A stretch of 64,000 nucleotides of DNA, taken from contig NZ_CP109132.1 in the NCBI RefSeq assembly GCF_035918015.1, forward strand, positions 5,394,001-5,458,000, written 5' to 3'. The stretch comes from Streptomyces sp. NBC_01754 (lineage in GTDB: Bacteria > Actinomycetota > Actinomycetes > Streptomycetales > Streptomycetaceae). This document shows, piece by piece, positions 1-64,000 of this stretch (the first letter of the stretch is position 1; each line of letters opens with the position of its first letter). A model generated the notes under the pieces. That model was not told the DNA's origin. It ran no database searches and saw only the letters and a program-made list of their open reading frames with translations. The position numbers and the translations under genes are program-made.

Positions 1-44
1 GCGGGCCATGGCGGGGCCAGGCCGTGCGAGGGGAGACGACCACA

Positions 45-1301
45 GTGAACGGGCTGCCGATATCGGGGGCATCGGCCGGGACGGGCGGGATACGGGACGG
101 GCGCGGGGCGCACGGACTTCTCGCGCTGGTGCTCGGTGCGCTGCTGTTGCTGGTGACGGCGTGCGGGGGCACCGGTGCCGCCGCGGACAAGGGCGCGGGG
201 GCCAAGGGCGGCGGGGGCGACAGTCCCGACACCACCGCCTCGCAGGCGGTCGTGACCATCGCCCCGAAGGACGGCGCCGACGACGTGGCGACCAGCGGGG
301 CACTGAAGATCACGGCCGAGCGGGGGAAGCTCAGCACCGTGAAGGTCGCCGACCCCAAGGGCAACGAGGTCGAGGGCGAGATCGCCGCGGACGGGCTGAG
401 CTGGGTGCCGGACCGGCATCTGGCGGCGGCCACCAAGTACACGGTGCACGCGGTCGCCAAGGACGAGAAGGGCCGCCAGTCGGCCAAGGACACCACCTTC
501 ACGACGCTGGTCCCGCAGAACACCTTCATCGGGCAGTACACCCCCGAGGACGGTTCGACGGTCGGCGTCGGCATGCCGGTGTCGATCCACTTCACCCGGG
601 GCATCACCGATCCCGAGGCCGTCGAGAAGGCGATCGAGGTGACGGCGGAGCCGGCCGTCGAGATCGAACCCCACTGGTTCGGCAACGACCGCCTCGACTT
701 CCGCCCGGAGAAGTACTGGGCCGCGGGCACCAAGGTGACCCTGCGGCTCGACCTCGACGGCGTCGAGGGGCGGCCGGGGGTCTACGGCAAGCAGGCCAAG
801 ACCGTGTCGTTCACCATCGGCCGCAGCCAGGTCTCCACCGTCGACGCGCGCTCGCACCGTATGAAGGTCGTCCGCGACGGCAAGCAGATCAAGGACATCC
901 CGATCTCCGCGGGCGCCCCGTCCACGACCACGTACAACGGCCAGATGGTCATCAGCGAGAAGCTCAAGGTGACCCGGATGAACGGTGACACCGTCGGCTT
1001 CGGCGGCGAGTACGACATCAAGGACGTTCCGCACGCGATGCGGCTGTCCACCTCCGGCACCTTCATCCACGGCAACTACTGGGGCGGGGCCGGCATCTTC
1101 GGTTCGGCCAACACCAGCCACGGCTGCGTCGGCCTGCGGGACGTACGCGGCGGCTGGGACGGCAAGACCCCGGCCGCCTGGTTCTTCGACAACTCGCTGA
1201 TCGGCGACGTCGTCGTCGTGAAGAACTCCCAGGACCGGGTGATCCAGCCGGACAACGGCTTCAGCGGCTGGAACATGGACTGGTCGGAGTGGATCAGTTG
1301 A
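45..1301 (+). CDS. L,D-transpeptidase lipoprotein (Ig-like + YkuD domains)
   Basis: A 418-aa exported peptidoglycan cross-linking enzyme of the actinobacterial L,D-transpeptidase type, expected to form 3-3 cross-links outside the membrane. A hydrophobic segment (about residues 24-37) ends in the lipobox VTAC with Cys40, so the protein should be lipid-anchored. Two Ig-like segments follow (about 60-260), then a YkuD catalytic domain. The active-site signature is visible: the His of IHGNYWGG and, about 18 residues on, SHGC with the catalytic Cys, followed by GLRD. I chose the GTG at 45 because GGGGAG lies about 9 nt upstream; an in-frame GTG at 24 has no such site. The gene stands alone, with its upstream neighbour outside the window. 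Confidence 0.93.
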   Translation: MNGLPISGASAGTGGIRDGRGAHGLLALVLGALLLLVTACGGTGAAADKGAGAKGGGGDSPDTTASQAVVTIAPKDGADDVATSGALKITAERGKLSTVKVADPKGNEVEGEIAADGLSWVPDRHLAAATKYTVHAVAKDEKGRQSAKDTTFTTLVPQNTFIGQYTPEDGSTVGVGMPVSIHFTRGITDPEAVEKAIEVTAEPAVEIEPHWFGNDRLDFRPEKYWAAGTKVTLRLDLDGVEGRPGVYGKQAKTVSFTIGRSQVSTVDARSHRMKVVRDGKQIKDIPISAGAPSTTTYNGQMVISEKLKVTRMNGDTVGFGGEYDIKDVPHAMRLSTSGTFIHGNYWGGAGIFGSANTSHGCVGLRDVRGGWDGKTPAAWFFDNSLIGDVVVVKNSQDRVIQPDNGFSGWNMDWSEWIS

Positions 1302-1381
1302 GTCCCTTCGCGTGACGGTCCCGGGCGCTGTGACCGACGGCACCGGGCCCGTCCCCGTTAGCGGCGGTTAACCTGCCTCTC

Positions 1382-2149
1382 ATGACCGTAACCCTCGAAG
1401 TACGCGACGGCGTCGGCACGATCCGTCTGGACCGCCCGCCGATGAACGCGCTGGACGTGGCCGTGCAGGACCGGCTGCGGGAACTCGCCGAGGAGGCGTC
1501 CCGGCGTGACGACGTCCGGGCCGTGATCCTCTACGGCGGTGAGAAGGTGTTCGCCGCGGGCGCGGACATCAAGGAGATGCAGGCGATGGACCATACGGCG
1601 ATGGCCAAGCGCGCCAAGGACCTCCAGGACTCCTTCACCGCCGTGGCACGAGTCCCCAAGCCCGTGGTGGCCGCCGTCACCGGCTACGCGCTGGGGGGCG
1701 GATGCGAACTCGCGCTCTGTGCCGACTTCCGGATCGCCGCCGACAACGCCAAGCTCGGGCAGCCGGAGATCCTGCTGGGACTGATCCCGGGAGCCGGGGG
1801 TACCCAGCGCCTCGCCCGGCTGGTCGGCCCGTCCAAGGCCAAGGACCTGATCTTCACGGGCCGTCAGGTCCGGGCCGAGGAGGCGCTGGCGATCGGCCTG
1901 GTGGACCGGGTGGTACCCGCCGCCGAGGTGTACGAGCAGGCCCACACCTGGGCTTCCCGGCTGGCCAAGGGGCCCGCGCTGGCACTTCGGGCCGCCAAGG
2001 AATCCGTGGACGCCGGGCTGGAGACGGACATCGACACCGGGCTCACGGTCGAACGCACCTGGTTCGCGGGTCTGTTCGCCACCGAGGACCGGGAGCGCGG
2101 GATGCGCAGCTTCGTGGAGGAGGGGCCGGGCAAGGCCACGTTCCTCTGA
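1382..2149 (+). CDS. Enoyl-CoA hydratase/isomerase (crotonase family)
   Basis: A 255-aa crotonase-fold enzyme, the usual length for a stand-alone enoyl-CoA hydratase, acting on acyl-CoA thioesters in the cytoplasm (beta-oxidation or related catabolism). The oxyanion-hole segment AAGADIKEM (about residues 59-67) and the second one, YALGGGCELALCADF (about 101-115), are present, as are glutamates at the positions of both catalytic Glu residues (in GCELA and QPEILLG). GAGGTQRLARLVG is typical of the family. The ATG start has no clear Shine-Dalgarno. A hairpin terminator follows at 2260-2292. The exact substrate cannot be read from the sequence. Confidence 0.9.
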   Translation: MTVTLEVRDGVGTIRLDRPPMNALDVAVQDRLRELAEEASRRDDVRAVILYGGEKVFAAGADIKEMQAMDHTAMAKRAKDLQDSFTAVARVPKPVVAAVTGYALGGGCELALCADFRIAADNAKLGQPEILLGLIPGAGGTQRLARLVGPSKAKDLIFTGRQVRAEEALAIGLVDRVVPAAEVYEQAHTWASRLAKGPALALRAAKESVDAGLETDIDTGLTVERTWFAGLFATEDRERGMRSFVEEGPGKATFL

Positions 2150-2259
2150 CGACTGCCGCCCGACGTCTCCCCACTGTGGGGCCGGCGTCCCGGTCCGCGG
2201 TGCACCCCCGTCCGTGGTGGACGTACGAGGGCGCGTGTGTTCATCCGTGCGGGCGGTTC

Positions 2260-2292
2260 GGCGGGACCTCGAGGCACCCTTGGGGTCCCGCC
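2260..2292 (+). terminator. Hairpin terminator after the crotonase gene
   Basis: GGCGGGACC (2260-2268) pairs with GGTCCCGCC (2284-2292), a 9-bp perfect stem with a 15-nt loop and no U tract, as is common in Streptomyces. It lies about 110 nt after the crotonase stop. Confidence 0.6.
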
Positions 2293-2369
2293 TCTCCTCG
2301 GCTCCCGCGATGACCCGGTGAGGGACGACACCCCGGTGGGAGGCGGTTTCGAGGGCTTTGCGTTGTCCC

Positions 2370-2381
2370 TGGCATATGCCA
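2370..2381. promoter_or_regulatory. 12-bp perfect palindrome upstream of the ATPase gene
   Basis: TGGCATATGCCA is a perfect 12-bp palindrome 75 nt before the start at 2457, in an AT-richer patch of an otherwise GC-rich spacer. It has the form of a dimeric regulator operator. No cognate regulator is recognisable next to it. Confidence 0.4.
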
Positions 2382-2456
2382 ACGCCCCCTTGTCGTCGGC
2401 CCGGCCCCGGGTGAGCGATTCCCCGGGAACGGCCACGGAGAGCTTGCGCGACGTCC

Positions 2457-2972
2457 ATGATGGTGGGCATGGCGGGCCTGGAGGGTGTGGAGCAGCCGCG
2501 ACCGCGCAGCAGCGCGACGGCGGAGCACTGGAGTACGGCCACGGACGACGAACGGGTCGTCAAGGCGCTGGAGTCGTACGGTGATCCGACGGAACGCGAG
2601 GTGCGATTGCCCTCGCGTCCCGAGTCCGCGGCCACCGCCCGGCGGATCACCTCCCATGTGATGCTGCGCCAGTGGGCGCTCCCGCCGCAGACCGCCGAGT
2701 ACGGCGTACTGCTCGTCTCCGAACTCGTCGGCAACGCGGTGCGGCACACCGGTGCGCGTGTCTTCGGGCTGCGGATGCTGCGGCGCCGGGGCTGGGTCCG
2801 GGTCGAGGTGCGCGATCCCTCGCGCGGCCTGCCGTGTCTGATGCCCGTCCGGGAGACGGACGTCAGCGGGCGCGGTCTCTTCCTCGTCGACAAGCTCTCC
2901 GACCGATGGGGCGTCGACCTGCTGCCGCGCGGCAAGACCACCTGGTTCGAGATGCGCACCTCCGACCGCTGA
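2457..2972 (+). CDS. ATP-binding protein, RsbW-like histidine-kinase-type ATPase
   Basis: A 171-aa single-domain GHKL/HATPase_c protein of the kind very abundant in Streptomyces, related to anti-sigma-factor kinases (RsbW/SpoIIAB). The N-box ELVGNAVRHTG (about residues 90-100), the VEVRDPSRGLP segment (G1 box region) and the glycine-rich SGRGLFLVD (G2 box) are visible. It probably phosphorylates or sequesters a partner protein in the cytoplasm; a STAS anti-anti-sigma factor and a SigB-type sigma factor lie 5-6 kb downstream, but no direct link is shown. The first ATG is used; an ATG at 2469 is an equally possible start. The partner is unknown. Confidence 0.82.
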   Translation: MMVGMAGLEGVEQPRPRSSATAEHWSTATDDERVVKALESYGDPTEREVRLPSRPESAATARRITSHVMLRQWALPPQTAEYGVLLVSELVGNAVRHTGARVFGLRMLRRRGWVRVEVRDPSRGLPCLMPVRETDVSGRGLFLVDKLSDRWGVDLLPRGKTTWFEMRTSDR

Positions 2973-3094
2973 TCCGGTCGCGGGCCGGGGCCTGCGACTG
3001 GGAAGAGCCACTGATAGAGCAGCCGGGGCCCCGGACCTGACGAGCCTTCGGCACGGGTGTTTCCGAGGTCCCGCGCCCAGCGGCTCCCCAGAAA

Positions 3095-3146
3095 CCCCAG
3101 AAGCCCCCGTCGGCCGGGATGCGGCGCTTCGGGGGCTTCTGCGGGG
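3095..3146. terminator. Hairpin terminator after the ATPase gene
   Basis: AGAAGCCCCCG (3099-3109) and CGGGGGCTTCT (3130-3140) form a perfect 11-bp stem, extended outward by CCCC/GGGG with one bulge. It lies between two convergent genes. Confidence 0.65.
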
Positions 3147-3224
3147 GCCGTGGAATGGGGGGTGTGTCCACGGCCGCTCATGGGACCTGGCTCGGGTCGG
3201 AGGAGGTCGCATCCCCGACTATGA

Positions 3225-3400
3225 CAGACGGACGACTGTGGTGCCAAAGCCGCATATGGGTCACGCTCGAACGAATCGTTGCATTGTGCTTGCGAATGTC
3301 GAGTGTGATGGGTCACTTGCCTGGTTTTCGTTGCCGGGTGAGGGGGTTCGGGTGGTGATTCGTTGATCACCGTGGTGAAGTGTCACTCGCCGGGCCGCTG
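3225..3400. other. AT-richer spacer between convergent genes, promoter-like
   Basis: This 175-nt patch is clearly richer in A+T than its flanks although it lies between the 3' ends of two convergent genes, where no promoter is needed. GGGTCAC occurs twice (3256-3262 and 3310-3316), and GGTGAT/ATCACC (3354-3359/3366-3371) is an inverted repeat. No convincing protein frame is present. A small RNA promoter or the remains of a lost gene are possible. Confidence 0.3.
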
Positions 3401-3427
3401 TGAGCCCGCACCTCGCCCCCGGCACGC

Positions 3428-3465
3428 GGGCCGGTCCGGCACCCGGGCGGATGCCGGACCGGCCC
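3428..3465. terminator. 14-bp perfect hairpin terminator for the terpene synthase gene
   Basis: GGGCCGGTCCGGCA (3428-3441) and TGCCGGACCGGCCC (3452-3465) form a perfect 14-bp stem with a 10-nt loop, 34 nt beyond the stop codon of the minus-strand terpene synthase gene. Confidence 0.7.
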
Positions 3466-3498
3466 GGTCGCTTCGGCGTCCGGTGAACGCGAGTGCCC

Positions 3499-4855
<1,357 letters not shown>

Positions 4856-4891
4856 CCGTCCCCCGTCGGCCTCCGGGCGGACGGGGGACGG
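4856..4891. terminator. 12-bp perfect hairpin after the GntR gene
   Basis: CCGTCCCCCGTC (4856-4867) and GACGGGGGACGG (4880-4891) form a perfect 12-bp stem with a 12-nt loop, 21 nt past the stop of the minus-strand GntR gene. Confidence 0.7.
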
Positions 4892-4911
4892 GCCGGGCGG
4901 GCGTGCGGGGT

Positions 4912-5298
4912 TCAGTCGGTCCCGGCTCCGTACACCGCCTCGAAAGACGTCTCGAACAACTCCTGGACCTCGGCGCTCCCGAGCCCTTCGGCCTTCGCCT
5001 GGTACAGCCACTCGTTCAGCGCCGAACGCAGCGGCCAGTCGGGGCCCGAGCCGGTCTGCGTCAGGGACCGGGTGATGAACGTGCCCGCCCCCTGCCGGAC
5101 CTCGGTCAGCCCCGCGCGTTCCAGTTCGCGGTACGCCTTGAGTGTGGTGTTCGGGTTGACCTTGGTGGTGGCGGCGACCTGCGCCGCCGTCGGCAGACGG
5201 TCGCCCTCCTGCAACGCGCCCATCCGAAGGGCCTGTTCGACCTGGCGCACGATCTGGAGGTATGTCGCCACTCCACTGCGCCGGTCGATGCGGAACAT
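4912..5298 (-). CDS. GntR-family regulator, YtrA-like short form
   Basis: A 128-aa winged-helix GntR regulator with only a short C-terminal tail after the DNA-binding domain, the YtrA subfamily layout. The DNA-binding part is MFRIDRRSGVATYLQIVRQ through QGAGTFITRS (residues 1-75), with the recognition-helix region VNPNTTLKAYRELERAGL. These regulators usually control an adjacent ABC transporter, which here is directly upstream on the same strand (ATPase 6324-7286, permease 5359-6327). I prefer the ATG at 5298 (AAGGTGAGG 9 nt upstream); an in-frame GTG at 5334 also exists. The regulator sits last in the transcription order, whereas in many YtrA operons it is first. Confidence 0.85.
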   Translation of the reverse strand: MFRIDRRSGVATYLQIVRQVEQALRMGALQEGDRLPTAAQVAATTKVNPNTTLKAYRELERAGLTEVRQGAGTFITRSLTQTGSGPDWPLRSALNEWLYQAKAEGLGSAEVQELFETSFEAVYGAGTD

Positions 5299-5358
5299 GA
5301 CCACCGGCCTCACCTTCCGCTCGGGTATCGACACTTTAGGCTGGAATGAGCGGTGTCC

Positions 5359-6327
5359 CTACAACGGCTGCCGGGACGACCGCCACACGACGAACACGGT
5401 GAGCGCGACCGTACCGGCCAGCAGGATGCCGGCGCCGGTCCACTGCATGGCCGCCATCTGCTCGTAGTCGAGGTACTCGATGACGTTGTCGACGATGCCC
5501 GTCTTCGCGAGACACGCGTCCAGTGCCTCGTCCGTCGCCTCGGCGCACGATCCCCACCCGTACAACGTCCCGTCGGCACTGGCGGCCCAGCGCTCCACCT
5601 CGTACGACTCGGAGAGCCGCGCGGGGAGTTCGGCGTCCAGCGGATAGGTGAACGTGCGCGTCGGGGCGAGATGCTCCCGGAGCAGGTCCCAGGCGGTCTC
5701 CACGACCACCGCGAAGACGAAGGTGACGACCATGGAGGCGAGCACCCGGCGCAGCAGGACACCGATGGTCACCCCGGCCGCGGTGAGGAAGAGCGCGAGC
5801 GCCGGCAGGACGGGGCCGGTGTTGTCGAACACCGTGGGTTCCAGCCAGGAGTACGAGAGGACGGAGCGGTAGGGCCTCCACCACCAGGTGAAGAGGGCGG
5901 AGAGCACCACGCACGAGACCAGGGCGGCCCCGAAGCACCAGCCGAGCTTCGTGACCAGCCAGCGGCGGCGCGTCACGGTCTGGGTGGTGACGAGTCGGGC
6001 CGTGCCCTGTTCGATGTCGGCGGCGATCAGCGGGGCGCCGAGGAAGACGGCGAGGATGACGGGGAGCGAGCCCAGCAGCATCGTCAGGTTCTCGTACTGC
6101 CGGCCGACGACCGGTTGGGGTACGTCCTTCTCGGGCCAGCCCGCCGCGTCGAGCAGATCGATCAGCTGGCCGCGCTGGTGGACGAGCCAGAGTGAGGCGA
6201 GCACGGTCAGGCCCAGCAGACAGAGCAGGATGGCCCGGTGCTGGCGCAGCACCAGCCAGTGCGCGCCGCGCGCCATCCGCCGGGGCGTGGTGCTTTCGGT
6301 GGGCGCGTCGGTCAGGGGAGTGCTCAT
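5359..6327 (-). CDS. ABC transporter permease subunit
   Basis: A 322-aa integral membrane protein with several strongly hydrophobic segments, for example AILLCLLGLTVLASLWLV near the N terminus, LLGSLPVILAVFLGAPLIAA, and a C-terminal ILLAGTVALTVFVVW. A soluble acidic stretch lies between the last two. It is the membrane partner of the ATPase encoded by the overlapping upstream gene. The ATG at 6325-6327 overlaps the ATPase stop as ATGA, so translation is coupled and this is the right start; the frame continues upstream without a site. With the YtrA-like GntR regulator 60 nt downstream, a role in export or cell-envelope stress is plausible, but the substrate is unknown. Confidence 0.85.
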   Translation of the reverse strand: MSTPLTDAPTESTTPRRMARGAHWLVLRQHRAILLCLLGLTVLASLWLVHQRGQLIDLLDAAGWPEKDVPQPVVGRQYENLTMLLGSLPVILAVFLGAPLIAADIEQGTARLVTTQTVTRRRWLVTKLGWCFGAALVSCVVLSALFTWWWRPYRSVLSYSWLEPTVFDNTGPVLPALALFLTAAGVTIGVLLRRVLASMVVTFVFAVVVETAWDLLREHLAPTRTFTYPLDAELPARLSESYEVERWAASADGTLYGWGSCAEATDEALDACLAKTGIVDNVIEYLDYEQMAAMQWTGAGILLAGTVALTVFVVWRSSRQPL

Positions 6328-7286
6328 GCGGTCCTGGCCTCCTCGGCCTCGATGCCGGCGCCGGGTGCGTACAGCGCGGGGGCGTCGGGTGAGCGGAGAT
6401 GGGCGAGCAGCACTTCCTCCAGGCTGGGCTCCGACACCTGCCATTCGCCGGACAGCGCTCCCCGGCGTCGTACCATCGCCTGGAACTGCCGTCCCTGGAT
6501 CCGGCTCTCGACCACCGTGTGGCGGGTGAGCGCGGAGGGCAGCGCCCCGTTCTCGGTGACCCCGGTCAGCAGGGCGTGCTCGGGGACCAGCGCGTCGGCG
6601 TCACCGGCCATCCGTACCCTGCCTTCGGCGACGACCAGCAGGTAGTCGCACATGTCCTCCAACTCGGTGAGCATGTGTGAGGACATCACCACCGTGGTGC
6701 CGCGCTCGGCGGCCTCCGCCATCAGCAGGGTGCTCATCTCTTCCCTGGCCAGAGGGTCGAGGTCGGACATCGGCTCGTCCAGGAGCAGCAGATCGGGCCG
6801 CTTGCCGAACGCGAGGGCGAAGGCGACCCGGGTCCGCTGACCGCCGGAGAGCGTGCCGATGGTGGCGTTCGCCGGCACCTTGCCCGCGCGCACGATGCGT
6901 TCCGCCGCGGCCATGTCCCAGCCCGGGTTGAGCTCGCTGCCCATCCGCAGCGTCTCGGCGACGGTGAACCGCTTGAACAGCGGCTTGTCCTGCCCCAGGA
7001 AGGCGAATCTCGGCATGACCCGCGGATCGCTCACCGGCACCCCGAAAAGGCGCAGTTCGCCCTCCGTGGGCTCCACCTGCCGGGTGGCCGTGCCCAGCAG
7101 GGTGCTCTTCCCCGCTCCGTTGGGCCCGACAAGGCCGCAGATCCTTCCGGCCGGCAGCCGGAAGGAACAGTCCCGCAGCGCCCAGCCGCGGCGATAGCGC
7201 TTGCCCAGGCCGCGGGCCTCGACGGCCCACGCGCCGCCGGACCCGGTCGACGTGCTCGTCTCTGCCACGCTTCCCCTCGATTCCAT
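6324..7286 (-). CDS. ABC transporter ATP-binding subunit
   Basis: A 320-aa ABC ATPase. Walker A is GPNGAGKS, the signature is LSGGQRTR, Walker B is LLLLDEPMSDLD, and the H-loop is SSHM. A C-terminal extension of about 90 residues follows. It energises the permease encoded by the overlapping gene. The ATG at 7286 has no Shine-Dalgarno and lies inside an inverted repeat, so the mRNA may be leaderless; a GTG seven codons in (7268) has AGGGGA just upstream and is the alternative start. First gene of the ATPase-permease-GntR operon. Confidence 0.88.
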   Translation of the reverse strand: MESRGSVAETSTSTGSGGAWAVEARGLGKRYRRGWALRDCSFRLPAGRICGLVGPNGAGKSTLLGTATRQVEPTEGELRLFGVPVSDPRVMPRFAFLGQDKPLFKRFTVAETLRMGSELNPGWDMAAAERIVRAGKVPANATIGTLSGGQRTRVAFALAFGKRPDLLLLDEPMSDLDPLAREEMSTLLMAEAAERGTTVVMSSHMLTELEDMCDYLLVVAEGRVRMAGDADALVPEHALLTGVTENGALPSALTRHTVVESRIQGRQFQAMVRRRGALSGEWQVSEPSLEEVLLAHLRSPDAPALYAPGAGIEAEEARTA

Positions 7287-7303
7287 GAGTCAATTAATGG
7301 AAT
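7280..7303. promoter_or_regulatory. Inverted repeat overlapping the ABC operon start
   Basis: ATTCCAT (7280-7286) and ATGGAAT (7297-7303) are perfect 7-bp inverted repeats with a 10-nt AT-rich spacer. The left half contains the start codon of the ABC ATPase gene. A -10-like CATTAAT lies in the spacer on the minus strand. This is a good candidate operator for the GntR regulator encoded at the end of the same operon. Confidence 0.5.
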
Positions 7304-7455
7304 GATGGTCAGTGGGGGCGGGGCCTGTCAAGCCACGTGTGGGGCCGGTGACTTCGGCGGGACGGGGACGTGGGGCCGGCTGCCCAAGGGGGACTTGGTG
7401 CCTCGCGGGCGCTCCGGATGTCCCGACGCCGCCGCCGGACCGTCGCACGGAACGG

Positions 7456-7497
7456 CGCGCGCCCGGCGGAAGCGGGATCGCTTCCGCCGGGCGCGCG
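7456..7497. terminator. 19-bp perfect hairpin terminator after the STAS gene
   Basis: The arms 7456-7474 and 7479-7497 are perfectly complementary over 19 bp with a 4-nt GGAT loop. The element lies 75 nt past the stop of the minus-strand STAS gene. It is one of the strongest hairpins in the window. Confidence 0.75.
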
Positions 7498-7572
7498 TGC
7501 CGTCGGGCGTAGCCGTCCGGGGGCCCCGGACGCCGTGCTGGGGCCGGGCGGGCCGAGCCGCCCGACGGGCCG

Positions 7573-7965
7573 TTACCCCTCTGGCCCCTCCCCGGACGGC
7601 GCGGACTCCGCCACGACCTGGGCGACGGCCTCGGCCACACCGGGGTGTACGGGCATGAGGTCGCCGACCCCCGTCATGTCCAGCAGCCTGGCGAGCTGGG
7701 CGGGCGGGCCGGCGAGGGACAGGGACCCGTCGTGTGCCCGCGCCTGATGCACTATCGCGATCAGCGCGTTGAGGCCGGAGGAGTCGCAGAACTCCACGGG
7801 TGCCATGTCGAGGATCACATGCGGACTGCCCTGTCCGATCAGGTCCAGCGCCTTGGTGCGCAGTGCGGGCGCGCTCTCCACGTCGAGTTCGCCGGTGACG
7901 GTGACGACCGCGAGGGAGTCTGCCGGGTGGCGAACGGTGAGAAGGAGAGGGGTGCTGTGAGTCAT
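7573..7965 (-). CDS. STAS-domain anti-sigma factor antagonist
   Basis: A 130-aa single STAS-domain protein of the SpoIIAA/RsbV/BldG type. In partner-switching circuits the unphosphorylated form binds an RsbW-like kinase and frees a sigma factor. The key segment is EFCDSSGLNALIAIV (about residues 57-71), where the DSSG serine pair is the phosphorylation site of the family; GELDVESAPALR is the first STAS strand-helix unit. The ATG at 7965 gives the standard length, with GGAG about 11 nt upstream. The SigB/SigF-type sigma factor lies 1.2 kb away on the other strand. Confidence 0.88.
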   Translation of the reverse strand: MTHSTPLLLTVRHPADSLAVVTVTGELDVESAPALRTKALDLIGQGSPHVILDMAPVEFCDSSGLNALIAIVHQARAHDGSLSLAGPPAQLARLLDMTGVGDLMPVHPGVAEAVAQVVAESAPSGEGPEG

Positions 7966-8141
7966 GTACGTCAGTGCTCCGGGCCGGGGCGGACGACTGC
8001 GGCCGATACACGGGGAGCGAGCCGGTGCGGTGCGACTGCCGGCGCCACCCGCAGGTGACACGCCGCTCCCAGACGCACCCTCCGGCCGATCCGATGGAGT
8101 GGCCGCCAGAAGATCGCACATCGAATCTGGACTGCGGAAGC

Positions 8142-8163
8142 GTACCCCACGGCAACTGTTGCC
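8142..8163. promoter_or_regulatory. 13-bp palindrome and GGGTAC box between STAS and MarR genes
   Basis: GGCAACTGTTGCC (8151-8163) is a perfect 13-bp palindrome in the 387-nt divergent spacer. On the minus strand GGGTAC (8147-8142) matches the -10 form used by SigB-type sigma factors, but no convincing -35 is seen at the right distance. It may be the operator of the MarR regulator, the STAS promoter, or both. Confidence 0.4.
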
Positions 8164-8352
8164 AAGGGAAAACGGCACCCCTGTCCGAATTGCGGACTCC
8201 CGGACCTGTGGTCGGCGGGGGTAGGATGCTCCGGGCGTACACGTGTGCCTCTGATGCGTGGATGTGTCCTGATCTTCCGTACGAACGCATCGGATGCCCG
8301 GCACGCTTGCTCGGTCCGGTGGCCGGACGGAGCCAGACAGACGAGTGAGACC

Positions 8353-8877
8353 ATGCCGGATCGGAGTGTCATCCAAATGGGCCTGAACCCCGAACCAGAC
8401 CACCGGTCCCGGGACGCGGCTCACGAGGGTTCCGAGGTCATCGAACTGCTCGAAGTCCTGTGGGAACAAGGGCGTGAAGCCGTGCCGACCGGTCCGGTGT
8501 CCCCCTCCCAGCTCCGCGTGCTGTACGCGCTGGACCGCGACGAGGGCATCAATCTGCGGATGCTCGCCGAGGCCCTCGGATCGGCCTCCCCCTCGGTCAG
8601 CAGGCTGTGCGACCGGCTACAGGCCACCGGTTTCGTGGAGCGGGCCCCCAGTCCGGTCAGCCGGCGGGAGCTGGAGCTGCGGCTGACCGGTCACGGCAAG
8701 GCGTACCTCGTCGACCTGCGGATGCGCAGGGAACAGGTCATCATGTCGACGATCGACGCCATGCCGCCCAAGGCCCGGCGCGCCCTGCTCGAAGGGCTCC
8801 GGGGCTTTCGTGCCGCGGCCGCGGCGGCCGTCCGGCAGGACGACGGGCCGGCCGGGCCCCTCAGATCGACCGGATAG
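8353..8877 (+). CDS. MarR-family transcriptional regulator
   Basis: A 174-aa winged-helix regulator. The HTH runs from SQLRVLYALDRDEGINLRMLAEALG to SVSRLCDRLQATGFVERAPSP (about residues 50-100), and the wing RRELELRLTGHG follows, as in MarR proteins. The C-terminal helix ends in an Ala-rich tail. I use the ATG at 8353; an ATG at 8377 is also possible, and neither has a strong ribosome binding site. It is divergent from the STAS gene and 290 nt before the SigB-type sigma factor. A perfect palindrome in the divergent spacer is a candidate operator. The ligand is unknown. Confidence 0.85.
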   Translation: MPDRSVIQMGLNPEPDHRSRDAAHEGSEVIELLEVLWEQGREAVPTGPVSPSQLRVLYALDRDEGINLRMLAEALGSASPSVSRLCDRLQATGFVERAPSPVSRRELELRLTGHGKAYLVDLRMRREQVIMSTIDAMPPKARRALLEGLRGFRAAAAAAVRQDDGPAGPLRSTG

Positions 8878-9167
8878 CGGCCCTGCCACTCACGCGGAGG
8901 CCGACGGCATCGAGGGGTGAGTGGTGCTGCGGCATCGCGCGACGCCCGCTCGACGGAACGCGGCACGCCCGAAAGGCCGCTCCGGTGGCTGGGGCTGTCA
9001 GGTGCGGTGAGCGACCGGCGAGGGCCGGCCACCTGAGCTCATTTTACGATGTACAGAGACAACAGTTTCCACACAGCAAGAAAAATCCCGCCCGATCGAG
9101 CATGCGCCCGGTGAAGTGGGGCAGGCGCCCTCTCAGGAAGCACGCATCACCAGGGAGGGTAGACAAT

Positions 9168-10058
9168 ATGTCATTGATCTCCGAACGGGCCGCCGAGAAC
9201 CCGGTGTTCAACGGTGTGTCGGCTCCGGACGGCGGGGCGGCGGCCATCGGCGAGCTGCCCTGGATCGAGGACGCCGCAAAGCTCGCACCCAAGGACGCCC
9301 GTGAGCTGTCGGCGCTCTTCTTCGCGCAGCTCCAGATGCTCGAGGAGGGCACGCACAAGCACCAGTACGCGCGCAACACCCTCATCGAGATGAACATCTC
9401 CCTGGTCCGGTTCGCCGCGCGCCGCTTCCGCAACCGTGGCAGTGGTGACATGGAGGACATCACCCAGGTCGGCATCGTCGGCCTCATCAAGGCGATCGAC
9501 CGGTTCGAGCTCTCCCGCGAGGTCGAGTTCGCCACCTTCGCCGTCCCCTACATCGTCGGGGAGATCAAACGTTTCTTCCGTGACACCACCTGGGCCGTCC
9601 ACGTCCCCCGCCGCCTTCAGGAACTACGCGTGGAGTTGGCCAAGGCCAAGGAGGAGCTCGCCGTACGCCTGGACCGTGACCCCACGGTGAAGGAACTGGC
9701 CGAGTTCCTGGACCTCACCGAGGACGAGGTCGTCGAAGGCATCGTCGCCTCCAACGGCTACACCGCGGGCTCGCTGGACCTGCCGACCGACGCCAACGAG
9801 GCATCGGCCACGGCGACCCGTACCTTCGCCGATCTCCTGGGTGAGCCGGACGCCGCCATGGAGACGGTCGAGAACCTGCACGCGCTGGCCCCGCTCCTCG
9901 AGGATCTCGAAGAGCGCGAACGGCGCATCATAGAAATGCGCTTCGGCCAGGAGATGACCCAGGCGAAGATCGGCGCCGAGCTGGGCATCTCCCAGATGCA
10001 CGTCTCCCGCCTCCTCAGCCGCACCCTCGGCAAGCTCCGCACCGGCATGTTCGCCTGA
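9168..10058 (+). CDS. RNA polymerase sigma factor, SigB/SigF subfamily
   Basis: A 296-aa group 3 sigma factor of the SigB/SigF/SigG type, directing transcription of stress or developmental genes. Region 2 is visible as NISLVRFAARRFRNRGSGDMEDITQVG and AIDRFELSREVEFATFAVPYIVGEIKRFFRD. Region 3 contains VPRRLQELRVELAKAKEEL. Region 4 ends in LEERERRIIEMRFGQEMTQ and the HTH IGAELGISQMHVSRLLSRTL. GGGAGG lies about 9 nt before the ATG at 9168. Members of this family are usually held by an RsbW-like anti-sigma kinase and freed by a STAS antagonist; candidates for both are encoded within 7 kb. Confidence 0.93.
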   Translation: MSLISERAAENPVFNGVSAPDGGAAAIGELPWIEDAAKLAPKDARELSALFFAQLQMLEEGTHKHQYARNTLIEMNISLVRFAARRFRNRGSGDMEDITQVGIVGLIKAIDRFELSREVEFATFAVPYIVGEIKRFFRDTTWAVHVPRRLQELRVELAKAKEELAVRLDRDPTVKELAEFLDLTEDEVVEGIVASNGYTAGSLDLPTDANEASATATRTFADLLGEPDAAMETVENLHALAPLLEDLEERERRIIEMRFGQEMTQAKIGAELGISQMHVSRLLSRTLGKLRTGMFA

Positions 10059-10210
10059 GTCGCGCCGCGCAGGCGTGGTCGTCGGCTGTGCCGTGCCGCT
10101 CCGGCCCGGGCGGTCGATGCCCGGCCCGCCCTCGCCCACTGCCCTTGACGCCCTGCTCGCCCCTGTAGATCTCTGTTCGCCCCCTGTACGCCCTGAGAAT
10201 GAGGACCGCC

Positions 10211-10507
10211 GTGCTGATGGCCAACCCCGTGATACTGCGTGGTCTCGTCGACCGCTACCACGAGCTGCTCACCCAGGACAGCGCGCAGGGATCTCCTGAG
10301 GCCCGGTGCCAACTGGAGGACGTCACCTACACGTTGTGCGTGTCCACCGGTACCCGCACGGCGGACGAGGCCCTGGCCGTGGCTGAGGAGCAGCTCACCG
10401 CGGCGCTCCGAGTCACGGCACCCCGCGGTGAGCGGCCGACGGCGCTCACCGCTGCGGGGCGGCCCGACCGGACCCCCTTCGAGCGTGGTTCGTGCGTCGG
10501 CCGGTAG
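10211..10507 (+). CDS. DUF5133 domain protein
   Basis: A 98-aa protein of the actinobacterial DUF5133 family, recognised from the N terminus MLMANPVILRGLVDRYHELL and the core LEDVTYTLCVSTGTRTADEAL. The function is unknown. The GTG at 10211 with GAGGA 5 nt upstream gives the family's usual MLMA start; an ATG at 10199 precedes the Shine-Dalgarno and is less likely. The last 25 residues are low-complexity. It is the last recognisable core gene before the accessory island. Confidence 0.75.
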   Translation: MLMANPVILRGLVDRYHELLTQDSAQGSPEARCQLEDVTYTLCVSTGTRTADEALAVAEEQLTAALRVTAPRGERPTALTAAGRPDRTPFERGSCVGR

Positions 10508-10610
10508 GCGCCCGCGCCCGAGTCCGTGCGGCTGAGCCGTTCGTGGCACTCGTCATCGCCTCCGCGTCCGGGCACCGCCGTACGGTCCGTGCCCGGCGAC
10601 GTCCGACGCG
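10508..10610. other. Left edge of the accessory island
   Basis: No gene is seen here. From about here to 18.6 kb the intact core-gene pattern breaks down into fragments, mobile-element genes and lower-GC cargo. No direct repeat or attachment site marking the precise edge was found by eye. Confidence 0.35.
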
Positions 10611-11009
10611 CTACCGACCGGCTTCGCTCCAACGAGCCGGGGCCACGAGCGGAATCCGAGAGCCTGGACCACCTTTGCCGGGCCTGCCCGGTGTCACCGC
10701 CACGGACCTCGCCCGGGGTTGCGGAATGACCTCCTGGCGACTTCGGGGAGCGTGGACCCAGCCGCGGCGCACGGCTTCCACGCCGCCCTGGAACCGGGTC
10801 TGGACGCCTAATTCTTCAAGCAGTTCAGCCACACGCCTGCTGAACGTGCGGGGAGATATGTTCAATCGCCTGCACGCCGTCACATCGGGAGCTCCTGCGA
10901 GTAGTTCATGGAGTACCGGAACAAGATGATCAGGAGGGAATTCGGCTCTCTGGTTCCCGCCATGGGTTCCTTTCGTTCTTCCGGTGCCGGCCCGGTCCGG
11001 AACGCTCAA
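10611..11009 (-). pseudogene. LuxR-type HTH fragment or minimal regulator
   Basis: The frame (132 residues, TTG start at 11009) contains a clear C-terminal HTH resembling those of LuxR/NarL regulators: LNISPRTFSRRVAELLEELG followed by VQTRFQGGVEAVRRGWV. Only about 40 residues precede it and no receiver or sensor domain is visible, so it looks like the end of a larger regulator that lost its N-terminal part. The 40 residues after the HTH are basic and low-complexity, suggesting that the original stop was lost. A short functional DNA-binding protein cannot be excluded. Confidence 0.5.
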
Positions 11010-11739
11010 CTTATGTACCCCCAGCAGTAACAGATCCGGTCATTCAGCATTCCACTCGCAAACGTCCGGCACTCCCGGAGCCGTCCGGTATCGGGATTGC
11101 CCGGAGGATGCGCGTGCACACCCGGTTCCGGGGCGACACGCGGGCAACCCGCTCCGCCTGCGAGGCCGCGTCCCCCACCGGCCCCGACCATGGCTCCTAC
11201 GCGAGGTGTGATACCCGCGCCGGACGTCCGGTCCGCGACGGATGCCCCTCGCGGCCGTCGTCCGTGACGTTCGACGTCGCGGCCGCCGGCTGATCAGGAC
11301 GCCTGGCCGCACCGCTCAGGCATGTGAGTGCACCTGACGGCCGGTGGCCGGGCGGCAGGCGCACGACGGTGTTTCCGCGAGGTGCTTGCCCCGGCACCGA
11401 CAAGCCTGTCCCGATGATCGTGCTTCCGCCACCGTCATCTTGGTGCACTGCATGAAAGTGAGGGGATCAATGCGGGCGAAGCAGGCAAGGGGCGCCGCAC
11501 TGGCGAATCGCCGGAAAGCAGCGGGAACGTAAATCGCCGAAGCCCGTCCACGTGCATGAAGTAAAGGGCCGGCCCGGCGCTCGGAAGTACGGGCCACAGC
11601 ACGTCGGCCGGTGCGGCGGTGCGGATATCGGTGCGTGTCGACGGACCACAGGCCGACGTCGAGACAACCGGGTCGACGTGCGAGGTGTTTCCGACGGCGC
11701 GTCCGCGGAGGCGCCGGATGATCCGGCGGAATCCGAGCG
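11010..11739. other. Degenerate intergenic DNA of the accessory island
   Basis: About 730 nt with no frame I can assign to a family on either strand. Base composition is less biased than in core genes and short frames have no codon-position GC pattern. It is probably decayed gene or insertion-sequence material. Confidence 0.4.
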
Positions 11740-11856
11740 CGACAGGAGTCGGCCCCGAATGACGTGAAGAGTCTCACGGCGATCGTGGACCGGGTGACCT
11801 TCGACGTGCACATCGTCGAGACCGGCGCCGACAGCTTCCGCTTCAAAAGACCCAGG
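11740..11856 (+). pseudogene. Probable IS21-family istB remnant (C-terminal tail)
   Basis: A short in-frame stretch reads KSLTAIVDRVTFDVHIVETG followed by ADSFRFKRP. As I recall the family, IS21 helper ATPases (IstB) end in this way: a final helix with IxDR, then a strand with HIxETGxxSxR. No Walker motifs or istA gene are present, so this would be the last ~30 residues of a deleted element. The assignment is from memory of the family only. Confidence 0.45.
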
Positions 11857-11984
11857 AGGAGCACCGCAAGTCAGGGTGCCGATGAGTGTCTGGCACGAAC
11901 CGAAGACTCCGGCTCCGGCTCCAGGGGTGGATCCATTCTCGGGGTGCCGGTAAGAACGCTGTCACCAGCCGCAAACGAGGGGCT

Positions 11985-13052
11985 TCACGTCCGGCGACGT
12001 GCGGCGGGGTCGCGTTCGGCGACGTGTCGGGCGACTGCGTCGACGCTGGGGCGGGCGTACCGCTCCAGGGACCTGACGGAGGCGTGGCGGGAGCGGGCCA
12101 GCAGCATGGGGGTGGAGGTGCCGCCCTCCGCGTCGTGTGTCAGGGCGCTGTGGCGTAGCCGGTGCAGCGTGAAGCCGTTTAGGTCCTCGATGTCCTCGGG
12201 TGAGGCGAGCGGGTTGGCCAGCAGTCGGGTGTTCTCCTCGAAGATTTCCTCGGCCCGGCGGTAGGAGAGCCGGGCCCGGCCGGTCTCGGGGCACACGTCG
12301 AGTGTCGGCGTCCCGGCCGGGGCCTTGCGGTCGGTGAGGAACAGTGGGCCGCGGGTGCGGCGGGCGATGAGGCGAGGCAGGAGCTGGGCGGTGCCGGACT
12401 GCCAGTGAATCCACTCCGTCGCCCCGCCCTTGGCGGTGATCCTGCCGCGCTTGTCCTGCGGGTACAGGTCTTCCACGTTCAGGCACAGCACCTCATCGGC
12501 CCGTGCGGCACTTTCGTAGAGAAGCTTCCAGTACGTCTTCTCCCTGAGCCCGACGTCCAGGCGCCACAGGGCGGCGATCTGGTTCTCGGCCAGGGCCTTG
12601 GTGCGGTCCTGTGGCGCCGGCCGCCGCTCGATGCCGATCGTCGGATCGCAGGTGATCCAGCCCTGGCGCTGCCACCAGCCCATCGCCTTGCGCGCGATGG
12701 ACAGCTCCCGGTTGACGGTGTCGGCGTCCATCTCGTCCGCCCGGGCCGCCGCCAGCTCGGCGAGCACCTCGGGCAGTGCCGGGTCGTCGATCGCGGCGAC
12801 GGGGAAGACGGGCGGCTTGGCGCCCCGGCGGGCCGGACCGGTCGGCGCCGCCTCGCCGGCGAACATCCATCCCCATGTCGTCAGCGAGATCCGGTAGACC
12901 CTGGCGGAGGACTTCGCGATTCCGGCGCCGGTGAGGTACCGCTCGACCGCCGCAGTGTACGACGAGGGAGGGGCGGTCAGGGGTACGACCCGGGCGCGCG
13001 GCACACGCAGCGCGCTCCCGCTTCCGAGTTCGGTCACCAGTCCGATCGCCAT
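11985..13052 (-). CDS. Tyrosine site-specific recombinase (possible TnpI-like)
   Basis: A 355-aa phage-integrase-family recombinase. The N-terminal core-binding (SAM-like) domain covers about residues 30-125. The catalytic domain has the full set: Arg in YESAARADEVL, a Lys in ITAKGG, HRLRH (His-x-x-Arg), His in SRHASV, and the nucleophile Tyr in LERYARPS near the C terminus. It therefore looks intact. The ATG at 13052 has GGAG 5 nt upstream. A cluster of three 14-bp repeats lies 22-132 nt upstream, as expected for a recombination site adjoining its own gene. With the Tn3-type transposase remnant 2 kb away it may be the resolvase of a Tn4430-like transposon; an integrase of another element is the alternative. 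Confidence 0.88.
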   Translation of the reverse strand: MAIGLVTELGSGSALRVPRARVVPLTAPPSSYTAAVERYLTGAGIAKSSARVYRISLTTWGWMFAGEAAPTGPARRGAKPPVFPVAAIDDPALPEVLAELAAARADEMDADTVNRELSIARKAMGWWQRQGWITCDPTIGIERRPAPQDRTKALAENQIAALWRLDVGLREKTYWKLLYESAARADEVLCLNVEDLYPQDKRGRITAKGGATEWIHWQSGTAQLLPRLIARRTRGPLFLTDRKAPAGTPTLDVCPETGRARLSYRRAEEIFEENTRLLANPLASPEDIEDLNGFTLHRLRHSALTHDAEGGTSTPMLLARSRHASVRSLERYARPSVDAVARHVAERDPAARRRT

Positions 13053-13073
13053 GCCTGCTCCGCTCTTCCGGTC

Positions 13074-13184
13074 CTGCCGCAGTAAATGCGTACACCTCGT
13101 CCCGGCGGCCAGATCACCCCGCCGCAGGTCGCGGAGATCACCGTAGAGGCTCTGCCGCAGTAAATCCGGTATTTACTGGGGCAG
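13074..13184. repeat. Repeat array upstream of the recombinase: candidate recombination site
   Basis: CTGCCGCAGTAAAT occurs at 13074-13087 and again at 13152-13165. A third copy, inverted and with one mismatch, is at 13171-13184. The last two face each other across 5 nt (CCGGT), giving an inverted core, while the first is a direct copy 78 nt away. A partial CCGCAG match is at 13122-13127. An inverted core plus upstream direct copies of the same motif, next to a tyrosine recombinase gene, is the plan of the Tn4430 internal resolution site. Confidence 0.6.
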
Positions 13185-13291
13185 TTGCGTTGCCCGCTGC
13201 TCGGCGTGGTCTCAACGAATCCGCACCCCGCCCTGACTCCCTGTGAGAAAAGCGGTTGCACTGGCTGTCTTCTCGCAGACAGGGTGCGGTG

Positions 13292-14200
13292 GTGACCGGA
13301 ACAGAGATCGAACTCCCCGTCGTGGATGGGGTCCTATCCGGTGTGGACTTCGGCGGTCACGGTGACGGCGTGCTGCTCGTCCATGGCAGCGGACACAACG
13401 CTGCGGCCTGGATGGATGTGGCGTCCCATCTGGTGAGCGAGTGCCATCCCATTGCCCTCGACCTGCGTGGCCATGGGCAGACCTGGCTCGACTCCACCGG
13501 CCCCGAGCAGTACTGGCGAGACATCGGTAGCGTCGTCACCGCGCTGGCCTGGGACCGCCCCGTGCTGGTGGGCCATTCCACCGGCGGGTACGCGGTGACG
13601 GCCGCCACTGCCAGTGGACTTGTGGAACCAGCCGCCCTTTGCATCGTGGACGGCGTGGTGCTCGATGACCGTAACGCGTCACTCGCCGAGCATGCTGACG
13701 TGCGGACCACCGAGGCGGCGGACCGTTTGCGGGCGATGTTCCGCTACGGCTGGAAAGCCGACCACGACCAGATGCATGCCTATGTCGAGCAGTGCGTGCA
13801 GGAGGCCGGAGGGGACTGGCTCAACGCCGGAGCACGGCCCGGACTTGTCGAGGAGGTTACGCGGCGCTCCTTCCTACGCCGCGGCCGCTGGTGGGTACGG
13901 CGGCCGACCATCGAGGAGGTTGCGACTGTCACTGCCGTGGAGCCCGATGCAGAGGTCTTCCCAGCCGTCGATCTATACGACCGCCTCACCTGTCCGATGA
14001 CGATCGTGCTGGCCGAGGATGGCTTCTACGCCTCACGGCGCGACGAGGTGCGTGCCGTCGTCGATGCCATCCCTGGCCGCCAGCTGATCGACATCAGCTC
14101 GAACCACAACGTCCCCATGACCCGGCCCGCTGACCTCGCCGCGATCATCCTTGACCTGGTGCGAGACCGAGCTGCCACATCGGCCAGGAACGTCGATTGA
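13292..14200 (+). CDS. Alpha/beta hydrolase, cargo gene next to vgb
   Basis: A 302-aa alpha/beta-fold hydrolase with an apparently complete triad: nucleophile Ser96 in VGHSTGGY, an acidic residue in LAEDGFY, and His in SSNHNVPM. The oxyanion segment LLVHGSGHNAAAW (about residues 28-40) is present. The GTG at 13292 has AGGG 7 nt upstream. It is followed after 32 nt by a virginiamycin B lyase gene and probably shares its transcript. A/T at third codon positions is more frequent than in core genes, suggesting transfer. The substrate is unknown; an ester or lactone of the same antibiotic class is an inference from context only. Confidence 0.85.
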   Translation: MTGTEIELPVVDGVLSGVDFGGHGDGVLLVHGSGHNAAAWMDVASHLVSECHPIALDLRGHGQTWLDSTGPEQYWRDIGSVVTALAWDRPVLVGHSTGGYAVTAATASGLVEPAALCIVDGVVLDDRNASLAEHADVRTTEAADRLRAMFRYGWKADHDQMHAYVEQCVQEAGGDWLNAGARPGLVEEVTRRSFLRRGRWWVRRPTIEEVATVTAVEPDAEVFPAVDLYDRLTCPMTIVLAEDGFYASRRDEVRAVVDAIPGRQLIDISSNHNVPMTRPADLAAIILDLVRDRAATSARNVD

Positions 14201-14232
14201 TCCCCACCCCACCACCCCTACAAGGAGTTGCT

Positions 14233-15126
14233 GTGCACCACTCTGATGCCCCGGCCACCAGGGAGATCTCCGTGGCAGACAAGGAGGCTGGGCCTTACGG
14301 CATCGCAGCCGGACCTGACGGTGCGCTGTGGCTCACCCTCGCCCACAGTGGCCGCATCGCGCGTCTCACCCTCGACGGCGAACTCACCGAATACCCCCTG
14401 GACTCGTCCGAGTGCCGCCCTACGGTCATTACCCCTGGGCCCGACGGAGCACTGTGGTTCACACGGTCCCAGGACCACCGGATCGGCCGCGTCACCGCCG
14501 ACGGCGAAACGGAATCCTTCCCCGTACCGACGCCCGACAGCGGACCCTTCGGTATCACGGCCGGTCCAGACGGTGCGATGTGGTTCACGGAGATGAACAC
14601 CGACCGTATCGGCCGCATCACCTGCAAGGGAGAGATCACCGAATTCGTCCTTCCCCATACGGGCGCCTATCCCTCGGCAATCACCGCAGGCCCTGATGGG
14701 GCCCTGTGGTTCACCCTCAACCAGGCGAATGCAATCGGCCGCATCACTGTCCACGGGGACATCGTCATGCACCCACTCCCCACCGCCAGCGCCGCACCCG
14801 TGGGCATCACCAGTGACGGCGCCGCCCTGTGGTTCGTTGAGATCGCAGCGGGCCAGATCGGCAGGATCTCGGTGGATGGCGCGATCAAGGAGTTCCCGCT
14901 CCCTGACCGCACGGCCAAACCCCACGCCATCGTCGCGGCCTCCACCGGGGACTGCTGGTTCACCGAATGGAGAGCCAACCGCATTGGCCACATTACCGAT
15001 AGCGGCGAGATCGCCGAGTACAGCCTGCCGTCACCGTCGTCCGAGCCGCACGGCATCACCATGGGCTCCGATGGCGCTCTGTGGGTGGCGCTTGAGACGG
15101 GAGGTGTCGCGCGGTTGGAACCGTAG
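14233..15126 (+). CDS. vgb: Virginiamycin B lyase (streptogramin B lyase)
   Basis: A 297-aa seven-bladed beta-propeller enzyme that opens the ring of type B streptogramins by an elimination at the ester bond, giving resistance without hydrolysis. The blade repeat GPDGALWFT recurs about every 42 residues (for example at AAGPDGALWLT and TAGPDGALWFT). The C-terminal part holds the histidines of AKPHAIV and SEPHGITMG and the Glu of VALETG, which correspond to the catalytic His/Glu cluster as I remember it for Vgb. The length matches characterised Vgb proteins (about 295-300 aa). The GTG at 14233 has AAGGAG 5 nt upstream. It sits in a mobile island with lower GC than the core genes. Confidence 0.9.
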   Translation: MHHSDAPATREISVADKEAGPYGIAAGPDGALWLTLAHSGRIARLTLDGELTEYPLDSSECRPTVITPGPDGALWFTRSQDHRIGRVTADGETESFPVPTPDSGPFGITAGPDGAMWFTEMNTDRIGRITCKGEITEFVLPHTGAYPSAITAGPDGALWFTLNQANAIGRITVHGDIVMHPLPTASAAPVGITSDGAALWFVEIAAGQIGRISVDGAIKEFPLPDRTAKPHAIVAASTGDCWFTEWRANRIGHITDSGEIAEYSLPSPSSEPHGITMGSDGALWVALETGGVARLEP

Positions 15127-15171
15127 CTCGGGACGGAGAACCGCTCAGGTCAGCCATGTGCCGGTGTCGCG

Positions 15172-17965
15172 TCACACCAGCCGCCGGCGCGGCCCGATCG
15201 CCGTGCTATACCCGCAAAGGTTCATGCTTTCTCCGGTGGAGCGTACGGCCTTACCATCTGTGGCCCGAGGGCTGGGAACGGTCGCCGCGGTGAGGTTGAG
15301 ACGGGTGTCCATGTCGAGGTTCACCTCACCGTAGGGCCGGACGTGCGACCAGAACAGCGGGGTCAGGCCGCGCCGGTCGGCGGGCGTGAGGAGGTCCGCC
15401 CACTCTGGCTCGCCGAGGACGTCCTGGAGCATCAGGGTGTTCACGTACACCAGGGCCTATTGCAGAATCCGCAGGCACAGCACGAACATCTCCTGCTCGT
15501 CGCGCCGGTTGAGGCGATCTCCCCGCCCTTGCCGTAGGCGATCACGGAGTTCGCGCCGTTGGAGGACTCCATCACGTTCAGGCCCTCCTCGATCTCCCGC
15601 TGGAGGTCCTGAAGCCGCAGTAGCGGGCCACGAAAATCGTCTTCTGGGCACGGCCGACCTCCAGCATCGCCGCGTAGGTGGGGTGGGAGGCATTGCGGGT
15701 GAAGCGGCGCAGGATTGCCTCGGTGGACGCGGTGCGGGTCCGGATCGCGGTGGCGTACTTGATCATCTGGTCGTACTGCTGGGCGATGAGTTCCCAGCGG
15801 ATCGGCCGAGTCAGCGCCGGGGTGAGCTGCGGGTAGGCGTCCGGTTCGCCGGCCACCGGCCGGTACAGCTTCACCTTGTTGATCCGCTTGATGCGCGGCA
15901 GCAGGTCGAAGTTCAGCAATCTTGTAATGCCGAACCCGATCTCCGACTGGCCGTGCGAGTCCGTGTAGTTGGCTTCGACGTCCATCGTGGTGCCGTGCCG
16001 CATGGCGCCCTCGATCATCGCGGCGACCTCCGAGGCGGTGCAGTTGATCAGCTGCGAGTGGATGGCCAGCGACTTCTTCTCCACGTGCCAGTAGATGAGC
16101 ACCCTGCGGCCGCCGTAGCGCGAGTGCCACTCGGTGAACAGGTTCTGGTCGTAGGCCCGCACGTGCGTGGAATCGGAGGCGACCGCGGTCGATCCCTGTC
16201 CCCACAGGTCGGTGCTGCGGTGCTGCGGGCGGCGAAGGTGGCGTTCGCTATGTTCACGGCGATGGCGCGGGCAGCCTCCGCCGAGAGGTAGCGGCGCCGC
16301 ACGTAGCGCAGTTCGTCCTCGGTGTGGCCGTGGCCGCCGGACGCGACGGCCTTGATCCCGGTGTTCGTGCCGTAGGCGTAGATCACCAGGAGCAGCCGCT
16401 CGGCCAGGACCTCCGCCGAGAGGCTGCCGCCCCCGGAGACGGAGGTGACCGCATCGAGGCAGCCGGTGCGCAGCACCGCTTCCTTGAGCATGTCGATGAG
16501 CGGCACGACGCCCCACCGGCGCTGTACCTCGTTCTTGATCCGGCGCAGGTTGCGCGGCTCGGGCTGGGCCTCGGCCGGGGTGAGCCGGATCGCCCCGGAC
16601 TTCCGCTCGGCGATGTCCAGCCAGGACAGCTTGGGCATCCGGTCGTTCAGCAGGCCCAGTTCGGTGGTCATCTGCTCGCGCAGTTCGTCGACGAAGACCT
16701 GCGGGTCCAGTGGCTTGCGCAGTTCGCGGTAGTTCTCCTTGCGCCGCTCGGCGAAGTCCTGGGGAAGGTCCTCGTCCGGGTTGCGCCACTTGTCGGCGCC
16801 GACGACCCAGATCTCCTTGCACTTGAGCTGGTCGCGCAGGGCTTGGAAGGCGACGACCTCGTAGACCATGCGCACCACCCGGCGCCGGCCGCGCTTGTCG
16901 GTGCGGTGGACGACCTCCGCCCGGTCCCCGCCCATCGCCTTGTGCGCCGGCACCGTCTCGCCCAGCGGGTAGTACGTGGTGTTGCCCGCCGCCGCGTACC
17001 GGGCCACCAGCGCCAGGGCCTCGATCACCGGCCGGTGCGTGTGGTTGGACGAACGGAACTCCAGCACGTCCAGCAGTTTGATCAGCCCGCGCCGGTAGTG
17101 GTTGGTGTAGGACGCCTTCAACGTGGTCTGCACCGTGCGTCGGTAGACCGGGCCGCGGGTCTTGAACTCGTGCACCAGCTCTCGCAGCGTCTGTTCACCG
17201 CCCGACACGGCCGGGTAGACGACCTCGCGTACCGTGCCCTCCGGCTCGCCGATCGACGCCTCGGCGAGCTTGAAGAGGATGTTCTCCTTGCCTGACACCT
17301 TCTTGAACGCGTTGACCAGCTGCTCGGTGACCTTCTTCTCCGCCCGTGCACCGATCCGGTGAACCGTGGAGATCAGCAGCTCCACCAGCGTGTCCGTGAT
17401 CTCCCGCTCCCGCTCGTGCAGCAGCGCGGCCAGCAGCGTCACCCGCAACGGCAGCGGGTGCGTGCGCAGATGGGAGGGCGACTCCACCGCGGCCCGCGCC
17501 CGCCATACGGCCACCACCTTCGGCGCGACGTCCGTGAACAGATCCGGCGGAAGCCCGATCGCGCGGACCGCGAGCAGTTTGTCGATCTCGGTGAGCATCG
17601 TCTCCAGGCTGACGTTGCCGGGCGCTTCCTTGATCTTCCCCAGGACCGGCGGTCCGTCCTCGCCCTCGCCAGTCCCGTCGTCACCGGGTTCGGCGTCGTC
17701 CTGCTGATCGCCGCCGGCGACCAAGGCGACGATCCGCTCAATGCTCTCTGCCGTGATCCGTGCCGAGATCCGCGCCGTCAGCGTCGCCTCGGCGACCCGC
17801 AGCGCGGCTCCCACGATCCGGTCGCACCGCCCGGGGGTGGGCGGCTCGATGCACTCCGTACGACAACGGGCCAGCAGCTCCACCCGCACCTGCTCCGGCC
17901 GCCGCTCCTTGCAGGCGACGTGCTCGGCGAGCCAGGCCGCCAGCTTGTCCGCGCGCTGGCGGAGG
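15172..17965 (-). pseudogene. Tn3-family transposase (tnpA), inactivated and 5'-truncated
   Basis: Homology to Tn3-family DDE transposases runs from RADKLAAWLAEHVACKERRP (near 17955) to [18 protein letters not shown] (near 15292). Three frameshifts and a stop interrupt it. An 8-bp tandem duplication of GGTGCTGC lies at 16211-16226. A base is missing near 15621 (between FVARY and RLQDLQREIEEGL). Another is missing near 15512 (between GGEIAS and NRRDEQEMFVLCLRIL). An in-frame TAG is at 15457-15459, before [19 protein letters not shown]. The 5' part, including the N-terminal domain, is missing, and the break abuts the DUF6624 fragment. The catalytic region STAVASDST is still readable. The element cannot transpose by itself. 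Confidence 0.9.
16211..16226. repeat. 8-bp tandem duplication causing the first tnpA frameshift
   Basis: GGTGCTGC is repeated twice without spacer (16211-16218, 16219-16226). Removing one copy rejoins the frames FAARST and DLWGQGSTAVASDS, so this is a simple slippage event that broke tnpA. Confidence 0.85.
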
Positions 17966-18464
17966 AACTCACAGCCATGGCCGCGGCCGATCACCGGTCC
18001 TCGGTGCACGCGAACAGCGACGACCCCGCTGAGCAACTCGCGTGGAGCCGGCTGACCGCACGGCACGGTGACCGACTCGGCGAGATCATGGACGAGTACG
18101 GCTGGCCGACGGCGGAAGACGTCGGCAACGAGGCCGCACGCGCGGCATGGCTGATCGCTCAGCACGCCGACCGGCAGCTCGACGTCCAGCGACGCGCTCT
18201 CCACCTGGTGCGGCAGGCGGTGTCGGCACGCTCGGCCGGCCACGTGATCTGGCCTTTCTGCGCGACCGTACGCTGACCAACGAGGGCCGCAGGCAGATCT
18301 ACCTTTGATCTTGGCCGGTGCTCCGGTGTTCACGCCGGGGGTGTAGGCCATGGCACTCAGATCGCCGGCGTGAATGACGGGCACCGGTCCCGTGGCCCTG
18401 CGAAGAGCCCGAACGCATGGACCAGCTCCGCGCGGAAGTCGGCATCGAGCCCTTCGACGAGTAG
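17950..18464 (+). pseudogene. DUF6624 gene remnant, frameshifted and interrupted
   Basis: Pieces of a DUF6624 protein are readable in order: LAEELTAMAAADH, DEYGWPTAEDVGNEAARAAW with LIAQHADRQLDVQRRAL, then in another frame RDLAFLRDRTLTNEGRRQIY, then GTQIAGVNDG, then APVPWPCEEPERMDQL to EVGIEPFDE and a TAG at 18462. The first shift is near 18240. A 49-nt insert (18303-18351) separates QIY from GTQ and introduces a stop. A last base is missing near 18380. The 5' end abuts the truncated end of tnpA. The function of the family is unknown to me. Confidence 0.75.
18303..18351. repeat. 49-nt insert in the DUF6624 remnant, partly an inverted copy
   Basis: The insert's reverse strand carries GGCGTGAACACCGGAGCACC, which resembles the plus-strand segment just downstream starting at GGCGTGAATGACGG (about 18365). 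On translation the reverse strand gives PGVNTGAP beside AGVNDGAP of the gene. A template-switch (quasi-palindrome) event or a scrap of a related gene would explain it. Confidence 0.5.
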
Positions 18465-18630
18465 TTCGCGATGGCCTGACACCTGTTCTCGACGGCGTCA
18501 GGCGTCCCACCGCCGCGGCCCGGCGCCGTTTGCGGCCGCCGACGCGACTCATACCGGCGCCCCAGCCGTTGACCCGGCCCGCGGAGATTCCACGTCCAGT
18601 GAGACGGTCCTTCCCGTCAGGTGGGCAGAG
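18465..18630. other. Right edge of the accessory island
   Basis: No gene is seen. The sequence between the DUF6624 remnant and the sdaA terminator has no recognisable coding frame; a weak inverted repeat around GCCTGAC/GTCAGGC (18475-18508) is the only structure. Confidence 0.35.
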
Positions 18631-18632
18631 AA

Positions 18633-18675
18633 GGCCCTGACAGCACTGAAAAAGAGAAACGCGCTGGTCAGGGCC
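18633..18675 (-). terminator. Terminator after sdaA
   Basis: GGCCCTGAC (18633-18641) pairs with GTCAGGGCC (18667-18675), and pairing continues inward (AGC with GCT) around one bulged base, 8 nt beyond the sdaA stop. The loop is A-rich on the plus strand. Confidence 0.55.
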
Positions 18676-18682
18676 CATGTAC

Positions 18683-20068
18683 CTAGCACTCGATGATGTT
18701 CACCGCGAGCCCGCCCCGCGCCGTCTCCTTGTACTTCACGCTCATGTCCGCCCCGGTCTCCTTCATGGTCTTGATGACCTTGTCGAGGGAGACCTTGTGG
18801 CTGCCGTCGCCCCGCAGCGCCATCCTCGCCGCCGTGACCGCCTTCACCGCCGCCATACCGTTGCGCTCGATGCACGGGATCTGCACGAGACCGCCCACCG
18901 GGTCGCAGGTCAGGCCCAGGTTGTGCTCCATGCCGATCTCGGCGGCGTTCTCCACCTGCTCCGGGGAGCCGCCCAGGACCTCCGCCAGGGCGCCCGCGGC
19001 CATCGAGCAGGCCGAGCCGACCTCGCCCTGGCAGCCGACCTCGGCGCCCGAGATGGAGGCGTTCTCCTTGAAGAGCATGCCGATCGCGCCGGCGGCCAGC
19101 AGGAAGCGGACCACGCTGTCTTCCTTCTCGGCGTCGGTGCAGCCGCCCGCCGCGAAGTTCATGTAGTAGTGCAGGACGGCCGGGATGATGCCCGCCGCGC
19201 CGTTGGTCGGGGCCGTCACCACCCGGCCGCCCGCGGCGTTCTCCTCGTTGACCGCCATCGCGTAGAGGGTGATCCACTCCATGGCGTGGGCCTGGGGGTC
19301 GCCCTCTGCGCGCAGCTGGCGGGCCGAGTTCGCGGCGCGGCGGCGGACCTTCAGGCCGCCGGGGAGGATGCCCTCGCGGGTCATGCCGCCGGCGACGCAC
19401 ACCTGCATGACCCGCCAGATCTCCAGGAGGCCCGCGCGGATCTCGTCCTCGGTGCGCCATGCCTTCTCGTTCTCCAGCATGAGCGAGGAGATGGACAGGC
19501 CGGTCTCACCGGCGAGCCGCAGCAGCTCGTCGCCGGTGCGGAAGGGGTGCTTGAGGACGGTGTCGTCCGGGACGATCGGGTTCTCGCCGGCGACCGCGTC
19601 CTCGTCGACGACGAAGCCGCCGCCGACCGAGTAGTACGTCTTCTCCAGGAGCGGGGCCCCGTCGCGGTCGTGGGCGAGGACCGTCATCCCGTTCGCGTGG
19701 TACGGGAGCGCCTCGCGGCGGTGCAGGACCAGCTGCTCGTCGGCGTCGAAGGGGATCTCGTGCATGCCCAGCAGACTGATGCGGCCCGAGGAGCGGATCT
19801 CCTCGACGCGTGCGTCGGCGCCCTCGACGTCGACCGTACGGGGCGACTCGCCCTCCAGGCCGAGCAGGACCGCCTTGGGGGTGCCGTGGCCGTGACCGGT
19901 GGCGCCGAGCGAGCCGTACAGCTCCACCCGTATCGAGGCGGTGTGGGCGAGCAGACCCTCGTTCTTGAGCCGGCGGGCGAACATGCGCGCCGCGCGCATC
20001 GGGCCGACGGTGTGGGAGCTGGACGGGCCGATGCCGACCGAGAAGAGGTCGAAGACCGAGAGGGCCAC
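18683..20068 (-). CDS. sdaA: L-serine ammonia-lyase (iron-sulfur type)
   Basis: A 461-aa single-chain serine deaminase converting L-serine to pyruvate and ammonia with a 4Fe-4S cluster. The N-terminal beta domain begins [20 protein letters not shown], a family hallmark. The alpha domain holds the cysteine motifs [19 protein letters not shown] and [16 protein letters not shown] that bind the cluster, and the chain ends in the conserved Cys of NIIEC. The GTG at 20068 has TTAGGAG 6 nt upstream. It follows glyA on the same strand, but a hairpin at 20155-20194 separates them, so it may be only partly co-transcribed with the glycine operon. Confidence 0.96.
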
Positions 20069-20154
20069 GGGGAACTCCTAAGGGGTTGGTAGACGCCGTT
20101 GTCTGCCGGGTGGTGCGGGCGGGCCGTCGGGCCCGCAGAGCGCGGGGCAGCGAC

Positions 20155-20194
20155 GGGGGCACCGTGCTCACTGTTCAGTGTGCGCGGTGCCCCC
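20155..20194. terminator. Hairpin between glyA and sdaA
   Basis: GGGGGCACCG (20155-20164) pairs with CGGTGCCCCC (20185-20194), and the loop contains a second stem CACTG/CAGTG (20169-20173/20176-20180). It should reduce read-through from glyA into sdaA. Confidence 0.65.
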
Positions 20195-20219
20195 ACCGGT
20201 CGTGCAAACTGCGGACGGC

Positions 20220-21479
20220 CTACTTCAGGCCGGGGTACAGCGGGAACTTCTCGGCCAGCGCCGTCACCCGGGCCCTGAGGTCCCCGGCGTCGTACGACGG
20301 CTTGAGGGCGGCGGCGATGATCTCCGCGACCTCGGTGAAGTCCTCGGTGCCGAAGCCGCGGGTGGCCAGGGCCGGCGTACCGATCCGCAGGCCCGAGGTG
20401 ACCATCGGGGGACGCGGGTCGTTGGGGACGGCGTTCCGGTTGACCGTGATGCCGATCTCATGGAGCCGGTCCTCGGCCTGCTGGCCGTCCAGCTCCGAGT
20501 CGCGCAGGTCGACGAGGACCAGGTGCACGTCCGTACCGCCGGAGAGGACGGAGACGCCCACCTCGGTGACGTCCGGCTGGACCAGGCGCTCGGCGAGGAC
20601 GCGGGCGCCGTCCAGGGTGCGCTGCTGGCGCTCCTTGAACTCCTCGGTCGCCGCGACCTTGAAGGAGACCGCCTTGGCCGCGACCACGTGCTCCAGCGGA
20701 CCACCCTGCTGACCGGGGAAGACCGCGGAGTTGATCTTCTTCGCGAGCTCCTGCGTCGACAGGATGACGCCGCCGCGCGGTCCGCCCAGCGTCTTGTGCG
20801 TGGTGGTGGTGACGACGTGGGCGTGCGGCACCGGGTTGGGGTGCAGACCGGCGGCGACCAGGCCCGCGAAGTGCGCCATGTCGACCATCAGGTAGGCGCC
20901 GACCTCGTCCGCGATGCGGCGGAAGGCGGCGAAGTCGAGCCGGCGGGGGTACGCGGACCAGCCGGCCACGATCAGCCGCGGCTTCGACTCCTTCGCCAGG
21001 CGCTCGACCTCGGCCATGTCCACGACACCGGTGTCGTCGACGTGGTAAGGGACCACGTTGTACAGCTTGCCGGAGAAGTTGATCTTCATGCCGTGGGTCA
21101 GGTGCCCACCGTGGGCCAGGTTCAGGCCCATGATCGTGTCGCCCGGCTTCAGCAGCGCGAACATCGCGGCGGCGTTGGCCTGTGCACCGGAGTGCGGCTG
21201 GACGTTCGCTGCCTCGGCGCCGAACAGCGCCTTGACGCGGTCGATCGCGATCTGCTCGATCACGTCGACGTGCTCGCAGCCGCCGTAGTAGCGGCGGCCG
21301 GGGTAGCCCTCGGCGTACTTGTTCGTGAGAACGGTGCCCTGGGCCTCCATGACCGCGACCGGGGCGAAGTTCTCCGAGGCGATCATCTCGAGGGTGGACT
21401 GCTGGCGGTGGAGTTCGGCGTCGACAGCGGCGGCGACGTCCGGGTCCAGCTCGTGGAGTGAGGAATTGAGAAGCGACAT
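20220..21479 (-). CDS. glyA: Serine hydroxymethyltransferase
   Basis: A 419-aa PLP enzyme interconverting serine plus tetrahydrofolate and glycine plus 5,10-methylene-THF in the cytoplasm. The PLP lysine lies in [15 protein letters not shown], and [17 protein letters not shown] and [20 protein letters not shown] are family-typical. The length is normal. An AGGGA site lies about 8 nt before the ATG at 21479. It is 20 nt downstream of gcvH, hence in the gcvT-gcvH-glyA operon behind the glycine riboswitch, which ties glycine breakdown to serine and one-carbon supply. Confidence 0.97.
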
Positions 21480-21499
21480 CAGGTGGTCCCTAGGGGTCT

Positions 21500-21877
21500 T
21501 TAGTTGCCGGAGAACTCGGTGTACCCGTCGGCGGAGAGCAGGTCCTTCGGCTCCTCCGTGACGCGTACCTTGAACAGCCAGCCGCCCTCGAACGGGGCGG
21601 AGTTCACCAGCGACGGGTCGTCCACGACGTCCTGGTTGGCCGCGGTCACCTCGCCGGTCACCGGCGAGTACAGGTCGCTGACCGACTTGGTCGACTCCAG
21701 CTCTCCGCAGGTCTCGCCGGCGGTCACGGTGTCACCGACCTCGGGGAGCTGGGCGTACACGACGTCACCGAGCGCGTTGGCCGCGTACTCGGTGATGCCG
21801 ATCGTGGCCACGCCGTCCTCGAGGGCCGACAGCCACTCGTGCTCCTTGCTGTACCGCAGCTGCTGGGGGTTGTTCAT
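21500..21877 (-). CDS. gcvH: Glycine cleavage system H protein
   Basis: A 125-aa lipoyl carrier protein of the glycine cleavage system. It shuttles the aminomethyl group between the P, T and L proteins. The lipoylated lysine is in [20 protein letters not shown]. The N-terminal part [16 protein letters not shown] and the rest of the fold are complete. It lies between gcvT and glyA in the riboswitch-controlled operon. The P and L proteins are not encoded in this window. Confidence 0.96.
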
Positions 21878-21966
21878 GGTCTGAATTCTCCTGTACGCGG
21901 GGGAGTGCTGGTGAACGGTGGTCTTGAGGTGTGAGACGGGAATGCGTCACGTCCGGGGAGTGCGCG

Positions 21967-21983
21967 CCGGGCGCGAAGCCCGG
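21967..21983. terminator. Small hairpin between gcvT and gcvH
   Basis: CCGGGC (21967-21972) and GCCCGG (21978-21983) form a 6-bp stem with a 5-nt loop just after the gcvT stop. It is weak and more likely an mRNA processing or stability element than a full terminator. Confidence 0.4.
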
Positions 21984-21989
21984 AGGGTG

Positions 21990-23117
21990 TCACTTCTCGC
22001 GCTTGTAGAACGGCAGTGCGACGACCTTGTACGGCTCGTGCGTGCCCCGGATGTCCACGGTGACGCCCTCGGTGCCGGGGGCCGCGTACTCCGCGTCGAC
22101 GTACGCCATGGCGATCGGCTTGCCGAGCGTGGGGGAGGGGGCGCCGGAGGTGACCTCGCCGACGGTCTCGGCGCCCGAGGTGCCCACGGCGACGACGGGG
22201 AAGCCGGCCCGGGGCACCCGGCGGCCCTCGGCGACCAGGCCGACGAGCTTGCGGGGCGGAGCGGTCTCGGCGCGCTCGGAGGCCGCCCGCAGCACCTCAC
22301 GGCCCACGAAGTCCCCCTCCTTCTCGAACTTCACCAACCGGCCGAGACCGGCGTCGAACGGCGTCAGGGCGGTGGTCAGCTCGTGTCCGTACAGCGGCAT
22401 GCCCGCCTCCAGCCGCAGCGTGTCCCGGCAGGAGAGGCCGCACGGGACCAGCCCGTGGGGCGCGCCCGCCTCGGTGAGGGCCTTCCACAGCCGCTCGGCG
22501 TGCTCGGGCGCCACGAAGAGTTCAAAGCCGTCCTCGCCGGTGTAGCCGGTACGGGCGATGAGCGCCGGTACCCCGGCGACCGTGCCCGGCAGGCCCGCGT
22601 AGTACTTCAGCCCGTCCAGATCGGCGTCGGTGAGCGACTTCAGGACGGCGGGGGACTCGGGACCCTGGACGGCGAGCAGCGCGTAGGCGTCCCGGTCGTC
22701 GCGCACCTCGGCGTCGAAGCCGGTGACGCGTTCGGTGAGGGTGTCCAGGACGAGCTGGGCGTTGCCCGCGTTGGCGACGACCATGTACTCCGTCTCGTCG
22801 AGACGGTAGACGATCAGGTCGTCCAGGATGCCGCCGTCCTCGGAGACGATCATGGTGTAGCGGGCCCGGCCCGTCCCGACGGTGGCGATGTTGCCGATCA
22901 GTGCGTAGTTCAGGAAGGCGGCGGCCTGCGGTCCGGTGACGCCGATCTCGCCCATGTGGGACAGGTCGAACAGGCCGGCCCGGGTGCGGACGGCGTGGTG
23001 CTCGTCGCGCTCACTGGCGTACCGCAGGGGCATGTCCCAGCCGGCGAAGTCGGTCATGGTCGCGCCCAGCGAGCGGTGCGTCGCGTCGAGGGCGGTGAGA
23101 CGGGGGGCGGTGCTCAT
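21990..23117 (-). CDS. gcvT: Glycine cleavage system T protein (aminomethyltransferase)
   Basis: A 375-aa tetrahydrofolate-dependent aminomethyltransferase. It releases ammonia and transfers the one-carbon unit from lipoyl-GcvH to THF. MTDFAGWDMPLRY, LFDLSHMGEIGVTGP and the C-terminal PCGLSCRDTLRLEAGMPLYGHEL are family motifs. The ATG at 23117 has GGAG about 8 nt upstream and follows the tandem glycine riboswitch directly, so the gene heads the operon. Confidence 0.96.
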   Translation of the reverse strand: MSTAPRLTALDATHRSLGATMTDFAGWDMPLRYASERDEHHAVRTRAGLFDLSHMGEIGVTGPQAAAFLNYALIGNIATVGTGRARYTMIVSEDGGILDDLIVYRLDETEYMVVANAGNAQLVLDTLTERVTGFDAEVRDDRDAYALLAVQGPESPAVLKSLTDADLDGLKYYAGLPGTVAGVPALIARTGYTGEDGFELFVAPEHAERLWKALTEAGAPHGLVPCGLSCRDTLRLEAGMPLYGHELTTALTPFDAGLGRLVKFEKEGDFVGREVLRAASERAETAPPRKLVGLVAEGRRVPRAGFPVVAVGTSGAETVGEVTSGAPSPTLGKPIAMAYVDAEYAAPGTEGVTVDIRGTHEPYKVVALPFYKREK

Positions 23118-23162
23118 GGGTGCGGCTCCAGGGCATGACGGCAGAGGACGATCCCTCCCCAT

Positions 23163-23349
23163 CTGTCATCGGAACCTGAGAGGTTCGCCGGGAGCCCCTG
23201 AACGGGGTCGGCTTGCACCTTGGGTGGAGCCGCGAAACGGCCCGCTTTTCAGATCTGCCTCATCCGCGCGGTACGGGGCCTGAGAGATTCAAGGGAGGAG
23301 CTTGCTCCTTCGGCGTCCAGGTCACAGATGACCGGGACTCTCCCGCGCG
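23163..23349 (-). ncRNA. Tandem glycine riboswitch of the gcvT operon
   Basis: Reading the minus strand, the first aptamer (about 23349-23270) shows the hallmark start GGGAGAGTCCCGGTCATC, the internal GCCGAAGGAGCAAG and the closing AATCTCTCAGGC. After a short linker the second aptamer (about 23255-23163) shows CCAAGGTGCAAGCCGA, GGCGAACCTCTCAGG and closes before gcvT. Two aptamers in tandem allow glycine sensing. By analogy with known gcvT riboswitches, glycine binding should turn expression on. No clear U-tract terminator is visible, so control of translation or factor-dependent termination is likely. Confidence 0.92.
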
Positions 23350-23531
23350 GATTCGAACGGCCGGTATGCAATTGGCGGGGCCATCATCGCACGCATCACG
23401 GGAGAGTGGGGCCGGGGTACCCGACCGGAGTCCGGGCCGGCGTGCACGAGCGGAAGCGGGCGCATCGCATTACCTTTTCTTTACACTTCTCGGGCAGGTC
23501 AGGTGCGGGTGACGAAGCAGGGGGGACGGCG

Positions 23532-24287
23532 ATGACGTTGCGGCCACACGCGACGGCTGAGGGACCCGCGACGGCTGACGGATCCGCGACGGCTACGGGC
23601 CCCGCAGGGCGCGCGGAGGCCGTGGGGCCTTCGAGGGCCGCTCGCGACGCGCTGCCCGCGCAGCCGGGCGCGCCCGGGCGGGAGGTTCTCGGCCCGGGGC
23701 CGCGGGTGCGGGACCTCCGGGGCGGCCGGAGGGGGCGCTTACCGCACGCGCTGGACTTCGCCGCGGGCGATGTCGTGGTGGTCTCCGGACTGCCCGGCAG
23801 CGGCAAGTCGACGCTGATCCGGCGCACCGCGCGGGGGCGTGCCGTCGACTCCCAGGACACCCGGGACCGCTGGGCCGGTTCGCTGCCCCGCTCGGTGCCG
23901 TACGCCCTCTACCGGCCCCTCGCACGCGCCGCGCACTACTTCAGGCTGTGGGAGGCGCTGCGCGCCGGCGGATCCGTCGTCGTGCACGACTGCGGTACGC
24001 AGGCCTGGGTGCGGCGCTGGCTGGCGTGGGACGCCCGCCGGCGCGGGCACGTCCTGCATCTGGTCCTGCTGGACGTCACACCGGGCGTGGCCCGGCAGGG
24101 GCAGCGGGAGCGCGGGCGGGGGGTCTCCGGATACGCGTTCGCCCGGCACCGGCGCTCGGTCCGACGGCTGCTGCGCGACACCGGGGACGGGCTGCCGCCG
24201 CCGGGCTGCGCCTCCGCCGTACTCCTCGACCGGGCGGCGGCCGACGCGGTCGTCCACATCTCCTTCGCGGGCGCGCAAGGCGCCTGA
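23532..24287 (+). CDS. P-loop ATP/GTP-binding protein (AAA/kinase-like)
   Basis: A 251-aa protein with a Walker A motif VVVSGLPGSGKSTLIRR (about residues 80-96), followed by DSQDTRDRW and VVVHDCGTQAWVRRWLAWDA, the layout of small P-loop kinases. The first 60 residues are low-complexity with ATADG-type repeats. GGGGGA lies 6 nt before the ATG at 23532. It is divergent from gcvT and conserved at this place in Streptomyces as I recall. An AT-rich promoter patch (CTTTTCTTTACAC, 23475-23487) lies upstream. The substrate is unknown. Confidence 0.72.
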   Translation: MTLRPHATAEGPATADGSATATGPAGRAEAVGPSRAARDALPAQPGAPGREVLGPGPRVRDLRGGRRGRLPHALDFAAGDVVVVSGLPGSGKSTLIRRTARGRAVDSQDTRDRWAGSLPRSVPYALYRPLARAAHYFRLWEALRAGGSVVVHDCGTQAWVRRWLAWDARRRGHVLHLVLLDVTPGVARQGQRERGRGVSGYAFARHRRSVRRLLRDTGDGLPPPGCASAVLLDRAAADAVVHISFAGAQGA

Positions 24288-24470
24288 ACCGGCGCGGGAG
24301 TGTTCCCGCGATTCGCAGACGCACAGGGGCGGCACCGCCCTTCGGATGTCCGCGACGCGGACGCCGCCGCACCCGGCGGGACGGGCTCCCGGTCCCTGCC
24401 CCTGCCCCCGCGGCCAGGGGTCGGTCTATGGTTCTGCCGCAGGGCATGGCGAGAGAGGGACTGGGACACC

Positions 24471-25235
24471 GTGGATATTCCGGCACAGACGCATCCGCAG
24501 CAGGGATGGCCGGCCAACGAGCTCGAAGAAGTACTCACCGCCTCGTTGGGCGTGCCCGAGGCCGGCGGCCGGATCGTCGAGGTGCTCGGCCGCAGCGAGG
24601 TCTGGATCCCCCTGCCGAACGGCGGCGGGCCCGACAGCCCCGACCTGGACCTGCCGACGGTCGACATCGGCGGCGCCGCGTACGTCCCCGTGTTCAGCTC
24701 CGAGGCCCAGTTCCGGCAGGGTGCCGGCCCCGCGCTCTCCTACGCCGTCGCGCCCGCCCGCGAGTTCGCCCGGGGACTGCCCCCGCAGCTCGGCATCGCG
24801 GTCAACCCGGGCGGTGCCGTGGGCGTGCCGCTGCCTCCGCCGGCCGTCGCCGAGCTCTGCCGGTCCGGGCACAGCGTGCTGGACGGTCCGGGCGGCGGGG
24901 GCCGGGTCAGGCTCTACGAGCCCGACTGGAAGGAGGACCCCGTCGACTTCCTCGCCGCGGTGGCCGCCGAGTTCCACGGGACCGCCGTGGTGGGCACCGC
25001 CCGCCGGGCGCTGGCCAGCATCGAGGGCGGCGACCCCGTCCTCTTCGTCGCGGTCGGCTTCGCCACCTGGGACGGCGCCGGGCAGGAGGCCCCCATGGAG
25101 GCGCTGGGCCGCGCGCTCGGCCGGGTCCAGGTGCCCTGGCCGGTCAACCTCCTGCTGCTCGACGTGGCCCAGGACCCCGTCTGCGACTGGATGGTGGAGA
25201 AGGTACGGCCGTTCTACCGGCGGGAGGAGTACTGA
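24471..25235 (+). CDS. SseB-like protein 1
   Basis: A 254-aa protein related to SseB, the enhanced serine sensitivity factor of E. coli. Recognisable parts are the N-terminal NELEEVLTASLGVPEAGGRI and GGAAYVPVFSSEAQFRQGAG (the SseB core), and a C-terminal half ending VNLLLLDVAQDPVCDWMVEKVRPFY. The GTG at 24471 has GAGGGA about 10 nt upstream. It precedes a second SseB-like gene on the same strand and lies beside the serine/glycine genes, which fits the family's name, but the biochemical role is unknown. Confidence 0.75.
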   Translation: MDIPAQTHPQQGWPANELEEVLTASLGVPEAGGRIVEVLGRSEVWIPLPNGGGPDSPDLDLPTVDIGGAAYVPVFSSEAQFRQGAGPALSYAVAPAREFARGLPPQLGIAVNPGGAVGVPLPPPAVAELCRSGHSVLDGPGGGGRVRLYEPDWKEDPVDFLAAVAAEFHGTAVVGTARRALASIEGGDPVLFVAVGFATWDGAGQEAPMEALGRALGRVQVPWPVNLLLLDVAQDPVCDWMVEKVRPFYRREEY

Positions 25236-25295
25236 CCGAGGGGGTGTCGCCCGTGGTGTCGAGACGGGGCCGAGGGTGACGCATAAGCTGGTTGG

Positions 25296-25394
25296 ATGAC
25301 CACGTCGCGCCGTGTGCCCGGGGCGACATCACAGCACCGCGCGACCGGCCGAGCGGCCGGACGGCGGACCGAAGAGGGGCGGGACCCACGGTGA
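25296..25394 (+). CDS. Possible 32-codon leader ORF before the second sseB-like gene
   Basis: An ATG at 25296 opens a frame that starts MTTSRRVPGATS and ends in TGA at 25392-25394, overlapping the downstream GTG at 25391 as GTGA. TAAGCT lies 7-12 nt before the ATG, in the position of a -10 box for a leaderless transcript. The overlap would couple translation of the second SseB-like gene to this short, Arg-rich peptide. There is no homology evidence. Confidence 0.35.
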   Translation: MTTSRRVPGATSQHRATGRAAGRRTEEGRDPR

Positions 25395-26176
25395 GTGCGT
25401 CAGGCACGGCGGCGGCCGGACAGGTCGAGCACATGCTGCGCCAAGTGATCCCCGGGCGTCTCGACGCGTACGAGGCCCTGCTGCGGGCCCTGGCCGACGG
25501 CCGGGTCTGGATGCTGCTCTGGCACGGCACGGCCGGATCCCCCGACGCCCAGTACGGCAACATGGAGGTCGACGGCCTCGGTTACGCCCCGTGCGTGACC
25601 TCCGCCCAGGAGCTCTCGGCCAGTGGCTGGAACAGGTCCCACGAGCTGATCACCGGACGCGACATCGCCCGCGCGCTGTTCCCCGACCGCTGGGGCATCT
25701 GGCTCAACCCGCACGCACCCGGCGGCGGTGTGGGGATCCCCTGGCTGGACCTGCGCCGGATCGCCACCGGTCTCGACCGGATGCCCGCAGGACCGTTGCG
25801 GCTCACCGAGCCGGCCATCGAACTCCCCCATTTCTACGCCCTGTTGTCGCAGAACGCGCATCGGACCTCCACCGTCCGCTCGCTGCGCCGGGCCTGGGTG
25901 CAGCCCGCTCTCGGCGTCCCCTACCTGGCGATCGGCCTCGACCTCTACGACACGGGCCGCCCCTCCGTGGACGCGGCCCGGACGATGATGCGGCAGTCGG
26001 TCGGCGTCGTCCCCGACGGGCTGCCCGTCTCCACGGTGTCGATGTCCGACGAGTACGACCCCGTCGCGATGTGGCTGCGCGCCAACGCCCGGCCGTTCTA
26101 CGACCGCGAGGCCCACGCCGCCCCCGCGGGCCCGCCCGCCTCCGCTCCCGCTTACGGATATCCGCCGTTCCACTGA
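25391..26176 (+). CDS. SseB-like protein 2
   Basis: A 261-aa protein with the SseB N-terminal layout: LRQVIPGRLDAYEALLRALADGRVWMLLWHG, then an YGNMEVDGLGYAPCVTSAQELSASGW core, and a C-terminal half ending DPVAMWLRANARPFYDREA, parallel to the end of the preceding SseB-like protein (VCDWMVEKVRPFY). The two genes are probably an old tandem duplication. The GTG at 25391 is favoured by length; the Shine-Dalgarno is weak, and the start overlaps the stop of a short upstream frame. The tail APAGPPASAPAYGYPPF is proline-rich. Function is inferred from the family name only. Confidence 0.72.
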   Translation: MSASGTAAAGQVEHMLRQVIPGRLDAYEALLRALADGRVWMLLWHGTAGSPDAQYGNMEVDGLGYAPCVTSAQELSASGWNRSHELITGRDIARALFPDRWGIWLNPHAPGGGVGIPWLDLRRIATGLDRMPAGPLRLTEPAIELPHFYALLSQNAHRTSTVRSLRRAWVQPALGVPYLAIGLDLYDTGRPSVDAARTMMRQSVGVVPDGLPVSTVSMSDEYDPVAMWLRANARPFYDREAHAAPAGPPASAPAYGYPPFH

Positions 26177-26361
26177 ACTCCCCGATGTTTCCGGCGGGTT
26201 ACGAACCGTGGGTGGGATGTCCCCTAAGTGGCGGGTTTGTTGAGTGTCCGGGTCTCAGGTAGGTATCACCGCTATGCGGACTGTTCTCCGAGCTGCTTCG
26301 CGAATGTAGTGTTCGGCTCGTTCAAACCTCTCCACACACTGCTGACCTGGGGTGGACCCAC
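26177..26361 (+). promoter_or_regulatory. Promoter region of the oligopeptide ABC operon
   Basis: This 185-nt spacer is AT-richer near its 3' end. TAGTGT (26306-26311) is a plausible -10, about 50 nt before the start at 26362. A GGTGGA site directly precedes the start codon. No operator is obvious. Confidence 0.4.
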
Positions 26362-28029
26362 ATGCGTATACACAAGTCCCGATTTGTTCGGGCGACCACA
26401 GCGGCTGTTGCCGTCGCTCTGGTCGCTGCGGGCTGCTCCAGTGAGCGGGATGACGACGCCAAGAGCGACACCAAGGACACGTTCGTCTTCGCCGGCGCCG
26501 GTGACCCGGGGTCCCTCGACCCGGCACTGGCGAGCGACGGCGAGACCTTCCGGGTGACGCGTCAGGCCTTCGAAGCCCTGCTCGAGCACGAGCGCGGCGG
26601 CAGCAAGCTCGTCGGCGGCCTCGCCGAGACGTGGGAGAGCAACGACGCCGGCACGGTGTGGACGTTCAACCTCCGCAAGAACGTGAAGTTCCACGACGGC
26701 GAGGCGTTCGACGCGGCCGCGGTCTGCGCGAACTACGACCACTGGTTCAACTGGAAGGGCACCTACCAGTCCAGCGCGGTCTCGTACTACTGGCAGTCCA
26801 TCATGGGCGGCTTCGCGAAGAACGAGGACGCCGAGGCCCCCAAGGCCAACTACAAGTCCTGCACCGCGAAGGACGCCGACACGGCCGTCATCGAGGTCAA
26901 CGAGCCGTCGGCCAACCTGCCCGGAGGCTTCTCCCTCCAGGCCCTGGCGATCCACTCGCCGAAGGCCCTCGAGGAGTACGAGAAGCAGGACGCGACCGCC
27001 AAGGGCGACGCGATCACGTACCCCGAGTACAGCCAGGTCGCCGGCACGGTCGCCGGTACCGGCCCGTACAAGATCACGAAGTGGAACAAGGGCAACAAGG
27101 AAGTCTCCCTCGAGCGCTTCGACGGCTACTGGGGCGACAAGGCCAAGGTGAAGAACCTGGTCTTCCGCACGATCGACACCGAGGCGGGCCGCCGTCAGGC
27201 GCTCCAGGCCGGTGACATCGACGGATACGACCTGGTCGCGCCCGCGGACGTCAAGACGCTGGAGAAGGCGGGCTACGAGGTCCCCACGCGTGACGTCTTC
27301 AACATCTTCTACGTGGGCATGACGCAGTCCAGGAACAAGGCACTGCAGAAGCCCGAGGTGCGCCAGGCCGTCGCGCACGCCATCGACCGCGAGAACATCG
27401 TCAGCACCCAGCTGCCCGAGGGCGGCAAGGTCGCCACGCAGTTCATGCCCGACACCGTCGCCGGCTACTCGGACAAGGTGAAGCAGTACGCCTTCGACAC
27501 GGACAAGGCGAAGCAGCTGCTCAAGAAGGCGGGCGAGAGCAAGCTGTCGCTCGAGTTCTGCTACCCGACCGAGGTCACCCGGCCCTACATGCCCGCGCCG
27601 CAGGACATGTTCGAGCTGATGAAGGCGGACCTGGAGAAGGCCGGCATCACCGTCGTCCCGAAGGCCATGAAGTGGGCGCCCGACTACCTGGACGCCGCCG
27701 AGTCCGGCTCCTGCGCCCTGCACATGTTCGGCTGGACCGGTGACTTCAACGACGGCTACAACTTCATCGGCACCTGGTTCGCCGGCTTCGACAAGCAGTG
27801 GGGCTTCAAGAACACCAAGGTCTTCGACTCGGTGAACGCCGCGTCGAAGGAGACCGACCCCGCCGCCCGCGTCGAGGCCTACAAGAAGGCCAACGAGACC
27901 ATCATGGAGTTCCTGCCGGGTCTCCCGATCTCGTCCTCGCCGCCCGCCATCGCGTTCGCCAAGAACGTCAACCCGCCGAAGGTCTCCCCGCTGACGCAGG
28001 AAGTCTTCGCCGAGGCGTCGTTCAAGTAA
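26362..28029 (+). CDS. ABC transporter substrate-binding lipoprotein, dipeptide/oligopeptide type
   Basis: A 555-aa family 5 extracellular solute-binding protein. The signal peptide ends LVALVAAGCSS with lipidated Cys25. The mature part starts TFVFAGAGDPGSLDPALASDGE, the usual DppA/OppA opening, and contains WTFNLRKNVKFHDGEAFDAAAV and VRQAVAHAIDRE. It delivers peptides to the permeases encoded next. Codon bias is very strong, consistent with high expression. The terminator-like hairpin after the gene would keep its mRNA more abundant than the permease part, as usual for binding proteins. Confidence 0.93.
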   Translation: MRIHKSRFVRATTAAVAVALVAAGCSSERDDDAKSDTKDTFVFAGAGDPGSLDPALASDGETFRVTRQAFEALLEHERGGSKLVGGLAETWESNDAGTVWTFNLRKNVKFHDGEAFDAAAVCANYDHWFNWKGTYQSSAVSYYWQSIMGGFAKNEDAEAPKANYKSCTAKDADTAVIEVNEPSANLPGGFSLQALAIHSPKALEEYEKQDATAKGDAITYPEYSQVAGTVAGTGPYKITKWNKGNKEVSLERFDGYWGDKAKVKNLVFRTIDTEAGRRQALQAGDIDGYDLVAPADVKTLEKAGYEVPTRDVFNIFYVGMTQSRNKALQKPEVRQAVAHAIDRENIVSTQLPEGGKVATQFMPDTVAGYSDKVKQYAFDTDKAKQLLKKAGESKLSLEFCYPTEVTRPYMPAPQDMFELMKADLEKAGITVVPKAMKWAPDYLDAAESGSCALHMFGWTGDFNDGYNFIGTWFAGFDKQWGFKNTKVFDSVNAASKETDPAARVEAYKKANETIMEFLPGLPISSSPPAIAFAKNVNPPKVSPLTQEVFAEASFK

Positions 28030-28038
28030 CCGCACATC

Positions 28039-28090
28039 AGCGGGTTCGCCCGGCCACAGCTCCCACGGTGGCCGGGCGGACCCGCTTTTC
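28039..28090 (+). terminator. Attenuating terminator between binding protein and permease
   Basis: The arms 28039-28057 and 28068-28086 pair over 19 positions with a single G-T type mismatch, followed by TTTTC. It is a rho-independent terminator inside the operon and should reduce transcription of the permease and ATPase genes relative to the binding protein. Confidence 0.75.
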
Positions 28091-28114
28091 ACCATGGAGA
28101 AAGGGGCATGCGGG

Positions 28115-29119
28115 GTGCTGCGACTCGTCGTACGAAGACTGCTACAGCTCATACCCACCCTGCTCGGCCTGTCGGTTCTGCTCTTCCTGTGGCTGAACCG
28201 GCTGCCCGGCGGACCCGCCTCAGCGATCCTGGGCGAGCGGGCGACCGAAGCCGAAGTGGCCCGTATCAACCGGGCCCTGGGACTCGACGAGCCCGTCTAC
28301 GTCCAGTACTGGCGCTTCCTCAAGCGCATCGCCGAACTGGACCTCGGTACTTCCACCCAGACCGGCCAGCCGGTGTGGGACGAGTTCGCCACGCGCTTCC
28401 CGGCCACGGTCGAACTCAGCGTTCTCGCCATCCTGCTCGCCGTCGTCATCGGCATCCCGCTCGGCTACCTGGCGGCGAAGCGGCGCGGCGGCTGGATCGA
28501 TGTGGCGGCGGTCTCCGGGTCGCTGATCGGTATCTGCATCCCGGTGTTCTTCCTCGCCCTGATCCTCAAGGGTGTCTTCGCCGTCCAGCTGCACATGTTC
28601 CCGAGCTACGGGCGCATGGCCACCGGTATGAACGCCACCGACGTCACCGGGTTCGCCGTACTGGACGGCCTGCTGACCGGGGAGTTCGACGCCAGTCTGG
28701 ACGCGCTGCACCACCTGGTCCTGCCCGCGATCGCCCTCGCCTCGATCCCCCTCGCCGTCATCGTGCGCATGACCCGGGCCAGCGTGCTGGAGGTACTCGG
28801 CGAGGACTACGTCCGCACCGCCGAGTCCAAGGGCCTCGACAAACAGGTGATCCGCGGCCGCCACGTCCTGCGCAACGCGCTGCTGCCGGTGGTCACCGCG
28901 GTCGGTCTGCTGACCGGGAGCCTGCTCTCCGGAGCGGTGCTGACCGAGTCGGTCTTCTCCTTCAACGGCATCGGCAACTTCATCCGTACCTCGATCGACG
29001 CCCGTGACTATCCGGTGCTCGTCGGATTCATCCTGTTCATCGCGATGGTGTACGTGCTCATCAACCTCCTGGTCGACCTCGCGTACAGCCTTATCGACCC
29101 GAGAGTGCGGGTGCACTGA
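28115..29119 (+). CDS. Oligopeptide ABC transporter permease 1 (DppB-like)
   Basis: A 334-aa inner-membrane permease with six expected transmembrane segments, starting LRLVVRRLLQLIPTLLGLSV, the DppB/OppB N terminus. The EAA-type cytoplasmic loop is EVLGEDYVRTAESKGLDKQV. The GTG at 28115 has AAGGGG 8 nt upstream; an ATG at 28094 in the same frame lacks a site. It pairs with the second permease, encoded immediately downstream. Confidence 0.92.
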   Translation: MLRLVVRRLLQLIPTLLGLSVLLFLWLNRLPGGPASAILGERATEAEVARINRALGLDEPVYVQYWRFLKRIAELDLGTSTQTGQPVWDEFATRFPATVELSVLAILLAVVIGIPLGYLAAKRRGGWIDVAAVSGSLIGICIPVFFLALILKGVFAVQLHMFPSYGRMATGMNATDVTGFAVLDGLLTGEFDASLDALHHLVLPAIALASIPLAVIVRMTRASVLEVLGEDYVRTAESKGLDKQVIRGRHVLRNALLPVVTAVGLLTGSLLSGAVLTESVFSFNGIGNFIRTSIDARDYPVLVGFILFIAMVYVLINLLVDLAYSLIDPRVRVH

Positions 29120-29120
29120 C

Positions 29121-30083
29121 GTGACGATCATGACGAAGAAGGCGGACAAGATCGATCGGCTCGCCGAGCTGATGCAGATGTCCGAGGCCACCAGCGGCGC
29201 GAGCCTGTGGCGAGAGGCACTGCGCCGGCTCAGGGCCAGCAAGATGGCGGTCATCGGCGCGGTCATCATCGCGTTGTTCGTCCTGCTCGCGCTGGTGGGC
29301 CCGTGGATCGCGCCGCACAGTCCGACCGCCCAGACATGGCGCGGCGAGGTGTTCGCCAACCAGGGCAAGTTCGTCGGCATGCGCGGCGGGAACTGGTTCG
29401 GTCTGGACCACCTGGGCCGGGACATGTTCTCCCGGTTCCTGGTCGGTGCCCGGCAGACCCTGCTGGTCGGCGTGGTGTCCATGCTCATCGGTCTGGTCGT
29501 CGGAGCGGTCATCGGCGTCCTGTCCGGTGCCGCGGCGACGCTCGGCGGCAGGGCGGGACAGCGCGTCGACACGGTGATCATGCGTTTCACCGACATCATG
29601 CTCTCGCTGCCGTCTCTGCTGCTGGCGGTCTCGATCGCCGCGGTGATGGGCCAGTCGCTGACCACCGTGATGATCGCGGTCGGTGTCGTGCAGATCCCCG
29701 TCTTCGCACGGCTGCTGCGCGGCTCGATGCTGGTGCAGGGCGGAGCCGACTACGTCCTGGCGGCCAAGGCGCTCGGTATCCCCAAGAAGCGGATCATCTT
29801 CACCCAGATCCTCCCGAACTCGCTCAGCCCGGTGATCGTCCAGGCGACGCTCAGCCTGGCCACCGCGATCATCGAGGCCGCAGCGCTGTCCTACCTGGGC
29901 CTCGGCAGCCCGGACCCGGCCATTCCCGAATGGGGGGTCATGCTCGCCCAGGCCGAACGGTTCTTCGACAACGAGCCCATGATGGCGGCCTACCCGGCCA
30001 TCGGCATCATCATCACCGCCCTCGGCTTCACCCTGCTCGGCGAGGCCACGCGCGAAGCCCTCGACCCGAAGCTGCGAGGCTGA
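29121..30083 (+). CDS. Oligopeptide ABC transporter permease 2 (DppC-like)
   Basis: A 320-aa DppC/OppC-type permease. An N-terminal cytoplasmic part precedes AVIGAVIIALFVLLALVGPW. The HLGRDMFSRFLVGARQTLLVG segment and the EAA loop GGADYVLAAKALGIPKKRII are typical. The GTG at 29121 lies one nucleotide after the stop of the first permease gene, so translation is coupled; the ATG at 29130 is an alternative. Confidence 0.92.
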   Translation: MTIMTKKADKIDRLAELMQMSEATSGASLWREALRRLRASKMAVIGAVIIALFVLLALVGPWIAPHSPTAQTWRGEVFANQGKFVGMRGGNWFGLDHLGRDMFSRFLVGARQTLLVGVVSMLIGLVVGAVIGVLSGAAATLGGRAGQRVDTVIMRFTDIMLSLPSLLLAVSIAAVMGQSLTTVMIAVGVVQIPVFARLLRGSMLVQGGADYVLAAKALGIPKKRIIFTQILPNSLSPVIVQATLSLATAIIEAAALSYLGLGSPDPAIPEWGVMLAQAERFFDNEPMMAAYPAIGIIITALGFTLLGEATREALDPKLRG

Positions 30084-30089
30084 AGCCCC

Positions 30090-31082
30090 ATGGCACTGCT
30101 CTCTGTTGAAGAACTCAGCGTCACCTTCACCGCCAAGGGCCGCAAGGACTCCGTGGCCGTCGACGGTGTCTCCTTCGACGTGGACCAAGGTCAGGTCGTG
30201 GGGCTCGTCGGTGAGTCCGGCTGCGGCAAGTCCGTGACCTCGCTCGCCCTGATGGGGCTCCTGCCGGGCAAGGGGGTGAGGGTCGGCGGACGGGCCGTCT
30301 TCGACGGCCGGGACCTTCTCTCGATGAGTCAGCGCAAGCTCCGCGACATGCGGGGCAGCCAGCTCGCGATGATCTTCCAGGACCCGCTCTCCTCGCTGAA
30401 CCCGGTGGTCCCCATCGGCATCCAGGTCACCGAGATCCTCCAGCGGCACCGCGGCCTGAAGGGCGAGGCGGCCCGCACGGAGGCCGCCCACCTCCTGGAC
30501 CGGGTCGGTATCCCCGACCCGCGCCGACGGCTGAAGGAGTACCCCCACCAGCTGTCCGGGGGTATGCGCCAGCGTGCGCTCATCGCCATGGCGGTGGCCT
30601 GCGCCCCCCGGCTGCTCATCGCCGACGAGCCCACCACCGCGCTCGACGTGACCATCCAGGCCCAGATCCTGGAACTCCTCAAGGAGCTCGTGGACCAGGA
30701 GGGCACCGCCCTGCTGATGATCACGCACGACCTGGGTGTGGTGGCCGGTCTCTGCGACGAGGTCAACGTGCTCTACGCGGGACGCGCGGTGGAGACCGCC
30801 GGCCGGCGCGAGCTGTTCGCCGCGCCGACGCACCCGTACGCCCACGGACTGCTCGGCTCCATCCCGCGTCTGGACGCACCGCGCGGGGAGCCGCTCCAGC
30901 CGATCCGGGGTTCGATCAACGACAAGATCGCCTGGGCCGACGGCTGCGCCTTCGCGCCGCGCTGCGACTTCTACACCATGGAGTGCCTGACCGGCACTCC
31001 CGAACTGACCGAACCACGCACGGCCGGACACCAGGTGCGCTGTGTCAACCCGGTCCTGCCCAAGGCGGAGGTATCGGCATGA
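30090..31082 (+). CDS. Oligopeptide ABC transporter ATPase 1 (DppD-like)
   Basis: A 330-aa ABC ATPase. Walker A is GESGCGKS, the signature is LSGGMRQR, Walker B is [12 protein letters not shown], and the oligopeptide-transporter C-terminal extension has the CAFAPRC and Cys-containing segment ([16 protein letters not shown]) that binds an iron-sulfur cluster in characterised DppD-type ATPases. It forms the ATPase pair with the overlapping downstream gene product. Confidence 0.93.
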
Positions 31083-32209
31083 GCCTGCTCGAACTCGACG
31101 ACGTCAAGGTTCACTTCCCCGTCAAGAAGGGCATCCTGTTCGACCGGACGGTCGGGCACGTGTACGCCGTGGACGGCATCTCGCTGAGCGTCGAGGCCGG
31201 CCAGACGTACGGGCTCGTGGGCGAGTCGGGGTGCGGTAAGACGACGCTGGGCCGGGCCGTCCTGCGGCTGGTGGACATCACCGGCGGCGGGGTCGTCTTC
31301 GACGGCACGGACCTCGCCAAGCTGCCCGACGAGAAGATGCGGCAGTACCGCCGCAGGCTCCAGATGGTCTTCCAGGACCCGCTCGGCAGCCTCAACCCGC
31401 GCCAGAACATCGAGTCGATCCTGTCCGAGGGCATGGCCGCCCACGGGATCGGCACGGACCGGGCGGACCGCCGGGAGAAGATCAAGGCGATCCTCGCGAG
31501 GGTCGGCCTGCCGACGAACTCGCTCTCCCGCTATCCGCACGAGTTCTCCGGCGGGCAGCGCCAGCGCATCGGTATCGCCCGGGCCCTGGTGCTCGAACCC
31601 GACGTGATCATCTGCGACGAGCCGGTCTCGGCGCTCGACGTGTCGATCCAGGCGCAGGTCATCAACCTGCTGGAGGAGTTGCAGGAGTCGCTCGGGCTCA
31701 CGTATCTCGTCATCGCCCACGACCTCGCCGTCGTCCGGCACATCTCGGACGTCATCGGGGTCATGTACCTGGGCTCCCTGGTCGAGGAGGCGCCCAGCGA
31801 CGCGCTGTACGCCGCGCCGATGCACCCGTACACCAAGGCCCTCATGTCCGCGGTCCCCGTACCCGACCCGGAGGTCGAGGACCGGCGGGAGCGGATCCTG
31901 CTCCAGGGCGACCTGCCCTCGCCGGCCGATCCGCCGAGCGGATGCCGGTTCCACACCCGCTGCCCGTGGGCGCAGGAGAAGTGCGCGGTCGAGCGCCCGG
32001 TCCTGACGGACCTGGGTGACGGGCACAAGGTGGCCTGCCACTTCGCGGCCGAGATCGAGGCCGGGACCGTGGGGCTGACCCGGGCGACGGGCATCGAGGC
32101 GGTCGTGGGGACGCAGACGGAGGCGGACGCGGCCGGCGCCGCCGTCAGCGGCGGCGGCACCGGGGCGGCGGCCGAGCCCTCCGCCGCGGACGGAACCGGT
32201 ACCACCTGA
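31079..32209 (+). CDS. Oligopeptide ABC transporter ATPase 2 (DppF-like)
   Basis: A 376-aa ABC ATPase that overlaps the first ATPase gene by ATGA at 31079-31082. Walker A is GESGCGKT, the signature is FSGGQRQR, Walker B is [12 protein letters not shown], and the C-terminal extension has [14 protein letters not shown]. The last 45 residues are Ala/Gly/Thr-rich and low-complexity, longer than in the usual DppF of about 330 residues. It ends the operon. Confidence 0.93.
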
Positions 32210-32255
32210 CAGACCGGGTCGCCGTCGGGGGCACCGGACGTTGTAGAACTGTCCG

Positions 32256-32927
32256 GTGCTCAACGAACTCTTCAACCCCTCCGTCCAGCACGCGCTCGAC
32301 ATCGTCGGGATCTTCGTCTTCGCGATCTCGGGCGCGCTCCTCGCCGTACGCAAGAACTTCGACGTCTTCGGCATCGTGGTCCTCGCCGAGGTGACGGCGC
32401 TGGGCGGAGGGATCTTCCGTGACGTGATCATCGGGGCGATTCCCCCGGCCGCCTTCACGGACCTCGGCTACTTCACCACCCCGCTGCTCGCCGCCGTGCT
32501 GGTGTTCTTCCTGCACCCGCACGTCGAACGCATCCAGGTCGCCGTCAACGTCTTCGACGCGGCCGGACTGGGCCTCTTCTGCGTCGTCGGCACGGTCAAG
32601 GCGTACGACTACGGGCTCGGTCTCACCTCGTCCGCCACCCTGGGGCTGGCCACCGCGGTCGGCGGCGGCGTCCTGCGCGACGTGCTGGCCAACGAGGTGC
32701 CGTCGCTCCTGCGCTGGGACCGCGACCTCTACGCCGTGCCCGCGATCGTCGGCTCGGTGCTGGTCGCCCTCTGCATCCGGTTCGACACGCTCAACGCCTA
32801 CACCAGCGCCGTCGCGGTGGTCACCGCCTTCGTACTCCGCCTGCTCGCCCTGCGCTTCCACTGGCGGGCCCCGCGCGCCTACAACCGGCGCTCGTCCCAG
32901 GCGGAGGAGAACCCGGGCGGCATCTGA
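32256..32927 (+). CDS. TRIC/UPF0126 cation channel protein
   Basis: A 223-aa membrane protein of the prokaryotic TRIC (YadS/UPF0126) family. It consists of two copies of a three-helix unit, each with a Gly-rich motif: GGGIFRDVIIG in the first and GGGVLRDVLANEVPSLL in the second. Such proteins conduct monovalent cations; some members have been linked to glycine uptake. The GTG at 32256 has no Shine-Dalgarno and a TAGAAC box 7 nt upstream, suggesting a leaderless mRNA. It is not part of the preceding transporter operon in any obvious way. Confidence 0.87.
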   Translation: MLNELFNPSVQHALDIVGIFVFAISGALLAVRKNFDVFGIVVLAEVTALGGGIFRDVIIGAIPPAAFTDLGYFTTPLLAAVLVFFLHPHVERIQVAVNVFDAAGLGLFCVVGTVKAYDYGLGLTSSATLGLATAVGGGVLRDVLANEVPSLLRWDRDLYAVPAIVGSVLVALCIRFDTLNAYTSAVAVVTAFVLRLLALRFHWRAPRAYNRRSSQAEENPGGI

Positions 32928-32977
32928 CCGAAACAAAAAGCTACCGCTCAGTAATGTAATCGGTGTACGGTGCGGAC

Positions 32978-33844
32978 ATGGCACAGGCAGCAGCTCAGGC
33001 GCGGCGGACCGCGCAGGCGACCATCGGTGACAGCGAGTTCGACCGCGACACGGCGGTCACCCTCCGCGAAGAGGGCGTCTACGACGCCGAACTCTCCGCG
33101 GGCTGGACGATCATCCACGCCGTCAACGGCGGCTACCTTCTGGCGATGCTGGGCCGCGCACTGGGCGAGGCGCTCGAGCACTCCGACCCCTTCTCCGTCT
33201 CCGCGCACTACCTCACGGCCTCCGTGCCCGGCCCGGCGGTGATCCGCACCCAGGTCGTGCGCGCCGGCCGCACCCTGTCCACCGGCGAGGCCTCGCTCTT
33301 CCAGTACGCGGAGGACGGCACCGAGGTCGAGCGCATCCGGATCCTCGCCACCTACGGCGACCTGGACGCCCTGACCGACGAGGTCCGGACGTCCGCCGAG
33401 CCGCCCGCCATCCCGCCGCGCGAGCACTGCCTCGGCCCCAGCGACGGCCCGGCGCCGATCCCCGGCAGCTCCGCCATCACCGAACGCCTCGACATCAAGC
33501 TCGACCCCGCGACGATCGGCTGGGCGGTGGGCGCGCCTTCGGGCAAGGGCGAGATGCGCGGCTGGTTCGGACTCGCGGACGGCCGTGACGCGGACCCGCT
33601 CTCCCTGCTGCTGACGGTCGACGCGCTGCCGCCCACCGCCTTCGAGCTGGGGCTGAAGGGCTGGACGCCCACCGTCGAGCTCACCACCCACATCCGATGC
33701 CGCCCGGCTCCGGGCCCCCTGCGGGTCTCCGTCACCACCCGCAACCTGGCGGGCGGATTCCTGGAGGAGGACGCCGACGTGTGGGACAGCGCCGACCGTC
33801 TGGTGGCCCAGTCCCGCCAACTGGCCCGCGCCCCGCGCGGCTGA
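32978..33844 (+). CDS. Acyl-CoA thioesterase-like protein (double hotdog)
   Basis: A 288-aa protein of the TesB-like thioesterase family in actinobacteria. The first hotdog contains GWTIIHAVNGGYLLAMLGRAL and DPFSVSAHYLTASVPGPA; the second contains ELTTHIRCRPAPGPLRVSV and AQSRQLARAP. The cytoplasmic substrate would be an acyl-CoA, not specified by sequence. The ATG at 32978 is preferred; a GTG at 32963 would add five residues. An AT-rich promoter patch (TAATGTAATC, 32952-32961) lies just upstream. Confidence 0.8.
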   Translation: MAQAAAQARRTAQATIGDSEFDRDTAVTLREEGVYDAELSAGWTIIHAVNGGYLLAMLGRALGEALEHSDPFSVSAHYLTASVPGPAVIRTQVVRAGRTLSTGEASLFQYAEDGTEVERIRILATYGDLDALTDEVRTSAEPPAIPPREHCLGPSDGPAPIPGSSAITERLDIKLDPATIGWAVGAPSGKGEMRGWFGLADGRDADPLSLLLTVDALPPTAFELGLKGWTPTVELTTHIRCRPAPGPLRVSVTTRNLAGGFLEEDADVWDSADRLVAQSRQLARAPRG

Positions 33845-33927
33845 GACCGGCCCACGCCCGACGGGGCGCGTCCCGGGTCCCTGGGCGGTGAGGCCATGCG
33901 CCTGCCGTGAGCCCCACCGCGAGCTCG

Positions 33928-33933
33928 TAGACT
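33928..33933 (+). promoter_or_regulatory. -10 box of the leaderless cysteine desulfurase gene
   Basis: TAGACT ends 9 nt before the ATG at 33943, the spacing expected when transcription starts at or next to the start codon. There is no Shine-Dalgarno. Confidence 0.5.
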
Positions 33934-33942
33934 CGGGGCATC

Positions 33943-35112
33943 ATGGCCTACCTCGACCACGCCGCGACCACGCCGATGCTTCCGGAGGCGATCGCGGCGA
34001 TGACCGCGCACCTCGGCGTCACCGGCAACGCGTCCTCCCTGCACGCCGCCGGGCGGCGTGCCCGCCGTACCGTCGAGGAGTCGCGGGAGACCCTCGCCGA
34101 GTCGCTCGGCGCCCGCCCCAGCGAGGTGGTCCTCACCTCCGGCGGCACCGAGGCCGACAACCTCGCCGTGAAGGGCCTGTACTGGGCCCGCCGCGACGCC
34201 GACCCCCGGCGTACCCGGGTCCTGGCCAGTCCCGTGGAACACCACGCCGTCCTGGACGCCGTGGACTGGCTCGCCGGACACGAGGGCGCCAGGGTCGAGT
34301 ACCTCCCCGTGGACCGGTACGGGCGCGTCCACCCGGACGCCCTGCGCGAGGCGCTCGCCCGCGATCCGGACGACGTCGCGATGATCACCGTGATGTGGGC
34401 CAACAACGAGATCGGCACCGTCATGCCGGTCCAGGACCTGACCGAGGTCGCCCGGGAGTTCGGCGTACCGATGCACGCGGACGCGGTGCAGGCGTTCGGG
34501 CAGCTGGACGTCGACTTCGCCCGTTCCGGGCTGGCGGCGATGACGGTCAGCGGGCACAAGATCGGCGGGCCGTTCGGCGTCGGCGCCCTGCTCCTCGGCC
34601 GAGACCAGACCCCCGTCCCCGTGCTGCACGGCGGCGGACAGGAGCGGCATGTGCGTTCGGGCACCCTGGACGTCCCCGCCGTGGCGGCCTTCTCGGTGGC
34701 CGGAGGGCTCGCCGCCGAGCGCCGGGAGGACTTCGCCACCGAGGTCGGGGCGCTCCGCGACTCGCTGGTCGACGCCGTGCGGCACGCCGTACCCGACGCC
34801 GTACTCGGCGGCGATCCCGCGCCCGGCGGGCGGCTCCCCGCCAACGCCCACTTCACCTTCCCCGGCTGCGAGGGCGACTCCCTCCTGCTGCTGCTCGACG
34901 CCCAGGGCATCGAATGCTCCACCGGTTCGGCCTGTACGGCGGGGATCGCCCAGCCCAGCCATGTGCTGCTGGCCACCGGCACCGACCCCGACCTGGCCCG
35001 GGGCACCCTGCGCTTCTCGCTCGGCCACACCTCGACGAAGCGGGACGTCGACGACCTCGCCCGCGCCATCGGGCCGGCCGTGGAACGCGCCAGGGCGGCG
35101 GGGCTCAGCTAG
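33943..35112 (+). CDS. Cysteine desulfurase (IscS/NifS-like)
   Basis: A 389-aa PLP enzyme taking sulfur from cysteine for tRNA thiolation and Fe-S clusters. The PLP lysine is in [16 protein letters not shown] and the persulfide Cys lies in [12 protein letters not shown] on the flexible loop. The N terminus [11 protein letters not shown] is typical. The start looks leaderless (TAGACT box upstream). Its stop overlaps the convergent amidase gene by 8 nt. MnmA, which needs activated sulfur, is encoded 0.75 kb downstream on the same strand. Confidence 0.94.
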
Positions 35113-35797
35113 GGGGCCCGGCGGACGGTCCGGTGGACGCCGCGCGCACCAGTTTCAGGTAGCGCTTCCAGTCCCAGTGCGGTCCGGGATCCGTGTGGTC
35201 GGCGCCCGGCACCTCGATGTGCCCGATGATGTGCTCGCGGTCCACCGGGATGCCGTACCGGGCGCATATGGAGGCCGTCAGCCGCGCCGACGCCCCGTAC
35301 ATCGCCGCCGTGAAGTCCTGGGGGCGGTCGACGAAGCCCTCGTGCTCGATGCCGACGCTGCGCTCGTTGAAGGAGCGGTTCCCGGCGTGGAAGGCCACGT
35401 CCAGCTCGCGGATCATCTGTGTCACCCGGCCGTCCTGACCCACGATGTAGTGCGTCGCCGCACGGTGCGCCGGGTCCTGGAAGACCTTGACCGCGCTCGC
35501 GTAGCTGCCCTGCGTGACATGGATGATCACCCGGTCCACGTCGTAGTCGCCGGGGCGGTCGGCCCGCCGCCAGTTGCCCTCGGAGGCCGCGATCCACCGT
35601 GCGTCCGCGTAGTCCAGCTCACCGGGCACGCGCGGTCTGTCCACCCCGGGCACCCGCCACCACAGGCGCCGGATCTGCTCCGAGGCCAGCGCGCCGCCGC
35701 CCACGACGGCCGCGCCACCGCCGATGAGCAGAGTGCGTCTGCTGATGCCGTGTCCGGGGCCCCTGCCCGGCGGCCCGGCGTTGCTGTTGGTCCCCAT
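35105..35797 (-). CDS. N-acetylmuramoyl-L-alanine amidase, Tat-exported
   Basis: A 230-aa amidase_2 (PGRP-type zinc amidase) enzyme cleaving the stem peptide from murein outside the cell. The N terminus [20 protein letters not shown] carries a twin-arginine signal. The catalytic domain shows VIIHVTQGS (first zinc His), [21 protein letters not shown], and [20 protein letters not shown] (second zinc His). It is convergent with the cysteine desulfurase gene and divergent from mnmA. Confidence 0.91.
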
Positions 35798-35843
35798 GGG
35801 AGCGACAACGCATATCGGCGAGCATTCGGTTCCCGGGGCCCCG

Positions 35844-35849
35844 TACCCT
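35844..35849 (+). promoter_or_regulatory. -10 box of the leaderless mnmA gene
   Basis: TACCCT ends 9 nt before the ATG at 35859; no ribosome binding site is present, so the mRNA is probably leaderless. Confidence 0.45.
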
Positions 35850-35858
35850 GGACACGCT

Positions 35859-37007
35859 ATGACTCAGATCTCCCAGCGCCCCCTCCGTGTGCTCGCCGCC
35901 ATGTCGGGCGGTGTCGACTCCGCCGTCGCGGCGGCCCGCGCCGCCGAGGCAGGCCACGACGTGACCGGTGTGCACCTCGCCCTCTCCGCGAACCCGCAGT
36001 CCTTCCGGACCGGCGCGCGGGGCTGTTGCACCATCGAGGACTCCCGCGACGCCCGCCGCGCGGCCGACGTCATCGGTATCCCGTTCTACGTCTGGGACCT
36101 GGCGGAACGCTTCCGCGAGGACGTCGTGGAGGACTTCGTCGCGGAGTACGAGGCGGGACGCACCCCCAACCCGTGTCTGCGGTGCAACGAGAAGATCAAG
36201 TTCGCCGCGCTCCTCGACAAGGCGCTGGCCCTGGGCTTCGACGCCGTCTGCACCGGCCACTACGCCACCGTCGTCCTGAACGAGGACGGCAGCCGGGAGC
36301 TGCACCGCGCCTCGGACATGGCCAAGGACCAGAGCTACGTGCTCGGCGTCCTGGACGAGAAGCAGCTGGCCCACGCGATGTTCCCGCTCGGCGACACCCT
36401 CACCACCAAGGACGAGATCCGGGCCGAGGCGGAGCGCCGGGGCCTCGCCGTCGCCAAGAAGCCCGACAGCCACGACATCTGCTTCATCGCCGACGGCGAC
36501 ACCCAGGGTTTCCTCGCGAGCCGCCTCGGCGGACCGGCCGAGGGCGACATCGTCGACGAGGCGGGGGCGAAGGTCGGCACCCACGAGGGCGCCTTCGGCT
36601 TCACCATCGGCCAGCGCAAGGGCCTGCGCATCGGCCACCCGGCCCCGGACGGCAAGCCGAGGTACGTGCTGGACATCTCACCGGTGAACAACACCGTGAC
36701 GGTCGGACCGGTGGAGGCCCTCGACGTCACGGCCCTCACCGCCATCAGACCCCGCTGGTGCGGCACCGCCCCGTCCGGGCCCGGTACGTACACCGCGCAG
36801 CTGCGGGCCCACGGCGGCGAGACGGAGGTCACGGCGGAGCTGGTCGACGGCACGCTGAACGTCTCCTTCGCCGAACCCGCACGGGGCGTGGCCCCCGGCC
36901 AGGCGGTCGTGCTCTACGACGGCACCCGGGTCGTCGGCTCGGCCACCATCGCGACGACGGCACGGCGGGAGACGGCGGCGGCTTCGCCCGGGCGCCCCGG
37001 CCGGTGA
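35859..37007 (+). CDS. mnmA: tRNA-specific 2-thiouridylase
   Basis: A 382-aa enzyme adding sulfur to C2 of U34 in Glu, Gln and Lys tRNAs. The ATP pyrophosphatase loop is [13 protein letters not shown]. The catalytic Cys pair is in [12 protein letters not shown] and [19 protein letters not shown] in the central domain and a C-terminal beta-barrel complete the fold. Sulfur presumably comes from the nearby cysteine desulfurase. Confidence 0.96.
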
Positions 37008-37164
37008 CCCGTCTGCCACCGTCCCCCGGTGGAACTCCCCGCTCGTCCACGGACTCCGCCACCGGGCCCGGGCCGCGGCGGGGAGCGGCCCGGTAGCGCC
37101 GCCCGGCGGTCCTCTCACGCGGGGCGCGTCCGAAGTCCCGTACGGACGTGACCCGCGCGGGGTG

Positions 37165-37965
37165 TCAGGACGCCAGGTGCGCGCACACGTCCCGGGTGAA
37201 GAAGTCCGTCAGCACCGGGGCGATCGCCTGCGGCGCCAGCTCCCGGGTCTGTCCGGTCAGGGTGCGGTGCCGGGCCCGGGGGACCGCCGCCGCGAGGGCG
37301 CGCGTCGACTCGTGGGCCTGCGCGGTGCTGAATCCGCCGGTCACCACCAGGGTGCGCGCCGTCACACCGGCGAACCGCTCCCCGGGGACCGCCCCGGTGC
37401 CCAGGAGCGCGTCGTCGTACGCGAGGGTGTGCGCCGTCGCCTCCAGACCGGCCCACAGGGGGTCGTGGCGCATCCGGGCGATCGTCGGCTCCGGGACGCC
37501 TGTCCGGGACAGGTACAGCGCCACGGCCCCCGCCAGGTCGCCGTCCGACAGCAGCTCGTGCAGCCGGGTCCCGCACCGCGCCTTGTACAGCCGGCCGGCG
37601 GCCCCGGGGGTGTACGGCGGCTCGTAGACCGCGAGCCGGGCCATGGGCACCCCCGCCGCGTGCGCCTCCAGCGCCAGCGCGCCGCCCGTCAGCATGCCGA
37701 ACACCGACACCCGCCGGCCCGCCGGCGCGACCACCGCCGCCAGGTCCTCGATCTCGCGGCGCACCGCGTACGGCCCCGTTTCCCCACTGGCGCCGCGCCC
37801 CCGCCGGTCGTACGTGAGGACCGTGAAGCGCCGCTCCAGCAGCGCCGCCAGCGGCTCCTGGTCGACCGCGGTGCTCAGCGCCCCGCCGACCAGGACCACC
37901 GGCGGTCCGTCGCCCCGGCGGCGATACGCGATGGGCGTGCCGTCACGGGAGAGAGTCTTGTCCAT
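37165..37965 (-). CDS. Alpha/beta-hydrolase-fold protein lacking the catalytic triad
   Basis: A 266-aa member of an actinobacterial alpha/beta hydrolase family (start TLSRDGTPIAYRRRGDGPP, FTVLTYDRRGRGASG). All three triad positions appear altered. The nucleophile elbow reads VFGMLTGGAL, so position 92 is Leu instead of Ser. The acid strand reads LVVTGGFST, so position 209 is Thr where family members have Asp. The His motif reads LTGQTRELAP, so position 241 is Arg where members have GQTHDV. The rest of the fold is complete and in frame, so this looks like a maintained pseudoenzyme (binding or regulatory role) instead of a decaying gene. Confidence 0.85.
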   Translation of the reverse strand: MDKTLSRDGTPIAYRRRGDGPPVVLVGGALSTAVDQEPLAALLERRFTVLTYDRRGRGASGETGPYAVRREIEDLAAVVAPAGRRVSVFGMLTGGALALEAHAAGVPMARLAVYEPPYTPGAAGRLYKARCGTRLHELLSDGDLAGAVALYLSRTGVPEPTIARMRHDPLWAGLEATAHTLAYDDALLGTGAVPGERFAGVTARTLVVTGGFSTAQAHESTRALAAAVPRARHRTLTGQTRELAPQAIAPVLTDFFTRDVCAHLAS

Positions 37966-38022
37966 GGGGAGGTGGACCGGTGGGCCGGACGGAACTCATC
38001 GGTGCGGCGGGGGGAACGGCCG

Positions 38023-38364
38023 TCACGGCCGGTCAGGGATCACCTCCGTGTCGTAGAAGCAGAAGTGGTCACGGATCGCGGCGACCTGTTCCTTCGGCTC
38101 CGGGTAGGCCCAGACGAGGTCGGCCGCCCCGGGGAGCGACCAGTAGGACGCGTCCCCCTTGAACGGGCAGTGCGTGTGCGTCCCGGACGGTGTCAGCAGC
38201 TCCGTACGCACGTCCTCGGGCGGCAGGTAGTAGCGGACCGGGCAGCCCGTCTCGCGCAGGACGAGCGGGCGGTGGCTCTCGGCGAGCACCCGGCCGTCCC
38301 GGATCGCGCGCACGTGTTCGGTACCGGGCTCGACGGTGATGCGGTGTCCTTGCATGTCCCTCAT
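38023..38364 (-). CDS. DUF427 domain protein
   Basis: A 113-aa protein of the DUF427 family, a small beta-rich domain of unknown function. HRPLVLRETGCPVRYYLPPEDV and THTHCPFKGDASYWSL are the conserved segments. M1 (38364) follows AGGAG too closely; M4 at 38355 has better spacing and may be the real start. It is divergent from the LOG-family gene. Confidence 0.85.
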   Translation of the reverse strand: MRDMQGHRITVEPGTEHVRAIRDGRVLAESHRPLVLRETGCPVRYYLPPEDVRTELLTPSGTHTHCPFKGDASYWSLPGAADLVWAYPEPKEQVAAIRDHFCFYDTEVIPDRP

Positions 38365-38450
38365 TCTCCTGTCAGCCGGGGGAGGCCCTGATTCTTCCCG
38401 CCCGGGGCCGGTTTCCCGCGGCCCCGGGGCCGGGTGTCGGTGGCGGCCCG

Positions 38451-38456
38451 TACCGT
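38451..38456 (+). promoter_or_regulatory. -10 box of the leaderless LOG-family gene
   Basis: TACCGT ends 6 nt before the ATG at 38463, in the leaderless position; there is no Shine-Dalgarno. Confidence 0.45.
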
Positions 38457-38462
38457 ATCCGC

Positions 38463-39002
38463 ATGAACATCTGCGTCTTCCTCTCCGCCGCCGACCTCGA
38501 CGACCGTTACACCGTGCCCGCGCGTGAGTTCGCCGAACTGATGGGCAGGGGCGGCCACACCCTGGTCTGGGGAGGGTCGGAGAGCGGGCTGATGAAGGTC
38601 GTCGCCGATGGGGTGCAGGAGGCCGGCGGGCGGCTCGTGGGCGTGTCGGTGGACTTCCTCGCCGCCAAGGCGCGGACGAACGCGGACGAGATGGTCATAG
38701 CCAAGGACCTCGCCGAGCGCAAGGCGCTGCTCCTGGAGAAGTCCGACGCGATCGTGATCATGGTGGGCGGCACCGGGACGCTCGACGAGGCCACGGAGAT
38801 CCTTGAGCTGAAGAAGCACGGCAAGCACACCAAGCCGGTCGTTCTGCTGAACACCGCGGGCTTCTACGACGGCCTGCGCGGGCAGTTCCAGCGGATGGAG
38901 GACGAGGGCTTCCTGCCGGTGCCCCTCACCGAGCTGGTCCTCTTCGCCGAGGACGGCGTGGGCGCCCTCGCCCACCTGGAGGAGTCCGCAGGACTGCGGT
39001 GA
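38463..39002 (+). CDS. LOG-family protein (TIGR00730-like nucleotide 5'-monophosphate phosphoribohydrolase)
   Basis: A 179-aa Rossmann-type protein of the LOG/lysine-decarboxylase-like family. Active members hydrolyse N6-modified AMP to a free base, and similar actinobacterial proteins make cytokinins. The Gly-rich motif reads MVGGTGTLDEATEILELKK where the family consensus is PGGxGTxxE; only the first Pro is changed, to Val. LVWGGSESGLMKVVADGVQ is the usual N-terminal signature. The substrate is not known. Confidence 0.8.
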   Translation: MNICVFLSAADLDDRYTVPAREFAELMGRGGHTLVWGGSESGLMKVVADGVQEAGGRLVGVSVDFLAAKARTNADEMVIAKDLAERKALLLEKSDAIVIMVGGTGTLDEATEILELKKHGKHTKPVVLLNTAGFYDGLRGQFQRMEDEGFLPVPLTELVLFAEDGVGALAHLEESAGLR

Positions 39003-39081
39003 GCCCGGACGGCGGGGTTCCGACGGGGCGGACACGGCACCGACCTGCGGTGACGCGGGCCGGTGATGCGAGCATGTGGGC

Positions 39082-39771
39082 ATGGCTACTCATCTCATCA
39101 CCGGCGCCGGCTCCGGTATCGGCGCGGCCGTCGCCCGCCTTCTTCTGGAGCGCGGCGACGAGCTCGTGCTGCTGGCCCGCGACGCGGGCCGTGCCAAGGA
39201 GCTCGCCGCGCTCCACCCGGGGGCCCGCACGCTCGTCGGGGACCTCGGCAACCCCGACCGGCTCTCCTGGGCGTTCGGCCAGCAGCCGATGCCCGAGCGG
39301 CTCGACTCACTCCTGCACATCGCGGGTGTCGTCGAGCTGGGCCGGATCGGCGAGCTGACGCCCAAGTCCTGGCACTTCCAGCTCAACGCCAACCTGATCG
39401 CCCCCGCCGAGCTGACCCGGCTGCTGCTGCCGCAGCTGCGGGCCGGCCAGGGGCACGTCGTCTTCGTGAACTCGGGCGCCGGGCTCGCCGCGCACGCCGA
39501 GTGGGGCGCCTACGCCGCGAGCAAGCACGGGCTGAAGGCCCTCGCCGACTCGCTGCGCCACGAGGAGCACGGCAACGGCGTCCGGGTCACCTCCGTCTAC
39601 CCGGGGCGCACCGCGAGCCCCATGCAGGCCAAGGTCCACCAGCAGGAGGGCAAGGAGTACGACGCCTCCCGCTGGATGGACCCGGAATCGGTCGCCACCA
39701 CGATCCTGCTGGCGCTCGACCTCCCCCGAGACGCCGAGATCAACGACCTGACGGTCCGTCCCGGCCGCTGA
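39082..39771 (+). CDS. Short-chain dehydrogenase/reductase (SDR)
   Basis: A 229-aa classical SDR. The cofactor motif is LITGAGSGIGAAVARLL, the segment LHIAGVVELGRI holds the usual structural motif with Ile instead of Asn, and the catalytic residues are the Ser of FVNSGAG and Tyr/Lys of WGAYAASKHGL. NADP preference is suggested by the Arg of LLARD. The ATG at 39082 is preferred over a GTG two codons earlier. The substrate is unknown. Confidence 0.88.
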   Translation: MATHLITGAGSGIGAAVARLLLERGDELVLLARDAGRAKELAALHPGARTLVGDLGNPDRLSWAFGQQPMPERLDSLLHIAGVVELGRIGELTPKSWHFQLNANLIAPAELTRLLLPQLRAGQGHVVFVNSGAGLAAHAEWGAYAASKHGLKALADSLRHEEHGNGVRVTSVYPGRTASPMQAKVHQQEGKEYDASRWMDPESVATTILLALDLPRDAEINDLTVRPGR

Positions 39772-39807
39772 GAGCCGGGCGGCGGCCTGGGCCCGTAGGC
39801 TTTCCGG

Positions 39808-40833
39808 GTGAGCGAGAAGAGCGAGTTCAGCGCATACGGAGCCACCGGCGTCGGGTCCATGCCGGGAGGGGACGCCCGGGAGGCCGCCAAGACCGTCGTC
39901 GGGTCCTTCGCCGACGGGCAGGGGCTGCCGTATCTGGCGGAGCTGCCGGCCCGCGGGCCCGGTGCCGACATGATCGGGCGGACCGTCGGACTACTGGAGG
40001 AGATGTACGGCCACGTCGAGCCCAGCGGCTGGCGGATCAGCGACCGCCCCGGCCGCGACACCCGCCGGGCCCGCTCCTGGCTCGGTGAGGACCTCGACGC
40101 CCTGGAGGAGTTCACCCAGGGCTACGAGGGGCTGCTCAAGGTCCAGGCCGTCGGGCCCTGGACCCTGGCGGCCCACCTGGAACTGCGCGGCGGCGAGGCG
40201 ATGGTCGCCGACCCCGGGGCCTGCCGCGACCTGGCCGGGTCGCTGGCCGAAGGGCTGCGCGGACACCTCGCCGAGGTCCGGCGCAGGGTCCCCGGCGCCG
40301 AGGTCGTCCTCCAGCTCGACGAACCCTCCCTCACCGCCGTACTGCGAGGACGCGTCAGGTCCGCGAGCGGCTACCGCACCTACCGGGCCGTGGACCGCCA
40401 GGTGGCAGAAGGGGCCCTGCGCGATCTGCTGGCGGTCAACGGCGGCGGGCCGACGACCGTTCACTCCTGCGCCCCCGAGGTCCCCTTCGCCCTGCTGCGC
40501 CGCGCCGGGGCCGGATCCGTCTCCTTGGACTTCTCGCTGCTCACCGAGCGTGAGGAGGAGGAGATCGGGGAAGCCGTCGAGAGCGGCACCCAGCTCCTGC
40601 TCGGCGTCGTCCCCTCCCTCGAAGCCGCCTCGACGCCGTTGTCGGACCCGGGCGGTAGCGTCATGGGGGTCAGGACGCTGTGGAACAGGCTGGGGCTGAA
40701 TCCGGGGACTCTCACCGAGTCCGTGGTGATCACCCCGTCCTGCGGGCTGGCGGGCGCGTCACCCGCCTACGCGCGGGCCGCTCTCGCGCACTGCGTCCGG
40801 GCCGCGAGGTCACTCGCGGACAACCCTGAGTAG
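39808..40833 (+). CDS. Cobalamin-independent methionine synthase-like protein (MetE C-terminal domain)
   Basis: A 341-aa single-domain relative of MetE's catalytic half. The fold segments GATGVGSMPGGDAREAA, VLQLDEPSL and the zinc-ligand motifs TVHSCAPE (His and Cys) and TPSCGLAG (Cys) are present. Methyl donor and acceptor are uncertain because the N-terminal MetE half is missing; members are often annotated as methionine synthases. TAGGCT (39796-39801) ends 6 nt before the GTG, so the mRNA is probably leaderless. It is followed by ligA after 30 nt. Confidence 0.82.
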   Translation: MSEKSEFSAYGATGVGSMPGGDAREAAKTVVGSFADGQGLPYLAELPARGPGADMIGRTVGLLEEMYGHVEPSGWRISDRPGRDTRRARSWLGEDLDALEEFTQGYEGLLKVQAVGPWTLAAHLELRGGEAMVADPGACRDLAGSLAEGLRGHLAEVRRRVPGAEVVLQLDEPSLTAVLRGRVRSASGYRTYRAVDRQVAEGALRDLLAVNGGGPTTVHSCAPEVPFALLRRAGAGSVSLDFSLLTEREEEEIGEAVESGTQLLLGVVPSLEAASTPLSDPGGSVMGVRTLWNRLGLNPGTLTESVVITPSCGLAGASPAYARAALAHCVRAARSLADNPE

Positions 40834-43068
<2,235 letters not shown>

Positions 43069-43360
43069 GCGGGGGTCACCACGGTGGGTGACGGCGGGGG
43101 AGCGGGAAGAAGGAGAAAGGCGGACGGGAAGGGGAGCGGACACCGGCGCACACCACCCGTTCGGCGCATATCGGTCGGTGAGGGGTGTCAGGTCCGCATT
43201 CGGGCAAGAGCTGCAGACCGCTGCCCCTCGGAGCACTTCGCGGCCTAGTGTTGAACGTGCACCCGCCGTGCCCCGGCCGTCCGGTGGGATTCGGCGCGCG
43301 GTGACATGGGAGCGTGGGCCACCGTGGGACATCGGCACCGCCGGCTGTGAGAGGGACGGA

Positions 43361-45547
43361 ATGGAACCGACCGAGAGCGCCGCACCGGTGTCGCGGCCGC
43401 GAGGTCTCGCGAGCCTGACGGGCCTCGCGAAGAAGCTGATCCCCGCGCAGACGGGCAGATTCTCCATGGTGGGGGCCTTCGCCGTCGCGGTCGCCACCGC
43501 CCAGCTCGCGACCGGCTTCCACCAGACGGTCCGTGACGGCCGCGCCCTCTTCCCGGACGGCACCGCGGGCTGGTCCCTCGCCGTGCTGACCGGCGTCGTC
43601 GTCGGCCACATGGTCGCCCTCGGGCGGGACCGCTGGTGGGGCGGCACCGGTTCCGGGGCCGCCCTGACCCTCGCGGTGCTGCTGCTGTACGGCTGGGTGC
43701 CGGCCGGACTGGTCAGCCTCGTGGTGGTGGTGCTCGTCGGCATCGCCCGCCGGCACCGCTGGTGGCAGGGGCTGCTGCACGGCGCCGTGGACATAATCGG
43801 CGTCGGGGCCGCGGCACTCGTCCTGGCCGCGTTCGGCGAGGTGGCCACCGTGGAGAGCCCCTGGCGGCCACTCCACTGGGGCATCGAGGCCGTACCGGAG
43901 GTGCTTCTGGCGGCCTGCGCCTATCTGCTCGTCACCCGGTTCCTCCTGTGGTACGCCCGCGCCTCCCAGACCGGCGGACTGCCCACCGTCGCCCGCACCG
44001 CCGTCCTGCGCCAGGGCCTCGTCGCCGTCGCCCTGGTCGGGATCACCCCGCTGATCTGCGTCGTGGCCTCCGTCATGCCGGTGCTGCTGCCGCTCTTCGC
44101 CGTCCCGCTGATCGCCCTGGACTCCACCCTCTGGATCGCCCGCGCCCGGGCCGAGGAGCAGTTGCGGGACCCGCTGACCGGGCTGCCCAACCGGCAGTGG
44201 CTCCTGGAGCGGACCTGGACCGCGCTGGAGGACGTCGAGGGCACCGGCAAGCGGACCGCGCTCGTCCTCATCGACCTCGACCGCTTCCGCGCCGTCAACG
44301 ACACCCTCGGCCACCTCGCCGGAGACCGGCTGCTCCTCCAGATCGCCGAACGGCTCCGTCTCGCCCTGCCCCGCGGCGCGGAGGCCGCGCGGCTCGGTGG
44401 CGACGAGTTCGCCGTCCTGCTGCCGACCGCGGACTCCACCACCAGCGCGCAGCGCGTCGCCCGCCATCTGGTCGCCGCGCTCTCCTCACCCCTCGGTCTG
44501 GACGGGCTCACGCTGGTGCTGGAGGCCAGCGCGGGGGTGGCCGTCCACCCCGACCACGCGCTGGACGCCGAGGGGCTGCTCCGCCGCGCCGATGTCGCCA
44601 TGTACCAGGCCAAACGCGACCGCACCGGCGTGGAGGTGTACGAGTCGAAGCGCGACAGCAACACCCCGGACCGGCTCGGGCTGCTGGGCGATCTGCGCCG
44701 TGCCCTGGACGCCCGGCAGGTGGAACTGCACTACCAGCCCAAGGTCCGCTTCGACGGCCAGGTCGCCGGTCTCGAAGCGCTCGTACGCTGGGTGCACCCG
44801 GAGCGCGGGCGGGTCCCCCCGGACGAGTTCATCGCCATAGCGGAGTCCTCGGGCCTGATGCCGCACCTCACCGAGTACGTCCTGGAGACGGCCCTCGCCC
44901 AGGTCGCCCTGTGGCGGGCGCAGGGGCTGTTCGTCCCCGTCGCCGTCAACGTCTCCCCCCGGGACGTCCACACCCCGGGCTTCGCGGGCAGCGTCGCCGC
45001 CCGGCTGGCCAGGCACGGCGTCCCGGCCGCCGCGCTGCAACTGGAGATCACCGAACACGTGCTGCTGGAGGACCCGCAGCGCGCCGCCGACACCATGGCC
45101 GGGCTCACCGCGCACGGCGTGAAGATGTCCCTGGACGACTTCGGCACCGGCTACTCCTCGCTGGTGCACCTGCGGAAGCTGCCCGTCAGCGAACTCAAGA
45201 TCGACCGGTCGTTCGTGGCCCGGCTCGCCGTCGACACCGAGGACGCCGAGATCGTCCGCTGCACCATCGACCTGGCCCACTCGCTCGGTCTGCTCGTCGT
45301 CGCGGAGGGCGTGGAGGACGACGAGACCTGGGAACGGCTGCGGGACCTGCGCTGCGACGCGGTGCAGGGGTGGCTGGTCGCCGCCGCGATGCCGCCCCCG
45401 GAGGCCACGGCCTGGCTGCGGGCCCGCGGTGAGCACGGCTGGCGGCGGCCGGCCGAGCTGGAGGCCGCGGCCGCCGCGGCGGTGGCACGCGAGGCGGAGC
45501 CCAGGCCCGCGGGCCACGCCCTGAACCCCGGCCCGGCGACGGCCTGA
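43361..45547 (+). CDS. rmdB: GGDEF-EAL membrane protein, RmdB-like c-di-GMP enzyme
   Basis: A 728-aa membrane protein with six or more N-terminal hydrophobic segments (about residues 34-265), then GGDEF and EAL domains. GGDEF is intact (AARLGGDEFAVL), but the RxxD inhibitory site five residues before it is missing (PRGA). EAL motifs are complete: GLEALVRW, LEITEHV, DDFGTGYSS, KIDRSF, AEGVED. So it can degrade c-di-GMP, and may make it. The position directly after ligA matches S. coelicolor rmdB (SCO5495, from memory), a phosphodiesterase that affects development. The ATG at 43361 has GAGAGGGAC upstream. Confidence 0.9.
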   Translation: MEPTESAAPVSRPRGLASLTGLAKKLIPAQTGRFSMVGAFAVAVATAQLATGFHQTVRDGRALFPDGTAGWSLAVLTGVVVGHMVALGRDRWWGGTGSGAALTLAVLLLYGWVPAGLVSLVVVVLVGIARRHRWWQGLLHGAVDIIGVGAAALVLAAFGEVATVESPWRPLHWGIEAVPEVLLAACAYLLVTRFLLWYARASQTGGLPTVARTAVLRQGLVAVALVGITPLICVVASVMPVLLPLFAVPLIALDSTLWIARARAEEQLRDPLTGLPNRQWLLERTWTALEDVEGTGKRTALVLIDLDRFRAVNDTLGHLAGDRLLLQIAERLRLALPRGAEAARLGGDEFAVLLPTADSTTSAQRVARHLVAALSSPLGLDGLTLVLEASAGVAVHPDHALDAEGLLRRADVAMYQAKRDRTGVEVYESKRDSNTPDRLGLLGDLRRALDARQVELHYQPKVRFDGQVAGLEALVRWVHPERGRVPPDEFIAIAESSGLMPHLTEYVLETALAQVALWRAQGLFVPVAVNVSPRDVHTPGFAGSVAARLARHGVPAAALQLEITEHVLLEDPQRAADTMAGLTAHGVKMSLDDFGTGYSSLVHLRKLPVSELKIDRSFVARLAVDTEDAEIVRCTIDLAHSLGLLVVAEGVEDDETWERLRDLRCDAVQGWLVAAAMPPPEATAWLRARGEHGWRRPAELEAAAAAAVAREAEPRPAGHALNPGPATA

Positions 45548-45759
45548 GCCTCCGGCCCGGCGGCGGCCGAGGGATCCGGTGGCGGCCCGGGGGCCCGACG
45601 GGGAGTGGCCGGACCCGCCAGGACGACGGGCGCCGGGACACCCGGTGACCGTTTTGTCGCCAATCGCCGGAGGGGTCCCACGGACCCGCCGCTGAGGTGT
45701 CCCGCGACCCCATAGGATTGGGCCTCGAATCAACTTCGCCGAACCCTGAGGATCGCTGT

Positions 45760-46056
45760 ATGCCTGGCATCACGCGCGAGGAGGTCGCCCACCTCGCACG
45801 GCTGGCGCGTCTGGAGCTGAAGGGCGAAGAGCTCGAGCACTTCGCCGGTCAGCTCGACGACATCATCGGCGCGGTCGCCCGCGTCTCCGAGGTCGCCGAC
45901 CAAGACGTACCGCCGACCTCCCACCCGCTGCCGCTGACCAACGTCATGCGGGCGGACGAGGTCCGTCCGTCGCTCACCCCCGCGCAGGCGCTCTCCGGCG
46001 CCCCGGCCCAGGAGCAGCAGCGTTTCAAGGTGCCGCAGATCCTGGGGGAGGACTGA
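45760..46056 (+). CDS. gatC: Asp-tRNA(Asn)/Glu-tRNA(Gln) amidotransferase subunit C
   Basis: A 98-aa GatC, the small structural subunit of the amidotransferase. [17 protein letters not shown] and the central [18 protein letters not shown] are conserved. GAGGAT lies 6 nt before the ATG at 45760. First gene of gatC-gatA-membrane protein-gatB. Confidence 0.95.
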
Positions 46057-46061
46057 CAGCC

Positions 46062-47564
46062 ATGACGGACATCAGCACCATCATCAAGCTCACGGCCGCG
46101 GAGCTCGCCGGGAAGATCGCCTCCGGCGAGCTGACGGCCGTCGAGGTCACCGAGGCCCACCTGGCCCGGATCGACGCCGTCGACGAGAAGGTCCACGCCT
46201 TCCTGCACATCGACCGTGAAGGCGCCCTCGCGCAGGCGCGCGCCGTCGACGCCAAACGCGAGGCGGGCGAGAAGCTCGGCGCGCTGGCCGGCGTCCCGCT
46301 CGCGCTCAAGGACATCTTCACCACCAAGGACATGCCGACCACCGTCGGCTCGAAGATCCTGGAGGGCTGGGTCCCGCCGTACGACGCGACCCTCACCAGC
46401 AGGCTCAGGGCCGCCGACGTCGTCATCCTCGGCAAGACCAACATGGACGAGTTCGCCATGGGGTCCTCCACCGAGAACAGCGCCTACGGCCCGACCGGCA
46501 ACCCCTGGGACCTCACCCGTGTCCCGGGCGGCTCCGGCGGCGGTTCCTCCGCCGCGCTCGCCTCCTTCGAGGCCCCGCTGGCCATCGGCACGGACACCGG
46601 CGGCTCCATCCGCCAGCCCGCGGCCGTCACCGGCACCGTCGGCGTCAAGCCCACCTACGGCGGCGTCTCCCGCTACGGCATGGTCGCCTTCTCCTCCTCT
46701 CTCGACCAGGGCGGCCCCTGTGCCCGCACGGTCCTGGACGCGGCGCTGCTGCACGAGGTGATCGGCGGACACGACCCGATGGACTCGACGTCCATCGACG
46801 CCCCGGTCCCGCCGGTCGTCGAGGCGGCGCGCAACGGCTCCGTGGCGGGCATGCGTGTCGGTGTCGTCAAGCAGTTCTCGGGCGAGGGCTACCAGGCCGG
46901 TGTCGTCCAGCGCTTCGACGAGTCCGTCGAGCTGCTGAAGTCGCTCGGCGCCACCGTCGTCGAGCTGGACTGCCCCTCCTTCGACCTCGCGCTGTCGGCG
47001 TACTACCTCATCGCGCCGTCCGAGTGCTCCTCCAACCTGGCCCGCTTCGACGCCATGCGGTACGGCCTCCGGGTCGGGGACGACGGCACCCGCTCCGCCG
47101 AGGACGTCACCGCGCTCACCCGTGAAGCCGGCTTCGGTGACGAGGTCAAGCGCCGCGTCATCCTCGGGACGTACGCGCTGAGCTCCGGCTACTACGACGC
47201 GTACTACGGCTCGGCCCAGAAGGTCCGTACCCTCATCACCCAGGACTTCGAGAGGGCGTTCGAGCAGGTGGACGTCATCGTCTCCCCGACGACGCCCACC
47301 ACCGCCTTCCCGATCGGCGAGCGCGCCGACGACCCGATGGCGATGTACCTCGCGGACCTGTGCACCATCCCGACCAACCTCGCCGGCAACTCCGCCATGT
47401 CGCTGCCCTGCGGTCTGGCCCCGGAGGACGGCCTGCCGGTCGGACTCCAGATCATCGCCCCCGCCATGAAGGACGACCGGCTGTACAAGGTCGGAGCCGC
47501 CGTCGAGGCCGCCTTCGTGGAAAGGTGGGGGCACCCGCTGCTCGAGGAGGCTCCGTCACTATGA
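46062..47564 (+). CDS. gatA: Asp-tRNA(Asn)/Glu-tRNA(Gln) amidotransferase subunit A
   Basis: A 500-aa amidase-signature enzyme that releases ammonia from glutamine for transamidation. The Ser-cisSer-Lys triad is visible: Lys in [11 protein letters not shown], the serines in [15 protein letters not shown] and [32 protein letters not shown] is the family signature. It follows gatC after 5 nt and overlaps the next gene by ATGA. Confidence 0.97.
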
Positions 47565-47803
47565 GCGCAATGACCAAGAAGGCCAAGAACTTCAAGAAGT
47601 CCAAGTCCGGCGTCTACCTGTCGCTCGGCACCACCGCCTTCGGCGCGCTGAGCGTCGTCAAGCAGGCGAGGACGGCCCGCCAGGAGAACGACACGCTGCG
47701 CCTGATCGACGCCGCCGTGTCCGCCGCCGCGATCGTGACCGGTATGGCGATCCTCTACCGCGAACTCAAGCGTCTCGGCGACGACGACGTCCTGCTGGGC
47801 TGA
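47561..47803 (+). CDS. Small membrane protein inside the gat operon
   Basis: An 80-aa protein with a Lys-rich start ([14 protein letters not shown]) and two hydrophobic segments (about residues 19-35 and 50-68) ending in charged [11 protein letters not shown]. The ATG overlaps the gatA stop as ATGA and gatB starts 16 nt after its stop, so it is locked into the operon. I do not recognise a family; I recall a similar small gene in other Streptomyces gat operons. It could anchor or regulate the amidotransferase, but nothing in the sequence shows this. Confidence 0.7.
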
Positions 47804-47819
47804 GAGGGAAAGTTTCACC

Positions 47820-49328
47820 GTGACTGTCATCGACCTGGAGTCGTACGAGGACGCCCTCGCGACGTACGACCCCGTCATGGGCCTCGAGGTCCATGTGGAG
47901 CTCGGCACCAAGACCAAGATGTTCTGCGGCTGCTCCACGGAGCTCAAGCAGGACGCCAACTCGCAGACCTGCCCGGTCTGCCTCGGCCTGCCGGGCGCGC
48001 TCCCGGTCGTCAACGAGATCGGCGTCGAGTCCGCGATCAAGATCGGGCTCGCGCTGAACTGCGAGATCGCCGAGTGGTGCCGCTTCGCCCGGAAGAACTA
48101 CTTCTATCCGGACATGCCGAAGAACTTCCAGACCTCCCAGTACGACGAGCCGATCGCCTTCGACGGCTACCTGGACGTCCAGCTGGAGGACGGCGAGATC
48201 TTCCGCGTGCAGATCGAGCGCGCCCACATGGAGGAGGACACCGGCAAGTCGACGCATGTCGGCGGTGCCACCGGCCGCATCCACGGCGCCTCGCACTCGC
48301 TGCTCGACTACAACCGCGCGGGCATCCCGCTCATCGAGATCGTCACCAAGCCGATCGAGGGCGCCGGCGCACGGGCCCCCGAGGTCGCCAAGGCGTACGT
48401 CGCCGAGCTCCGCGAGCTCATCAAGGCGCTCGGCGTCTCGGAGGCCCGGATGGAGATGGGCCAGATGCGCTGCGACGTGAACCTCTCGCTGCGCCCCAAC
48501 GGCACCGAGAAGTTCGGCACGCGCTCCGAGACGAAGAACGTCAACTCGCTGCGCTCCGTCGAGCGCGCCGCCCGCTTCGAGATCCAGCGCCACGCCGCGG
48601 TGCTGAACTCCGGCGGGACGATCGTGCAGGAGACCCGGCACTTCCACGAGGAGGACGGCTCCACCACGGCCGGCCGCATCAAGGACAACGCCGAGGACTA
48701 CCGCTACTTCCCCGAGCCGGACCTGGTGCCGGTCGCCCCTTCCCGCGACTGGGTCGAGGAGCTCCGCGAGGGACTCCCCGAGCTCCCCCGGCTGCGCCGC
48801 AAGCGGCTGAAGGAGGAGTGGGGTGTCAACGAGCACGACATGCAGTCCATCCTCAACGCCGGCGCGGTCGACCTGATCGTCGCCACGACGGACGCGGGCG
48901 CCCCCTCGGACCAGGCCCGCAAGTGGTGGATGGGCGAGCTCGCCCGTAACGCCAACGAGACGGGCCGCGCCCTGGAGGCGCTGCCGATCACCCCGGCGCA
49001 GGTCGCCCGGGTGGCCGCGCTCGTCGCCGGCGGCGACCTCAACGACAAGCTGGCCCGTCAGGTCATCGAGGGTGTCCTCGCGGGCGAGGGCGACCCGGAC
49101 ACCGTCGTCGAGAAGCGCGGCCTGAAGGTCGTCTCGGACGAGGGCGCGCTGTCCACGGCCGTGGACGAGGCCATCGCGGGCAACCCGGCCGTCGCGGACA
49201 AGATCCGCGGGGGCAAGGTCGCTGCGGCGGGCGCGCTCGTCGGCGCGGTCATGAAGGCCACCCGGGGCCAGGCGGACGCGGCGCGTGTGCGCGAGCTGAT
49301 CCTGGAGAAGCTGGGCGTCGAGGGCTGA
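47820..49328 (+). CDS. gatB: Asp-tRNA(Asn)/Glu-tRNA(Gln) amidotransferase subunit B
   Basis: A 502-aa GatB, the kinase/transamidation subunit acting on misacylated tRNA. The N terminus [21 protein letters not shown], the zinc-binding CxC...CxxC motif (CGCSTELKQ ... [10 protein letters not shown]) and [20 protein letters not shown] are typical. A YqeY-like tail domain ends the chain. GAGAGGGAAAG precedes the GTG. Confidence 0.97.
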
Positions 49329-49345
49329 CGCCCACCCGTCACCCG

Positions 49346-49388
49346 GAAGGGGCGGTCCGTCCCGTGACACGGGGCGGACCGCCCCTTC
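49346..49388 (+). terminator. 20-bp hairpin terminator of the gat operon
   Basis: The arms 49346-49365 and 49369-49388 pair over 20 positions with one T-G pair and a 3-nt GAC loop. It starts 18 nt after the gatB stop and ends the operon. Confidence 0.8.
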
Positions 49389-49548
49389 GGCGTCTGCCGG
49401 GCAGTTGCCCTTTTGACGCGGACGGCCGGGCACATCGGGAACGGTCGGGCGGCCACCGTCTCCGGTCGATCCGGGTCCGCCGGATCGGGAGACGGATCGG
49501 GAGCGGACGGCGAGGCGGATCAGGCCCTGTGACCATCGCCACGAAACG

Positions 49549-49566
49549 GACAAATGATCATTATTG
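49549..49566. promoter_or_regulatory. AT-rich palindrome upstream of the MMPL gene
   Basis: AATGATCATT (49553-49562) is a perfect 10-bp palindrome within the imperfect symmetry CAAATGATCATTATTG, about 100 nt before the transporter start. AT-rich palindromes like this stand out here and often bind TetR/MarR-type repressors; no regulator gene is adjacent. Confidence 0.45.
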
Positions 49567-49660
49567 GCTGAGAGAGTGACGGTTCTCAAGGTCATGCGAC
49601 TTTCGCGGGATGTTCCCTTGTCTCCCGTCAGGGTCCACGAGCCCGCAGGGAGCACGTCCG

Positions 49661-51880
49661 TTGGCCTCCATCGCACGCTGGTGCCTCGCGCACCGCCTCG
49701 CCACCGTCCTGATCTGGTTGTTCGCTCTGGGCGGCGTCGCCACCGCGGCGGGTTTCGCCGGTTCCTCCTACTCCGACGACTACGACGTGCCGGGTACCGA
49801 GGCGGGCCGGGCGGGCGACCTCCTGTCGGAGGGGTTCACCCAGCTCGGGGGCGACAGCGACACCGTCGTCTGGCACACCACGGGACCGTCCGTGCGTGAC
49901 GGCGACGTCGAGCGGACCATGAGCCTGACCCTGCGCGCGATCGACGACCTGCCCGGCATCGGCGCCGTCACAAGCCCCTACGGGGCCGCCGGAGCGGGGC
50001 AGATCAGCGCCGACAGCCGCACCGCCTACGCCACGGTCACCTTCGACCAGCCGGTCGAGGACATCCCCCGGGAACAGGCACAGGCCCTCGTCGAGACCGC
50101 GAAGGCCGCCGAGCGGGACGGGCTCCGGGTCGAGCTCGGCGGGAGCGCCGTCGCCCTGACCGAGGCACCCGCACTGCACCTCAGTGAGGCGATCGGGGTG
50201 GTCGTCGCCGCCCTCGTCCTCTTCCTGGCGTTCGGCTCGCTCGCCGCCAGCCTGCTGCCCATCGCCACCGCCCTCGTATCCGTCGGCACGGCCTACGCGG
50301 GCATCGTGCTGCTCGGCCATGTCATGGAGGTCGCCGACTTCGCGCCGATGCTGGGCATGCTCATCGGGCTCGGCGTCGGCATCGACTACGCCCTGTTCGT
50401 CGTCACCCGGCACCGGCAGGGGCTGCGGCGCGGTCTGTCCGTCCCCGAGGCCGCGTGCAACGCGGTCGCCACCGCCGGCCGTGCCGTCGTCTTCGCGGGA
50501 GCGACCGTCTGTGTCGCCCTGCTCGGCATGCTGGTCCTGCGGCTCGGCTTCCTCAACGGGGTCGCGATCGCCGCCTCGCTCACCGTGCTGCTGACCGTCG
50601 CGGCCTCCGTGACCCTGCTGCCCGCCCTGCTCTCCTACATCGGCACCCGGGCGCTGAGCCGGCGCGAACGCCGGCGGCTCGCCGCGGAAGGCCCGTGGAC
50701 CGACCGGTCCACCGGCTTCACCGCCCGCTGGTCCTCCTTCGTCGAACGGCACCCCAAACTGCTGGGCGCGTTCGCCGTCGCCCTGATGGCCGTGCTGGCG
50801 CTGCCCGCACTCGGGCTCCACCTGGGCACCGCCGACCAGGGCAACAACCCGGCCACGGCGACCACCCGGCAGGCGTACGACCTGCTGGCCGACGGATTCG
50901 GGCCCGGCGTCAACGGTCCGCTCACCGTGGCCGCCCGCCTCGACGGGGCCGACGACCGGCTCGCCCTCGACTCCCTGCCCGGTGTGCTGCGGGGCACCGA
51001 CGGTGTCTCCTCGGTGAGCCCGGTGACGTACAACAGCAGCGGCGACACCGCGTTCGTCACCGTGGTGCCGAGGACGGCGCCGCAGGACCTGCGGACCAGT
51101 GAACTGGTGGACCGGCTGCGCGCGGACGTGCTGCCGCCGGTGGGCGAGAACACCTCGCTCGAACTCCGGGTGGGCGGGGTGACGGCCGCGTACGACGACT
51201 TCGCCGACGTCATCGTCGGCAAGCTGCCGCTCTTCGTCGGGGTGGTCATCGGGCTCGGCTGCCTGCTCCTCCTCCTCGCCTTCCGCTCCCTGGCCATCCC
51301 CCTCAAGGCCGCCGCCATGAACATCGCCGCCGTCGCCGCCTCCTTCGGGGTCGTCGTCGCGGTCTTCCAGTGGGGATGGGGCAGTGAACTGCTGGGACTG
51401 GGCAGCGCCGGCCCGATCGAACCCTTCCTGCCCGTCATCATGGTCTCGGTCCTCTTCGGGCTCTCCATGGACTACCAGGTCTTCCTCGTCGGCCGGATGT
51501 ACGAGGAGTGGCGGGAGACAGGGGACAACCGCAGAGCGGTCCGGGTGGGCCTCGCCGAGACCGGGCGGGTGATCAACTCCGCGGCGGTCATCATGATCTC
51601 CGTCTTCCTCGCCTTCGTGCTCAGCGGGGACCGTGTGATCGCGATGTTCGGCATCGCGCTGGCCGCGGCCGTGGCACTGGACGCCTTCGTCCTGCGCACG
51701 CTGCTCGTCCCCGCCCTGATGCATCTGCTCGGCGGCGCCAACTGGTGGCTGCCCGCCCGCCTGGACCGCCTGCTGCCGCGTATCAGCATCGAGCCGTCCG
51801 ACGGACCCGCGCCCCGTGCGAGGATTCCCGGGGAGCGCGCCGACGAGGAACACCTGCCGGTCGCGCAGCGCGTCCACTGA
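49661..51880 (+). CDS. MMPL-family RND transporter
   Basis: A 739-aa inner-membrane transporter of the MmpL/SCO-type RND family, with two repeats of an extracellular loop plus transmembrane bundle. The family motif GIDYALFVVTRHRQGL (first half) and SMDYQVFLVGRMYEEW (second half) hold the proton-relay Asp-Tyr pairs. Substrates are typically lipids, drugs or secondary metabolites. The TTG at 49661 (protein starts with the sequence ASIARWCLAHRLATV) has AGGGAG 8 nt upstream; no in-frame ATG has a site. Confidence 0.9.
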   Translation: MASIARWCLAHRLATVLIWLFALGGVATAAGFAGSSYSDDYDVPGTEAGRAGDLLSEGFTQLGGDSDTVVWHTTGPSVRDGDVERTMSLTLRAIDDLPGIGAVTSPYGAAGAGQISADSRTAYATVTFDQPVEDIPREQAQALVETAKAAERDGLRVELGGSAVALTEAPALHLSEAIGVVVAALVLFLAFGSLAASLLPIATALVSVGTAYAGIVLLGHVMEVADFAPMLGMLIGLGVGIDYALFVVTRHRQGLRRGLSVPEAACNAVATAGRAVVFAGATVCVALLGMLVLRLGFLNGVAIAASLTVLLTVAASVTLLPALLSYIGTRALSRRERRRLAAEGPWTDRSTGFTARWSSFVERHPKLLGAFAVALMAVLALPALGLHLGTADQGNNPATATTRQAYDLLADGFGPGVNGPLTVAARLDGADDRLALDSLPGVLRGTDGVSSVSPVTYNSSGDTAFVTVVPRTAPQDLRTSELVDRLRADVLPPVGENTSLELRVGGVTAAYDDFADVIVGKLPLFVGVVIGLGCLLLLLAFRSLAIPLKAAAMNIAAVAASFGVVVAVFQWGWGSELLGLGSAGPIEPFLPVIMVSVLFGLSMDYQVFLVGRMYEEWRETGDNRRAVRVGLAETGRVINSAAVIMISVFLAFVLSGDRVIAMFGIALAAAVALDAFVLRTLLVPALMHLLGGANWWLPARLDRLLPRISIEPSDGPAPRARIPGERADEEHLPVAQRVH

Positions 51881-51900
51881 CCAGGAGGAGCGGTCCCACC

Positions 51901-52452
51901 GTGTTCGCGATGTCCCTCGGCGACGACGGGGCGCAACTGCGCCCCCTGGAGCCCTGGCAGGCCGAGGAGTTCCTCGCCCACATGGACCGGGCACGCGGCC
52001 TGGTCGACCCCTGGATCCCGTTCGCCGCGGCGGCCGCGGACCTCGACTCCGCACGGGCGACGCTCCAGCGGTACGCCGACAAGCAGGCGGCCGACACCGG
52101 ACGGATCCACGGGATCTGGCTCGACGGCACCCTGGTCGGCGGCGTCCTCTTCCGCGTGTTCGAGGCGTCGTCCGGCACCTGCGAGATCGGCTGCTGGCTG
52201 GAGCCGGCCGGCCAGGGCCGGGGACTGGTGCACCGGGCGTCCCGCAAGCTGATCGAGTGGGCGTTCGAGGTGCGCGGGATGCACCGGGTGGAGTGGATCG
52301 CCTCGGCCGACAACTCCCGCAGCGTCGCCGCGGCCGAGCGGCTAGGGATGACCCGCGAGGGGGTACTGCGCGAGGCCTACCTGCACCACGGGGTACGGCA
52401 CGACGAGGAGATCTGGGCTGTCCTGGCCGACGAATGGCGGGCGGCGCGTTAA
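51901..52452 (+). CDS. GNAT acetyltransferase, RimJ/RimL type
   Basis: A 183-aa acetyltransferase. LRPLEPWQAEEFLAHMDRAR opens the domain, IGCWLEPAGQGRGLVHRASR carries the acetyl-CoA-binding Gln/Arg-x-x-Gly motif, and ASADNSRSVAAAERLGMTREGVLRE closes it. These enzymes acetylate ribosomal or other N-terminal amines, or small molecules. The GTG at 51901 follows AGGAGG within 14 nt and lies 20 nt after the MMPL gene, so the two are probably co-transcribed. Confidence 0.88.
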   Translation: MFAMSLGDDGAQLRPLEPWQAEEFLAHMDRARGLVDPWIPFAAAAADLDSARATLQRYADKQAADTGRIHGIWLDGTLVGGVLFRVFEASSGTCEIGCWLEPAGQGRGLVHRASRKLIEWAFEVRGMHRVEWIASADNSRSVAAAERLGMTREGVLREAYLHHGVRHDEEIWAVLADEWRAAR

Positions 52453-52474
52453 GCCCGCTCTCATACGCGCCCCC

Positions 52475-52480
52475 TAGCGT
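52475..52480 (+). promoter_or_regulatory. -10 box of the leaderless membrane protein gene
   Basis: TAGCGT ends 7 nt before the ATG at 52488, with no Shine-Dalgarno, indicating a leaderless start. Confidence 0.45.
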
Positions 52481-52487
52481 GCGCCGC

Positions 52488-53078
52488 ATGGACACCACCC
52501 CCACCCCCTCCACCCCGCTCACGCACGACGACCACGACGAAGGGAAGACGGCGACCGAGGAGAAGGACACGCCCGGTCCGACCGGTCCCCCGGACGCCCG
52601 CGCGCCGGAGGACGCCGTCCCGGACACCTTCGACGAGGACGCCCTGGAGCCCGACCCCTACGACCAGGCCGAGGCCGCCGCGTCCGCCGGGGCGGGCACG
52701 GGCGCCGCGGCCGTGGTCGCCGCCGGGCTCGGGGTCGTCTCGCTCTCCGGGTCCTGGACCGGTCGGGTCGTCGCCGAACGCGAGACCCTGATCGGCCAGA
52801 TCAACGCCTCCCAGAGCAGCCCCGCGCAGCAGATCGCCCAGATGTACGGCGACGCCTGGCACAGCACCGCCCTCGTCAACGGCCTGTTCGCCGTGCTCGC
52901 CGTGCTCGTCGGGGTCTTCGTCCTGGTGCGGCCCGCCTTCGGCGCCCCGGCCGCCCACCCGCAGCCCGGCTGGATCCGGTCCGTGGCGCGGGCCGGGATC
53001 GCGCTCGGGGCGATCGGCGTGCTGATCTCCGTCGGCATGTACATCGACTTCTTCCTCCCCCTCCCCAGCGCGGGCTGA
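52488..53078 (+). CDS. Hypothetical membrane protein with acidic N terminus
   Basis: A 196-aa protein I cannot assign to a characterised family. The first 65 residues are hydrophilic and rich in Asp/Glu/Pro/Thr. Three hydrophobic segments follow (about residues 68-88, 125-147 and 165-190), with a soluble loop containing INASQSSPAQQIAQMYGDAW between the first two. The start is leaderless by promoter position. It ends just before the 22-bp tandem repeat. Confidence 0.7.
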   Translation: MDTTPTPSTPLTHDDHDEGKTATEEKDTPGPTGPPDARAPEDAVPDTFDEDALEPDPYDQAEAAASAGAGTGAAAVVAAGLGVVSLSGSWTGRVVAERETLIGQINASQSSPAQQIAQMYGDAWHSTALVNGLFAVLAVLVGVFVLVRPAFGAPAAHPQPGWIRSVARAGIALGAIGVLISVGMYIDFFLPLPSAG

Positions 53079-53116
53079 GACCCCCGGTGCCGCGCCTGGG
53101 CCCCCTCGGGACAGGA

Positions 53117-53204
53117 CTGAGGCCTCCGCCGTGCGGTCCTGAGGTCCCCACCGGACGGTACTGAGGCCTCCGGCGGACGGTACTGAGGCTTCCGCGGTGC
53201 CAGG
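53117..53204. repeat. Four tandem copies of a 22-bp unit
   Basis: Copies at 53117-53138, 53139-53160, 53161-53182 and 53183-53204 all begin CTGAGG and share the layout CTGAGGCCTCCG...GGACGGTA. Copies 2 and 3 are the closest pair; copy 4 is the most diverged. Two weaker 21-nt copies (starting 53075 and 53096) may precede them, the first covering the stop codon of the upstream gene. A period of two helical turns would place every copy on the same DNA face. Confidence 0.75.
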
Positions 53205-53304
53205 ATGCGGCACACGCCCGATGTGGCGGCGCCCCTTCCCGGGGAGAGTGGGACCACGGCAAGGAGCCGTGGCCCCGGGTGGGGCCTCGTCAGGGGGAGA
53301 AGAC

Positions 53305-53502
53305 ATGTACGCCTACGAACCGCACCGGTTGCACAGCGCCGAACTGATGCGCCGGGCCGAGAAGCGGCGGACCGTCCGCGAGGCGGTGCTCGCCCGCCGG
53401 GCCGCCCGCCGCGAGGAGCGGGCCGTCGCCCGCACCGGCGGGCAGGACGGCCCGGGAGGGCGGGTGAGCGAGGACCCCGGCCGGTTCGCTTACGCCGCGT
53501 AG
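53305..53502 (+). CDS. Small basic hypothetical protein
   Basis: A 65-aa protein with an Arg-rich central helix (AEKRRTVREAVLARRAARRE) and a Gly-rich tail ending FAYAA. GGGGGAGA lies 6 nt before the ATG at 53305, a strong ribosome binding site. Its stop is 2 nt before the first start of the LuxR gene, so the two may be coupled. I do not recognise a family; a nucleic-acid-binding role would be a guess. Confidence 0.6.
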   Translation: MYAYEPHRLHSAELMRRAEKRRTVREAVLARRAARREERAVARTGGQDGPGGRVSEDPGRFAYAA

Positions 53503-53504
53503 CC

Positions 53505-56500
53505 ATGGGCGACCGCACGGCCGGTGCCCCGGCACCGCTCTCCACCGCGGTCGGGGCACCGGCGTTGTCGTACGCGTATGCGATGCTCGGCGCTGTGGAG
53601 ACCAACACCGTCAGTCCCGTCTTCGTCGGGCGGGCCGGGGAGCTCGCCTCGCTCACCGGGACACTCGTCCGCGCCTCGGCGGGCGAACCGCAGGCACTGC
53701 TCGTCGGCGGCGAGGCGGGGGTCGGAAAGACCCGGCTCGTCGAGGAGTTCATCGCCGTGGCGAGCCGCCGGGAGGCCGTCGTGGCCGTCGGAGGCTGTGT
53801 GGAGATAGGGGCCGACGGGCTCCCGTACGCCCCCTTCGCGAGCGCCCTGCGCGCCCTGCGCCGCGCACTGCCCGAGGAGATGGCGCGGGCGACGGCCGGA
53901 CAGGAGGGCGAACTTGCCCGGCTGCTCCCCGAACTGGGCGAGCCCGCCCACGCGTCGAACGACGAGCACGGCACCGCCCGCCTCTTCGAGCTCACCGCCC
54001 GGCTGCTGGAGCGGGTCTCCGCCGCCCGCACGGTCGTCCTCGTCCTGGAGGACCTGCACTGGGCCGACACCTCCACCCGCCACCTCCTGTCCTACCTCTT
54101 CCGGAACCTGCGTGGCGGGCGACTCCTCGTGATCGGCACCTACCGCTCCGACGACGTCCACCGCCGCCATCCGCTGCGTCCGCTCCTGGCCGAACTGGAC
54201 CGGCTCCGTACGGTCGGACGCGTCGAACTCGACCGGTTCAGCCGCGCCGAGGTCGGCCGGCAGCTCACCGGAATCCTCGCGGTGGTCCCGGACACCGCCC
54301 TCGTGGACGAGATATTCGACCGTTCCGACGGCAACGCCTTCTTCGTCGAGGAGCTCGCCCGCACCATCGAGTGCCGAGGCGACGGCTCGCAGCTCTCCGA
54401 CTCCCTGCGCGACCTCCTCCTCGTACGCGTCGAGACGCTGCCCGGCGACGCCCAGCGGGTCGTGCGGATCGTCGCCGAAGGCGGCTCCACCGTCGAGCAC
54501 CGGCTCCTCGCCGCCGTGGCCCGGCTGGCCGACGACGACCTGGACGAGGCGCTGCGGGCCGCCGTCGGCGCCAACATCCTGCTGCCCGCCCCCGACCTCG
54601 ACGGATACCGCTTCCGGCACTCCCTGGTCCGGGAGGCCGTCAGCGACGACCTGCTGCCTGGCGAACGTTCCCGGCTCAACCGCCGCTACGCCGAGGCCCT
54701 CGAAGCCGACCCCGGACTCGTCCGCGCCGACGAACGCGCCGCCCGCCTCGCCAGCTACTGGTACGCCGCCCACGACCCCGCCAAGGCGCTGCCCGCGGTC
54801 CTGCGGGCCTCCGTCGAGGCCCGTCGCCGCTACGCCCACTCCGAGCAACTGCGGCTGCTGGAGCGGGCCATGGAACTCTGGGACGATGTGCCCGAGGTCG
54901 TCCGCGCCACCCTGCGCCCCCTCGACTACGCCGAGGTCTACCCCGGCTGCGGCTGTGAGACGGGCGCCCCTCTGCGCTACCTCGACCTGATGGCCGAGGC
55001 CACCGTCGCCGCCCGCTTCGGCGACGACCGCGAACGGGCCCTGACCCTCGCGAAGAAGGCCCTGCGGGTACTGGACGGGGAGGACGACCCGCTGCGCGCC
55101 GCGTGGTTCTGGGTGCAGCGCTCCTCCCTGATGCAGAGCCTGTCCCGGGGCGACGGGTGGCAGGAGCTCGCCACCGCCCAGGAGCTCGTGCGGGGACAGC
55201 ACCCCTCCGCGGTGCACGCCGACGTCCTGGCCAACGTGGCGAGCTGGGGAGCGCTGCACCGGCCCGGCCCCGACACGCTCGCCGCCGTGGACCGGGCCGT
55301 CGAGTACGCCAGGCTCGTCGGCGAGGAGTACATCGAGCTGCACGCCCGGCTCACCCGCGGGTGGCTCACCATCGACGCGGGGGACGTCGAGGGCGGCCTC
55401 GCCGAGATGTACGCCGTCCGCGACCGCGCCGACGCCCTCCACCTGGTGGGCGTGATGAGCCGTGCCAGTATCAACCTGCCCGGCTCGCTGGAGTCCGTGG
55501 GCCGTTCGCTGGAGGCGCTGGCCGCCGCGGACCACGGGATCGCGATCTGCCACGGCCACGGACTGCCCGACTCCGAGGCATGGGTCCGGGCCAATCAGGC
55601 GCAGTCCTACTTCTCCCTGGGGCACTGGGACGAGAGCAGGGCGGCGGCCGACGCGGCGGCCCTGCTCTCCCGGTCCCGCAAGTCCCAGGGGCTGGTCGCC
55701 GCCCGGCGGGCCGAACTCGCCGTGGCCCGGGGCGACTTCACCGAGGCCGAGGAGCAGCTCGCGCTGAACAGGCGCCTGTTCGGGGTCCATGACCCCCAGC
55801 CCCAGTACCTGATCAGCCCCGTCCGGTACACCATGGTCCTCGCCGCGCAGCAGGGGCGCGTCCCGGACGCGCGGGCCGCCTTCGAGGCGCAGTCCGACGC
55901 CGGGTTCGCGCCGGGGACCCAGAACTACGCGCTGCCGCTGCTGCACGCCGCCGCGGTGATCGAGGCCGACACCCGCGGACTGCCCGCGACGGAGCCCGGC
56001 CGGCCCGCGATCCTGGCACGGATCAGGGGGCACCTCAAGCGGATGCCCGTGCTCGCGCCCGTCTGGACCGCCTACGGGGAGCTGATCGAGGCGGAGCTGG
56101 CGAGGGCGGAAGGGGCGGACACCCCTCAGCACTGGGCCCGCGCCGCCGCAGCCTTCGGCCCGTTGGGACGGCCGTACGAGCTCGCCCAGGTCCGGCACCG
56201 GTGGGCGGAGTGCGTTCTCGCCACGTCCGGTGACCGGTCCACCGCCGCGGAACTCCTGCGTGAGGCGGCCACGGTGGCCGAGCGGCTCGGAGCGGCACCC
56301 CTGCTGAAGAGCATCGAGCTGCTGGCCCGGCGGGCCCGTATCGCGCCGGTCGTCCCGGACGCCGCCGGTCCGGCGGCGGACACCGCAGACGAGGACGCGC
56401 GGACGGCTCCCGAGCCGGCGGCGGACGCGATCGAGTCGTTCGGGCTGACCTCGCGCGAACAGGAGGTGCACCGGCTGGTCGCGGCCGGGTACACCAACCG

Positions 56501-56639
56501 CCGTATCGCGGAGGAGCTGTACATCTCGCCGAAGACCGCCAGCGTGCACGTCTCGAACATTCTGGCCAAGCTGGGTGTGTCCAGCCGTGGGGAGGCGGCT
56601 GCCCTGGCCCACCGCTTCCGGCTGTACGCGGTGGGGTGA
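53505..56639 (+). CDS. Large LuxR-family (LAL-type) transcriptional regulator with ATPase domain
   Basis: A 1044-aa LAL-type regulator. The AAA/STAND ATPase part has Walker A GGEAGVGKTRLVEEF (about residues 68-82) and Walker B VVLVLEDLHWAD (about 178). The middle is TPR-like helical repeats. The C-terminal LuxR HTH is SFGLTSREQEVHRLVAAGYT ... RRIAEELYISPKTASVHVSNILAKLGV. Such proteins activate sugar or secondary-metabolite genes on binding a ligand and ATP. The ATG at 53505 is coupled to the small upstream gene; an ATG at 53583 (MLGAVETNTVSPVFVG) fits the family's usual N terminus better. Confidence 0.9.
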   Translation: MGDRTAGAPAPLSTAVGAPALSYAYAMLGAVETNTVSPVFVGRAGELASLTGTLVRASAGEPQALLVGGEAGVGKTRLVEEFIAVASRREAVVAVGGCVEIGADGLPYAPFASALRALRRALPEEMARATAGQEGELARLLPELGEPAHASNDEHGTARLFELTARLLERVSAARTVVLVLEDLHWADTSTRHLLSYLFRNLRGGRLLVIGTYRSDDVHRRHPLRPLLAELDRLRTVGRVELDRFSRAEVGRQLTGILAVVPDTALVDEIFDRSDGNAFFVEELARTIECRGDGSQLSDSLRDLLLVRVETLPGDAQRVVRIVAEGGSTVEHRLLAAVARLADDDLDEALRAAVGANILLPAPDLDGYRFRHSLVREAVSDDLLPGERSRLNRRYAEALEADPGLVRADERAARLASYWYAAHDPAKALPAVLRASVEARRRYAHSEQLRLLERAMELWDDVPEVVRATLRPLDYAEVYPGCGCETGAPLRYLDLMAEATVAARFGDDRERALTLAKKALRVLDGEDDPLRAAWFWVQRSSLMQSLSRGDGWQELATAQELVRGQHPSAVHADVLANVASWGALHRPGPDTLAAVDRAVEYARLVGEEYIELHARLTRGWLTIDAGDVEGGLAEMYAVRDRADALHLVGVMSRASINLPGSLESVGRSLEALAAADHGIAICHGHGLPDSEAWVRANQAQSYFSLGHWDESRAAADAAALLSRSRKSQGLVAARRAELAVARGDFTEAEEQLALNRRLFGVHDPQPQYLISPVRYTMVLAAQQGRVPDARAAFEAQSDAGFAPGTQNYALPLLHAAAVIEADTRGLPATEPGRPAILARIRGHLKRMPVLAPVWTAYGELIEAELARAEGADTPQHWARAAAAFGPLGRPYELAQVRHRWAECVLATSGDRSTAAELLREAATVAERLGAAPLLKSIELLARRARIAPVVPDAAGPAADTADEDARTAPEPAADAIESFGLTSREQEVHRLVAAGYTNRRIAEELYISPKTASVHVSNILAKLGVSSRGEAAALAHRFRLYAVG

Positions 56640-56667
56640 GACCGGTCCCGCCCCGCCGCGGGCGGGC

Positions 56668-56715
56668 CCGGTGGCACCGGCCGCCGGGCCACCGGCGCGG
56701 GCCCGGTGCCACCGG
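56668..56715 (+). terminator. 13-bp hairpin after the LuxR gene
   Basis: CCGGTGGCACCGG (56668-56680) pairs perfectly with CCGGTGCCACCGG (56703-56715) around a 22-nt loop, 29 nt after the stop. Confidence 0.65.
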
Positions 56716-56762
56716 CGTACGAGGCCGGGCTCTCGCGCGCCGGGGCCACCAGGGGCCGGGCC

Positions 56763-57017
56763 TCACGCGCCTCGGACCGGTGGGCCCGTCGGTCCGTCCG
56801 GTCCATCCGTCCGTTCCGGTCCGTCCGGTCCGCCGGCCGCGTCGCCGGTCCTCGCCCGGCCAGGACGCCGGAGCGTCACCTTGCCGGAGGAGAGGTCTAT
56901 CGGGCCGCGCGCCGGATCACCGACGCCCAGGTCCTCGCGGCTCAGGTCCAGCCGCTTCCGCTCCTCGGCGGCGTGCCTGCGGCCTGGCGCGAACAGCTCC
57001 GAGAAGAAGTCGAACAC
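56763..57017 (-). CDS. DUF6191 domain protein
   Basis: An 84-aa protein of the DUF6191 type found next to sugar dehydrogenase genes in Streptomyces, as I recall. The conserved part is MFDFFSELFAPGRRHAAEERKRLDLSREDLG and GPIDLSSGKVTLRR; the last 35 residues are Gly/Pro-rich. The GTG at 57017 has GGGAG about 10 nt upstream. Function unknown. It follows the dehydrogenase gene by 33 nt on the same strand, so the two share a transcript. Confidence 0.7.
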   Translation of the reverse strand: MFDFFSELFAPGRRHAAEERKRLDLSREDLGVGDPARGPIDLSSGKVTLRRPGRARTGDAAGGPDGPERTDGPDGPTGPPVRGA

Positions 57018-57050
57018 CAGCCGTGCTCCCTCCGACGCGTGTGCCGGCCG

Positions 57051-58334
57051 TCACCGCACCTTCAGCAGCAGGATCCGGTCGTCCCCCGGCTTCGGGGTCC
57101 CGCGTCCGTCCGTGTTGCTCGTGACCAGCCACAGTTTGTCGCCGCCCGCCGCGACCACGGTGCGCAGCCTTCCGTACTTCCCCTTCAGGAACGCCTGGGG
57201 GGCCGCCAGAGGTTCCTCGTCCGGGGTACCCGACAGCGGGATGCGCCACAGCCGCTCGCCGCGCAGGCCGGCCATCCAGATGGACCCCTCGGCGTAGGCG
57301 ATGCCGCTCGGGGAGGCCTCGGAGGTCTTCCACTGGGCCACCGGGTCCACATACCCGGACTCGCCCTTCTCGCCCTCCACCTCGGGCCAGCCGTAGTTTC
57401 TGCCGGGCTCGATCGCGTTCAGCTCGTCCCAGGTGTCCTGGCCGAACTCCGAGGCCCAGAGCCGCTTCCGACCGTCCCAGGCCAGTCCCTGCACATTGCG
57501 GTGGCCCCATGAGTACACCACCGAGTCGGCAGAGGGGTTGCCGTGCACCGGCTCGCCGTCGGGGGTCATCCGCAGGATCTTGCCCGCGAGGGACTTCTCG
57601 TCCTGGGCCAGGCCCGTGTCGCCCGTCTCCCCCGTGCCCACGTAGAGCATGCGGTCGGGGCCGAAGGCGATCCGGCCGCCGTTGTGCAGGGCACCCTTCG
57701 GGATGCCCCGCAGGATCGTGTCCGGGGCGCCCAGCTGCTGTCCGGCCGGCTTCGACTCGTCGTACTGCATGCGGGCGACGCGGTTGTCCGACTCGGTCGT
57801 GAAGTAGGCGTACACCAGGTGGTCCGCGCCGTACGTCGGCGCCACGGCCAGGCCGAGCAGACCCCCCTCACCGGCCGGAGCGACCCCCGGCACGGCGCCC
57901 AGTTCCGTCTTCTCGCCGCTCTCCCCGTCGATCCGGGTGATCGTCGCGTCGTCGCGTGAGGACACCAGCAGATCGCCTCCGGGCAGCGGGGCGAGCCCCC
58001 AGGGGGAGGTGAGATCCTCCGTCAGGGTGGACACCACCTCCACCGAGCCCTTGGCGGGCGGCCGCGAGGCGGGCGGACTGGAGGAGGCCGCCGGGGCGGA
58101 GGCGGAACTCGGCGGCGGAGTGGGGGAGGCGTTCCCGCCGGGCGGCCGGCCGTCGTCGGACGCGCAGGCGGCCGACATCAGCAGGCAGGCCGACGCGAGC
58201 ACGGCCGGCACCCCCTTCCGCCTCTTGCGCCCGTTGCGCAGCCTGGGTGCCGCGGGAGTTTGCACAGGACCGGTCCTTTCGACGGCGGGCATCACCACTG
58301 TTCTTACACTGCCGCCCGCCCCGGCTCCCCCCAT
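57051..58334 (-). CDS. PQQ-type sugar (glucose/sorbosone) dehydrogenase lipoprotein
   Basis: An exported six-bladed beta-propeller of the soluble PQQ glucose dehydrogenase family. A lipobox LMSAAC ends the hydrophobic segment; positively charged residues precede it. Blade sequences include LTSPWGLAPLPGGDLLVSSRD, GEGGLLGLAVAP, YVGTGETGDTGLAQDEKSLAGKILR and SYGHRN-like VYSWGHRNVQGLAW, typical of Ylii/Asd family members. The start is uncertain: M1 at 58334 or an ATG at 58292. Ca2+/PQQ use and substrate are inferred from the family. Confidence 0.87.
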   Translation of the reverse strand: MGGAGAGGSVRTVVMPAVERTGPVQTPAAPRLRNGRKRRKGVPAVLASACLLMSAACASDDGRPPGGNASPTPPPSSASAPAASSSPPASRPPAKGSVEVVSTLTEDLTSPWGLAPLPGGDLLVSSRDDATITRIDGESGEKTELGAVPGVAPAGEGGLLGLAVAPTYGADHLVYAYFTTESDNRVARMQYDESKPAGQQLGAPDTILRGIPKGALHNGGRIAFGPDRMLYVGTGETGDTGLAQDEKSLAGKILRMTPDGEPVHGNPSADSVVYSWGHRNVQGLAWDGRKRLWASEFGQDTWDELNAIEPGRNYGWPEVEGEKGESGYVDPVAQWKTSEASPSGIAYAEGSIWMAGLRGERLWRIPLSGTPDEEPLAAPQAFLKGKYGRLRTVVAAGGDKLWLVTSNTDGRGTPKPGDDRILLLKVR

Positions 58335-58362
58335 CCGTTGCCGAGCCCTTTTCCTCCGGCGG

Positions 58363-59352
58363 TCAGTCCCACGACCCGAGCGCCGGCGGAAGCCGTGCGA
58401 TCTCGGCCAGGTCCCGGTCGGTGAGTTGCAGTTCGGCGGCCCCCGCGTTCTCCACGGCCCACCGCTCCCGCTTGGTGCCGGGCACGGGCACCACGTGACG
58501 GCCCTGCCGGAGCACCCAGGCCAGCGCCACCTGCGCCGGGGTGGCTCCGTGCCGCTCGGCCACCCGCCGCAGGCCGACGACCACCGGCTGGTTCGCGGCC
58601 ATCATCTCCGCGGTGAAACGGGGATGCCTGGCCCGCGGATCGTCCGGTTCGAAACCCATGCCGGGCTTGAGCGTCCCCGTCAGGTAGCCGTTGCCCAGCG
58701 GCATCGCGGCCAGCACGGCCACGCCCCGCGCCGCACACCACGGCACCAGGTCGTCCAGCGCCTGGGGGGACCACACGGAGAGTTCGGCCTGGACCGCGCT
58801 GACGGGGAAGACCTGCTGCACCCGCTCCAGCTGCCGCACCGTCGCGTCGTACGTACGCGCCCCCGGCCCGCGCCCGGCCCGCGCCCCGACGGCGGACAGG
58901 CCGAGCGCCCGGACCTTGCCCGCGGTCACCAGCTCCGCCATCGCGCCCCAGGTCTCCTCCACCGGCACCTCGGGGTCCGCCCGGTGCAGCTGGTAGAGGT
59001 CGATCACATCGGTCTGGAGCCGCCGCAGCGAGGCGTCGCAGGCGCGGCGGACGTACCCGGGGCGGCCGTTGGCGACGATGTGCTGGTCCCCGACCAGCAG
59101 CCCGCACTTGGTGGAGAGGAAGGCGTCCGAGCGGCGCCCCTTCAACGCCCGCCCGATCAGCAGCTCGTTGGTGAACGGACCGTACATGTCGGCCGTGTCG
59201 AGCAGCCGCACCCCCGCGTCCAAGGCGGCGTGCACCGTACGCAACGAACGGTCACCCCGCTGCTGCGACGTGCTGTAGGCCCAGCTCATCGGCATGCACC
59301 CCAGCCCGACAGCGCCCACGGCCAGCCCCGCCGCACCGATTGTCCTGCGCAC
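58363..59352 (-). CDS. Aldo/keto reductase
   Basis: A 329-aa NADPH-dependent aldo/keto reductase. The catalytic tetrad is complete: Asp in LLDTADMYG, Tyr in the same segment, Lys in LSTKCGLL, and His in YQLHRAD. The C-terminal LRQGRHVVPVPGTKRERWAVENAGAAEL binds the cofactor. The GTG at 59352 has GAGGGAGGG upstream; the frame extends further without a site. It is divergent from the 2-hydroxyacid dehydrogenase. Confidence 0.9.
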   Translation of the reverse strand: MRRTIGAAGLAVGAVGLGCMPMSWAYSTSQQRGDRSLRTVHAALDAGVRLLDTADMYGPFTNELLIGRALKGRRSDAFLSTKCGLLVGDQHIVANGRPGYVRRACDASLRRLQTDVIDLYQLHRADPEVPVEETWGAMAELVTAGKVRALGLSAVGARAGRGPGARTYDATVRQLERVQQVFPVSAVQAELSVWSPQALDDLVPWCAARGVAVLAAMPLGNGYLTGTLKPGMGFEPDDPRARHPRFTAEMMAANQPVVVGLRRVAERHGATPAQVALAWVLRQGRHVVPVPGTKRERWAVENAGAAELQLTDRDLAEIARLPPALGSWD

Positions 59353-59434
59353 TCCCCGAACCCTCCCTCGGCCCCGTCGTCGCAGGACCACACCGCACCC
59401 CAAAAGTAACCTCTGCCGTTCCCTGCCCTTCGCA

Positions 59435-59440
59435 TAGCCT
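59435..59440 (+). promoter_or_regulatory. -10 box of the leaderless hydroxyacid dehydrogenase gene
   Basis: TAGCCT ends 7 nt before the ATG at 59448. No Shine-Dalgarno is present. Confidence 0.45.
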
Positions 59441-59447
59441 CCAGACC

Positions 59448-60428
59448 ATGACTTCGACACCTGCTCCGACACCTGTTCCGGCCCCGGCCTCCGGCCCCGA
59501 CGTATGGCTGCCGATCCCGGCCGAGGAGATCGACGGTCTCCCCGAGGGTCTCAACTACCGTTTCTGGAACGGCGGGGAGGGCTACCCCGCGGACCCGGCG
59601 GACTGCGCGTTCTACGTCGTCCCGTACCTGGCGGGCTCCGAGATCGCCATCCGGCCGCTGGAGCGCATGGGCTCCGTACAGATCGTGCAGACCCTCTCCG
59701 CCGGCATCGACCACGTCGAACCGGGGCTGGCCCCGCTGCCCGCCGGGGTGCGGCTCTGCAACGCCAAGGGCGTCCACGAGGCGTCGACCGCGGAGCTCGC
59801 CCTCGCCCTGATCCTCGCCTCGTTGCGCGGACTCCCCGGCTTCGTGCACGGCCAGGACAAGGAGGAGTGGCGCTCCGGCTTCTACCCCGCGCTCGCCGAC
59901 AAGTCGGTACTCGTCGTCGGCTACGGATCGATCGGGGCGGCCGTCGAGGACCGGCTCGAACCCTTCGAGTGCGCACGGATCGTGCGGGTCGCGCGCTCCG
60001 CCCGGACGACGGCACGCGGCCCGGTGCACGCGCTCGACGAGCTGCCCGCCCTGCTGCCCGAGGCCGACGTCGTCATCCTGACCACCCCGCTGAACGCCTC
60101 CACACGAGGGCTGGCCGGGGCGGAGTTCCTCGCCGCGATGCGGGACGGCGCCCTGCTCGTGAACGTCGCGCGCGGCCCGGTCGTCGACACCACGGCCCTG
60201 CTCGCCGAACTGGAGTCGGGCCGGCTGCGCGCGGCCCTGGACGTCACCGACCCGGAGCCGCTGCCCGCGGGCCACCCGCTCTGGCACGCCCCCCACGTCC
60301 TGATCTCTCCTCATGTGGGGGGCAGCACCTCGGCGTTCCTGCCGCGCGCCAAGCGTCTGCTGGCCGGGCAGCTGTCCCGGTTCGCCGCGGGGGAGCCCGT
60401 CCGCAACGTCGTGCTGACCACCGGCTGA
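59448..60428 (+). CDS. D-2-hydroxyacid dehydrogenase
   Basis: A 326-aa NAD-dependent 2-hydroxyacid dehydrogenase. The cofactor motif is VLVVGYGSIGAAVEDRL. The catalytic Arg lies in LVNVARGPVVDT, the Glu in LDVTDPEPLPAGHPLW, and the His in ISPHVGGST. The substrate-binding half contains TLSAGIDHVEP. The leaderless promoter supports the ATG at 59448. The exact acid is unknown; it is not the serA of the ilv region, which should lie further on. Confidence 0.9.
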   Translation: MTSTPAPTPVPAPASGPDVWLPIPAEEIDGLPEGLNYRFWNGGEGYPADPADCAFYVVPYLAGSEIAIRPLERMGSVQIVQTLSAGIDHVEPGLAPLPAGVRLCNAKGVHEASTAELALALILASLRGLPGFVHGQDKEEWRSGFYPALADKSVLVVGYGSIGAAVEDRLEPFECARIVRVARSARTTARGPVHALDELPALLPEADVVILTTPLNASTRGLAGAEFLAAMRDGALLVNVARGPVVDTTALLAELESGRLRAALDVTDPEPLPAGHPLWHAPHVLISPHVGGSTSAFLPRAKRLLAGQLSRFAAGEPVRNVVLTTG

Positions 60429-60511
60429 CCGCGCCGCCGGGCGGTCCTGCCGCGCCCCGCACCGGCCAACACCGCAGGTGGTAACGGAGCGTAGAGAATG
60501 TATGGCCCTGC

Positions 60512-63500
60512 GTGACCGTTCTGGTGTATCGTCCAGAAGGGGCTGCGCCAGGGAAGGGACGGCGCCGGGCGGGAGTGTCACGCGAGGGGGCGACGGGCGA
60601 TGCACGGCCGATGGAGGGGCGATCCGGTGCTGCGCCGGGGCCGGGTGGGGCCGGGAGTGCCGAGGCGGCCGGAGCCGCGGGGGCGGATCCGGTCCCGGGG
60701 AGTTCCGCGGTGAGCGGCCTCGCGGCCCTGCTCTCCCGGCCGGCCTTCGGCCGCGGTACGGGCCTGCGCTCGCAGCTCCTCCTCGCCGTCGTCTGCGCCG
60801 GATACGCGGTGGGTGCCGGGGTCGGCTGGGGATCCGCGGGGCTGCGGCTCTTCATGGGTGACTTCGGCCTCAGCGTCGCCGCCCTGATCGCCGCGGTCTC
60901 CTGCTTCGTCTACGCCCGCAGGGGCGACAGCCGGCTCCGGCCCGCCTGGCTGCTCTTCTCGCTCTCCTCCGCGATGGCCGCCGGCGGCAACGCGGTCTGG
61001 GGGTGGTACGAGGTGGTGCTGAGCCGTGACGTCCCCTCCCCGTCCCTCGCCGACCTCTTCTTCCTCTGCTTCGCGCCTCCGGCGATCGTCGGCCTCCTCG
61101 TCCTCGCGAAACGTCCCGTCAACCGGGCCGGCTGGGTCTGCCTGGTGCTGGACTCCTGGCTGATCGGGGGGTCGCTGCTGACGCTCTCCTGGAGCCTCGC
61201 GCTCGCACACACCGCCCATGTGGCCAACGCCGGCGGGGAGAGCGTCGCCAGAGCGGCGCTCTCGCTGGCCTACCCGCTGCTCGACATCGTGCTGGTCTCC
61301 ATGGTGCTGGCGCTGCACTTCCGGCGCGTCAGCGCGAACCGCTCGGCGGTGAACACCGCCATCGCCGGGCTCGCCCTGACCGTGCTGTGCGACGCCCTGT
61401 TCACCTCGCCGCTGCTGCGCTCGGCCTACCAGTCCGGCCAACTGCTGGACGCGGGCTGGTTCGCCGGGTCGCTGCTCCTCGCGTACGCCCCCTGGGGCGC
61501 CCACCGCGGCGTGGACAACGCCGTCCGGTCCGGCCGCGCGCCCAGGAGCACGAGCCGCCCGATCGCCGGATCCCTGGCCGCCCTCACGCCGTACCTGGCG
61601 GCAGCCGTCTGCACCCTCGGCATCCTCTACAGCGTGGTCGACGGGCGCCGGCCCGACCGGGTCGTGATCGTCACCGGCTGCGCGGTCGTGCTCGCCCTCG
61701 TCGTCCGCCAGGCGATCATGCTCCTGGACAACATCGCCCTCACCCATGAGCTGGCCCAGAAGGAGAACCACTTCCGCTCCCTGGTGCAGGGCTCCAGCGA
61801 CGTCATCATGATCGCCGAACCCAGCGGCGTGCTGCGCTACGTCAGCCCCGCCGCCGCCGGCGTCTACGGCCGGGCGGCCGAGGACCTCGTGGGCACGGAG
61901 CTCTCCTCGGTCATCCACCCCGACGACCTCGGCCCCTTCGTCCACGAGGCGCGCAGATTCCTCGCCGCCCCTCCCCGCGAGGAGCCCACCACCCGGATCG
62001 AGTGCCGCTTCAGGTCGGGCACCGGTGACTGGCTCCACGTCGAGTCCACCGTCAACCGCCACCAGGGCGGACTGCTGCTCAACAGCCGGGACGTCACCGA
62101 ACGGGTCAGGCTGCAGGAGCAGTTGCAGCACAACGCCGAGCACGACCCGCTCACCGACCTGCCCAACCGCGCCCTGTTCACCGCCAGGGTGGCCCAGGCC
62201 CTCGGCGGCCGGCGCTCCGGCGACCTGGGCGCCGCGGTGCTCTTCATCGACCTCGACGGCTTCAAGGCGGTCAACGACAGCATCGGCCACCAGGCGGGCG
62301 ACGAGCTGCTCGTCCAGGCCGCCGGCCGGCTCCAGGACTCGGTGCGCGCCTGGGACACCGCCGCACGCCTGGGCGGTGACGAGTTCGCGGCGCTCATCGT
62401 CGGCGACGGCTCCCACGACCAGGCCGCCCGGGAGTGCCAGGTCCACGAGATCGCCGACCGGCTGCGCCTCACGCTCTCCCAGCCGTACCGGATCGGCGGC
62501 GGCGAGGTCCGGGTCGCCGCCTCCATCGGCGTCGCCTTCGCCGAGCCCGGCATCACCCCCAAGGACCTCATGCGCAACGCCGACCTGGCGATGTACCGCG
62601 CCAAGGCGGGCGGCAAGGACCGGGTGGAGCTGTACGCCCCCCAGATGCAGGCCGAGGTCGTCCGCCGCTCCGAGCTGGCGGCCAGGGTGCGCACGGCCCT
62701 GCGGGACGGTGAGTTCACCCTGCTGCACCAGCCGGTCGTCCACCTGGCCAGCGGTACGGTCGCGGCCGTCGCCGCGCAGGCCCGCTGGCGCTCCGCCCAG
62801 GGCATCCTCACCCCCGCAGAGTTCCTCCGGGTGGCGGGGGACGGCGACCGAGCCGCCGAGCTGGGCAGCTGGCTGCTGGAGGAGGCCGTCGAGCGGGCGG
62901 CCGACCGGGCCAGGGCCGGCCACCCGACCGCCGTCTCGGTGCGGGTGCCGGCCGGTCGGATCCTGGACCGGGCACTGCCCTTCGGCTCGGTCGAGGCCCT
63001 CCTCACCCGGCACGGACTGTCCTCCAGCGCGTTGATGATCGAAGTCGCCGACAACGACCCACGGATCCCGTTCGACGAGCTGGAGCAGCGGCTGGTCGCC
63101 CTGCGCAGACTCGGCGTACGGATCGCGCTCGACGGCTTCGGCAACGGCTACGCCGCGGTCAACGCCCTGCGCCGGCTCCCCGTCGACGTGCTCAAACTGG
63201 ACCGGAACCTGGTCGAGGGAGTGGTGGAGTCGGCGCGGCTGAACAAGATCACCAGCGGGCTGCTGCGGATCGCCTGCGACCTCGGTATGCAGTCCGTCGC
63301 CGACGGGGTCGACGGGCCGGAGCAGGTCCGTGCGCTGCGGGCCATGGGGTGCACGCACGGCCAGGGGATGGCGTTCTCCGGGCCGGTGGACGAGTACCGG
63401 CTGCGGCGCACCCTGGTGCGGGGGAGATTCCCGGTCGCGGGCGGTGGGCCGGTGGCGCAGCCCGTGCTGGCGGGCGGCTGGATCCCGCTCCAAGGCCGCT

Positions 63501-63532
63501 CACATGATGAGACGACCGTCCCACCCACTTGA
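60512..63532 (+). CDS. cdgF: PAS-GGDEF-degenerate EAL membrane protein (CdgF-like)
   Basis: A protein of up to 1006 aa: about nine hydrophobic segments, a PAS domain (ENHFRSLVQGSSDVIMIAEP), then GGDEF and EAL-like domains. The GGDEF motif is intact (RLGGDEFAAL) with an RAWD inhibitory site five residues before it, so diguanylate cyclase activity with product control is expected. The EAL domain is degenerate: AAQARW for EALVRW, IEVADND for EITES, LDGFGNGYAAV for DDFGTGYSSL, and ADGVD for AEGVE; only the Lys of LKLDRNLV persists. Phosphodiesterase activity is therefore unlikely. The position before ilvB matches S. coelicolor SCO5511 (from memory). The start is uncertain (GTG 60512 or 60575, ATG 60611). 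Confidence 0.85.
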   Translation: MTVLVYRPEGAAPGKGRRRAGVSREGATGDARPMEGRSGAAPGPGGAGSAEAAGAAGADPVPGSSAVSGLAALLSRPAFGRGTGLRSQLLLAVVCAGYAVGAGVGWGSAGLRLFMGDFGLSVAALIAAVSCFVYARRGDSRLRPAWLLFSLSSAMAAGGNAVWGWYEVVLSRDVPSPSLADLFFLCFAPPAIVGLLVLAKRPVNRAGWVCLVLDSWLIGGSLLTLSWSLALAHTAHVANAGGESVARAALSLAYPLLDIVLVSMVLALHFRRVSANRSAVNTAIAGLALTVLCDALFTSPLLRSAYQSGQLLDAGWFAGSLLLAYAPWGAHRGVDNAVRSGRAPRSTSRPIAGSLAALTPYLAAAVCTLGILYSVVDGRRPDRVVIVTGCAVVLALVVRQAIMLLDNIALTHELAQKENHFRSLVQGSSDVIMIAEPSGVLRYVSPAAAGVYGRAAEDLVGTELSSVIHPDDLGPFVHEARRFLAAPPREEPTTRIECRFRSGTGDWLHVESTVNRHQGGLLLNSRDVTERVRLQEQLQHNAEHDPLTDLPNRALFTARVAQALGGRRSGDLGAAVLFIDLDGFKAVNDSIGHQAGDELLVQAAGRLQDSVRAWDTAARLGGDEFAALIVGDGSHDQAARECQVHEIADRLRLTLSQPYRIGGGEVRVAASIGVAFAEPGITPKDLMRNADLAMYRAKAGGKDRVELYAPQMQAEVVRRSELAARVRTALRDGEFTLLHQPVVHLASGTVAAVAAQARWRSAQGILTPAEFLRVAGDGDRAAELGSWLLEEAVERAADRARAGHPTAVSVRVPAGRILDRALPFGSVEALLTRHGLSSSALMIEVADNDPRIPFDELEQRLVALRRLGVRIALDGFGNGYAAVNALRRLPVDVLKLDRNLVEGVVESARLNKITSGLLRIACDLGMQSVADGVDGPEQVRALRAMGCTHGQGMAFSGPVDEYRLRRTLVRGRFPVAGGGPVAQPVLAGGWIPLQGRSHDETTVPPT

Positions 63533-63565
63533 CACGGCGGGAGCCCCGGAGAGAGGGTCAATGCC

Positions 63566-63607
63566 ATGCGCACCCGAATTCTCGTACTTGGAAAGCGCGT
63601 CGGCTGA
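63566..63607 (+). CDS. Leader peptide of the ilvB operon
   Basis: A 13-codon frame encodes MRTRILVLGKRVG, with the run Ile-Leu-Val-Leu. GAGAGGG lies about 8 nt upstream. Such branched-chain-rich leader peptides couple ribosome stalling to attenuation of ilv operons. The terminator at 63652-63685 follows 45 nt after the stop. A homologous-looking leader is known before ilvB in actinobacteria as I recall. Confidence 0.82.
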   Translation: MRTRILVLGKRVG

Positions 63608-63651
63608 AGCAGGGTCACTCATGGACATCCTGCGGACCGCACCGGCGCGCT

Positions 63652-63685
63652 CCCCTCGCTTGCCTGACGGCACGAGGGGTTTTTT
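63652..63685 (+). terminator. Attenuator terminator of the ilvB operon
   Basis: CCCCTCG (63652-63658) pairs with CGAGGGG (63673-63679), and inside TGCC pairs with GGCA (63661-63664/63669-63672) across a 2-nt bulge. TTTTTT follows at 63680-63685. A real U tract is rare in this window and marks it as intrinsic. Together with the leader peptide it forms the attenuator. Confidence 0.85.
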
Positions 63686-63754
63686 GTTGCACCGGTACTC
63701 CTCAAAACACCACAAACACCCCGCATAAACACCAGCTTCGAGAAGAGAATGCCG

Positions 63755-64000
63755 ATGACCGAGCAGGCCACCGGGGCCCCGCACCCGCAGCCGCGGGCCC
63801 GTAACGGCGGACCGTCCTCCGCCTCCGTCGAGTCCCTCACGGGCGCGCAGTCCCTCATCCGTTCTCTCGAGGAAGTCGGGGCCGACACCGTATTCGGCCT
63901 CCCCGGCGGTTGCATCCTGCCGGCGTACGACCCGCTGATGGACTCCACCCGGGTCCGGCACATCCTGGTCCGCCACGAGCAGGGCGCCGGGCACGCCGCC
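63755..64000 (+). CDS. ilvB: Acetolactate synthase large subunit, N-terminal part (cut by window end)
   Basis: The first 82 codons of the thiamine-diphosphate enzyme that makes acetolactate or acetohydroxybutyrate for branched-chain amino acids. After a low-complexity 30-residue start, [24 protein letters not shown] and ILPAYDPL ... [13 protein letters not shown] carry the ThDP-binding Glu. The ATG at 63755 ([10 protein letters not shown]) has GAAGAGA 6 nt upstream; an ATG two codons earlier is possible. It runs past the end of the window. Confidence 0.95.

Follow-up and report, generated by a model that had tools for sequence, protein, structure and literature searches.

A decayed Tn3-family transposon with vgb cargo in Streptomyces sp. 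NBC_01754 and its tyrosine recombinase module, which is shared among transposase lineages and may be exchanged at the recombination core

We analysed a 64,000-nucleotide stretch of the Streptomyces sp. NBC_01754 chromosome (contig NZ_CP109132.1, positions 5,394,001 to 5,458,000), referred to here as the window. Table 1 lists the features at the locus. The Tn3-family element occupies positions 11941-17953, compared with the 11985-17965 given at first. Open reading frames, domain profiles and relatives confirm the predicted anatomy of a decayed transposon with an intact recombinase, a repeat site, two open cargo genes and a ruined tnpA. The accompanying idea of an island of lower G+C holds weakly: G+C drops to 0.66 across 13-16 kb (the cargo plus the tnpA 3' end), but it is 0.72 in the kilobase of the recombinase and 0.70 in the remaining tnpA, and comparable dips occur elsewhere in the window at 9-10 and 26-28 kb.

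Table 1. Features of the transposon locus (window coordinates).
Feature	Position	Strand	Basis or remark
38-bp terminal inverted repeat, type-A Tn3-family, intact end	11941..11978	+	0-3 mismatches to the terminal repeats of L003, L016, L037, L047, L055
Tyrosine recombinase, presumed resolvase, 355 aa, intact	11985..13052	-	PF00589 (E 2.5e-10); conserved catalytic residues
Accessory single copy of the 14-bp motif	13074..13087	+	78 bp from the core
Putative core recombination site, two inverted 14-bp motifs flanking a 5-bp spacer	13152..13184	.	Motif scans, sites of relatives
Alpha/beta hydrolase, cargo	13292..14200	+	ORF open from 13256; PF12697 (E 1.3e-17)
vgb, virginiamycin B lyase family, cargo	14233..15126	+	ORF open from 14197; PF24684 (E 3.9e-146)
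tnpA remnant (Tn3 transposase)	15172..17953	-	About the first 85-90 codons gone; several frame breaks; stop in the last third
DUF6624 gene remnant	17952..18469	+	Begins where tnpA homology stops; Pfam score under the curated cut-off
Diverged type-A-like terminal repeat	18526..18563	-	Inverted relative to the repeat at 11941; 27 of 38 positions

The recombinase has full-length relatives that are up to 93% identical. Alignment indicated that R184, K208, H297, R300, H323 and Y332, which we take to be the catalytic residues, are all present and conserved. A single-sequence search of the PDB gave no match at E 0.001, and a search with the profile of the recombinase family found XerD (1a0p, E 2.3e-8). 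Next to the gene, the 14-bp motif CTGCCGCAGTAAAT is found at 13074, and again as an inverted pair at 13152-13184. The core pattern, with up to two mismatches, was present in 43 of the 295 genomes of the same genus, compared with none of the 295 for a reversed control. Fifty-one of the 80 sources scanned carried the core together with an accessory copy at about the same spacing.

The start codons of the two cargo genes were picked by eye: GTG at 13292 for the hydrolase, and GTG at 14233, preceded by AAGGAG, for vgb. Over almost its full length, the hydrolase gave dN/dS values of 0.25-0.38 in comparisons with seven relatives. The vgb product matched the VgbA structure 2z2n at E 8e-89, and Y18, H228, E268 and H270 of VgbA, presumably its catalytic residues, have matching residues in that alignment. 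Scores against the NCBIfam models for VgbA and VgbB were 289 and 298 bits, below the cut-off of 600, so the window protein shares the PF24684 family with these streptogramin B lyases but is neither allele. By family membership it would linearise streptogramin B. The reading frame of vgb is free of frame breaks and stops in all nine relatives compared and looks maintained, whereas other copies of vgb often lie beside a broken or missing recombinase and tnpA. The suggestion that selection keeps both cargo and resolvase is borne out for vgb alone: L160 has a broken copy of the recombinase, and none was detected in L161.

Pieces of the window tnpA are 84-95% identical to an open tnpA (1008 aa) in the relative L055, whose product contains PF01526 (DDE_Tnp_Tn3) and PF13700 (DUF4158); the remnant is assigned to the Tn3-family transposases through this identity. 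The pieces are spread over several frames. The expected ruin by several mutations is thus seen in the frame breaks and the stop, and in addition the start of the gene and its terminal repeat are gone, with the DUF6624 gene remnant in their place. Loss of both means that the window element is unable to move by itself. Copies of the DUF6624 gene elsewhere in the genus (seven loci compared) are 77-81% identical and start at the position equivalent to 17952 in the window.

A search for paired terminal repeats of about 38 bp, as the original prediction had proposed, succeeded on one side. The end at 11941 is intact; the other candidate in the window is the diverged repeat at 18526-18563, and the 5-bp flanks of the element differ (TTCTC and AGCCG), so that there is no target duplication around it. 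These two repeats could be the true ends of one old element, with one side diverged and the DUF6624 gene as extra cargo. The repeat at 18526-18563 is in the right orientation, and such matches are few: apart from near-identical ends (0-3 mismatches), a scan of the window and 79 loci that allowed up to 12 mismatches gave as its sole extra matches this repeat and two A'-type ends behind recombinases (L008 and L076). In relatives, however, the end lies about 441 bp past the point homologous to 17953, which predicts a position of about 18394 in the window, where no second intact end was found. Moreover, the genes are about 90% conserved and the left end shows no change, yet this repeat is only 71% conserved. 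Homology to DUF6624 begins at the very base where tnpA stops, and together with the lack of a target duplication this makes the reading improbable. An empty site could not be read in relatives: regions from 14 of them share the right flank from a point between 18625 and 18685 onwards, and six of the 14 share parts of 1-3234, with no counterpart between the shared flanks except two short stray matches.

Five relatives (L003, L016, L037, L047 and L055) have both type-A ends. Three of them are flanked by 5-bp target duplications: GGCTT in L055, GTGAC in L047 and AAGCC in L037. The L055 element combines both ends and its duplication with an open tnpA and an open recombinase; the tnpA frames of L047 and L037 are interrupted despite their duplications, and the recombinase of L047 lacks its start. 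In the co-linear relatives the ends, recombinase and tnpA are the same as in the window, and the order end-tnpA-cargo-site-recombinase-end recurs in types A and B. Across all lineages, this recombinase is bracketed by 23 terminal-repeat pairs, of which 15 carry the same 5 bp on both flanks and eight do not. This mechanical count takes in a weak B' pair in L045 and, in L027, an outer type-C pair around an inner type-B element to which the recombinase belongs.

The recombinase and its site might instead be an integrase and its attachment site that entered the DNA next to an independent Tn3 remnant, which would place two unrelated elements in the window. Recombinases on one Rhodococcus and one Amycolatopsis plasmid, 44% identical over the alignment and 49% over the matched part, would fit this, as neither region has an annotated tnpA within about 6 kb in a gene table that is incomplete. 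The position of the recombinase inside matching Tn3 ends, the duplicated flanks of most end pairs and the recurring gene order make two elements very improbable, and we disfavour this explanation. A recombinase with vgb and no tnpA, the case named beforehand as contrary to a single element, is seen in L160, but a same-type end lies beside it, so that we read it as decay. The co-linear relatives and the duplicated flanks uphold the view that the tyrosine recombinase, the inverted-repeat site and vgb belong to a single Tn3-family element. Given the anatomy, the target duplications of relatives, a module common to several lineages and the abrupt loss of identity at the core edge, all of which are direct observations, we consider it likely that 11941-17953 is a decayed type-A member of a Tn3-family transposon group of Streptomyces whose module has been exchanged at the core at the level of the family.

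The element had been called Tn4430-like. A search with a presumed 38-bp end of Tn4430 matched seven plasmid records, and TnpI was neither annotated nor recognised in the five stretches examined. The tyrosine recombinase with an inverted-repeat core that characterises the TnpI/IRS plan is present in the window. By their published description, Tn4430 and Tn5401 of Bacillus likewise combine a tyrosine resolvase, an inverted-repeat core and a direct-repeat accessory motif, but with two accessory repeats (DR1 and DR2), compared with the one copy found here (PMC7157771). According to the same source, tnpI and tnpA of Tn4430 are co-linear, the site lies upstream of tnpI, and no cargo separates the two genes; in the window, the recombinase lies past the 3' end of tnpA on the same strand, with cargo and site in between. 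The likeness to Tn4430 therefore extends to the use of a tyrosine recombinase with an inverted-repeat core and to the presumed mechanism, but not to gene order or the number of accessory repeats found.

The nearest characterised relative is Tn4556 of Streptomyces fradiae. According to its description (PMC6403206), Tn4556 belongs to the Tn3 family; its ends are 38 bp long, it duplicates 5 bp of its target, and it has a PF00589 resolvase together with a palindromic putative res site. Its cargo lies between resolvase and transposase, as in type A, but is unlike the cargo of the window. The putative res site of Tn4556 is located between the resolvase and the near end, an order that types C and D share. 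In type A it is the recombinase that sits directly at the end, with the site on its cargo side. The window recombinase is 35% identical to the resolvase of an element in L040, which stands in here for the sequence of Tn4556 itself and is called Tn4556-like by its layout and a 30/34 match to a published tnpA primer. A search with a primer given in PMC6403206 found one of the 295 genomes within three mismatches; the stretch read there has partial similarity to a Tn3 transposase, but it contains neither a core site nor anything matching the window recombinase. Contrary to what had been supposed, the plan is therefore not new for Streptomyces, since Tn4556 already has a PF00589 resolvase. As to the vgb cargo, literature searches, with most subscription papers outside their reach, found no vgb-bearing element of this kind in Streptomyces, and only Tn4556 was relevant among tyrosine-resolvase Tn3 elements of the genus.

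A recombinase of near-constant sequence serves at least four Tn3 transposase lineages. Its nucleotide identity was 88-94% in all 36 pairs compared, while the TnpA proteins of lineages A, B/B', C and D are only 26-59% identical. In the 51 loci with core and accessory motif, mean pairwise identity was about 0.9 in the core, partly by construction because the loci were chosen by their core, compared with 0.27-0.35 over the first 12 bases outside; the mean profile is near background from the first outer base. Among 28 loci, the outer arms of the core differed less within than between three cargo-side families (none of 2000 shuffles was as strong), and the inner arms showed no such grouping (1655 of 2000 shuffles). 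In Mantel tests on 44 loci, outer arm and cargo side were correlated (r 0.27, p 0.0002). For the inner arm, which has few variable positions, neither the recombinase gene (r 0.11, p 0.14) nor the adjoining 78-bp stretch (r -0.13, p 0.92) gave a significant correlation, although exchange at the core would lead one to expect linkage on that side. Mixed ends occur in L008, L013, L045, L067 and L070: IR-C lies next to the site, and the end beyond the recombinase is IR-B' or A'. The identity drop at the core edge and an outer arm that tracks the cargo suggest that recombination at the core swaps transposon halves. Exchange is not free, since each of the end types A, B and B' clusters more strongly on the recombinase tree than it does in shuffles, and a weak correlation between recombinase gene and cargo side (r 0.17, p 0.002) indicates that some elements were simply co-inherited.

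Homologous recombination or gene conversion inside the recombinase gene could also have spread it among Tn3 lineages, the core edge then reflecting selection on a site beside freely changing cargo. End-type labels are indeed scattered, with 15 changes among the 43 labelled rows of the recombinase tree; 23 of its 53 inner branches have weak support, an expected result of intragenic recombination, and the inner arm has no significant linkage to the gene. However, insertions and deletions in the cargo should in some loci have left a few ancestral bases next to the core, and the 51-locus mean is near background at once; the two arms, only 5 bp apart, also differ in their relation to cargo family. 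We regard this as an unlikely account of the whole pattern, although homologous recombination within the gene may explain part of the module sharing.

In an intact element, replicative transposition by TnpA between the 38-bp ends would yield cointegrates. The tyrosine recombinase would then resolve these through strand exchange at the core 13152-13184, and the single motif at 13074 would serve as an accessory binding site. The cargo genes, hydrolase and vgb, lie between core and tnpA. Within the wider family, recombinase and site form a presumed resolution module that at least four transposase lineages have in common. Recombination between the cores of different elements, presumably caused by the recombinase itself, has probably exchanged the halves on either side. 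Joined halves of different Tn3-family transposons at the recombination core have been described for the res sites of serine resolvases in TnTsp1 and Tn5501.12 (PMC7157771); the Streptomyces module differs in its tyrosine recombinase and in the greater number of junctions and transposase lineages in the sample. More tentatively, it is possible that one tyrosine recombinase and its core act beyond cointegrate resolution as a common docking point of Streptomyces Tn3-family transposons, continually re-pairing transposase ends, cargo and resolution module. Such shuffling among transposons would be loosely comparable to integron cassette exchange.

The window element itself is an ordinary decayed transposon with resistance-type cargo. 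Its wider meaning is that very different Tn3 transposases rely on what is practically one resolution module in Streptomyces, a genus of many antibiotics, with the junction at the recombination core. If confirmed, exchange at the core would provide a compact in vitro system for exchange by tyrosine resolvases and would help to explain how cargo such as an ABC transporter pair, an ATP-grasp enzyme and vgb moves between transposon backbones.

Features of the decayed transposon (window coordinates)
Feature	Position	Strand	Remark
38-bp terminal repeat	starts 11941		present at both ends in L003, L016, L037, L047 and L055 (regions from other genomes)
Tyrosine recombinase, 355 aa	11985-13052	minus	PF00589
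Single 14-bp motif (accessory motif)	13074		upstream of recombinase gene
Inverted pair of the same 14-bp motif (core)	13152-13184		upstream of recombinase gene
Alpha/beta hydrolase, then vgb (virginiamycin B lyase family)		plus	between core and tnpA pieces
Tn3 transposase (tnpA) pieces in several frames	15172-17953	minus	

The feature in the window (G000:C1:5394001-5458000, in a genome of 7.77 Mb) is real: it is a decayed transposon of what is here called type A, and a new member of a known transposon kind. The named relatives are almost all Streptomyces, which we take to be the genus of the window as well. Its boundaries come from comparison with 77 loci that contain a close relative of its recombinase. 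Conserved blocks started at 11937-11942 in loci of the same subtype, and in most of the 77 loci they stopped close to the site's outer edge, at 13176-13188. Co-linear tnpA blocks extended up to 17952-17953 in L003, L037, L047 and L055, and partial ones were found in L004, L016, L022 and L066. The 5-bp flanks were identical in L037, L047 and L055 and differed in L003 and L016. L055 and L003 have an open tnpA (1008 and 1012 aa, respectively); the gene is interrupted in L037 and L047 and mostly deleted in L016. Compared with an open relative, the window tnpA is missing its first ∼85-90 codons and has frame breaks and one stop in the last third.

The second end of the relatives lies ∼441 bp past the point matching 17953, which predicts an end near 18394 in the window. 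A remnant of a DUF6624 gene, known from other genomes, begins at 17952 and occupies that position, and the flanks (TTCTC vs. AGCCG) show no matching target duplication; the window element has therefore lost one end. Of the 38-bp repeats that, according to the original prediction, should be searched for on both sides of the island, only the one beside the recombinase is in place. An inverted-orientation repeat at 18526-18563 (27 of 38 positions matched) probably derives from another, related element. The island of lower GC is narrower than first described: the dip is confined to the cargo and the tnpA 3' end and does not cover the remainder of the element.

Within the DUF6624 remnant, 18298-18352 (∼54 bp) matches short places in about a dozen genomes of the genus; alignments of several DUF6624 relatives break there, the stretch being missing, and it resembles a short repeat dispersed in the genus. 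The region 3234-18625 has almost no counterpart in 14 relatives, bar two short matches, and is a variable region beside a conserved gene at 18685-20072. A glycine riboswitch (RF00504) at 23259-23355 on the minus strand probably belongs to a glycine-cleavage operon whose last gene is this conserved one (∼18685-20072). The same genome holds two more Tn3 tnpA relatives (G000:C1:2468660-2471612 and 5244104-5245225), in pieces 38-53% identical to type-A TnpA that are frame-broken or carry a stop, as well as two short scraps.

The cargo (13190-15140, hydrolase plus vgb) was matched at E 1e-30 in 101 of 295 same-genus genomes, the own genome counted, mostly by vgb alone. Twelve matching regions (L160-L171) were fetched and compared. 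In L160, which lacks tnpA, the cargo is accompanied by the end, the site and a broken recombinase. In L161 site and cargo stand with a broken tnpA, and no recombinase was detected. L163 keeps the DNA from 12995 on, including site and cargo, with no protein-level match to recombinase or tnpA. Recombinase, cargo and tnpA are all fragments in L165, and L164, L166 and L167 have cargo without recombinase or tnpA. L162 has its cargo at the contig start, the site side lying beyond the contig. vgb is present in L168, L169 (here with a small piece from the hydrolase side) and L171, and part of the hydrolase in L170. No frame breaks or in-frame stops occurred in vgb in any of nine relatives compared (dN/dS 0.17-0.26). 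For the hydrolase, L160 and L163 align with a 1-bp gap, and L166 and L167 show a stop codon that may be the terminal one. The recombinase has a dN/dS of 0.13-0.21 in comparisons with ten intact relatives, which for the most part records evolution that preceded the element's arrival at this locus. The idea that selection keeps cargo and resolvase is supported for vgb only; the recombinase is broken in L160 and was not detected in L161. Other type-A cargoes are an ABC transporter pair (L055), an ATP-grasp protein (L003) and a beta-eliminating lyase (L047).

The same recombinase is also bracketed by terminal repeats of types B, B', C and D. Every transposase tested, one or two from each type, contains the Tn3 DDE domain; TnpA identity is 26-59% between A, B/B', C and D, and 82-83% between B and B'. 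Nine representatives, compared in all 36 pairs, share 88-94% nucleotide identity in the recombinase gene, whether or not the two belong to one type. Types A and B are arranged as end, tnpA, cargo, site, recombinase, end, and types C and D as end, site, recombinase, cargo, tnpA, end. Over the 77 loci we counted 23 end pairs around the recombinase, including a C pair in L027 that encloses a type-B element holding the recombinase and a weak B' pair in L045, and leaving out a B pair in L050 (flank TACTT, read by eye) that the scan missed. Identical 5-bp flanks were found in 15 of the 23 (A 3/5, B 6/9, B' 2/3, C 2/4, D 2/2). At L027 5758-17055, the type-B transposon (TSD TACAC) is nested in the type-C one (TSD CAGTA), close to the C end. 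On a recombinase tree of 56 rows (13 without a label), 15 changes of end type are needed among the 43 labelled rows; clustering of A, B and B' exceeds nearly all of 500 shuffles, and that of C and D does not. These label changes, together with the clustering, point to an exchange that is repeated but not free.

We scanned 80 sources, 51 of which have core, accessory motif and enough flank. Mean pairwise identity is ∼0.9 within the core, a value raised in part by the way the loci were chosen, and 0.27-0.35 in the 12 bases next to it on the cargo side, a stretch that played no part in the choice. Similarity search sorts the cargo sides into 25 groups (14, 8, 6, 2 and 21 singles), which somewhat overcounts independent joins, as the window and L163 share cargo yet were separated. 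In 28 loci of the three large cargo families, the outer (cargo-side) core arm is more alike inside a family than across families, an effect equalled in 0 of 2000 shuffles, and the inner (recombinase-side) arm shows no within-family closeness (1655 of 2000). Over 44 loci, the outer arm correlates with the cargo side (r 0.27, p 0.0002) and not with the recombinase gene (r -0.04, p 0.66); the inner arm correlates neither with that gene (r 0.11, p 0.14) nor with the adjacent 78 bp (r -0.13, p 0.92). Recombinase gene and cargo side correlate weakly (r 0.17, p 0.002). These patterns are most simply read as crossover between the two core arms, the kind of event expected of a tyrosine recombinase.

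Mixed ends fit exchange at the core: L008, L013, L045, L067 and L070 have type C on the site side and B' or A' behind the recombinase (the B' ends showing 1-7 mismatches, the A' motif derived from L008 itself), and L025 has a C end within a B' pair. By eye, the core of L016, L040 and L079 sits where the accessory motif belongs, beside the start of the recombinase, and the 78 bp that normally separate the two are gone, which may be a deletion made by the recombinase. A search for the core pattern hit 43 of 295 same-genus genomes (reversed control, 0 of 295). Of 30 site loci returned by this search, 20 have a recombinase match; the other 10 all retain the core, and some of them recombinase-side sequence too.

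TnpI elements described in PMC7157771 are Tn4430, Tn5401 and TnBth4, and its main text contains neither "Streptomyces" nor "Actinobacteria". In the original prediction a TnpI-type Tn3 element with vgb cargo would have been new for Streptomyces. For the plan itself this does not hold: Tn4556 is an active Streptomyces Tn3-family transposon whose resolvase belongs to PF00589 and whose putative res site is palindromic (PMC6403206), so Tn3 elements with a tyrosine resolvase are known from this genus. L040 969-12882 is an element of Tn4556 layout (ends 36/38 alike, flanks GTCTT, by eye), with its tnpA split by a B' transposon that has its own AGGTT duplication; the resolvase of the Tn4556-like element is 35% identical to the window recombinase. 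The literature searched yielded no report of four lineages sharing one module with core junctions. Transposon exchange at res sites of serine resolvases is described (PMC7157771). At the level of the family, the pattern of one shared tyrosine resolution module whose core is the place of exchange is a fresh variation on a known process, and it is this pattern that merits testing.
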